From: Ruminococcus flavefaciens
Lineage (GTDB): Bacteria > Bacillota > Clostridia > Oscillospirales > Ruminococcaceae
Direction: 5' to 3'
Assembly (NCBI GenBank): GCA_023663905.1
Contig: JAMPGO010000011.1
Coordinates: forward strand, 1 to 35,427
DNA length: 35,427 nucleotides
The position numbers and the translations under genes were made by a program. A model generated the notes under the pieces. It ran no database searches. It was not told the origin of the DNA and worked only from the letters and a program-made list of their open reading frames with translations. Of the stretch, positions 1 through 35,427 are shown piece by piece (the first letter of the stretch is position 1; every line of letters starts with the position of its first letter).

Positions 1-236
1 GAATGGATACGGAAATCATCAAAATAGAGGGTTCTGTTGAGCTTGCACCGCTTCTTGGACTTGCGGACGGTATTGTTGATATTGTCGAGACAGGCACAAC
101 GCTGAAAGAGAACGGTCTGGAAGTTATCGAGGACGTTGCGCCCATTTCCGCAAGACTTATTGTCAATACCGTAAGCCTTAAAATGCGACAGGCTGAAATT
201 GAGAATCTTATTAAACTTATAGAGGAGAATCTGTGA
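1..236 (+). CDS. hisG: ATP phosphoribosyltransferase, short form (C-terminal part)
   Basis: Only the last 77 or so codons are inside the window; the true start lies upstream. HisG condenses ATP with PRPP in the first step of histidine synthesis. The visible part carries the family's C-terminal catalytic signature, with the [20 protein letters not shown] segment that binds the PRPP phosphates, and ends in an LIVN region followed by a short helix. There is no C-terminal ACT-like regulatory domain, so this is the short HisG type, which in known cases works as a hetero-octamer with HisZ. A hisZ gene is therefore expected elsewhere, probably just upstream. The stop codon overlaps the hisD start (TGATG), a sign of translational coupling. 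Confidence 0.93.
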
Positions 237-1519
237 TGAGAAAAATTTTTGCAAACGGCACTGACGAGAATGCATTTCTCGCTGAACTCAGCAAGAGAGC
301 AGGCGAGACCAACAAGAAAGTTACAGAGACGGTTTCCGCCATTATCGAAGATGTCCGTGAGAACGGCGACGAGGCTGTGAAGAACTATACACTTAAATTT
401 GACGGCAATCTTCCGCAGTATTATGAAGTGCCGAGAGAGGTAATCAACGACGCACTCACAGAGGCAGACCAAAGCTTTGTTGACGCACTTCTTAATGCGC
501 AGGAGAATATAGCCGACTTCCACAACAGACAGGTTGAGCAGGGATTTATCAATCCCAAGCCGAACGGAGTTATACTCGGACAGAGAGTGCGTGGACTGTC
601 ACATGTTGGACTTTATGTACCCGGTGGTACTGCCGCATATCCGTCAAGCGTGCTTATGAATGCAATTCCCGCAAAGATAGCAGGTGTAAAGGAAATTGTT
701 ATGGTAACTCCTCCGCTTAAGGACGGTACACCCAACAAGGATATACTCGTTGCAGCTGCGATATGCGGAGTTGACAGGGTATTTATGGCAGGCGGAGCGC
801 AGGCTATTTCGGCTCTTGCTTACGGTACGGAGGAAATCCCGAAGTGCGACAAAATTGTCGGACCCGGAAATATATTTGTTGCAACGGCAAAGAAGCTTCT
901 TTACGGTGTTGTTGATATTGATATGATTGCAGGACCGAGCGAGATTCTTGTAATCGCCGACGAAACAGCTAACCCAAAATTTGCGGCGGCTGACCTTATG
1001 TCACAGGCTGAACACGACGTTCTTGCTTCTGCTATTATGGTTACAACGAGCGAGAAGCTTGCGGACGAGACTATTGCGGAAATCAACCGCCAGAAAGAAT
1101 ATCTCTCACGCAAGGAGATTATTGAAAAGTCGCTCAACGATTACGGCGCAGTTATTATCGCAGACAGCCGTGAAAGATGTGTTGAGCTTGCAAATGAAAT
1201 CGCACCCGAACACCTTGAAGTGCTTATGGAGAATCCTATGGAGCTTCTCGGAAGTCTCGACAACGCAGGTTCTATTTTCCTTGGTCACTATGCTTCCGAA
1301 CCGCTCGGAGACTACTTTGCAGGACCTAACCACGTTCTTCCTACAAGCGGAACGGCAAGATTCTTCTCTCCGCTCGGAGTTGCAAGCTTCACAAAGCGTA
1401 CAAGCTATACATACTACACAAAAGAAGCCCTTGAAACGGCAAAGGATGATATTGTCCTTATCGCCGAAAAAGAGGGACTTACAGCTCACGCAAATGCAAT
1501 CAAGGTGAGATTTGAATAA
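236..1519 (+). CDS. hisD: histidinol dehydrogenase
   Basis: This enzyme performs the last two steps of histidine synthesis, the NAD+-dependent four-electron oxidation of L-histidinol to L-histidine, and uses a zinc ion. About 427 residues, the usual length. Visible motifs are GPGNIFVATAKK (209-220), AGPSE (232-236), the zinc-ligand segment QAEHD (Q257, H260) and the catalytic pair E325-H326 in APEHLEV. I chose the ATG at 236 because GGAG lies eight bases before it and it overlaps the hisG stop as TGATG; a GTG at 233 in the same frame is the alternative. It is followed after 15 bases by hisC. Confidence 0.96.
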   Translation: MRKIFANGTDENAFLAELSKRAGETNKKVTETVSAIIEDVRENGDEAVKNYTLKFDGNLPQYYEVPREVINDALTEADQSFVDALLNAQENIADFHNRQVEQGFINPKPNGVILGQRVRGLSHVGLYVPGGTAAYPSSVLMNAIPAKIAGVKEIVMVTPPLKDGTPNKDILVAAAICGVDRVFMAGGAQAISALAYGTEEIPKCDKIVGPGNIFVATAKKLLYGVVDIDMIAGPSEILVIADETANPKFAAADLMSQAEHDVLASAIMVTTSEKLADETIAEINRQKEYLSRKEIIEKSLNDYGAVIIADSRERCVELANEIAPEHLEVLMENPMELLGSLDNAGSIFLGHYASEPLGDYFAGPNHVLPTSGTARFFSPLGVASFTKRTSYTYYTKEALETAKDDIVLIAEKEGLTAHANAIKVRFE

Positions 1520-1534
1520 GGAGTTGATTTTTCA

Positions 1535-2605
1535 ATGACTGAAAATAAATGGGAGGGCTACGTCCGCAAGGTCGTACCCTATACACCCGGTGAACAGCCG
1601 AAGGACAGCGATGTTGTCAAGCTGAATACCAACGAGAATCCTTATCCGCCCTGTCCTTCAGTACGTGGGATTCTTGACGGATTTGATATATCGCAAATGC
1701 GCCTCTATCCTGCTCCCGATTCTGACGTGCTGGTTAATGCAATCGCAGAGAGATACGGTCTTAAGTCCTCGCAGGTTTTTGTGGGAGTAGGTTCGGACGA
1801 CGTAATTTCAATGGCATTTATGACGTTTTTCGGCTCGGACAAGCCAATACTTTTTCCCGATATAACGTATTCGTTCTATGATGTGTGGGCTGATGTCTAC
1901 CGCATACCGTACAGAACCTGTCCGCTCAACAAGGACTTCACAATAAATCCCGATGACTATAAGCAGGAGAACGGCGGTATCATCTTCCCGAACCCGAACG
2001 CACCTACAGGCGTGCTTGAATCTGTGGAGATGATTGAGGATATAGTTAAATCGAATCCCGACAGCGTTGTAATTATTGACGAGGCTTACATAGATTTCGC
2101 AGGAGCAGGTAAAAGCTGTCTGCCTTTGATTAACAAATATGACAATGTTCTTGTGATTCAGACCTATTCAAAGTCACGTTCAATGGCAGGAATGCGTATC
2201 GGATTTGCTATGGGAAGCGAGAAGCTTATCAAATATATGAACGATGTGAAATTCTCAATCAATTCATATACTATGAATACCGTCACCCAGCTCTGCGGTG
2301 CGGAATCGATGAAAAACGAGGAATATTTTGCCGAAACCGTCAATAAAATCGTTGCAACCCGTGAGCGTTCAAAAACACGTCTTGCCGAACTCGGATTCAC
2401 ATTCACGGATTCGCAGAGCAATTTTATCTTTGCAAGTCCGCAGAAGAAATCGGCGCAGTATGTGTTTGAGGAACTCAAGAAGCGCAGGATTTATGTCCGC
2501 TACTGGAATAAGCCCATAATCTGCGACTATCTGCGTATCACGGTCGGCACAGATAAGGAAATGGACAGGCTTTTCACTGCATTGGAGGAGATTCTGAATG
2601 GGTAA
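1535..2605 (+). CDS. hisC: histidinol-phosphate aminotransferase
   Basis: A PLP-dependent fold-type I (class II) aminotransferase that converts imidazole acetol phosphate plus glutamate to histidinol phosphate. 356 residues. The substrate/phosphate region NTNENPYPP is at 31-39, NPNAPTG at 153-159, the PLP-contacting D182-E-A-Y in IIDEAYIDFAG, and the Schiff-base lysine K213 in YSKSRSMAG. The start has GGAG about ten bases upstream. The 3' end overlaps hisB by 8 bases. HisC-like enzymes sometimes also act on aromatic amino acids, but its place between hisD and hisB makes the histidine role the natural reading. Confidence 0.95.
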   Translation: MTENKWEGYVRKVVPYTPGEQPKDSDVVKLNTNENPYPPCPSVRGILDGFDISQMRLYPAPDSDVLVNAIAERYGLKSSQVFVGVGSDDVISMAFMTFFGSDKPILFPDITYSFYDVWADVYRIPYRTCPLNKDFTINPDDYKQENGGIIFPNPNAPTGVLESVEMIEDIVKSNPDSVVIIDEAYIDFAGAGKSCLPLINKYDNVLVIQTYSKSRSMAGMRIGFAMGSEKLIKYMNDVKFSINSYTMNTVTQLCGAESMKNEEYFAETVNKIVATRERSKTRLAELGFTFTDSQSNFIFASPQKKSAQYVFEELKKRRIYVRYWNKPIICDYLRITVGTDKEMDRLFTALEEILNG

Positions 2606-3191
2606 TAAATTAAGAACAGCTGAAATAGTCCGAAAAACTGCCGAAACCAATATATTCGTGCATATCGGGCTTGACGAATTGGGAGTATCGGACATCAACA
2701 CGGGAATCGGCTTTTTCGACCATATGCTAACGGCACTCTCAAAGCACAGCGGAATCAGTATGACGGTTGCGGTCAAGGGCGATTTGCACGTTGACTGCCA
2801 CCACACGATTGAAGATACAGGTATAGCAATGGGACAGGCTCTCGGACAGGCTCTCGGCTCAAAATCGGGTATTGTTCGCTACGGTACTTCGTATATACCT
2901 ATGGACGAATCGCTTGCTATGTGCAGTCTCGACCTCAGCAACAGACCGTTTCTTGTATTCAACTGCGACTTCACGAACCAGTCCTGCGGTGGTTATGATT
3001 TATGTATGACGGAAGAATTTTTCCGTGCGTTTGCGTTCAATGCGGGAATCACAATGCACATAAATCTGCTGTACGGCACGAACGACCACCACAAGGCGGA
3101 AGCAGTTTACAAGGCAGTCGCTCACGCACTGAAAACGGCTGTGGCTTATAATTCCGACGGCTCAACGCTGTCAACGAAAGGAGTGCTTTAA
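2598..3191 (+). CDS. hisB: imidazoleglycerol-phosphate dehydratase
   Basis: Dehydrates imidazole glycerol phosphate to imidazole acetol phosphate. 197 residues, the monofunctional bacterial form without the histidinol-phosphatase domain of the enteric fusion. Metal-binding histidine motifs typical of the family are clear: FFDHML near 38-43, CHHTIEDTG near 69-77 and NDHHKAEA near 169-176. The start codon lies inside the hisC 3' end (8-base overlap), and hisH follows with no spacing after the stop. Histidinol-phosphate phosphatase is not found in this window and must be supplied by a separate gene. Confidence 0.96.
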   Translation: MGNKLRTAEIVRKTAETNIFVHIGLDELGVSDINTGIGFFDHMLTALSKHSGISMTVAVKGDLHVDCHHTIEDTGIAMGQALGQALGSKSGIVRYGTSYIPMDESLAMCSLDLSNRPFLVFNCDFTNQSCGGYDLCMTEEFFRAFAFNAGITMHINLLYGTNDHHKAEAVYKAVAHALKTAVAYNSDGSTLSTKGVL

Positions 3192-3794
3192 ATGATTGCT
3201 GTTGTTGATTACGGCGCAGGAAATATATTCAGCGTGAAAAATGCGCTTGATTATCTCGGTTTTGAAAACGAGCTTGTCTCGGATTCAGACAGGATTAAAT
3301 CAGCCGACGCAGTGATATTGCCGGGAGTAGGTGCGTTTCCCTCTGCAATGAATATGCTTGAAAAGAGCGGTCTTGTTGATACTATCAGGGAAGAATCCGC
3401 AAGAAAGCCGTTTCTCGGAATATGTCTCGGTATGCAGTTGATTTTTGAGAAGGGCTATGAATTTGAGGAGTGCGACGGTCTCGGACTTATAAACGGCTCA
3501 GTACGCAAAATGGAGGAAAAAGATTTAATCATTCCGCATATGGGCTGGAATAAGCTCGAAAAGCTCAATGACTGCCCTCTTATGGAGAATATCGGCGATG
3601 ACGAGTATGTCTATTTCGTACACTCCTACAAGGCGCACTGCGACGACAGGAATATTTCCGCATACTGTGAATATGGCGGAAGAGTTCCTGCGCTTGTATA
3701 CGACGGAAAATTTGTCTACGGCGCACAGTTTCATCCCGAAAAGAGTGGTGAAACGGGACTTAAAATACTCAGGAATTTCGGAGGTCTGATATGA
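3192..3794 (+). CDS. hisH: imidazole glycerol phosphate synthase, glutaminase subunit
   Basis: Class I glutamine amidotransferase that releases ammonia from glutamine and passes it to HisF. 200 residues. The catalytic triad is visible: nucleophile C78 in LGICLGMQ, and H181 and E183 in QFHPEKSG. The oxyanion strand region LPGVGAF is at 43-49. It starts immediately after the hisB stop and shares an ATGA overlap with hisA. Its partner hisF is one gene further on rather than adjacent. Confidence 0.95.
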   Translation: MIAVVDYGAGNIFSVKNALDYLGFENELVSDSDRIKSADAVILPGVGAFPSAMNMLEKSGLVDTIREESARKPFLGICLGMQLIFEKGYEFEECDGLGLINGSVRKMEEKDLIIPHMGWNKLEKLNDCPLMENIGDDEYVYFVHSYKAHCDDRNISAYCEYGGRVPALVYDGKFVYGAQFHPEKSGETGLKILRNFGGLI

Positions 3795-4516
3795 TTATTT
3801 TACCTGCTATCGATATTAAAGACGGCAACTGCGTACGTCTTTTCAAGGGCGATTTCTCGACGGTTGAGAAAGTTGCGGGCGATTACCTTGAAACGGCAAA
3901 GAGCTTTGAATCCGCAGGAGCTGAATGGATTCATATGGTTGATTTGGACGGCGCAAAAGAGGGCAGACCTGTCAACACAAAGATTTATACGGATGTTGCG
4001 GAAAAAACGAGTCTCAAAGTTGAGCTGGGCGGAGGTATCAGAAGCCTTGAAACTATTCAGGAGTATCTTGATATGGGCATTACAAGGGTGATTCTCGGCT
4101 CTGTTGCACTGAAAAATCCGAAGCTTGTAAGCAGTGCGGTTGAGAAGTTCGGAAGCGAGAAGATAGTTGTCGGGATTGACGCAGTAAACGGAATGGTTGC
4201 AACCGAGGGCTGGCTTGAGACATCCGATGTGAATTATATCGAGCTTGCCGACAAGATGATTTCTGTCGGAGTTAAATATTTTATCTTTACTGATATTTCC
4301 AAAGACGGTACGCTGTCGGGTGTGAATACCGAGCAGTTAAAGGCTCTTGCTGAGGCAACCACAGGACGTGCGGATATAGTCGCAAGCGGTGGAGTACATA
4401 CAATGGCTGACATCATCGCCTGCAAGGAAATGGGTCTGTACGGCACAATCTGCGGTAAATCTATCTACAAAGGCACTCTGAATCTTAAAGAGGCTGTTGA
4501 GTATGCTGTAAAATAA
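3791..4516 (+). CDS. hisA: ProFAR isomerase
   Basis: 1-(5-phosphoribosyl)-5-[(5-phosphoribosylamino)methylideneamino]imidazole-4-carboxamide isomerase, an Amadori-type isomerase with a (beta/alpha)8 barrel. 241 residues. The catalytic aspartates are at D8 (LPAIDIKDG) and D130 (VGIDAVNG), with phosphate-binding loops ELGGGIRS near 78-85 and ASGGVH in the second half. It is translationally coupled to hisH by an ATGA overlap. The HisA identity rather than HisF is supported by FKGD near 18-21 and by a distinct hisF downstream. Confidence 0.95.
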   Translation: MIILPAIDIKDGNCVRLFKGDFSTVEKVAGDYLETAKSFESAGAEWIHMVDLDGAKEGRPVNTKIYTDVAEKTSLKVELGGGIRSLETIQEYLDMGITRVILGSVALKNPKLVSSAVEKFGSEKIVVGIDAVNGMVATEGWLETSDVNYIELADKMISVGVKYFIFTDISKDGTLSGVNTEQLKALAEATTGRADIVASGGVHTMADIIACKEMGLYGTICGKSIYKGTLNLKEAVEYAVK

Positions 4517-4638
4517 GGTGTAGGATATGTATGATATGAATCTGTTTTCTATAATCTATATATAATTTTTTTTAATATACTTTATATAAAATGATATTTA
4601 TGATACATTCATACACCAATCAGGAAAGGAGTATGAAA

Positions 4639-5394
4639 ATGCTTGCAAAAAGAATAATCCCGTGCCTTGACGTTCGAAATGGCAAGGTAGTAAAGGGAGT
4701 GAATTTCGAGGGTGTGCGTGATGTCGGCGACCCTGTGAAATGCGCAGAGGAATACAACAGGCAGGGTGCGGACGAAATCGTGTTCTATGATATAACGGCT
4801 TCATTCGAGGGTCGTGGCGTATTTCTGGACGTTGTACGTGAGACGGCAAAAAAAGTATTCGTACCGCTTACTGTCGGCGGTGGAATCAAAACCGTTGACG
4901 ACATACGTGAAACGCTCAGAGCAGGTGCGGACAAGGTTTCCGTTAACTCTCAGGCAGTTAAGAATCCACAGCTTATCAAGGACGGAGCTGATATTTTCGG
5001 AAGCCAGTGTATATGCGTTGGTATTGACGCAAAGAAAATCGGCGAAAACAAGTGGACTGTCTATATAAACGGCGGTCGTGTTGATATGGGTATCGATTTG
5101 ATTGACTGGGTACATCAGATTGAGAAGCTCGGGGCAGGTGAGATATGCCTTAATTCGATTGACGCAGACGGCACAAAGAATGGCTTCGACATTGATATGC
5201 TGAAAGCTGTGTGCGACAACTGCAATATACCCGTCATAGCAAGTGGCGGAGCAGGTAAAATCGGCGATTTTGCGGAGGTATTCGAGAAAACAGGTGCAAC
5301 CGCAGCCCTCGCAGCTTCGCTCTTCCATTTCAAAGAACTCACCGTGCAGGAAGTCAAGGCTTATTGCAGAAACAGGGGTGTCATTGTCAGGTGA
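4639..5394 (+). CDS. hisF: imidazole glycerol phosphate synthase, cyclase subunit
   Basis: Uses ammonia from HisH to form imidazole glycerol phosphate and AICAR. With the start at 4639 the protein has 251 residues and begins [15 protein letters not shown], the standard HisF N-terminus; AAGGAG lies seven bases upstream, whereas the ATG at 4633 is too close to it. Catalytic D11 and D129 (VGIDAK) are present, as is the C-terminal phosphate loop [11 protein letters not shown]. Unlike the rest of the operon, it is separated from hisA by about 120 very AT-rich bases, where a second promoter could sit; I saw possible -10 boxes (for example TATAAT at 4550-4555) but no convincing -35. Its stop overlaps the next gene by four bases. 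Confidence 0.95.
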
Positions 5395-6440
5395 CATTCG
5401 TTAAAAATAATTACAAGGGCATACTTTTCTGTCTGTGCATAGCCGTTCCGTCGTGGATTCTTGGCAAGCTCGCACCTGTAATCGGCGGACCTGTATTCGC
5501 TATCATCGCAGGAATGATTCTCGCCCTTATAGTAAAAGATAAAACAAGCCTGAAATCGGGCATAACGTTTACTTCAAAGAAAATTCTGCAATATGCCGTA
5601 ATTCTGCTTGGATTCGGGCTTAATCTGGGTACGATTCTCAAAACAGGAAGCCAGTCCCTGCCTGTAATCGTCTCAACAATATCAATCTCGCTGATTACAG
5701 CGTTCGTACTCTGCAAACTGCTGAAAATACCGTCGAAAACGGCTACTCTCGTGGGTGTAGGCTCGAGTATATGCGGAGGTTCGGCGATTGCGGCTGCTGC
5801 GCCTGTAATCGATGCGGACGACGAGGAGATAGCGCAGTCAATCTCGGTTATTTTCCTGTTCAATGTCATCGCCGCACTTATATTTCCGTCCTTTGGCAGT
5901 ATGCTCGGGCTTTCCAATGAGGGCTTCGGACTTTTTGCGGGTACTGCGGTAAATGATACATCGTCGGTAACGGCGGCGGCTTCTGCGTGGGACGGCATAC
6001 ACAACAGCAACACGCTCGAAACGGCTACCATAGTAAAGCTCACACGAACGCTCGCTATTATCCCGATAACGCTCGTTCTTGCACTTATCAGAATGCACAG
6101 CGAGAAGAAAAACAATACGGCTTCGGGTGCTAAATTCAGCTTCAAGAAGATTTTCCCGATGTTTATCATATGGTTCGTGCTTGCTTCGGTAATCACAACT
6201 GTTTTAACAAATGTTTTCGCTGATAATCAGTCCGTCCTCGATTCAGTCAATACCGTTTTCGGATTCCTCAAGAATCTGAGTAAATTTTTTATCATAATGG
6301 CAATGTCTGCGATTGGTATGAATACGGATATAGTCAAGCTCGTTAAGACAGGCGGAAAGCCTATTCTGCTCGGATTCTGCTGTTGGGTAGCTATAACGGC
6401 GGTAAGTTTGGGAATGCAGAAAGTAATCGGCATATGGTGA
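5391..6440 (+). CDS. YeiH-family (UPF0324) transporter, putative sulfate exporter
   Basis: A polytopic membrane protein of about 349 residues with roughly nine or ten hydrophobic segments. It carries the conserved family core [16 protein letters not shown] followed by an acidic DADDEE stretch, and a second [12 protein letters not shown] motif. The family (PF03601, Cons_hypoth698) is annotated as putative sulfate exporter, but its substrate is not well established. I chose the GTG at 5391, which forms a GTGA overlap with the hisF stop; a TTG at 5364 would add nine residues. The coupling to hisF means it is translated as part of the histidine operon. No histidine-related function is known to me. 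Confidence 0.85.
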
Positions 6441-6444
6441 TACT

Positions 6445-6726
6445 ATGAAGAAAGCTATTGTTATTATAGTATCTGCCGTAGTCGCTGTTGTACTGATTTT
6501 CCCGGTAAAAAGTCAGCTTAGGGACGGCGGAACAGTGAAATATGATGCAGTTCTTTACGGGATAACCAAAAAACACGCATTATGTTCTGAGGCAGTTTCT
6601 GCAAAAGAAGGACTGCATTATAATATCGGAACGAGTGTTCGGATTTTATGGTTCAATGTTTATGACAGTAACGAGTTTATACCGATTGAATATGAGGGAG
6701 ATGAAAATAATGGCAATAATCTATAA
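6445..6726 (+). CDS. small membrane-anchored hypothetical protein
   Basis: 93 residues. The N-terminus is MKK followed by a hydrophobic stretch (about residues 4-20) ending FPVKS, which looks like an uncleaved anchor or signal peptide. The rest is a short hydrophilic domain with RDGGTVKYDAVLYGITKKH. I recognise this only as a type of small unknown protein often seen in Clostridia, without a function. It starts four bases after the transporter stop and its end overlaps the next gene by 17 bases, which supports it being translated. Confidence 0.7.
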   Translation: MKKAIVIIVSAVVAVVLIFPVKSQLRDGGTVKYDAVLYGITKKHALCSEAVSAKEGLHYNIGTSVRILWFNVYDSNEFIPIEYEGDENNGNNL

Positions 6727-7114
6727 AGATACTCACGATTTCAGCAGTAAACAGCTTGAGGATTTGTTTTTGTCAGTTGAGTGGTCGTCGGGGCATTACC
6801 CTGATAAACTTGTAACAGCAATGAAGAACTTTGAGACAGTATTTTCCGTATGGGACGGCGATAAGCTTGTCGGAATGATATGTGCTATGGATGACGGAAT
6901 TATGACGGCTTATGTTCATTATCTTCTTGTACATCCTGAATATCAGGGACAGCATATCGGCAGAGAACTTGTCGGAATGGTAAAAGAGAAATATTCTGAT
7001 TATCTGAGAATTGTTGTAGTTGCGTATAATTCAGAACTTACGTTCTATGAAAACTGCGGATTTAAGAAATCAGAAGAGTCAAGTCCGATGTTTATTACAT
7101 CGCTGTGGACTTAG
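6710..7114 (+). CDS. GNAT family N-acetyltransferase
   Basis: 134 residues with the GNAT fold. Motif A, the acetyl-CoA pyrophosphate loop, is HPEYQGQHIGRELVG, preceded by the YVHYLLV beta strand; motif B is the C-terminal YNSELTFYENCGFKKSEES. The start at 6710 has GAGGGAG nine bases upstream; in-frame ATGs at 6701 (no spacing) and 6635 (inside the previous gene) are less likely. The substrate cannot be told from sequence. It lies within the histidine operon, 15 bases before hisI. Confidence 0.85.
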   Translation: MAIIYKDTHDFSSKQLEDLFLSVEWSSGHYPDKLVTAMKNFETVFSVWDGDKLVGMICAMDDGIMTAYVHYLLVHPEYQGQHIGRELVGMVKEKYSDYLRIVVVAYNSELTFYENCGFKKSEESSPMFITSLWT

Positions 7115-7129
7115 AAAGGAGGAAAACAG

Positions 7130-7474
7130 ATGATAAAAATCGATTTGAACGACCTTGATAAATTTTTTGCAAAGGGCGAGTTAATCCCTGCAATCTGCTA
7201 CGAGGTCAACACAAAAACCGTCCTTATGCTCGCATATATGAATAAAGAAAGCCTGAAGAGAACGCTCGAAACGGGCTACACTTGGTTCTGGAGCAGGTCT
7301 CGTCAGGAATACTGGAACAAGGGTGCGACATCGGGGCATTTGCAGAAAGTCGTATCAATCTACGGCGACTGCGATAACGATACGCTTTTAGTCAACGTTG
7401 AGCAGACAGGTGTTGCGTGCCATACAGGAAGCTACAGCTGTTTCTTTAATGAAATTTATAACACGGAGGAATAA
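7130..7474 (+). CDS. hisI: phosphoribosyl-AMP cyclohydrolase
   Basis: Opens the adenine ring of phosphoribosyl-AMP, the third step of histidine synthesis. 114 residues, a stand-alone enzyme not fused to HisE. Visible are [10 protein letters not shown], the substrate-binding [15 protein letters not shown] region, the metal-binding DCDND motif and the zinc-ligand cysteine segment [11 protein letters not shown] strong AAAGGAGG ribosome site precedes the ATG. hisE begins three bases after its stop. Confidence 0.96.
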
Positions 7475-7477
7475 TTT

Positions 7478-7816
7478 ATGACGCTTTATGAGGAAATCTT
7501 TGAGGTAATCAAGGAAAGAAAAAAGCAGTACGAGAGCGGTACAGGCGCAGAAAATTCGTACACCTGCTATCTTTTTGACAAGGGTGTTGACAAAATCTGC
7601 AAAAAGGTCGGCGAGGAAGCTACCGAGACAGTAATTGCCGCAAAGAACGGCGATAACGATGAGCTTATGAACGAAATCAACGACCTTCTTTATCACATTA
7701 TGGTACTTTGCGTAAATCAGGGACTTGAATGGTCGGACGTTGAAAGAGTTCTTGACGAGAGAAACGAGAAAATCGGTAATCTCAAGAAATTCCACACGGT
7801 TGACAAGAATACCTGA
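7478..7816 (+). CDS. hisE: phosphoribosyl-ATP pyrophosphatase
   Basis: Hydrolyses phosphoribosyl-ATP to phosphoribosyl-AMP and PPi, the second histidine step. 112 residues of the all-alpha MazG-like superfamily. The conserved acidic metal-binding pattern is KKVGEEATETVIAAK followed by NEINDLLYHIMVL. Last gene of the histidine operon; an intrinsic terminator follows eight bases after the stop. With it all the steps from PR-ATP to histidine are encoded here except hisZ and histidinol-phosphate phosphatase. Confidence 0.95.
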   Translation: MTLYEEIFEVIKERKKQYESGTGAENSYTCYLFDKGVDKICKKVGEEATETVIAAKNGDNDELMNEINDLLYHIMVLCVNQGLEWSDVERVLDERNEKIGNLKKFHTVDKNT

Positions 7817-7823
7817 TTGAAAA

Positions 7824-7855
7824 ACGGCTGATTTTTTAAGTCAGCCGTCTTTTTT
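7824..7855 (+). terminator. intrinsic terminator after hisE
   Basis: A perfect 8-base stem, ACGGCTGA (7824-7831) with TCAGCCGT (7841-7848), a nine-base loop, then CTTTTTT. It closes the histidine operon. The next gene starts only about 20 bases later, so some read-through into it is possible. Confidence 0.9.
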
Positions 7856-7877
7856 AATACAAAAAAGGAGTGTTGCT

Positions 7878-8654
7878 ATGGAGATTTTCATTACCGTCCT
7901 CGTCACATTTTTTGCAGGAATGGGCGCAGGGCTTGGCACAGGGTTTGCGGGAATGAGCGCCGCAACGGTCATAAGTCCTATGCTTATTACTTTCTTGGGT
8001 ATCGAGCCGTACACAGCGGTTGGAATCGCCCTTTCTTCGGACGTGCTTGCAAGCGCAGTATCCGCCTATACTTACGGCAGAAATAAAAATCTTGATTTGA
8101 AAAACGGCTTGATTATGATGACCAGCGTGCTTGTATTCACAATTGTCGGCAGTTATGTTTCAAGCTTTGTACCTGCGGCAACTATGGGCAATTTTACGGT
8201 ATTTATGACTTTCATACTTGGAATAAAGTTCATAATAAAGCCGATAATGACGACAAAGGAGAAAATGCAGGACGTTTCCGCAAAGAAAAGAGCCGTGCAG
8301 TCGCTTCTGTGCGGTATATTCATCGGCTTTATATGCGGATTTCTGGGCGCAGGCGGTGGAATGATGATGTTGCTTATACTCACAACCCTGCTGGGCTATG
8401 AGCTGAAAACGGCGGTCGGAACGAGCGTATTTATTATGACGTTCACGGCACTGACAGGAGCGGTATCGCACTTTGCAATCGGAGGATTTCCTGAACCGTT
8501 GGTATGGATTCTCTGCATTGTATTTACTTTTCTGTGGGCAAGAATCGCCTCTGTGTTCGCAAATAAAGCGTCGCCCAAAACGCTCAACCGTGCGGTCGGA
8601 ATTATTCTCGTCATTCTCGGTGCAGTTATAATGCTTTTCCAGCTGTTTAAGTAA
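7878..8654 (+). CDS. TauE/SafE family membrane transporter
   Basis: 258 residues, about eight hydrophobic segments in two related halves, typical of the TauE/SafE family (PF01925; older name UPF0721 or DUF81). The glycine-rich repeats are MGAGLGTGFAGMSAATVISP near the N-terminus and FLGAGGGMMMLLILTTLLG in the second half, followed by AVGTSVFIMTFTALTGAVSH. Members have been linked to export or uptake of sulfonates, sulfite or organic anions; the substrate here is unknown. It follows the histidine terminator with an AAAAGGAG ribosome site and no obvious promoter of its own in the 61-base gap. Confidence 0.87.
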   Translation: MEIFITVLVTFFAGMGAGLGTGFAGMSAATVISPMLITFLGIEPYTAVGIALSSDVLASAVSAYTYGRNKNLDLKNGLIMMTSVLVFTIVGSYVSSFVPAATMGNFTVFMTFILGIKFIIKPIMTTKEKMQDVSAKKRAVQSLLCGIFIGFICGFLGAGGGMMMLLILTTLLGYELKTAVGTSVFIMTFTALTGAVSHFAIGGFPEPLVWILCIVFTFLWARIASVFANKASPKTLNRAVGIILVILGAVIMLFQLFK

Positions 8655-8677
8655 AATAAAAAAATATTGTTTTGCGA

Positions 8678-8706
8678 TTGACTGTTTGGGAATAATATGG
8701 TATAAT
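8678..8706 (+). promoter_or_regulatory. SigA-type promoter for the UDP-sugar pyrophosphorylase gene
   Basis: TTGACT (8678-8683), a 17-base spacer, and TATAAT (8701-8706), about 50 bases before the start codon at 8759. This is close to full consensus. Confidence 0.8.
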
Positions 8707-8758
8707 AAAATTGCATATACTTACTATAAAAAAATAATATAAATAGGAGTTTTAAGCT

Positions 8759-9991
8759 ATGAGATTAGAAGATGCTGAAGTTATTCTCAGACAGCACGGT
8801 CAGGAACACCTGCTTGCTTATTATGACGAGCTTAGCGGACAGGAACAGGCGGATTTGCTCAGTCAGATTGAAAAGCTTGATTTTTCGCTTCTGGACAGTC
8901 TTAAACCTGAAAACACCGCTTCTGCGAAGAGAGGAAAAGTTGAACCGCTTACCGAAGCTGTAACTGCCGTTGATATTGCGAAGAACATCGGGGAATACAC
9001 GGAAATCGGTATTGAGGCACTCAGAAACGGCAAGGTTGCTGCGGTACTTCTTGCAGGCGGTCAGGGTACTCGCCTTGGATTCGACAAGCCGAAGGGGATG
9101 TTCAACATCGGCGTAAACAGGGAACTTTATATCTTTGAATGCCTTATCAATAACCTTATGGAAGTTGTGAAAACGGTCGGCAAGTGGATTCCTCTGCTGA
9201 TTATGACGAGCGAGAAGAATAACGACGAGACTGTGAATTTTCTGAGAGAGAAGAACTTTTTCGGCTATAACAGCGAGTATATCAGCTTTTTTGTGCAGGA
9301 TATGGCGCCCTCTGTCGATTTCAACGGCAGAATTTATCTTGAGGAAAAATCGAAGATTTCGCTTTCGCCGAACGGTAACGGCGGTTGGTTCTCGTCAATC
9401 GTCAGGGCAGGGCTTCTTGACAAGCTGAAATCGGGCGGAGTTGAATGGCTGAACGTCTTTTCCGTTGACAATGTTCTCCAGAAGATTGCCGACCCTGCCT
9501 TTATCGGAGCTGTTATAAAGTCGGGCAGTCAGTCGGGAAGCAAGGTTGTTGCAAAGGCTAATCCCGAAGAGCGTGTGGGTGCGATGTGCCTCGAAAACGG
9601 TATGCCCTCGATTATCGAGTATTACGAGCTTACCGAGGAAATGGCTAACCAGCGACTCAGCGACGGCGAACTTGCTTACAGGTTCGGAGTTACGCTCAAC
9701 TATCTTTTCAGAATGGACAAGCTGGAGGAAATCAACAACAACAAGCTGTCCGTCCATATCGTCAGGAAGAAAATCCCGTATATTGACGAAAACGGCTGTA
9801 AAATCGCTCCGGAAGAGCCGAACGGCTATAAATTTGAACTGCTTATTCTCGATATGATTCATATGTACGACAGCTGTCTGCCGTATGAGGTCGTGCGCAG
9901 AAAAGAGTTTGCGCCTGTCAAGAATGCCAGCGGTGTTGATTCGATTGATACGGCGAGAGAGCTTCTCACAGAAAACGGAGTTGCAATATAG
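8759..9991 (+). CDS. UTP-dependent sugar-1-phosphate uridylyltransferase (UDPGP family)
   Basis: 410 residues of the eukaryotic-type UDPGP/UAP1 family (PF01704), not the GalU type. The nucleotide-binding signature LAGGQGTRLGFDKPKGMF is at 98-115, as in UDP-N-acetylhexosamine pyrophosphorylases. It activates glucose-1-phosphate or GlcNAc-1-phosphate with UTP to give the UDP-sugar; the motif cannot decide between the two. The N-terminal 75 residues form a helical leader as in the AGX/UAP proteins. It has its own promoter and an AGGAG site; a hairpin follows the stop codon. Confidence 0.85.
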   Translation: MRLEDAEVILRQHGQEHLLAYYDELSGQEQADLLSQIEKLDFSLLDSLKPENTASAKRGKVEPLTEAVTAVDIAKNIGEYTEIGIEALRNGKVAAVLLAGGQGTRLGFDKPKGMFNIGVNRELYIFECLINNLMEVVKTVGKWIPLLIMTSEKNNDETVNFLREKNFFGYNSEYISFFVQDMAPSVDFNGRIYLEEKSKISLSPNGNGGWFSSIVRAGLLDKLKSGGVEWLNVFSVDNVLQKIADPAFIGAVIKSGSQSGSKVVAKANPEERVGAMCLENGMPSIIEYYELTEEMANQRLSDGELAYRFGVTLNYLFRMDKLEEINNNKLSVHIVRKKIPYIDENGCKIAPEEPNGYKFELLILDMIHMYDSCLPYEVVRRKEFAPVKNASGVDSIDTARELLTENGVAI

Positions 9992-10002
9992 ATATTTAGT
10001 TA

Positions 10003-10024
10003 CAGCGGACTGAAAAGTCCGCTG
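10003..10024 (+). terminator. hairpin between pyrophosphorylase and ABC transporter genes
   Basis: A perfect 9-base stem, CAGCGGACT with AGTCCGCTG, around a GAAA loop. It is not followed by a real T-run, so it may be a weak terminator or an mRNA-stabilising hairpin rather than a full stop. Confidence 0.45.
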
Positions 10025-10043
10025 AATTTGTGCGAGGTAAAAA

Positions 10044-11765
10044 ATGAAGAGACTTTTAAAATTTTTAAAGAATTATAAAAAAGAACTGGTCTTAGGACCG
10101 TTTTTCAAGCTTCTTGAAGCAATTTTTGAACTCATCGTCCCTGTTGTTATGGCGAATATCATCGACAAGGGCATAGGCAATAACGACAGCGGTTATATTC
10201 TGCGGATGAGCGGTGTACTCGTCCTGCTTGGTGTGTGCGGACTTGGATTTGCCCTGACCTGCCAGTTTCTTGCGGCAAAGTGCGCCTACGGCTTCGGCAC
10301 GGAGCTGAGGGAAGCACTCTACAGGCATATAAATTCACTGTCGCACAGCAGTGTTGACAAAATCGGAACGGCTTCGCTCATAAACCGCCTTACGAACGAT
10401 TCCAATACCGTGCAGAACGGTGTTAATATGTTTATCAGGCTTGCAGTCCGTGCGCCGTTCCTTGTCATCGGTGCGGCTGTAATGGCGGTTACGATTGATT
10501 TGAAGCTGTCGCTGATATTTTTCATAGCAGCACCGCTGATTTCGGGGATTATATTCTTAATAATGCGGAAAACAATCCCGATGTACAAGAAAACCCAGCA
10601 GAAACTTGACCGTGCGGCACTTCTCACACGGGAAAACATCGAGGGAACACGTGTTATACGTGCTTTTTCACGTCAGCAGGAAGAAATAGACGAATTTAAC
10701 GAAGCTGTCGATGATATATCCGACTGCTCGATAGCTGTGGGAAAAATTTCCGCAATTCTCAATCCTGTTGCCTTTATGATTATGAATCTCGGTATAGTTG
10801 CGATTATCTGGTTCGGCGGAGTGCGTATTGACGCAGGAAATCTCACACAGGGCGAGCTGACGGCATTCACCAACTATATGACGCAGATTCTGCTTGCCCT
10901 TGTGGTACTTGCGAATCTTATTGTAACATTCACGAAGGCATTTGCTTCCGCTAACAGAGTGAGCGAAGTATTTGAGCTTCCGTCGGAGGAGAACGGCAGT
11001 GAAGTACCCGACCCGGCAAGCGAGAATATAATTGAGTTCAGAAATGTTTCTTTCCGTTACGACGGAGCAGGCGAAAATTCTGTTGACGGACTTTCATTCA
11101 CGCTGAAACGTGGCGAAATGCTGGGAATTATCGGCGGTACGGGAAGCGGTAAATCCACAACCGCCTCGCTTATTCCCTGCTTTTACCGTGCAACGTCGGG
11201 CGAAGTGATTGTTGCGGGCAGGAACGTCAACAACTGCGATATGGATTCTCTCCGCCGTATTATCGGCATAGTACCGCAGAAGGCAGTGCTTTTCACAGGT
11301 ACTGTGCGTGAGAATATGAAGTGGCGGAATGAAAACGCAACGGATGATGAAATAATATCGGCACTTAAAACCGCTCAGGCTTGGGAATTTGTTGAGAAAA
11401 TGCCCGACGGTCTCGATACGTACATTGCGCAGGGCGGAAAAAATCTCTCGGGCGGACAGAAACAGCGTATCTCCATTGCAAGGGCTTTGGTCGGCAAGCC
11501 CGAGATACTCATTCTTGACGACTCCACAAGTGCGCTGGACTATGCAACCGATTTGAAGCTCCGCAAGGCACTGCGGACTGATATGGCGGATACGACTGTG
11601 ATAATGATTTCACAGCGTACGACCTCGCTTAAAGATGCCGACAAGATTATTGTTATGGACGACGGTGCTTCCGTCGGAATCGGCACGCATAACGAACTGC
11701 TTGAAAACTGCGAGGTATACTATGAGATTTACAAATCGCAGATGAACGAAAAGGAGGGCGAATAA
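10044..11765 (+). CDS. heterodimeric ABC exporter, subunit with degenerate ATP site
   Basis: 573 residues: an exporter-type membrane domain (about 1-310, six TM segments) followed by an ATPase domain. Walker A GGTGSGKST is at 364-372, the Q-loop at PQKAVLF, a canonical LSGGQ signature at 468-472. The residue after the Walker B aspartate is D493 instead of the catalytic glutamate, and the switch histidine is replaced by Q524 (ISQRTTS). Those two changes mark the degenerate-site half of heterodimeric exporters such as TM287/288 or BmrCD. The partner gene starts one base after its stop. The substrate is unknown; drugs, peptides or lipids are typical for the group. Confidence 0.9.
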   Translation: MKRLLKFLKNYKKELVLGPFFKLLEAIFELIVPVVMANIIDKGIGNNDSGYILRMSGVLVLLGVCGLGFALTCQFLAAKCAYGFGTELREALYRHINSLSHSSVDKIGTASLINRLTNDSNTVQNGVNMFIRLAVRAPFLVIGAAVMAVTIDLKLSLIFFIAAPLISGIIFLIMRKTIPMYKKTQQKLDRAALLTRENIEGTRVIRAFSRQQEEIDEFNEAVDDISDCSIAVGKISAILNPVAFMIMNLGIVAIIWFGGVRIDAGNLTQGELTAFTNYMTQILLALVVLANLIVTFTKAFASANRVSEVFELPSEENGSEVPDPASENIIEFRNVSFRYDGAGENSVDGLSFTLKRGEMLGIIGGTGSGKSTTASLIPCFYRATSGEVIVAGRNVNNCDMDSLRRIIGIVPQKAVLFTGTVRENMKWRNENATDDEIISALKTAQAWEFVEKMPDGLDTYIAQGGKNLSGGQKQRISIARALVGKPEILILDDSTSALDYATDLKLRKALRTDMADTTVIMISQRTTSLKDADKIIVMDDGASVGIGTHNELLENCEVYYEIYKSQMNEKEGE

Positions 11766-11766
11766 G

Positions 11767-13506
11767 ATGACGAAAACTCTTATGAGGATTTTTTCCTATG
11801 CAAAGCCGTATGTTGTTTATTTTATTTTCACGGTTATTTTTGCATTTCTCGGCGTATCTCTTTCCCTGACCGTACCGGTATTTATCGGAAAAGCGGTTGA
11901 TGTCTGTATCGGAGCAGGGCAGGTTGATTTCAGCGAGCTTGCAAAAATCGCAGTAACGCTCGGAATCATCGTTATTGCAAGCGGACTTTTCCAGTGGCTT
12001 ATGAGTCTCTGCACGAATAAGTTAGCATTTTTAACAGTCCGTGATTTGCGTGCGGATGTATTCGAAAAACTGGAGCGTGTACCGCTTAAATATATTGACA
12101 AATCGACAAAGGGCGAACTGACAAGCCGTGTAATCAACGACATTGAAATCGTCTCGGACGGTCTTTTGCAGGGCTTCACGCAGTTTTTCAGCGGAATTAT
12201 TACAATACTCGGCACGCTTATCTTTATGATGTTTATCAACGTCAAGATTGCGGTTGTCGTCGTGATTCTCACTCCGCTTTCATTTCTGGCAGCCTCAAAA
12301 ATCACCAAGGCAACCCATAATTCGTACACGAAGCAGTCAAAAATGCGTGGCGATATGGTAAGTTTTGCGGAAGAAATGGCTGGAAATCAGAAGATTGTCA
12401 GGGCATTTGTTTACGACAAGCGTGCGGAAGAGCGGTTCAACGAAATCAACAGGCAGTACGGCGAAATCAGTGCGAAGGCGACGTTTTTCAGCTCGATGAC
12501 CAATCCTACCACACGATTTGTTAACGGTCTTATCTATGCCGCCGTCGGACTTATGGGTGCAATGGGCGCTATCGGTTCGTTCTCGTTTATCGGCAGGATG
12601 ACGGTCGGAAATCTTTCGAGCTTCCTTGCGTATTCAAACCAGTACACCAAGCCTTTCAATGAGATTTCGGGTGTTTTTGCGGAATTGCAGAACGCTGTTG
12701 CCTCAGCTCAGCGAGTATTCAACGTGCTTGACGAGGAAGAGGTGAGCGATGATTCCGATAAGGCTAAGCTGACGGACTGCAACGGCGAACTCAGCTTCAG
12801 GAACGTGTGCTTCTCGTATAATCCCGAAGTCAAGCTGATTCAGAATTTCAGCCTTGATGTAAAGTCGGGACAGCGTATTGCAATTGTCGGACCTACAGGC
12901 TGTGGAAAATCGACGATAATCAATCTGCTCCTGCGTTTTTATGATATAGACAGCGGTCAGATAAAGATTTCGGGTCACGATATTATGGACATAAGCCGTG
13001 ACAGTCTGCGGAATAATTTTGGTATGGTATTGCAGGAAACGTGGGTATTTACGGGAACGGTTGCGGAGAATATAAGCTATGGTATGCCCGAAGCGAGCCG
13101 TGAACAGATAATATCGGCGGCAAAGGCAGTCCACGCACACGGCTTTATAAAACGTCTGCCGAACGGTTACGATACGGTTATTTCAGAGGACAGCGGACTT
13201 TCTCAGGGTCAGAAACAGCTTATCTGTATCGCAAGAATAATGCTTATGAATCCGCCTATGCTGATTCTTGACGAGGCGACAAGCTCGATAGACCTGCGCA
13301 CGGAGCATAGAATACAGCGTGCATTCACGAAGCTTATGGAGGGCAAGACGAGCTTTATAATTGCCCACAGATTATCCACGATAAAAAATTCCGATGTGAT
13401 TCTTGTAATGAACAGCGGAAATATTATCGAGCAGGGCAGTCACAAGGAACTTATGGCTAAAGGCGGTTTCTATGCGGGACTTTACAACAGCCAGTTTGCT
13501 TCATAA
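11767..13506 (+). CDS. heterodimeric ABC exporter, catalytically complete subunit
   Basis: 579 residues: membrane domain (about 1-320) and ATPase domain. Walker A GPTGCGKS is at 375-382, the Q-loop at LQETWVF, Walker B with catalytic E503 in ILDEATSS, and switch H534 in IIAHRLST. Its signature is LSQGQ (478-482) instead of LSGGQ, as in the matching half of TM287/288-type exporters. Together with the upstream subunit this gives one active and one degenerate ATP site per dimer: this subunit's Walker motifs face the partner's normal LSGGQ. It is followed immediately by a terminator. Confidence 0.92.
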   Translation: MTKTLMRIFSYAKPYVVYFIFTVIFAFLGVSLSLTVPVFIGKAVDVCIGAGQVDFSELAKIAVTLGIIVIASGLFQWLMSLCTNKLAFLTVRDLRADVFEKLERVPLKYIDKSTKGELTSRVINDIEIVSDGLLQGFTQFFSGIITILGTLIFMMFINVKIAVVVVILTPLSFLAASKITKATHNSYTKQSKMRGDMVSFAEEMAGNQKIVRAFVYDKRAEERFNEINRQYGEISAKATFFSSMTNPTTRFVNGLIYAAVGLMGAMGAIGSFSFIGRMTVGNLSSFLAYSNQYTKPFNEISGVFAELQNAVASAQRVFNVLDEEEVSDDSDKAKLTDCNGELSFRNVCFSYNPEVKLIQNFSLDVKSGQRIAIVGPTGCGKSTIINLLLRFYDIDSGQIKISGHDIMDISRDSLRNNFGMVLQETWVFTGTVAENISYGMPEASREQIISAAKAVHAHGFIKRLPNGYDTVISEDSGLSQGQKQLICIARIMLMNPPMLILDEATSSIDLRTEHRIQRAFTKLMEGKTSFIIAHRLSTIKNSDVILVMNSGNIIEQGSHKELMAKGGFYAGLYNSQFAS

Positions 13507-13507
13507 A

Positions 13508-13546
13508 AAAAAATTCCCCTTTTATCGGCTGATAAAGGGGAATTTT
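13508..13546. terminator. bidirectional terminator between converging operons
   Basis: The left arm, an A-run leading into TTCCCC then TTT (about 13508-13522), pairs with AAAGGGGAA followed by a T-run (about 13534-13547). A-run on one side and T-run on the other make it usable from both strands. It sits between the stop of the ABC transporter gene (plus) and the stop of the AspT-like gene (minus). Confidence 0.88.
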
Positions 13547-13559
13547 TTGACATAATCCG

Positions 13560-14804
13560 TTATTTGAATATCAACAGCAGTACCTGCGAGACGATAACTA
13601 TTGAGATGAGGGCAACAGGATAAGTTGCGGCATAAGCGGAAGCAACGTTCTCTGTACCTGCTGTGCCGATGAGAGTACCGAGAGCAGGTGTGGAAGTCAT
13701 ACCGCCTGTGATTGAACCGAGGTTGTTGAGGAGGCTGAGCTTGAGGACGTACTTTGCAAAGAGGAAGCCGACAATCATCGGGATAATTGTCATAACAACA
13801 CCGTAGAGGAAGTAAACAGCCTTGAAGTACTGTACAAAGCTTGCACCGCCTGCGATACCTGCACCGATGAGGAAGAGAACGAGACCGAACTCACGGAAAA
13901 CCTTGAGGGTGTGGTCTTTCGGCATTACAGATATTGCACCGAAGTGGCTGAAATGACCAAAAACGAGTGAAACGAGAAGGCAACCGCCTGTTGTGGTGAG
14001 TGAGAAGTTGCCGAACTTGATTGAGCCGACGAAAATACCGAGGATTGCAGCGAGTGCGAAGGGCATAAATCCAAATTCGTCCATTTCAATGAGCTTGCCT
14101 GTGTATTTTTTCTTTGCAGAGCCTGAATCAGCAGAAACGAGCTTTTCACGCTCAACTTTCATATCAGCCTTCATAAATTTCGGGATGAGCTGTACAAAGA
14201 GTACAACACCGATTACACCGAAGAGGTAAGCGATACCGTGACCGACTGTTACCAAATCCTCAAGCTCCGTACCGTTTCCACGGCTTGCAACAGTAGCCTT
14301 TGCTGCGGAGAATGCAGGTGTACTTGTGAGTGAGCCGGAGAGAAGACCTACGAGCATTGAAGCGCTCTCTTCTCTTGTGCTTTCGGGTGAAACCGCACCG
14401 TCAATGAGAATACATCCACCGCAGGCAAGTCCGCCCGAGATGATAACGACGAGAGCGATGAGTACATAGGATTTGAAATTCTTCTTGAAGTTGCCGAAGA
14501 AGTTAGGACCTGCGATGAATCCGACGGACGTTACGAAGAGTATCAGACCGATATTTTCAACAACTTTGAGTGCGTTTTTGACGTAAGTAGCGTCGCCGAC
14601 CATAAGATTATCGCCGAGATTATCATAGAAGAAACAGCCGTAGAGAAGTGCGACGATGAAAACACCTGCTGTTCCGAGCGAAACACCTTTAATGGTAACT
14701 CTTCCAAGAATGTAGCCTACTGCTGTTACGAGAAAAACAGTAAACACCAAAAAAGTAATCGATGTAATTGAGATGGAGAAGTCTCCGATGTTAATTAAAT
14801 CCAT
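13560..14804 (-). CDS. AspT/YidE-family anion carrier, candidate succinate exporter
   Basis: 414 residues, two repeated membrane domains of the aspartate-alanine antiporter type. The first repeat holds GLLSGSLTSTPAFSAAKA and GHGIAYLFGVIGVVLF; the second holds GSITGGMTSTPALGTLIGT near the C-terminus. The usual cytosolic RCK/TrkA-C domains between the repeats in YidE and YbjL are absent; only a short charged linker (about residues 210-240) remains. Members exchange or export carboxylates such as aspartate and, in other bacteria, succinate. As the last gene after the fumarate reductase genes, succinate export is an attractive role, but that is inference. Start at 14804 with AGGAAAGG upstream. 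Confidence 0.8.
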   Translation of the reverse strand: MDLINIGDFSISITSITFLVFTVFLVTAVGYILGRVTIKGVSLGTAGVFIVALLYGCFFYDNLGDNLMVGDATYVKNALKVVENIGLILFVTSVGFIAGPNFFGNFKKNFKSYVLIALVVIISGGLACGGCILIDGAVSPESTREESASMLVGLLSGSLTSTPAFSAAKATVASRGNGTELEDLVTVGHGIAYLFGVIGVVLFVQLIPKFMKADMKVEREKLVSADSGSAKKKYTGKLIEMDEFGFMPFALAAILGIFVGSIKFGNFSLTTTGGCLLVSLVFGHFSHFGAISVMPKDHTLKVFREFGLVLFLIGAGIAGGASFVQYFKAVYFLYGVVMTIIPMIVGFLFAKYVLKLSLLNNLGSITGGMTSTPALGTLIGTAGTENVASAYAATYPVALISIVIVSQVLLLIFK

Positions 14805-14868
14805 AATTATTTTTACCTTTCCTCAAATTTTTGTACAATTTAGCGAAATGCCTTTTCACACAAATCGA

Positions 14869-14885
14869 CGGACAATGAATGTCCG
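14869..14885 (-). other. small hairpin between flavoprotein and carrier genes
   Basis: CGGACA with TGTCCG around a five-base loop, in the 111-base gap before the carrier gene. There is no T-run, so I do not call it a terminator. It could be an mRNA processing or stability element. I found no convincing promoter in the gap. Confidence 0.35.
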
Positions 14886-14915
14886 CCGAATTTATGTTTA
14901 TTGATTCAACTGAAA

Positions 14916-16520
14916 TTACTTAGCCTTTCTTGCATAGTGCGGAAGAAGCATAGGTGAAACAGTATCGTTGGAAATTCCAGCCTCAGCGAGTTCGCTGTTG
15001 TACTTCTCGATATGCTCAAGAGTAAGCTTTTCGGGAACGTTTGTTTCCTTAGCCTTGGCAGCAGCGCTCTTACCTGCGTCACGACCGAAAACAATAACAT
15101 CGAGGAGCGAGTTGCCCATAAGTCTGTTTCTGCCGTGGATACCTCCTGCAACCTCACCTGCGGCAAAGAGATTCTCAACGTCTGTCGAGCAGTCAACGCT
15201 GATATTAAGACCGCCGTTCTGGTAGTGAAGAGTAGGATAAACGAGGATAGGTTCTTTGCGGATATCAATGCCGTACTTGCCGAACATACGCATCATAGCA
15301 GGGATTCTCTTTTCGATAGTACCCTCGCCGTGGATAAGCTCAATCATAGGAGTATCGAGCCATACAGCCTTGCCGAGATGAGTTTCAATACCCTTGTCTC
15401 TTGCAGTACACTCACGGATGATAGAAGAAGCAGTTACGTCACGTGTTTCGAGCGGATTCATAAATACTTCGCCGTCGATATTAACGAGCTTTGCGCCGAG
15501 CGAACGAACCTTTTCAGTAACGAGTGCGCCGAAAATCTGTTCGGGATAGCCTGTTCCTGTCGGGTGATACTGGAGAGTATCAGCGTAGAGAAGTCTTGCG
15601 CCGACTCTGTAGCCGAGAATAAGACCGTCAGCGGTTGCGCCGTAGTGGTTGGAAGTCGGGAAGCCCTGATAGTGAAGTCTGCCAGCACCGCCTGTAGCGA
15701 TAACAACAGTCTTGGCACGTGCAACCATAAGCTCCTTTGTTTCCATATTCATAAGAACAGCACCGCCTGCCTTGCCGTTTTCGTCAAGGATAATTTCAAC
15801 AGCAGCTGTGAAATCGATTACGGGAATACCACGGTTGAGAACCTCGTCACGGAGAGTACGCATAATTTCAGCGCCTGAATAGTCCTTTGCAGCGTGCATT
15901 CTCTTGCGTGAAGTACCACCGCCGTGAGTTGTAACCATTGTGCCGTCAGCTTCCTTGTCGAACTCAACACCGAGCTTGTTGAGCCACTGAATAGCGGCAG
16001 GAGCTTTTGTAACAAGGTTCTTTACAAGCTCAGGCTTTGCGGCGAAGTGACCACCGCCGAAAGCGTCGATGTAGTGAATAGCAGGGGAATCGTTCGGCTT
16101 GTCAGCTGCCTGAATACCGCCCTCAGCCATCATTGTGTTAGCGTCGCCTATACGGAGCTTTGTAACAATCATAGCCTTTACGCCAGCTTCGTCAGCCTCG
16201 ATTGCAGCGGAAGCACCTGCACCGCCGCCGCCGATAATAAGAACGTCTGTATCATAGTCGGGATTGCTTAAATCAACATCGCCTGCGCTGATACGGCTCT
16301 TGCCCTGTAAAAGCTCAGCAAGCTGTGTGGGAACTTTTTCGCCCTTGTTTACACCTGCGGAAAGAACAGTGAACTGGTCCTGTCTGTAGTCGGGGTGAAA
16401 TTCAGCAAGAAGAGCTTCCTTTTCGTCAGCAGTCATTCTTCTTGGCTCGAGCTTGGCATTATATTCTCTCTTTTCAGCAACAATCTTTGCAAGCTCGTTA
16501 AGCTTATCAATTTTATACAT
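14916..16520 (-). CDS. soluble fumarate reductase/succinate dehydrogenase flavoprotein subunit
   Basis: 534 residues. After an unusual N-terminal extension of about 90 residues comes the FAD Rossmann motif GGGGAG (97-102). All fumarate-site residues can be matched to E. coli FrdA by motif: H319 in QYHPTG, T335-E336, the proton-donor arginine R360 in TRDV, H432 in LHYQNGG, and R466 in HGRNRLMGNS. The histidine that binds FAD covalently in FrdA/SdhA is replaced by N128 in the MAEGG segment, so the FAD is probably non-covalent. The C-terminal helical domain is short. L-aspartate oxidase (NadB) is the nearest confusable family, but pairing with the iron-sulfur gene upstream argues for fumarate reductase. 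Best current names: FrdA-like or TfrA-like. Confidence 0.87.
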   Translation of the reverse strand: MYKIDKLNELAKIVAEKREYNAKLEPRRMTADEKEALLAEFHPDYRQDQFTVLSAGVNKGEKVPTQLAELLQGKSRISAGDVDLSNPDYDTDVLIIGGGGAGASAAIEADEAGVKAMIVTKLRIGDANTMMAEGGIQAADKPNDSPAIHYIDAFGGGHFAAKPELVKNLVTKAPAAIQWLNKLGVEFDKEADGTMVTTHGGGTSRKRMHAAKDYSGAEIMRTLRDEVLNRGIPVIDFTAAVEIILDENGKAGGAVLMNMETKELMVARAKTVVIATGGAGRLHYQGFPTSNHYGATADGLILGYRVGARLLYADTLQYHPTGTGYPEQIFGALVTEKVRSLGAKLVNIDGEVFMNPLETRDVTASSIIRECTARDKGIETHLGKAVWLDTPMIELIHGEGTIEKRIPAMMRMFGKYGIDIRKEPILVYPTLHYQNGGLNISVDCSTDVENLFAAGEVAGGIHGRNRLMGNSLLDVIVFGRDAGKSAAAKAKETNVPEKLTLEHIEKYNSELAEAGISNDTVSPMLLPHYARKAK

Positions 16521-16532
16521 TTCTGCTCCTCC

Positions 16533-17210
16533 TTACTTCTCTATCTCACGTGTATTGTAAAGCTCTTTGATTTCCTCAATGGGCTTCTGCATTAAATCCT
16601 CGATGAGCTTGTCAAAAGTACCCTCGTTAATCTCGTTTACACGGTCAGCAAGATGTCCGCACTCAGGAGCGATATACTTACCGTTGAGACGGCGAGCAAG
16701 CATAGCAACCTGCGGGTGAGAGATTCCTGCGGGACAGCGTGAGGAGCATACTCCGCACATAACGCAGTCGAAGCTTAATTCAGCGCACTTGTCGTATTCG
16801 CCTCTCTGAGCGTGTGCGATATACTGCATAACGTTGAGTTCCTGTGTGCAGGCTTTTGTGCAAGCATTACAGCCGATACAAGCGTAGATTTCAGGATATA
16901 ACTGCATCATAATCTGGTCGTGAGGCTTGATTTCGTTGATGTTGTAAACCTGTTTTACGAGCGGGAAGAAGGGGAGAGTAGCAACGTACATACCTTCCTG
17001 AACTTCTGTCTGGCAGGCGAGACAAGCGTGAAGCTCCTGCTTATCCTTGATTCTGTAGATAGTTGCACACGCACCGCAGAAACCGTTACGGCATCCACAG
17101 CCACGTACAAGCTCATAGCCGGCATATTCCATAGCTGTCATAATTGTAAGACCTGCCGGCACCTGATATTTCTTGCCGAACAGATAAACATTAATCATAT
17201 TATTATCCAT
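16533..17210 (-). CDS. fumarate reductase iron-sulfur subunit with one [2Fe-2S] and two [4Fe-4S] sites
   Basis: 225 residues from the ATG at 17210, which has AAAGGAG nine bases upstream; the longer frame from 17261 would overlap the previous gene and lacks such a site. The N-terminal part is an SdhB/FrdB-like ferredoxin domain with C40, C45, C48 and C63. The C-terminal part has CIGCNACTKAC (111-121) and CVMCGVCSSRCP (149-160), two full [4Fe-4S] patterns rather than the [4Fe-4S] plus [3Fe-4S] of membrane FrdB. This resembles the N-terminal two thirds of archaeal thiol:fumarate reductase TfrB, without its CCG domains. It should pass electrons to the flavoprotein encoded 12 bases downstream. No FrdC/FrdD anchor gene is nearby. 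Confidence 0.87.
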   Translation of the reverse strand: MDNNMINVYLFGKKYQVPAGLTIMTAMEYAGYELVRGCGCRNGFCGACATIYRIKDKQELHACLACQTEVQEGMYVATLPFFPLVKQVYNINEIKPHDQIMMQLYPEIYACIGCNACTKACTQELNVMQYIAHAQRGEYDKCAELSFDCVMCGVCSSRCPAGISHPQVAMLARRLNGKYIAPECGHLADRVNEINEGTFDKLIEDLMQKPIEEIKELYNTREIEK

Positions 17211-17226
17211 TGCTTTTAACTCCTTT

Positions 17227-18054
17227 TTAATATTCGTCCGGAAGTTCGTCGAGCTGGTCAAAACGGAAAACAGGACCGTCCTTGCACACGTACTTGTTGC
17301 CGATGTTACAACGTCCGCATTTTCCGACAGCGCACTTCATACGAAGCTCCATTGTGGTGTAAACCTGAGTTTCAGTAAATCCGAGTTCCTTGAGACCTGC
17401 GAGTGTGAATTTAATCATAATCGGAGGACCGCAGATGAGGACGGTTTTGCTGAGCGAGGGATTAAGCTCCTTGACATAGTTGGGAACGAATCCGACGTGA
17501 CCGTCCCAGCCCTCCTGCTCTCTGTCTATTGTGAGATTTACTTCAATGCCGTCGTCGTTCATCCACTCGTCGATGATTTCCTTATAGTCAACGAGGTCGT
17601 CCTTTGAGCGTGAGCCGTAGACAATCTGAACGTCGCCGTAATTTGCACGGTTGTCACGCACATAGTTGATTACTGAACGGAGCGGAGCAAGACCGATACC
17701 GCCTGCGATGAAGAGCAAATCCTTGCCCTTGAGTTCGGTTTCAACAGGGAAGTGGTTGCCGTAAGGTCCTCTTATGGTAATCTGCTGACCGACCTCCATA
17801 GCGTGAAGCCAGGAAGTGAGACAACCGCACTTTTTAATGCTGAACTCCATAAATTCCTTGTTTGTGGGAGAAGATGTGATAGAGAACATACCTTCGCCGA
17901 CACCCGGGACTGAAAGCATTGCACACTGTCCGGGCATATGCTCAAAAACTTTTCCGCCCTCAAGTGCGTTCACCCTGAATGTCTTGACATCGGGAGTATC
18001 CTGTCTTATATCGGTTATAATGCCGACAAGCGGAATTAATGTATCATTATTCAT
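17227..18054 (-). CDS. flxA: FlxA-like NAD(P)H-oxidising flavoprotein
   Basis: 275 residues of the ferredoxin-NADP reductase/PyrK type. The FAD motif is MFSITSSP (56-63), the NAD(P) site FIAGGIGLAPLRS (115-127) with CGPP at 208-211, and a C-terminal [2Fe-2S] site with C241, C246, C249 and C257. Homologues are FlxA of the Flx-Hdr complexes, the gamma subunit of sulfhydrogenases and AsrB. In such complexes this subunit takes electrons from NADH (or NADPH) and feeds the iron-sulfur subunits. Its start overlaps the stop of the preceding gene by one base (TAATG), consistent with a stoichiometric complex. The symbol is by homology and operon context. Confidence 0.85.
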   Translation of the reverse strand: MNNDTLIPLVGIITDIRQDTPDVKTFRVNALEGGKVFEHMPGQCAMLSVPGVGEGMFSITSSPTNKEFMEFSIKKCGCLTSWLHAMEVGQQITIRGPYGNHFPVETELKGKDLLFIAGGIGLAPLRSVINYVRDNRANYGDVQIVYGSRSKDDLVDYKEIIDEWMNDDGIEVNLTIDREQEGWDGHVGFVPNYVKELNPSLSKTVLICGPPIMIKFTLAGLKELGFTETQVYTTMELRMKCAVGKCGRCNIGNKYVCKDGPVFRFDQLDELPDEY

Positions 18055-19073
18055 TACTTAACCTCCAATGCTTTCATTACCTTGACGATATTCATAGAAA
18101 TCGGGCATTTGGACATACAGCGTCCACAGCCGACACAGCCGAACTCGCCGTTGTTGTTTGCAGGGAAGTATACAAGCTTGTGCATAAATCTCTGGCGGAA
18201 TCTCTCAAGCTGTGAGTTTCTGGAGTTGCCGTGCGCCATTTTCGTGAAGTCGGAATACATACAGGAATCCCAGCACCTGAAACGCTTGATTCCGTTTCCT
18301 GTATCGAAATCACGGATGTCGTAGCATTGGCAGGTCGGGCATACGAAAGTACACGTGCCACAGCCGAGACAGGCTTCTGAAAGCTCAGCCCATTTCTCGG
18401 AGCTGAAATGCTCCATAAGCTTTTCACCGCCGAATGAATCCGTTGAAAGATTTGCAAGCGGGAGCTTCTTCATAATATTTCTTGTATTTTCCTGAACCTC
18501 TTCAAGCTTAGCAGTATCGCCCTCTTCAAGCATATCAGCGATAGAATCGATAAATGCCTGACCCTTTTCGTTGTTTGCCTTGAAGAAATAGTTTTCGCCG
18601 TCGGGATATACAGCAACATCGCCCTCAGGAGCAGTCGGGTCGATACCGAAAGTTCCGCAGAAGCAGGTTTCGGCAGGACGTGTGCAAGCCATTGTTACAA
18701 CCGTACCGTGTTCACGGCGGTTTTTATAATAGCTGTCAACAGGCTCGGCAAGAAAAACCTTGTCAAGAATCGTAAAGCTTCTTGCATCGCACGCACGAAC
18801 GCCGAAAATTACGAAATCCTCGGATTCCTCACGGATGTCAATAACTTCAATCTTCTTGCCCTCCATTTTGAAATCAGCAAGATTTTCAGTCTGCGGAAAG
18901 AAGAAATCCTTTGCACTGCGGACTGTGTTGAGTCCCTTGCTCATCTCCATACCGCTTTCGTACTTCTTGTACTCAGCAGAACCGGGTTCACGGTCAACGG
19001 GAATATAGAGAGACTGTTTGGCTGAAACTGCGTCAAATAAACTGTTCAGCTTGTCAGCAGAAATTTTAAGCAT
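18054..19073 (-). CDS. flxB: FlxB-like iron-sulfur subunit
   Basis: 339 residues, soluble, of the family containing the beta subunit of sulfhydrogenase and AsrA. Two C-terminal cluster motifs are visible: C235, C238, C241, C245 with extra C248 and C250, and C313, C316, C319, C323. An N-terminal domain has further conserved-looking cysteines (C95 in VRACDARS; C130, C137, C139). The expected role is electron transfer between FlxA and FlxC/FlxD. FlxB versus FlxC is assigned only from position next to flxA. The gene overlaps both neighbours by one base. Confidence 0.8.
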   Translation of the reverse strand: MLKISADKLNSLFDAVSAKQSLYIPVDREPGSAEYKKYESGMEMSKGLNTVRSAKDFFFPQTENLADFKMEGKKIEVIDIREESEDFVIFGVRACDARSFTILDKVFLAEPVDSYYKNRREHGTVVTMACTRPAETCFCGTFGIDPTAPEGDVAVYPDGENYFFKANNEKGQAFIDSIADMLEEGDTAKLEEVQENTRNIMKKLPLANLSTDSFGGEKLMEHFSSEKWAELSEACLGCGTCTFVCPTCQCYDIRDFDTGNGIKRFRCWDSCMYSDFTKMAHGNSRNSQLERFRQRFMHKLVYFPANNNGEFGCVGCGRCMSKCPISMNIVKVMKALEVK

Positions 19074-20044
19074 TATTCAACACCCCTTTCGTGTACGACA
19101 GAAGGCTCACAGTCGTTGGTGTCATAAGTATTGAGCGGAGCTCTCGATGTTGTATCAGCTCCAGCCTGATATTCGCCGTAAAGGGAATTAATATCCTTGA
19201 TAAACTTCCTGTTGAGGAGGTGAAGCGGGATATTCTGAGGACATACTCTTGAGCATTCACCGCAGTCTGTACATCTTCCTGCAACGTGGAAAGCACGGAT
19301 AATGTGGAACATATTTTCCTCGAAGCTGTCAGCGGCAGCCTTGTTTGAAACACCTGAATTAGGATTATCGAACACGCAGTTCTCGCAGGTGCAGGCAGGG
19401 CATACGTTTCTGCACGCATTACATCTGATACACTTTGAGAGTTCGCCTCTCCAGAAATCATAGCGCTCCTGAGCCGTCATATTTTCGAGCTTCTCAACCA
19501 TATCGAAACGGTTGGATTCAAGAACCTCGCCGTCCTCGCCGATAAGCTCATCGTAAGCAACGTGCTTCTTGCTCTTGCAGTCGGCGCATTTTCCGCTGAT
19601 TGCCTCATAGAAAGGCATAGTTTCCTCGCCGTAGAGAGTTTCAATTTTAAGGGTGAAGTCCTCGTTCTTTACGCTGAGGATACCTGTAATGCCCTTAGCC
19701 TTGATTTTTTCGATGTCAAGCTTAGGACCGCCCGGAATGCCGATTACGTAAACGTTGTCACGGTTGATTCTGTGTTCTTTCACAAGCTGATTGAAACTGT
19801 AAGTATCGCAGGGCTTGAGAAATGCGAGGATTTTACCCTCTTTCTTTGATTCCTTTACAAGATATTTTGAGACGTTAGCCTGTGTGAAATCATCGAAAAC
19901 GAAATCCGAATCGATTTCCTCCGCTGTTTCAAAAACAGCAGGAGTAATATCGTAAACAAATTCGCCTCTTTTCCAGCCGATTACACGGTTTACAGTGCCG
20001 TCTGCGAGCAGTTCCTTTGCTCTCTTGATTATTGCTTCCTGCAT
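19073..20044 (-). CDS. flxC: FlxC-like iron-sulfur subunit
   Basis: 323 residues. It has the same layout as the gene after it: an N-terminal domain with a CD motif (C79 in LKPCDTYS), a CXXC pair (C153, C156), then CIRCNACRNVCPACTC (205-220) plus C223, and CTDCGECSRVCP (258-269). This makes it a probable paralogue of the FlxB-like subunit and related to F420-hydrogenase beta/AsrA-type proteins. The expected role is wiring within the Flx-Hdr complex. It overlaps flxD by 16 bases and flxB by one base. Confidence 0.8.
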   Translation of the reverse strand: MQEAIIKRAKELLADGTVNRVIGWKRGEFVYDITPAVFETAEEIDSDFVFDDFTQANVSKYLVKESKKEGKILAFLKPCDTYSFNQLVKEHRINRDNVYVIGIPGGPKLDIEKIKAKGITGILSVKNEDFTLKIETLYGEETMPFYEAISGKCADCKSKKHVAYDELIGEDGEVLESNRFDMVEKLENMTAQERYDFWRGELSKCIRCNACRNVCPACTCENCVFDNPNSGVSNKAAADSFEENMFHIIRAFHVAGRCTDCGECSRVCPQNIPLHLLNRKFIKDINSLYGEYQAGADTTSRAPLNTYDTNDCEPSVVHERGVE

Positions 20045-20469
20045 CGTAAATCCTCCAATCTTCTGTTAGGACCTAATTTCTTTACATCGTCAACAAACTG
20101 GTTCATAGTTGCCGCAAATTTTGCACCTTCAGCGGCTGAAACCCATTCGAGACGTGTTCTGTTGCGTTCAATTCCGAGGAAATCGAGCATACTGTAGAGA
20201 AGAGTGATTCTTCTTCTTGTGAAGTAATTTCCCGATGTATAGTGACAGTCGCCCGGGTGACATCCGCAGATGATTACGCCGTCAGCGCCCTTCTGGAACG
20301 CTCTGAGAATAAACATAGGATTAACTCTGCACGAGCAGGGAACTCTGATTATCTTAACATTTGAGGGATAATTGAGTCTGTTAGTGCCTGATAAGTCTGC
20401 ACCTGCATATGAACACCAGTTACAGCAGAATGCGACTATTACAGGCTCAAAGTTTTCATTTACTTGCAT
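20029..20469 (-). CDS. flxD: FlxD/MvhD-like electron-transfer subunit
   Basis: 146 residues, a clear MvhD domain: CCNWCSYAGAD (15-25), RVPCSCRVNP (42-51), and ICGCHPGDCHY (67-77). MvhD carries a [2Fe-2S] cluster and is the docking adaptor that delivers electrons to HdrA in methanogens; FlxD does the same in bacterial Flx-Hdr complexes. The RVPCSC segment has a cysteine (C47) where many homologues have glycine. It overlaps hdrA by 10 bases, matching a direct contact partner. Confidence 0.9.
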   Translation of the reverse strand: MQVNENFEPVIVAFCCNWCSYAGADLSGTNRLNYPSNVKIIRVPCSCRVNPMFILRAFQKGADGVIICGCHPGDCHYTSGNYFTRRRITLLYSMLDFLGIERNRTRLEWVSAAEGAKFAATMNQFVDDVKKLGPNRRLEDLRCRKQ

Positions 20470-22466
20470 ATTGCGTCTACCTCCGCCATAATCTGACTAT
20501 TTGAGAATCCGTTCAAATCCATTGCGCCTGACGGACAAGCTACCGTACAAGCACCGCAACCCTGACATACAGCAGGATTAACGCTTGCAACTCTGCGGAT
20601 AGCAGTGGTTCTGTCGGGCATTCTGAACTCTTTATCCTGATAAGTGATAGCACCGTAAGGACAAACTTTTTCGCAGGCTGAACAGCCGTTGCACATAAGC
20701 TCGTTTGAGTGAGCAACGCACGGGTTGCAGGTGATACTGTTCTTGCATAGAAGTCCGATAGCCTTAGCAGCTGCCGCACTTGCCTGAGCTACAGTTTCGG
20801 GAATATCCTTAGGACCTTGACAAGCACCTGAAAGGAAGATACCTGCTGTTGCCGATTCAACAGGACGGAGCTTCGGGTGAGCTTCTGTGAAGAAGTCGTT
20901 TGTATCCATCTGTGTTGTAAGCATTGTAGCGAGCGGACGAGCTGTCTTGTCAGGCTCGATAGCTGCTGCGAGTACAACCATATCGGCATTTATATGAAGC
21001 TGTTCGTTGGAGATAAGGTCGGAAGCCTGAACGTCAATCTGTCCATCAGCCTTCGGAGTAACCTTGCCGACCATACCCTTTATATAATGTACGTTGTACT
21101 GCTCAACGGCACGGCGGTAGAACTCGTCAAAGTTCTTTCCGGGAGTACGCACGTCTATGTAGAATACGTAAACCTCTGTATCAGGGTACTTCTCACGGAT
21201 AAGCATTGCGTGCTTTGCTGTGTACATACAGCAGATTTTTGAGCAGTAAGGCTTTCCCTTTTCATCGTCGCAACGTGAACCTACGCACTGTACGAATACG
21301 ATTGTATGCGGGTGGGTCTTATCGGACGGACGGAGAAGCGTACCGCCGTTAGGTCCTGCGGCATTCATAAGTCTTTCAAGCTCAAGTGAGGTTACAACGT
21401 CGGGGCAGTAGCTGTAAGCAAATTCATCGTACTTGTCAAGATTAATCGGGTTGAATCCTGTTGCAACTACGATTGCGCCGTACTTCTGCTCAATAAATTC
21501 GTCCTGCTGGTGATAGTTGATAGCACCTGCCGAGCAAGCCTGCGAACATTTACCGCACACCTTGTCATTTACATCGCCCTTGCGGAGTTTAAGACAGTAT
21601 GTGGAATCGATTGTGGCAACCTTCGGTACAGCCTGTGCGAACGGAATGTAGATAGCGCCTCTGTTGTTGAGTCCGAGGTTGAACTCGTTCGGCACTTTCT
21701 GCATAGGACATACTTCCGTACAAGCACCACAGCCTGTACACTTTGTTGCGTCAACAAAACGTCTCTTTTTCTTGATAGTAGCCGTGAAGTTGCCGACAAA
21801 TCCCTTTACATCGCTTACTTCGCTGTATGCGTGGATAGTGATTTTCTCGTTCTGTGAAGCCTCAACCATTTTAGGAGTGAGGATACAGGCGGCACAGTCA
21901 AGAGTCGGGAATGTCTTATCAATCTGCGCCATTTTTCCGCCGATTGTCGGATTCTTTTCAACGATGTCAACTTCAAATCCTGCTTCGGCAATATCAAGAG
22001 CAGTCTGAATACCTGCAATACCACCGCCGATTACAAGCGCACGCTTAACGACAGGGCTTTCACCTGCTGTGAGCGGTGTATTGAGATGAACCTTTGCGAC
22101 AGCGGCTCTGCCGAGGATTATAGCCTTTTCAGTAGCTGAGGCAATGTCCTTGTGAATCCACGAACACTGCTCACGGATATTTGCGATTTCAACAAGATAT
22201 GGATTAAGACCGACTGAAGCAGCCGCTTTTCTGAATGTATTTTCGTGCATTCTCGGTGAGCAGGAGCAAACAACAACTCCTGTGAGATTATGCTCCTTGA
22301 TAGCATTTTTAACTAAATCCTGTCCCGATTCCGAACACATATACTGGTAATCCTGTGAGATTACAACACCCGGCTCGTGACCAAGAGCTTCAGCAACAGC
22401 CTTGACGTCAACCGTAGCGGCGATATTAGTACCGCAGTGGCAGACAAAAACACCTATTCTCTGCAT
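20460..22466 (-). CDS. hdrA: HdrA, electron-bifurcating heterodisulfide reductase flavoprotein
   Basis: 668 residues, full length. The N-terminal domain has CHCG (9-12) and CSCSPRMHE (67-75); the FAD Rossmann motif GGGIAG is at 147-152; an inserted ferredoxin domain carries CTGCGACTEVCP (243-254) and C304, C307, C311; the C-terminus has two more [4Fe-4S] motifs at 592-602 and 634-644. In methanogens and in Flx-Hdr systems the HdrA flavin splits electron pairs between a high-potential acceptor through HdrBC and ferredoxin. Upstream neighbours are hdrB and hdrC, downstream flxD. No DsrC-like or CoM/CoB-related gene is in the window. Confidence 0.93.
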   Translation of the reverse strand: MQRIGVFVCHCGTNIAATVDVKAVAEALGHEPGVVISQDYQYMCSESGQDLVKNAIKEHNLTGVVVCSCSPRMHENTFRKAAASVGLNPYLVEIANIREQCSWIHKDIASATEKAIILGRAAVAKVHLNTPLTAGESPVVKRALVIGGGIAGIQTALDIAEAGFEVDIVEKNPTIGGKMAQIDKTFPTLDCAACILTPKMVEASQNEKITIHAYSEVSDVKGFVGNFTATIKKKRRFVDATKCTGCGACTEVCPMQKVPNEFNLGLNNRGAIYIPFAQAVPKVATIDSTYCLKLRKGDVNDKVCGKCSQACSAGAINYHQQDEFIEQKYGAIVVATGFNPINLDKYDEFAYSYCPDVVTSLELERLMNAAGPNGGTLLRPSDKTHPHTIVFVQCVGSRCDDEKGKPYCSKICCMYTAKHAMLIREKYPDTEVYVFYIDVRTPGKNFDEFYRRAVEQYNVHYIKGMVGKVTPKADGQIDVQASDLISNEQLHINADMVVLAAAIEPDKTARPLATMLTTQMDTNDFFTEAHPKLRPVESATAGIFLSGACQGPKDIPETVAQASAAAAKAIGLLCKNSITCNPCVAHSNELMCNGCSACEKVCPYGAITYQDKEFRMPDRTTAIRRVASVNPAVCQGCGACTVACPSGAMDLNGFSNSQIMAEVDAICK

Positions 22467-22478
22467 AAAAGCTCCTCC

Positions 22479-22862
22479 TTACTTGGTATATTTTCTGAAT
22501 GCTGTAACAATAGCCTGCTGTGGCAAATCTTCATCGAGCATTTCAGGAATCTGGTCGGGAATGAGATGATTGTTTCCCTGTTTTCTTATTGCAGCGAGAC
22601 GTACTGCTTCAACGACTTTAGCCGGCTCAACGCCACGGGGACATCTTTCCACGCAGGCAAAGCAGGTGAGGCACTTGTAAAGCGACTCGGAGTTGAGCAG
22701 AGGTTCAATATTTCCCTTTTCGACCATATATACAAACTGGTGCGGGTGATATTCCATCTCAGCATAGGACGGACAAGTTGCAGAGCATTTTCCGCATCTC
22801 ATACACTTGAGAACGTTAACACCGCTTGTAATGTCAATCCATTCCTTCTGATTTTTATTCAT
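22479..22862 (-). CDS. hdrC: HdrC, heterodisulfide reductase iron-sulfur subunit
   Basis: 127 residues, with two [4Fe-4S] motifs: CMRCGKCSATCP (20-31) and CLTCFACVERCPRG (64-77), as in archaeal and bacterial HdrC. It links HdrA to HdrB. It overlaps hdrB by eight bases and precedes hdrA by 12 bases. It is shorter than some HdrC proteins but contains the whole ferredoxin core. Confidence 0.93.
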   Translation of the reverse strand: MNKNQKEWIDITSGVNVLKCMRCGKCSATCPSYAEMEYHPHQFVYMVEKGNIEPLLNSESLYKCLTCFACVERCPRGVEPAKVVEAVRLAAIRKQGNNHLIPDQIPEMLDEDLPQQAIVTAFRKYTK

Positions 22863-23649
22863 TTGTTTCCTCCTTTAAGCCGAGAGCTTCGGCAAGAAGT
22901 TCTGTAAAGTAATAAACAGGCATTTCAGAACCTGAGTTCTTTTTGAGGTTATAAAGGCAGAGCGGACAGGCTGTTATAATCATATCAGCACCCATACTCT
23001 GTGCGGAATCTATAACGGCACTGCTTCTCTTCTGAGCCTGCGCCTTGTCCTCCATTGTGATATATCCGCCGCAGCACTCGTTTCTCTGGGCATATATTAC
23101 GGGAGTTCCGCCGATAGCCTTGATGAAATCCTCCATAATTGTAGGATTTTCGGGATTGTCCATAGCGAGAGCCTTGGACGGACGGAGCAGGAGACAGCCG
23201 TAATAAGCGGCGATTTTCTTGCCCTTGAAAGGCTTTACAACCTTAGCCTTGAGATTGTCAAAGCCAACAACGTCACGGAGAAGTTCAAGGTAGTGGTAAA
23301 CAGTCGTCTCGCCTGTATAAGCTTCATCGAGACCGAGATACTGCTTGACCTTGTTCTGCATAGATTCGTTTCTGGAAATATCGTAGTTTGTCTGCTTTAT
23401 TACATTGTGACAGGCAGAGCAGACCGTAACAAGACCCTCAGATTCCGTGGCAGACATAAGCGTTCTTACTGCTGAAAGCTTTGTGGCAACTTCATTTGTT
23501 GCAGTTGTATAAGCTCCGCCGCAGCACTGCCAGTTCTCGGGTTCAACAAGAGCGATACCCAGAGCTTCGGCGGAAGAACGTGCATAAGCGTCTAAGTCTT
23601 TTGCCTTGGTTCTCAGGGTACAGCCGGGATAATATGTGAAAGTTTGCAT
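22855..23649 (-). CDS. hdrB: HdrB, heterodisulfide reductase catalytic subunit with two complete CCG motifs
   Basis: 264 residues, two CCG domains (PF02754). The first cysteine set is C10, C42-C43, C77 and C80; the second is C152, C192-C193, C228 and C231. Both match the spacing that binds the non-cubane [4Fe-4S] clusters in methanogen HdrB, so the disulfide-type active site looks intact. The natural acceptor in this organism is unknown. The operon places it first in the Hdr-Flx set, 23 bases after fumC and in the same operon as fumarate reductase subunits that lack such domains. Confidence 0.92.
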   Translation of the reverse strand: MQTFTYYPGCTLRTKAKDLDAYARSSAEALGIALVEPENWQCCGGAYTTATNEVATKLSAVRTLMSATESEGLVTVCSACHNVIKQTNYDISRNESMQNKVKQYLGLDEAYTGETTVYHYLELLRDVVGFDNLKAKVVKPFKGKKIAAYYGCLLLRPSKALAMDNPENPTIMEDFIKAIGGTPVIYAQRNECCGGYITMEDKAQAQKRSSAVIDSAQSMGADMIITACPLCLYNLKKNSGSEMPVYYFTELLAEALGLKEETNE

Positions 23650-23672
23650 AGGTACTTTCCTTTCTCAGTATT

Positions 23673-25049
23673 TTAAACCATCTGTTCGGGGCGGAATACC
23701 TCGTCAAATTTTTCTGCTGTCAGGAATCCGAGTTCAACACAAGCTTCTTTAAGCGAAATATTGTCCTTGAATGCCTTCTTAGCAGTCTTTGCAGCATTCT
23801 CATAGCCGATATACGGGTTGAGAGCTGTAACAAGCATAAGTGAGTTATGAAGATTATGGTGCATTTTTTCCTTGTTTGCCTTGATTCCGACAGCGCAGTT
23901 CTTGTTGAATGAAATGATTGATTCAGCAAGAAGTCTTGCGGACTGCAAGAAATTGTATGCGCAGACAGGCATAAACACGTTAAGCTCGAAATTGCCCTGT
24001 GAAGCAGCCATACCAACGGCAACGTCATTTCCCATAACCTGTACGGCAACCATAGTAGCCTGCTCGCACTGTGTGGGATTAACCTTTCCGGGCATAATTG
24101 AAGAGCCGGGTTCGTTTTCGGGAATGAATATTTCGCCGAGACCGTCACGAGGACCTGAAGCAAGCCATCTTACGTCGTTTGCAATCTTCATCATATCAGC
24201 TGCGAGCGCCTTTAATGCACCGTGAGCGAACACGATTTCGTCCTTTGATGTGAGCGAATGGAATTTATTGGGAGCAGTTACAAAGTTCTTGCCAGTGAGT
24301 GTGCTGATAGCTTCGGCAGCCTTTTCAGCAAATCCCGCAGGAGCGTTCAGACCTGTTCCTACAGCAGTACCGCCGAGTGCGAGTTCCTTGAGTTCTTCGC
24401 AGGCAGTAAGAATCATTTTCTTATCTTTTTCAAGAGAAGCTCTCCAACCGCTTATTTCCTGTGAGAATTTGATAGGAGTAGCGTCCTGCAAGTGTGTACG
24501 TCCGCTTTTTACAATGCCCTCGTTCTCTTCTTCGAGTCTCTTGAATGTATCAATGAGAACGTCAACGGCAGGGATAACCTTATCCTCAAGAGCGATAACG
24601 GCAGCGATGTGCATAGCAGTCGGAAATGTATCATTTGAGGACTGGCTCATATTAATATCATCGTTCGGATGAAGAAGCTTTGAGCCTGCAATTTCATTTC
24701 CTCTGTTTGCGATAACCTCGTTAGCGTTCATATTGGACTGCGTACCGCTTCCGGTCTGCCATACGACAAGCGGGAAGTGGTCGTTCAATGAACCGCTGAT
24801 GACCTCGTCGCAAGCCTGAGAGATTGCGGAGAGCTTTTCATCAGTCATTCTTTCGGGCTTAACTGCGTGGTTTGCGATAGCAGCAGCCTTTTTAAGAATA
24901 CCGAATGCGTGAGTAATCTCACGGGGCATAGTTTCGATTCCTACACCGATAAGGAAATTCTCGTGGCTTCTCTCGGTCTGAGCAGCCCAGTACTTATCGG
25001 CAGGAACTTTAACTTCGCCCATAGAGTCGTGTTCAATACGATAATCCAT
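23673..25049 (-). CDS. fumC: class II fumarate hydratase
   Basis: Interconverts malate and fumarate without an iron-sulfur cluster. 458 residues, normal for FumC. The fumarase/aspartase signature GSSIMPGKVNPTQCE is near 315-329, with the catalytic serine at 316/317, and H186 lies in GRTHLQDATPIK. Other aspartase/fumarase family members are possible, but the fumarase reading fits VVWQTGSGTQSNMN near 95-108 and the neighbours. It lies 15 bases after the malate dehydrogenase gene and 23 before hdrB, so it supplies the fumarate for the reductase in the same transcript. Confidence 0.93.
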   Translation of the reverse strand: MDYRIEHDSMGEVKVPADKYWAAQTERSHENFLIGVGIETMPREITHAFGILKKAAAIANHAVKPERMTDEKLSAISQACDEVISGSLNDHFPLVVWQTGSGTQSNMNANEVIANRGNEIAGSKLLHPNDDINMSQSSNDTFPTAMHIAAVIALEDKVIPAVDVLIDTFKRLEEENEGIVKSGRTHLQDATPIKFSQEISGWRASLEKDKKMILTACEELKELALGGTAVGTGLNAPAGFAEKAAEAISTLTGKNFVTAPNKFHSLTSKDEIVFAHGALKALAADMMKIANDVRWLASGPRDGLGEIFIPENEPGSSIMPGKVNPTQCEQATMVAVQVMGNDVAVGMAASQGNFELNVFMPVCAYNFLQSARLLAESIISFNKNCAVGIKANKEKMHHNLHNSLMLVTALNPYIGYENAAKTAKKAFKDNISLKEACVELGFLTAEKFDEVFRPEQMV

Positions 25050-25064
25050 TTAATTACCACCTTT

Positions 25065-26009
25065 TCATATATCAAGATTTCTGATTACTTCCTTAAGAGT
25101 TTCAGCACTCTTGTGAAGCTTTGCAATTTCATTGTCAGTGAGAGGAGTGAGGAGCTTTGAAGTTGCGCCGTCCTTGCCGACAATATTAAGAACACTGAGA
25201 CAAACATCACTTACGCCATATTCGCCGTGCATCATAGTGGAAACAGTCATAGTTGTATCGATTCCTTTGAGCAGGCATTTGCATATATGGCATACGGAAG
25301 CTGAAACAGCATAGAAAGTTGCGCCCTTCTGCTCGATTACTCTCGCACCTGATTTGCGCACATACTGTTCCACTTCATCATAATCAAATTCCGGTAAATC
25401 GGGATTGCAGTTAGTCATAAGACTCTTGCATTCGTTTACGGGAACGTTTGAAATATTAGAAAGCGACCAGGGAATAAATGATGAGTCGCCGTGTTCACCC
25501 ATAACATAAGCGTGTACATTGGTCTGGTTGATGTTGAAATATTCTGCAAGTCTAGCTCTGAGACGGGCAGTATCGAGGATAGTACCCGAGCCGATGATGT
25601 GGCTTTCGGGAATATCCGAACATTTGCAGAAAGTATATGTAAGAACGTCAACAGGATTGCTGACAACAATATATTTAGCGTCCGGAGCATATTTTGTGAT
25701 TTCCGGGATGATAGCCTTTGTGATATTGACATTGGTCTGTGCAAGTTCAAGTCTTGTCTGTCCGGGCTTTCTTGCGATACCTGAAGTAATGATTACGATG
25801 TCGGAATCCTTAGCGTCAGAATAGTCGCCCGCATAGATTGAACAGGGACTGAAAAGCGGAACACCCTGACGAATATCGAGAGCCTCGCCGAGAGCCTTTT
25901 CCTTGTTGATGTCAATCATAACAATATCGGAAGCAAGTCCCATTGCCGTAAGGGTATATGCAATGGTAGAGCCTACGCTTCCCGTGCCGATAATAGAAAT
26001 TTTGTTCAT
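25065..26009 (-). CDS. mdh: LDH-family NAD-dependent dehydrogenase, predicted malate dehydrogenase
   Basis: 314 residues. NAD-binding GTGSVGS is at 8-14, the catalytic aspartate/arginine pair at D146 and R149, catalytic H173 in GEHGDSS. The overall sequence looks like L-lactate dehydrogenase (SGTILDTARLR). However, the residue that sets substrate choice, Gln102 in LDH and Arg102 in MDH, is R80 here (IARKPGQTR), with R86 as the substrate-loop arginine. The threonine common in LDH near position 246 is kept (KGATFYA). A single Gln-to-Arg change at 102 is known to turn a Bacillus LDH into a malate dehydrogenase, and fumC follows directly, so I predict oxaloacetate reduction to malate. Lactate dehydrogenase is the alternative. 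Confidence 0.82.
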   Translation of the reverse strand: MNKISIIGTGSVGSTIAYTLTAMGLASDIVMIDINKEKALGEALDIRQGVPLFSPCSIYAGDYSDAKDSDIVIITSGIARKPGQTRLELAQTNVNITKAIIPEITKYAPDAKYIVVSNPVDVLTYTFCKCSDIPESHIIGSGTILDTARLRARLAEYFNINQTNVHAYVMGEHGDSSFIPWSLSNISNVPVNECKSLMTNCNPDLPEFDYDEVEQYVRKSGARVIEQKGATFYAVSASVCHICKCLLKGIDTTMTVSTMMHGEYGVSDVCLSVLNIVGKDGATSKLLTPLTDNEIAKLHKSAETLKEVIRNLDI

Positions 26010-26045
26010 AAATACACCGCCAGTAATATTTTTTTTGCAATAGAT

Positions 26046-26074
26046 ATTATATCATATAATTGATATTTTGTCAA
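26046..26074 (-). promoter_or_regulatory. consensus promoter of the mdh-fumC-hdr-flx-frd operon
   Basis: On the minus strand TTGACA (26069-26074), a 17-base spacer, and TATAAT (26046-26051), about 37 bases before the mdh start. This is a perfect match to the SigA consensus. Confidence 0.85.
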
Positions 26075-26077
26075 CAC
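26060..26077 (-). promoter_or_regulatory. possible Rex operator at the mdh promoter
   Basis: GTGTTGACAAAATATCAA on the minus strand covers the -35 box. Compared with the clostridial Rex pattern TTGTTAA-N4-TTAACAA it matches 10 of 14 positions, so it is only a weak candidate. The location and the linked rex gene make it worth noting. Confidence 0.4.
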
Positions 26078-26082
26078 AAACA

Positions 26083-26140
26083 GGCTTGAAACAAGCCGTC
26101 TGCGGTTTGTTTCTGCTATCCGGAAAAATCCGGACAGCAG
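26083..26140 (-). terminator. two hairpins between rex and the mdh promoter
   Basis: Reading the minus strand after rex: first a 12-base stem with one mismatch around AAAA/TTTT (26113-26140, arms CTGCT-N-TCCGGA), then GGCTTG-TTT-CAAGCC (26083-26097) followed by a T-rich stretch. The second resembles a weak intrinsic terminator for the acn-icd-rex transcript. The pair separates it from the mdh promoter. Confidence 0.5.
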
Positions 26141-26151
26141 AAGCGTTATGT

Positions 26152-26784
26152 TCACTTGTTTGATTTAAGCCCGTACGAAAGAGTAGTCAGGCTGTCGCCG
26201 AGATGAACGTTTTCGACAGCTATTCCCTTGTGATTGACACGGAGGTCATAGTGGGTGAAGTTCCAGAAGGCGCTTATACCGAGGTTTATGAGCCTGTCCG
26301 TCTCCTTCACGGCAACGTCGCTGGGAATGCAGAGAATTGCCGCAACGGGTTTGTGTTCATTGCAGAATTTTTCAAGCTCTGCAATGTCAGATACCGTTAT
26401 ATCGCCGATTTCCCTGCCAATCAGTTCGGGATTTGCATCAAAAATTCCCACAAGCTCAAATCCCTTGCTCTGAAAATCGATATGTGATGCAATTGCCCTG
26501 CCGAGGTTTCCAGCACCCAGAAGAATCATAGGCGTTATGCTGTCAAGTCCCAGAATCCTGCCTATTTCAGCCCTCAGACCCTTGACGTTATAGCCATAGC
26601 CCTGCTGACCGAATTCGCCGAAGCAGTTGAAATCCTGTCGTACCTGCGAGGCGGTAAGTCCCATTCTTTCGGCAAGTTCTCTTGATGAGATACGTACACA
26701 GCCATCTGATTCAAGCTCTCCGAGAAAACGATAGTATCTCGGAAGTCGTCTTATGACGGAATTTGAGATTGCGTTTTTTGACAT
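26152..26784 (-). CDS. rex: redox-sensing transcriptional repressor Rex
   Basis: 210 residues, normal length. The N-terminal winged helix is visible as RISSRELAERMGLTASQVRQ (31-50) followed by the conserved DFNCFGEFGQQGYGY, and the Rossmann NAD(H)-binding domain has LLGAGNLGRAI (88-98). The domain-swapped C-terminal helix is present. Rex binds operators when NAD+ is high and leaves DNA when NADH rises. It begins 22 bases after the icd stop, so it should be co-transcribed with aconitase and isocitrate dehydrogenase, and it lies just before the fermentation operon it may control. Confidence 0.95.
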   Translation of the reverse strand: MSKNAISNSVIRRLPRYYRFLGELESDGCVRISSRELAERMGLTASQVRQDFNCFGEFGQQGYGYNVKGLRAEIGRILGLDSITPMILLGAGNLGRAIASHIDFQSKGFELVGIFDANPELIGREIGDITVSDIAELEKFCNEHKPVAAILCIPSDVAVKETDRLINLGISAFWNFTHYDLRVNHKGIAVENVHLGDSLTTLSYGLKSNK

Positions 26785-26806
26785 TTTTACTGCCTTTCTG
26801 TATTAA

Positions 26807-28018
26807 TTACATAAGCTTGTCAAGATTGATTTTGATTTCCTCGAGGAATGTCTTTGAATCAACCTTTCTCTTGTTTTCAAGTTTGGAGATAAGATAGAGG
26901 TCGCCTGTCATTATGCCGTTCTCGATTGTCTGAATTGTAGCCTTTTCAAGCTTGTCGGCGAAATCGCAGAGTTCGGGTGTGTTGTCAAGTTCGCCTCTCT
27001 TGCGCAATGCACCGCTCCACGCAAAGATAGTTGCAACGGAGTTTGTGGATGTCTCCTCGCCCTTGAGGTACTTGTAATAGTGGCGCTGTACTGTACCGTG
27101 TGCAGCCTCGTACTCGTAGATACCGTCGGGTGAAACAAGGACGGAAGTCATCATAGCAAGCGAACCGTAAGCAGTTGAAACCATATCGGACATAACATCG
27201 CCGTCGTAGTTCTTGCAAGCCCAGATATAACCGCCGTTTGAACGTATAACACGTGCAACTGCGTCGTCGATAAGCGTATAGAAGTATTCGATTCCTGCTT
27301 CCTCGTACTTCTCCTTGTACTCGTTCTCGTAGATTTCAGCGAAAATGTCCTTAAATCTGTGGTCGTACTTCTTGGAGATAGTATCCTTTGTTGCGAACCA
27401 TACATCCTGCTTGAGGTCGAGACCGTAGTTGAGACAAGCTCTTGCGAAGCCTGCGATTGAGTCATCGAGATTGTGAAGTCCCTGAATGATACCGTCGGAC
27501 TTTTTGAAATCGTGGATAAGCTCACGTGTTTCGTTGCCGTTTTCGTCGGTAACAACGAGTTCAGCCTTACAGCCCTTTTCAACACGCATTTCAGTGTTCT
27601 TGTATACATCGCCGTAAGCGTGACGTGCGATAGTGATAGGCTTTGTCCAGGTCGGAATATACGGCTCAATGCCTTTCACGATAATAGGAGTTCTGAAAAC
27701 TGTACCGTCAAGGGCAGCTCTGATAGTTCCGTTGGGAGATTTCCACATCTGTGTGAGGTTGTATTCGGGCATACGTGCAGCATTGGGAGTGATAGTAGCG
27801 CACTTTACTGCAACGCCGTATTTCTTTGTAGCCTCTGCGGAATCAAGAGTAACCTGGTCTTTTGTTTCCTCACGATGCTGAAGTCCGAGGTCATAATACT
27901 CAGTATTCAGCTCCACATAGGGAACAAGAAGTATGTCCTTAATCCACTGCCAGAGGATTCTTGTCATCTCATCGCCGTCCATTTCGACGAGCGGTGTTTT
28001 CATAATAATTTTTGCCAT
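26807..28018 (-). CDS. icd: NADP-dependent isocitrate dehydrogenase (eukaryotic-like type)
   Basis: 403 residues, the homodimeric type related to human IDH1 rather than to E. coli Icd. Evidence includes [10 protein letters not shown] near 12-21, KSPNGTIR near 93-100 and the DNYDGDV-like metal region ([10 protein letters not shown]). The cofactor discriminators R312 and H313 in HGTVQRHYY indicate NADP+. It converts isocitrate to 2-oxoglutarate, giving NADPH and the carbon skeleton for glutamate. GGAGG precedes the start. Located between two small membrane proteins and rex, downstream of aconitase. Confidence 0.95.
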
Positions 28019-28065
28019 TGGTTTTTACCTCCGTAAAATATTTAAACTATCTGCTTTTCTCCGCA

Positions 28066-28440
28066 TTATCTGTTGCCCGACATAAGCATTGCAAGTGCAG
28101 TTATCAGGCAGAAGAACGAAACTATAATAATATTTCTGATGACTGCCGATTTCAGGTTCATTCCGCCGAATATCGTGTGCTGTAGCGTTCCGACTGCGAC
28201 CGCAAAGACCGCACCCGATATAAGGTAGGGAGCGATACCCGAAAAGCCGAACAGTCTCGCAAATGCAAGTCCCACGACAAATCCGGCTAAGTTAGGCAGA
28301 AGGATTTTTAAAAATCCTCCGCCCTGTCTGGGTTGCCTTGCGCCCATATCCTTTGCCGAACGGTTTATGCGTTCCTGCTCAATATCAGCGTCAGCTATAA
28401 TATCGTGAGTAATCTCCTTGATGTCGTCCCATAATCCCAT
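28066..28440 (-). CDS. small membrane protein of unknown function
   Basis: 124 residues. A charged, helical N-terminus (1-40) with NRSAKDMGARQPRQGGG is followed by three likely membrane segments (about 45-64, 68-88, 100-120). I do not recognise a family. The start has AGGTG eight bases upstream and lies nine bases after the stop of another tiny membrane protein. It is on the aconitase-icd-rex transcript, 47 bases before icd. Confidence 0.75.
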   Translation of the reverse strand: MGLWDDIKEITHDIIADADIEQERINRSAKDMGARQPRQGGGFLKILLPNLAGFVVGLAFARLFGFSGIAPYLISGAVFAVAVGTLQHTIFGGMNLKSAVIRNIIIVSFFCLITALAMLMSGNR

Positions 28441-28448
28441 AGTATCAC

Positions 28449-28628
28449 CTATTTCATAAGCGGGATAATCAGCGAAATGAGAAATCCCGCAAGCATTACC
28501 GCCCCGACCGTATCGGTTACCTTCTGAAACTTCGTCCAGCCGGAGCAGATATGCTTATAGATATTTAATCCCCAGAAAAACAGCAGTAAAACTGTAAAAA
28601 ATATCAGTATTTTGACTAATCCAATCAA
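28449..28628 (-). CDS. tiny two-segment membrane protein
   Basis: A 59-codon frame starting at TTG 28628 and ending at TAG 28449. The translation has a hydrophobic N-terminal helix (LVKILIFFTVLLLFFWGL), a short basic/polar linker with YKHICSGWTKFQK, and a second hydrophobic helix ending in PLMK. It fills the gap between the aconitase stop (four bases away) and the next small membrane gene almost exactly, which supports it being real; the ribosome site is weak. The function is unknown. A non-ATG start and small size keep confidence moderate. Confidence 0.58.
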   Translation of the reverse strand: MIGLVKILIFFTVLLLFFWGLNIYKHICSGWTKFQKVTDTVGAVMLAGFLISLIIPLMK

Positions 28629-28632
28629 GTTA

Positions 28633-30570
28633 TTACTTCATACTCTCTCTTGTGTAGTCAAGAAGTCCGCCTGCAAGGATGATGTCCTTTGTACGTCCTG
28701 AAAGCTCGCAGAGTACAGGGATTTCAGCTCCGTTGGTCTTGTCGATAACTGTAAGCTCAGTCTTGCCCTCTGCAACGGCTTTTCTTACGTCAGCGAGAAG
28801 AAGCTCGTCGCCCTCGTTGATTTTGTCGTAGTCGGCTTCGTTTACAAAAGTGAGCGGAAGAATACCTGCGTTAACAAGGTTAGCACGGTGGATTCTTGCG
28901 AACGACTTTACGAGAACAGCTTTTACGCCGAGATAGAGCGGAGCGAGTGCAGCGTGTTCACGGGATGAACCCTGTCCGTAGTTTGAACCGCCGACGATAA
29001 TGCTCTTGCCGAGTCTTTCTGCACGCTTCGGGAAGCTCTCATCGCATACGGCAAAGCAGTACTGTGAAATCTTCGGAACGTTCGAGCGGAGCGGAAGAAT
29101 CTTTGCACCTGCTGGCATAATATGGTCGGTTGTAATATTGTCGCCGACTTTGAGCGAGACAGGAGCGTCGATTGTTTCAAGAAGAGGTGAAGTCTCGGGG
29201 TAGGGCTTGATGTTCGGTCCTCTCAGGATTTCAACGCTGTCCATTTCCTCAACAGGAGCAGGCGGAACGACCATATTGTCGTTGATTGTGAACTCCTCGG
29301 GAAGCTTGAACTCGGGCATATCGCCGATTTCTCTCGGGTCTGTGAGGTAGCCTGTAATAGCGGAGATTGCAGCCATTTCGGGCGATACAAGATAAATCTG
29401 ACCGTCCTTTGTTCCTGAACGACCCTCAAAGTTTCTGTTGAATGTACGGAGGGAAATACCCTTTGAGTTAGGAGACTGACCCATACCGATACAAGGACCG
29501 CACGCACTTTCGAGGATTCTTGCACCTGCGTCGATGAGAGTTGCAAGAGCGCCGTTTTCAGCCATCATATTAAGAACCTGCTTTGAGCCGGGAGCGATTG
29601 CGAGCGAAACGTCGGGATTAACAGTCTTGCCCTTCAGAATGTGTGCAACCTTGAGCATATCAAGAAGCGATGAGTTTGTACACGAACCTATGCACACCTG
29701 GTCAATCTTGAGCCTTCCGATTTCCTCAACGCTCTTTACGTTGTCAGGAGAGTGCGGGCAGGCTGCGAGCGGAACGAGTTCGCTGAGGTTGATGTTGAGT
29801 TCTTCGTCGTACTCTGCATCGTCGTCAGCAGCAAGAGGAGTCCAGACATCCTCACGCTTCTGAGCCTTGAGGAACTGCTTTGTAATCTCGTCAGACGGGA
29901 AAATTGAAGTAGTCGCACCAAGCTCAGCGCCCATATTTGTGATAGTAGCACGCTCGGGAACGGATAAAGTCTTTACACCTTCGCCGACATATTCAATAAC
30001 CTTGCCGACACCGCCTTTTACAGACATTCTTCTGAGGACTTCGAGAATAACGTCCTTAGCCGAAACCCACGGACGGAGCTTGCCTGTGAGGTTTACCTTG
30101 ACAACCTTCGGGCAGGTTATGTAGTATGCACCGCCACCCATAGCAACAGCAACGTCAAGACCGCCTGCGCCGATAGCAATCATACCGATACCACCGCCTG
30201 TAGGAGTGTGGCTGTCCGAGCCGATGAGAGTTTTGCCCGGTATGCCGAATCTTTCAAGGTGAACCTGATGACAGATACCATTTCCGGGACGTGAGAAATA
30301 AATGCCGTGCTTTTTGGCAACGCTTCCGATGAATCTGTGGTCATCGGCATTCTCGAAACCGCTCTGTAGAGTATTGTGGTCGATGTAAGCAACAGAGCGC
30401 TCTGTTTTTACTCTCGGAACGCCCATAGCCTCAAATTCGAGGTAAGCCATAGTACCTGTAGCGTCCTGAGTAAGGGTCTGGTCGATTCTGATACCGATTT
30501 CCTGACCCTTGACATACTCGCCGTCAACAAGGTGAGCTTTCAATATTTTTTCTGTAAGTGTTAAACCCAT
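28633..30570 (-). CDS. acnA: aconitate hydratase
   Basis: 645 residues of the shorter bacterial aconitase type. Citrate and isocitrate are interconverted using a [4Fe-4S] cluster; the ligands are C297 (CIGSCTNSS) and C357 and C360 (CGPCIGMG). SDSHTPTGG near 118-126 and the swivel-domain active-site segment GSNYGQGSSREHAAL are intact. 3-isopropylmalate or homoaconitate hydratases are related, but a single-chain protein with a fused swivel domain next to icd points to aconitase. First gene of the acn-icd-rex transcript, with its own promoter and a likely Rex operator. Confidence 0.93.
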   Translation of the reverse strand: MGLTLTEKILKAHLVDGEYVKGQEIGIRIDQTLTQDATGTMAYLEFEAMGVPRVKTERSVAYIDHNTLQSGFENADDHRFIGSVAKKHGIYFSRPGNGICHQVHLERFGIPGKTLIGSDSHTPTGGGIGMIAIGAGGLDVAVAMGGGAYYITCPKVVKVNLTGKLRPWVSAKDVILEVLRRMSVKGGVGKVIEYVGEGVKTLSVPERATITNMGAELGATTSIFPSDEITKQFLKAQKREDVWTPLAADDDAEYDEELNINLSELVPLAACPHSPDNVKSVEEIGRLKIDQVCIGSCTNSSLLDMLKVAHILKGKTVNPDVSLAIAPGSKQVLNMMAENGALATLIDAGARILESACGPCIGMGQSPNSKGISLRTFNRNFEGRSGTKDGQIYLVSPEMAAISAITGYLTDPREIGDMPEFKLPEEFTINDNMVVPPAPVEEMDSVEILRGPNIKPYPETSPLLETIDAPVSLKVGDNITTDHIMPAGAKILPLRSNVPKISQYCFAVCDESFPKRAERLGKSIIVGGSNYGQGSSREHAALAPLYLGVKAVLVKSFARIHRANLVNAGILPLTFVNEADYDKINEGDELLLADVRKAVAEGKTELTVIDKTNGAEIPVLCELSGRTKDIILAGGLLDYTRESMK

Positions 30571-30601
30571 TGATAATCATCCTTTCGGTTTTGATAATTA
30601 T

Positions 30602-30630
30602 ATTTTACACCATTTTAAAAAGTTTGTCAA
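30602..30630 (-). promoter_or_regulatory. promoter of the aconitase-icd-rex operon
   Basis: Minus strand TTGACA (30625-30630), 17-base spacer, TAAAAT (30602-30607), about 32 bases before the aconitase start. Confidence 0.8.
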
Positions 30631-30641
30631 TAAATAAACAA
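30624..30641 (-). promoter_or_regulatory. likely Rex operator overlapping the aconitase -35 box
   Basis: TTGTTTATTTATTGACAA on the minus strand; each half-site matches six of seven positions of the clostridial Rex pattern TTGTTAA-N4-TTAACAA (12 of 14). It covers the whole -35 element, so a bound repressor would block RNA polymerase. The rex gene lies at the end of the operon, suggesting autoregulation. Confidence 0.65.
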
Positions 30642-30703
30642 TGTAAAAATCAGTCAGTCTTTTTATAATTGTTAGTATAATAAAACATTTTTCGGACTTA
30701 ATT

Positions 30704-30732
30704 AACAAAACAGCCCCGATTTCTCGGGACTG
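30704..30732 (-). terminator. intrinsic terminator after the lysA-linked gene
   Basis: Minus strand: CAGTCCCGA, GAAA loop, TCGGGGCTG (one G-T pair), then TTTTGTTAA. It lies about 20 bases after the stop of the small gene ending at 30751 and closes the lon-engB-lysA transcript. Confidence 0.82.
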
Positions 30733-30750
30733 CTTATATAGAATCGTTTA

Positions 30751-31032
30751 TCAGTGTCTGTAGGTTCTCCACTTTGAATGAGCGTTGTGCCTTTCCGCAA
30801 AACGTCCCTGCGGAAGTTCAGACAGCAAGCCGACAGAATTATCCTTGCTGAAAATATCAAGGAGCGATACAACACGTGCGTCGTCCAATTCGTGGTCTTT
30901 ACCGCACAGAAACTGCCACATACCGTCGTCATCGTGTGAGACATAGAGAATAGGCTCGCCGTCCTCAATGATATGACAGCAGGTAATTACAGCGGTATCG
31001 GGCGAATCGTGGAAGGGACAGCCTTTATACAT
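30751..31032 (-). CDS. small conserved-looking protein of unknown function
   Basis: 93 residues if started at the ATG at 31032, which overlaps the lysA stop by eight bases; a GTG at 31062 would add ten residues and lengthen the overlap. The sequence contains CPFHDSP, VITCCHII, ILYVSHDDDGMWQFLCG and HELDDARVVSLLDI. This looks like a compact soluble domain of a type I have seen next to varied genes and labelled as unknown function; some proteins of this look fall in the DUF2185-like group, but I cannot confirm that. Three cysteines and several histidines near the start might bind metal. Last gene of the transcript. Confidence 0.72.
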   Translation of the reverse strand: MYKGCPFHDSPDTAVITCCHIIEDGEPILYVSHDDDGMWQFLCGKDHELDDARVVSLLDIFSKDNSVGLLSELPQGRFAERHNAHSKWRTYRH

Positions 31033-32323
31033 CGTTTCTGATAATATCGTCAAGAGTTTCACGCTTTACGGCAATTCTTGACTCGCCGTTATTCACGAAC
31101 ACAACGGCAGGCTTCTGGAGTCTGTTGTAATTCGAGGACATTGAGTAGTTATATGCACCTGTTGCGCAGACTGCAATAATATCGCCTGCTTCTGCGTGCT
31201 GGAGAGGCATATTTTCGCCGATGAGGTCTCCGCTCTCACAGCACTTTCCTGCGATAGTAACTCTCTCGGTGCGCTCTTCATTAGCCTTGTTTGCAACGAT
31301 TGCTTCATACTCAGACTTATAGAGGATATAGCGAGGGCTGTCAGCCATACTTCCGTCAACAGAAACATACGTTCTGATATTGGGTATTTCCTTTCTTGCG
31401 CCTACCTTATAAAGAGTAATTCCTGCGGGTGCTGCGATTGAGCGACCCGGCTCGATGTAGATAAACGGACGGGAAATATTGAGCTTCTCGCACTCGGCAT
31501 TTACAACTCCTGCAACACGCTCCATAAATACTTCAAAGGGCTGAGGGTCGTGTTCGTTGAGGTACTTGATTCCGAAACCTCCGCCGAGATTAAGTCCCTT
31601 GATTTCATAGTTCAGCTCGTCCCTGATTTTTGCAATAAATCCGAGCATAACCTTTGCGGCTTCCTCAAACGGGTCAATGTCAAAAATCTGCGAACCGATA
31701 TGGCAGTGCAAGCCGTAGAGTTCAACATTTTCGCAGGCTACAGCCTCTTTCACAGCCTCAAAAGCCTCGCCTGTTTCAAGTGCAAAGCCAAACTTGCTGT
31801 CAATCTGTCCTGTCTTTACGAAATCGTGCGTATGTGCGTCAATGCCGGGCTTGATACGGAACATAATATGCGGTTTTTTGCCCTGCTCCTGAGCGATTTT
31901 CTCAAGGCGGTGGAGTTCGCTGATATTGTCAACGATAATATGTCCCACACCGATTTCAACGGCATAGGCAAGCTCCTCGTCGGTCTTGTTGTTGCCGTGG
32001 AAGCCGATTTTCGAGGTATCGAAGCCCGATTTCACAGCGGTATAAAGCTCGCCGATTGAAACAGCGTCGAGACCAAGTCCCTCGCTTCCGACAATTCTGC
32101 ACATCTCCATACAGGAGAGAGCCTTGCTTGCGTAGTGAACACGACCCTTTTCGCCATAAAATTTATGAATGCTTTCGTTGAAGCGACGGCAGTTCTTTCT
32201 GACGAGCTGTTCGTCCATAACATAAAGCGGAGTACCGTATTCCTTTGCGAGTTCAACGGTATCAGCACCGCCGATAGTGAGGTTGCCTTTTTCGTTTACG
32301 GCAAGATTTTCAGATACAAACAT
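31025..32323 (-). CDS. lysA: diaminopimelate decarboxylase
   Basis: PLP-dependent fold-type III decarboxylase that makes L-lysine from meso-diaminopimelate. 432 residues. The PLP lysine is K67 in HYASKALSC; HCHIGSQIF, NLGGGFGIKY, EPGRSIAA and CCESGDLIGE are all present, the last carrying the cysteine of the partner-chain active site. GAAAGGAAG precedes the start, 15 bases after engB. It overlaps the next small gene by eight bases. Confidence 0.94.
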   Translation of the reverse strand: MFVSENLAVNEKGNLTIGGADTVELAKEYGTPLYVMDEQLVRKNCRRFNESIHKFYGEKGRVHYASKALSCMEMCRIVGSEGLGLDAVSIGELYTAVKSGFDTSKIGFHGNNKTDEELAYAVEIGVGHIIVDNISELHRLEKIAQEQGKKPHIMFRIKPGIDAHTHDFVKTGQIDSKFGFALETGEAFEAVKEAVACENVELYGLHCHIGSQIFDIDPFEEAAKVMLGFIAKIRDELNYEIKGLNLGGGFGIKYLNEHDPQPFEVFMERVAGVVNAECEKLNISRPFIYIEPGRSIAAPAGITLYKVGARKEIPNIRTYVSVDGSMADSPRYILYKSEYEAIVANKANEERTERVTIAGKCCESGDLIGENMPLQHAEAGDIIAVCATGAYNYSMSSNYNRLQKPAVVFVNNGESRIAVKRETLDDIIRNDV

Positions 32324-32338
32324 TTTTATACTTCCTTT

Positions 32339-32929
32339 CTAATCATCGCAGATTTCTTCCACAATCCCACGCAGTTCCTCTACACCCTCGAAGGTCACAG
32401 AGGAAAAGGGGATAACGTGCATATCTTCAAAGCACGGAATTTCGGTCTTGAATGCTTCCATACGTCTCTCACGCTCTGTTTTTTTGAGCTTGTCGGCTTT
32501 TGTAAGCACCAGTACAAACGGCATTTCCGTATCAATAAGATAGTCAATCATTTTAAGGTCGTCCTTTGTCGGAGCGTGGCGCATATCAACAAGCATAAAC
32601 ACGAGCCTTATGTCTCGGTCGGAGCTGAGATAGCCGTCAATAAGTCCCGCCCAGCGTTCTTTCTCGGTCTTGGCGACTTTTGCATAGCCATAGCCCGGCA
32701 AATCGACGAAATATATATTTTCCAGCCCATAGAAATTAATGGTAGCGGTTTTTCCCGGAACGGAGCTGACTCTTGCAAGATTCTTTCGGTTGAAGAGCTT
32801 GTTAATCAGCGTTGACTTTCCGACATTTGAATGCCCTGCAAACGCTATTTCTATGCGTTCCGCAGGAGGAATCTGGGAGTACCTGCCGTAAGAGGCAACG
32901 TACTCCGCCTTGTTATAGTTAAGTTTCAT
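32339..32929 (-). CDS. engB: ribosome biogenesis GTP-binding protein EngB/YsxC
   Basis: TRAFAC-class GTPase needed for assembly of the 50S ribosomal subunit. 196 residues. G1 is GHSNVGKST, the switch I region PGKTATINFY, G3 DLPGYGYAKV, G4 TKADK and G5 FSSVT. I use the ATG at 32929, which has GAGGTG six bases upstream and gives the usual N-terminus; the longer frame to 32986 runs into the lon coding sequence. The gene follows lon by ten bases, an arrangement common in Firmicutes. Confidence 0.95.
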   Translation of the reverse strand: MKLNYNKAEYVASYGRYSQIPPAERIEIAFAGHSNVGKSTLINKLFNRKNLARVSSVPGKTATINFYGLENIYFVDLPGYGYAKVAKTEKERWAGLIDGYLSSDRDIRLVFMLVDMRHAPTKDDLKMIDYLIDTEMPFVLVLTKADKLKKTERERRMEAFKTEIPCFEDMHVIPFSSVTFEGVEELRGIVEEICDD

Positions 32930-32939
32930 AGTCTGCACC

Positions 32940-35282
32940 TCAGTCCGTAAGAGCGTTGTCAAGAACGTCCGTAAGATTTTCGGCAAGGATAAACTCGATT
33001 GAACCCTTTACAGCGTCGTCAACTTCTTCGAGGTCGGGCTTGTTTCCTGCTGGAATTATAACGGTTTTGATTCCTGCCTTGTAAGCCGCCATAGTCTTTT
33101 CACGCAGACCGCCTATGGGAAGGACTTTGCCGTGAAGCGTGATTTCGCCTGTCATTGCGACATCACAGCGGACTTTCTTTCCCGAGAGAGCCGAAACGAG
33201 CGCAGTAGTCATCGTTACACCTGCTGACGGACCGTCTTTCGGAACAGCGCCTTCAGGAGCGTGGATGTGCAAATCGTTCTTTTTATAAAATTCCTTGTCA
33301 ATGTTATACTTGTCCGCAACGCTTCTCACGTAGCTCACGGCAATCTTTGAGCTTTCCTTCATAACATCACCGAGCGAACCTGTAACTTCGGTTTTGCCCG
33401 AGCCTTCAAGCGTAATTACTTCCAGAGGCATAAGAACTCCGCCGACGGAAGTCCACGCAAGACCGTTTACAACACCTGTCTGGTTTTCCTTCGATACCAA
33501 ATCAGAGGTGTATTTTCTTGTGCCGAGCCAGTTTTCAAGCTCCTTAGCCTTGACGGTGATTCTTTTAGCCTCGCCCGAAGCAATTTTCTTCGCACCTTTA
33601 CGGCAGAGCGAAGCGATACATCTTTCAAGACCACGCACACCTGCTTCTTTAGTATAGTAGGTGATTACGTCGTTGAGGGTATCGTCCTGAATCCTGAGCT
33701 GAGAGCCTTTAAGACCGTGTTCTTTGAGCTGTTTGGGAACGAGATGTTCTTTGGCAATGTGGAATTTCTCTTCCGCCGTATAGCTCGGAAGCTCAATAAG
33801 CTCCATTCTGTCAAGAAGCGGAGCAGGAATATCGCCGACATTGTTTGCGGTCGTGATAAACACTGCCTTGCTCAAATCGAACGGCACTTCAAGGAAATGG
33901 TCACGGAATGCCGAGTTCTGCTCGCTGTCAAGCACTTCAAGCATTGCGGAGGACGGGTCACCCTTCATATCGTTGCAGAGCTTGTCAATCTCATCGAAGA
34001 GAATAAGCGGATTAGCTGATTCCGCCTGAGAGAGAGCCGTGATAATACGTCCCGGCATTGCTCCGATGTAGGTTTTTCTGTGACCTCTTATATCAGCCTC
34101 GTCACGCACACCGCCGAGCGATACACGGACATAGTTTCTGCCCATAGCCTTTGCAATCGACTTCGCAATTGAAGTCTTGCCGATTCCGGGAGGTCCTGCA
34201 AGACAGATAATCTGTCCCTTGATTGCGGGATTTATAGCGTGAACGGCGAGAAATTCGAGAATGCGCTCCTTGACTTTTTTAAGACCGTAGTGGTCGTTTT
34301 CGAGGATAGATTCCGCCTTTTCGAGCGAGATTTTAGCCTTTGTATATTTTCCCCAAGGCAGTTCGAGAACCGTATCGAGGTAATTTTTTATAACAAATGC
34401 CTCCTGAGATGCAGAGGGAAGCTTTGTAAGCCTGTCAGCCTCCTTAAGAAGCTTGTCACGGCTTTTTTCGTCAATTTTAAGAGCCATAATGTCATTTATA
34501 TAATTAAAAACTTCTTCGCCGTCATCTTCGCCGAGCTGTTCCTGAATAACTCTGAGCTGTTCACGGAGGAAATATTCCTTCTGCCCCTTGTCAATATTGC
34601 TTCTGGTCTGCTCGTTGATTTCGCTTTCCAGCTCCATAATTTCAGTCTCGGAAGTGAGATAGGAAACAAGGTTGGAGAGCTTGTTGAGGATATTGGGTTC
34701 TTCAAGCAGATTCTGCTTGTCCTTGTAATTGAGATTGCAGTTGAAAACGACAGCTTCAAAAAGCTTTATGGGGTCATCCTGAATCATTACAGAAGCTATG
34801 AGTTCCTTGGGCATTCTCGGGACGAAACGGGCATATTCCTCAAAAGCGTCCTTGACGGCACGCACGAGAGCCTGACTTCTGACTTCATCAGCTTTTGCCC
34901 TTGAATATGTAGGGATACGTCTGATTTCCGCACGGACAGTCTCTTCGTCATCTAAAAGGCGCACAAGCTTTGCCTTATATACGCCCTCCACAAGAACCTT
35001 CATAATATTGTCCGGAAGTTTAAGAACCTGCTTTATTTCGGCGACAACACCGATTTTATACAAATCGCTTGCTTTCGGATTTTCAACATACGATTCGTGC
35101 TGAGCAACAAGAAAAATCTTTTCATTATTTTTGAGGGCTTTTTCGATAGAAGCGACGGATTTGTCTCTTGCGACATCGAAATGCAGAACCATTTTCGGGA
35201 ACGCAACAAGTCCTCTCATAGTAATTGTGTAGAAAACATTGACGTTTTCCGCATTCTTACTTTTTCTGATAGTCTGTTCCAT
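32940..35282 (-). CDS. lon: ATP-dependent protease LonA
   Basis: 780 residues, full-length LonA. An N-terminal substrate-binding domain starts with [15 protein letters not shown] and is followed by a long helical region; the AAA+ module has Walker [10 protein letters not shown] and ILFDEIDK as Walker B; the C-terminal serine protease domain has catalytic S686 (KDGPSAG) and K729 (GGLREKT). It degrades misfolded and regulatory proteins in the cytosol. GGAG lies about 12 bases before the start and a SigA-type promoter further upstream. No CIRCE or clear CtsR site was seen. Confidence 0.96.
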
Positions 35283-35347
35283 ATTTATTCACTACTCCTT
35301 TGCTTTTAAATAGTTAGCGAATGGCGGGTAAATGACCGATAATATAT

Positions 35348-35376
35348 ATTATACTATAATATGAAAAAAAATGCAA
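35348..35376 (-). promoter_or_regulatory. promoter of the lon-engB-lysA operon
   Basis: Minus strand TTGCAT (35371-35376), 17-base spacer, TATAAT (35348-35353), about 65 bases before the lon start. Confidence 0.7.
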
Positions 35377-35427
35377 GTGAAATATTATGTAAAAATCACA
35401 ATTCCGTGAAAAACTTGACAAATATTT

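Follow-up and report, generated by a model that had tools for sequence, protein, structure and literature searches.

A Ruminococcus flavefaciens operon for a candidate soluble, electron-bifurcating NADH:ferredoxin/fumarate oxidoreductase

Related systems

The acceptor of the FlxABCD-HdrABC system of Desulfovibrio vulgaris is thought to be a disulfide. This system has the same seven subunits as the Flx-Hdr part of the locus described here and is assigned an NADH dehydrogenase/heterodisulfide reductase role, but it differs in being tied to ethanol metabolism (Ramos 2015). For tubeworm symbionts and Thioflavicoccus mobilis, PMC6315080 describes flxABCD-hdrABC interspersed with tfrAB and suggests a complex, the differences being that these genes lie in a reverse TCA cluster with korABCD and that the fumarate reductase is named TfrAB. 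In the 'succinate operon' of Pseudoclostridium thermosuccinogenes, genes for fumarase, Flx-Hdr, Frd and a putative succinate transporter stand together; PMC7282089 (2020), which cites a 2019 preprint by Koendjbiharie & van Kranenburg, proposes ferredoxin-linked fumarate reduction and describes Flx-Hdr as passing electrons to ferredoxin 'and thiols'. In the same paper, CO2 limitation raised expression of the operon about fourfold, the rise not being significant for every subunit; 85% H2 almost abolished succinate according to the authors, and Na2S, used to lower the redox potential, acted in the opposite direction to H2.

We analysed a 35,427-nucleotide stretch of a Ruminococcus flavefaciens assembly (contig JAMPGO010000011.1, hereafter the window) that contains an operon which we read, with a probability of about two in three, as encoding the oxaloacetate-to-succinate reductive branch with a soluble electron-bifurcating NADH:ferredoxin/fumarate oxidoreductase as its last step. 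Like the P. thermosuccinogenes operon, the window combines fumarase, Flx-Hdr, Frd and a putative transporter, and the same ferredoxin link is proposed for both; unlike it, in a comparison by gene content only, the window operon is led by an MDH-type gene, none being named in the legend of PMC7282089. Operons of the P. thermosuccinogenes type are a known kind, biochemically unproven, to which the window adds another member. The gene set and the ferredoxin-fumarate idea are already known from P. thermosuccinogenes, and what is new here is a Frd-only HdrB subfamily and a tentative view of FrdAB as a portable module.

Operon organization

Nine consecutive minus-strand genes spanning 14916..23649, which a sequence-only reading of this DNA had pointed out, were all found as ORFs in the order hdrB-hdrC-hdrA-flxD-flxC-flxB-flxA-frdB-frdA, with adjacent genes overlapping by 1–16 bases or separated by gaps of 12–16 bases. 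The gene families named in that reading (HdrBCA, MvhD/FlxD, FlxB/C, FlxA, FrdB and FrdA) agreed with our domain searches. The operon extends further than that reading had it: at the head of the same unit lie an mdh-type gene (25065..26009, minus strand) and fumC (23673..25049, minus strand), which encodes a class II fumarase (TIGR00979, 706 bits with a cut-off of 665), giving mdh-fumC-hdrBCA-flxDCBA-frdBA. A sigma-70-type promoter with a perfect consensus match stands before this unit, and a hairpin resembling a terminator stands after it. The promoter-like site upstream of mdh (26046..26074, minus strand), TTGACA-17-TATAAT, also has a TG ahead of its second hexamer and matches the consensus at 12 of 12 positions; such sites show no excess in the whole region (12 found, 17.0 expected). 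The hairpin 3' of frdA (14865..14889, minus strand) has 10 pairs, six of them G-C, and a T-rich tail, and is one of 20 such sites in the region versus 12.4 expected. Because mdh, fumC and the promoter precede the nine genes and the hairpin follows frdA, we concluded that a single unit encodes the branch from oxaloacetate to succinate.

The product of 25065..26009, a dehydrogenase of the LDH/MDH family, scored over the cut-off of the NCBIfam L-lactate dehydrogenase model. Arg stands directly before the KPG motif in the window, as it does in every one of the 34 mdh homologues, out of 44, whose motif could be read (10 unread). Since we take Arg at this position to mark malate specificity and Gln to mark lactate, lactate dehydrogenase was set aside and the gene was read as malate dehydrogenase.

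The sequence-only reading had proposed a survey of genomes for the nine-gene order. Among 80 named loci, which are the best matches of a scan and are biased towards the window's kin, all 65 whose sequence reaches beyond 7.9 kb upstream of frdA kept the order (tblastn), and fumC stood directly upstream of hdrB in 62 of these 65. The arrangement is therefore not a chance one. The cultured strain R. flavefaciens FD-1 also has the nine-gene order. An AspT/YidE-family transporter (13560..14804, minus strand; PF06826), a candidate C4-dicarboxylate exporter, lies past the hairpin and has a homologue in 53 of the 80 named loci. Upstream of the promoter is rex (26152..26784, minus strand), encoding a redox-sensing repressor over the NCBIfam Rex cut-off. 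Rex control via a consensus operator was rejected: no consensus Rex site was found near the operon or in the mdh upstream region, and the window holds five weak matches with 2.43 expected, none of them upstream of mdh.

Flx and Hdr subunits and the proposed electron path

All seven flx and hdr genes are on the minus strand. FlxA (17227..18054) is an NAD(P)H-oxidizing FAD/NAD-binding flavoprotein (PF00175, PF10418 and PF00970) resembling AsrB/HydG below cut-off, and FlxB (18054..19073; PF17179) is an AsrA/HydB-like iron-sulfur protein whose matches to ShyB (5.7e-53) and AsrA (1e-41) were both below cut-off. The iron-sulfur protein FlxC (19073..20044) gave general matches to 4Fe-4S dicluster domains only, and FlxD (20029..20469) is an MvhD/FlpD adaptor (PF02662, 6.3e-55). 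HdrA (20460..22466), the flavin subunit with iron-sulfur ligands, aligned over residues 3–665 with the HdrA of 5odc_A (1e-204) and matched the HdrA2 model at 5.1e-241, below that model's cut-off. The short-form HdrC (22479..22862; 127 aa, 4Fe-4S dicluster) carries ligands for two [4Fe-4S] clusters, with its eight cysteines invariant in 79/79 aligned sequences, and HdrB (22855..23649; PF02754) has two CCG motifs with ten conserved cysteines. With FlxA–D found together, the HdrA ligands, a two-CCG HdrB and a 2x[4Fe-4S] HdrC, the domain matches place the set among FlxABCD-HdrABC systems.

In the proposed path, electrons from NADH would enter at the FlxA flavin and pass through the FlxB and FlxC clusters and the [2Fe-2S] cluster of FlxD to the FAD of HdrA, where the pair would split. 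One electron would reach ferredoxin via the inserted ferredoxin domain of HdrA; the other would run through HdrC, the non-cubane clusters of HdrB and FrdB to the FrdA FAD and fumarate. The net reaction would be 2 NADH + fumarate + Fd(ox) -> 2 NAD+ + succinate + Fd(red), and reduced ferredoxin would then power Rnf or hydrogenase. We base this reading on the observed gene set and order, cofactor and active-site residues, co-inheritance and the fact that no alternative was found in the assembly; we infer the electron path, the ferredoxin coupling and a direct transfer from HdrB to FrdB rather than through a dithiol carrier. With assumed potentials, the coupled reaction was computed to be exergonic, at -49 kJ/mol for NADH at -320 mV and ferredoxin at -420 mV and at -18 kJ/mol for NADH at -280 mV and ferredoxin at -500 mV. 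The CO2 and H2 responses reported for P. thermosuccinogenes favour this reading; the subunits there with no significant rise, the Na2S effect and the naming of thiols among the acceptors speak against it.

Fumarate would be an adequate acceptor even uncoupled, as in a linear soluble NADH:fumarate reductase running from Flx through HdrA and HdrBC to FrdAB with ferredoxin not reduced. We consider this very improbable, given that the inserted ferredoxin domain of HdrA retains all eight cysteines in 86/86 aligned sequences and that Rnf, a consumer of reduced ferredoxin, was matched in 34 of 40 genomes of the genus. The 16 ferredoxin-domain cysteines of HdrA (inserted plus C-terminal Fe-S ligands) are invariant in the same 86 sequences, and HdrA has every ligand of the ferredoxin branch, in support of the sequence-only reading. 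NiFe hydrogenase was found in none of the 40 genus genomes.

FrdA and FrdB

FrdA (14916..16520, minus strand; PF00890, 1.5e-70), aligned to an SdhA structure, has the FAD_binding_2 fold with the substrate residues and an N-terminal extension of ~88 aa. Its five active-site residues, H319, E336, R339, H432 and R466, are invariant in 156/156 aligned sequences, and the frdA neighbours vary by lineage among malate dehydrogenase, fumarase, malic enzyme and pyruvate carboxylase. From these neighbours FrdA is predicted to reduce fumarate, and both observations support the role in fumarate reduction suggested earlier. We ruled out L-aspartate oxidase for FrdA, since another homologue in the assembly, 32% identical, lies outside the FrdA clade.

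FrdB (16533..17210, minus strand) has 2Fe-2S and dicluster domains for a [2Fe-2S] and two [4Fe-4S] clusters, with the 12 cluster cysteines invariant in 150/150 aligned sequences and each PDB match covering one domain. Its ATG at 17210 agrees with the homologues, while the ORF list uses an upstream TTG at 17261. The features of a membrane quinol:fumarate reductase were lacking throughout: the covalent-FAD His position of FrdA is Asn in 155 of 156 sequences, domain searches gave no PF02910 match in FrdA and no Fer2_3 match in FrdB, the third FrdB cluster keeps its fourth Cys (150/150) in place of the three-Cys form of SdhB, and no anchor gene is among those of the operon. SdhB-type proteins over cut-off were found in 3 and UbiA in 6 of the 40 genus genomes, with no match to either in the window's own assembly (82% complete), consistent with the earlier remark that a quinone-linked anchor is absent.

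Proposed transfer from HdrB to FrdAB

The window resembles methanogen TfrAB in that TfrA was the best NCBIfam model for FrdA, and the single-chain TfrB model (thiol:fumarate reductase) is matched in turn along its length by FrdB, HdrC and HdrB, with FrdB aligning to the first part only. The window differs in having HdrB as a separate subunit and in scores that are all below the curated cut-offs. The one-chain TfrB suggests how FrdB and HdrB would naturally connect. It counts against the proposed path that no FrdB-HdrB fusion was seen among the ORFs of the loci examined. The 8-methylmenaquinol:fumarate reductase SdhABE is membrane-associated and quinol-linked; its SdhE gave the best NCBIfam match to the HdrB encoded here (4.4e-42, below cut-off), a precedent for transfer from an HdrB-like protein to FrdB.

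HdrB retains both CCG motifs, as disulfide-reducing HdrBs do, which counts against fumarate-directed bifurcation. It favours instead a scheme like that of methanogen Tfr, whose TfrB holds the same parts in one chain: Flx-HdrABC would bifurcate to a dithiol/disulfide carrier, and the thiol would then supply electrons for fumarate reduction through HdrB, either on its own or attached to FrdAB. Class B loci, where only hdrBC stand beside frdBA (hdrC-hdrB-frdB-frdA) with hdrA not nearby, have the layout of a split Tfr and also fit this scheme. Against it, domain search found in FrdB no CCG domain of the kind that TfrB has in its chain; the assembly yielded no CCG protein besides HdrB; DsrC, also missing according to the sequence-only reading, was found in 0/40 genus genomes; and three residues that 13 other-type HdrBs all share (H49, P76 and R238) lack conservation in the 28 frd-type HdrBs. 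We judge a carrier of this kind rather unlikely and favour direct transfer to FrdB.

Distribution of the HdrB subfamily

HdrBs most like the window's (E below 1e-60) were found in 25 of 398 genomes of the phylum, all within the 38 with FrdA, and all 25 fell on one side of a 100/100 branch in the tree. An apparent exception in the first HdrB tree, L068 (G338), was resolved by another HdrB of G338, which is encoded next to the same cluster and groups with the frd-type HdrBs. This frd-type subfamily was found only in FrdA genomes, in at least eight families, and in six of the 25 genomes hdrB is not beside frdA.

An alternative, in which FrdAB draws on a different donor, Flx-Hdr takes part in some other reaction and the genes are merely co-regulated, would accord with the four of 38 FrdA genomes without an HdrA or HdrB match (G129, G353, G435 and G126) and with the seven genomes in which frd and flx-hdr lie apart. 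The adjacency of frd and hdr nevertheless recurs in several gene orders and the HdrB subfamily is confined to FrdA genomes across those families, and we regard mere co-regulation as very improbable. The sequence-only interpretation was supported in part: the HdrB subfamily tracks FrdA even when unlinked, but the four genomes without an Hdr match do not fit an obligate coupling. The seven genomes with frd and flx-hdr apart and the class B loci also count against the bifurcating reading. Because FrdAB occurs without Hdr matches or, at L048, L055 and L059, adjoins cytochrome or FMN-binding/Fe-S genes, it is probably able to accept electrons from donors other than Hdr.

We tentatively suggest, at somewhat less than even odds, that the HdrB-HdrC subfamily is a dedicated docking relay for FrdAB, in which the two non-cubane clusters, a disulfide-reducing site in other systems, would only conduct electrons to FrdB, and that FrdAB is a fumarate-reducing module of a portable kind. 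In the course of evolution it would have been linked to various inputs, namely Flx-HdrABC, large fusions of the HdrA/GltD-like type, HdrBC by itself and donors free of Hdr.

Significance

The Frd-exclusive HdrB subfamily provides a sequence handle for locating such systems where their genes are scattered. Gut bacteria of the Ruminococcus flavefaciens type are fibre degraders and succinate producers. If the bifurcating oxidoreductase proposed here is correct, their succinate would be explained by a fumarate reductase that works in the cytosol and saves energy, with no need for quinones or a membrane enzyme. The ATP balance of succinate formation in the rumen and gut would then change, and fumarate would be added to the known high-potential acceptors that drive the reduction of ferredoxin.

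Operon structure and subunits

Open reading frames and family matches agreed with the sequence-only reading in placing nine consecutive minus-strand genes, hdrB-hdrC-hdrA-flxD-flxC-flxB-flxA-frdB-frdA, at 14916–23649, where neighbours overlap by 1–16 bases or are separated by gaps of 12–16 bases. The operon extends beyond the nine genes first described: hdrB is preceded on the same strand by fumC (23673–25049, 23 bases upstream of hdrB) and by an LDH/MDH-family gene (mdh; 25065–26009, 15 bases upstream of fumC). A promoter-like site with 12/12 consensus matches was found at 26074–26046 and a terminator-like hairpin 3' of frdA at 14889–14865, both on the minus strand, and an AspT/YidE-type transporter gene lies downstream of the operon.

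The NCBIfam label for the product of 25065–26009 is L-lactate dehydrogenase. Malate and lactate dehydrogenases are told apart by an Arg/Gln rule at the residue before KPG, and Arg occupies this position in the window enzyme and in 34 of 44 homologues, the 34 being those with a readable motif. Because of this Arg, we read the product as a putative malate dehydrogenase, and annotations as L-lactate dehydrogenase are likely wrong. With mdh and fumC leading the nine-gene set, all steps from oxaloacetate through malate and fumarate to succinate appear to be encoded on one operon. Further upstream, also on the minus strand, are genes for NADP-isocitrate dehydrogenase (26807–28018) and aconitase (28633–30570), which puts the oxidative arm of a split TCA pathway next to the reductive one; a 124-aa ORF between them (28066–28440) had no Pfam or NCBIfam match.

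In FrdA, H319, E336, R339, H432 and R466 were invariant in all 156 aligned sequences, and the covalent-FAD histidine position was Asn in 155 of them. No PF02910 match was found, and the first ∼88 residues, which contain an invariant HPD motif (22 sequences), were unmatched by any of the 60 PDB sequences listed, the best stretches beginning at residue 74 or later. Twelve cysteines of FrdB, ligands for one [2Fe-2S] and two [4Fe-4S] clusters, were invariant in 150/150 sequences; its last cluster has a fourth Cys, whereas the corresponding cluster of quinone-linked SdhB has three. All 16 ferredoxin-domain ligands of HdrA (86/86 sequences), all eight ligands of HdrC (79/79) and the ten CCG cysteines of HdrB were retained.

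Predicted electron route and host inventory

That fumarate serves as the high-potential acceptor through FrdAB is a prediction from sequence, in which composition and co-inheritance favour a route where electrons would exit HdrA via HdrC-HdrB into FrdB-FrdA and ferredoxin would take the low-potential electrons. The computed energetics permit the coupled reaction. An HdrB-like domain feeding FrdB has precedents in TfrB, a single chain whose model contains stretches resembling FrdB (positions 19–94), HdrC (125–220) and HdrB (264–351), and in SdhE of methylmenaquinol:fumarate reductase, which gave the best score for the window HdrB, below cut-off.

The window's assembly (2.2 Mb, 82% complete) contained Rnf-type matches, as did 34 of 40 genus genomes, and its sole CCG protein found was the operon HdrB. 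It had no match for UbiA, SdhB-type Fer2_3, DsrC or NiFe hydrogenase. Such absences are weak alone at 82% completeness and are supported by the 40 genus genomes, where UbiA exceeded its cut-off in 6 (12 at E 0.001), SdhB-type Fer2_3 in 3 (10 at E 0.001), and NiFe hydrogenase and DsrC were found in none; the earlier claim that DsrC is absent was thus supported.

Relation to published systems

Given PMC7282089 and other prior work, the window system belongs to an already published, biochemically unproven type. The 'succinate operon' of Pseudoclostridium thermosuccinogenes groups fumarase, Flx-Hdr and Frd genes with a putative succinate transporter, and fumarate reduction was proposed there to be linked to ferredoxin (PMC7282089). 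According to this paper, expression of the operon was about fourfold higher under CO2 limitation, not significantly for every subunit, and 85% H2 nearly abolished succinate while Na2S acted oppositely. PMC6315080 places flxABCD-hdrABC among tfrAB and korABCD genes, and the title of a 2014 paper ties fumarate reduction to Hdr-Flox in Desulfovibrio alaskensis. Succinate or propionate output of R. flavefaciens drops in methanogen co-culture, according to a review (PMC7174568). Titles and abstracts, in a coverage that excludes preprints and most subscription journals, yielded no publication on such a system in Ruminococcus.

Conservation of gene order

The nine-gene order, which the sequence-only reading proposed to survey, was kept in all 65 named loci with >7.9 kb upstream of frdA, and fumC came next in 62 of them. 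These 65 were among 80 named loci that are the best of at least 587 relatives and therefore represent the window's wider group, not the whole family. The closest named relatives among the matches listed were Ruminococcus, including R. flavefaciens FD-1 (L084; FrdA identity 89%). Among the 24 genomes of the same taxonomic order in the first relatives search, the full cluster was present in 5/5 that carry this FrdA (G045, G046, G051, G056 and G059).

An HdrB subfamily confined to FrdA genomes

Window-type FrdA was called in 38 of 398 phylum genomes (E <1e-20; next match 4.2e-15). The 25 genomes with the best matches to the window HdrB (E <1e-60; next 1.6e-56) span eight families and were all among these 38 (hypergeometric 1.8e-30, kinship uncorrected). 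In six of the 25, hdrB lies away from frdA; G149 (HdrB match 1.9e-54) is a seventh genome of this arrangement.

A first tree of 41 HdrBs was split 28 versus 13 by a 100/100 branch, with one frd-linked HdrB (L068, G338) outside the frd-type side; a second HdrB was then found beside the same cluster in G338. A 52-row tree included this copy and rows missing earlier. Its frd-type side (32 rows, 100/100) comprised the HdrBs of the 25 best genomes, of G149 and G338, and the five of the window's taxonomic order; the long branches of the G149 (L167) and G338 rows make their placement less sure. The other 20 rows were ten from FrdA-less genomes and ten other copies from FrdA genomes, some of which represent the sole HdrB kind found in G092, G098, G133, G138 and G437. 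Frd-type HdrB thus occurred in 27/38 FrdA genomes and, within the 398-genome sample, in none without FrdA. The two types differ at positions 11, 49, 76, 83, 119, 173, 196 and 238, among others. The frd-type HdrB of G338 (L180, ORF at 6997) is 402 aa long, with ∼110 additional N-terminal residues, and the other-type HdrB of this cluster lies closer to frdBA.

Varied partners of FrdAB

We classified the neighbourhoods of the 38 FrdA genomes from gene sizes and models, with Pfam on examples only. Full Flx-Hdr adjoined frdBA in 5; HdrA with large HdrA/GltD-like flavin fusions (1053–1489 aa where complete), flxD and an FlxC-like protein occurred in 11. Five genomes had hdrC-hdrB alone, and seven carried an hdrBCA-flxDCB(A) cluster at a different place in the genome, truncated by a contig end in one of them. 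In another five the HdrBs were all of other kinds (31–39% identity), and the remaining five gave no HdrB match. Since G188 of this last class has HdrA, neither HdrA nor HdrB was matched in 4/38. At L052:13855–17151 and L068:13922–18391, very large HdrA/GltD-like fusions with several flavin sites and Fe-S clusters are encoded close to flxD and frdBA and offer another candidate system, of different architecture, for coupling fumarate reduction. G149 has two FrdA copies of the window clade (L059 and L071), one without adjoining frdB.

Hdr-free frdBA neighbours included malic enzyme with class I fumarase (L043), malate/lactate dehydrogenase (L067), a NapC-type cytochrome (L048, L055), FMN-binding/Fe-S proteins (L048, L059) and pyruvate carboxylase, which lies immediately upstream of frdBA in L076 (G435, without HdrA/HdrB match). 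The 1144-aa ORFs of L073 and L074 (G129 and G353, likewise without match) were assigned as pyruvate carboxylase by equal length. In the FrdA tree, Hdr-free f89 genomes clustered with the window's clade (support 100/100), which implies loss, gain or exchange of a partner in that group. The HdrB subfamily seen only with FrdA and the view of FrdAB as a module may be new, and a 2019 preprint on P. thermosuccinogenes could hold part of them. From these varied neighbourhoods, we conclude that the link of FrdAB to C4 acids recurs and its electron donor varies.
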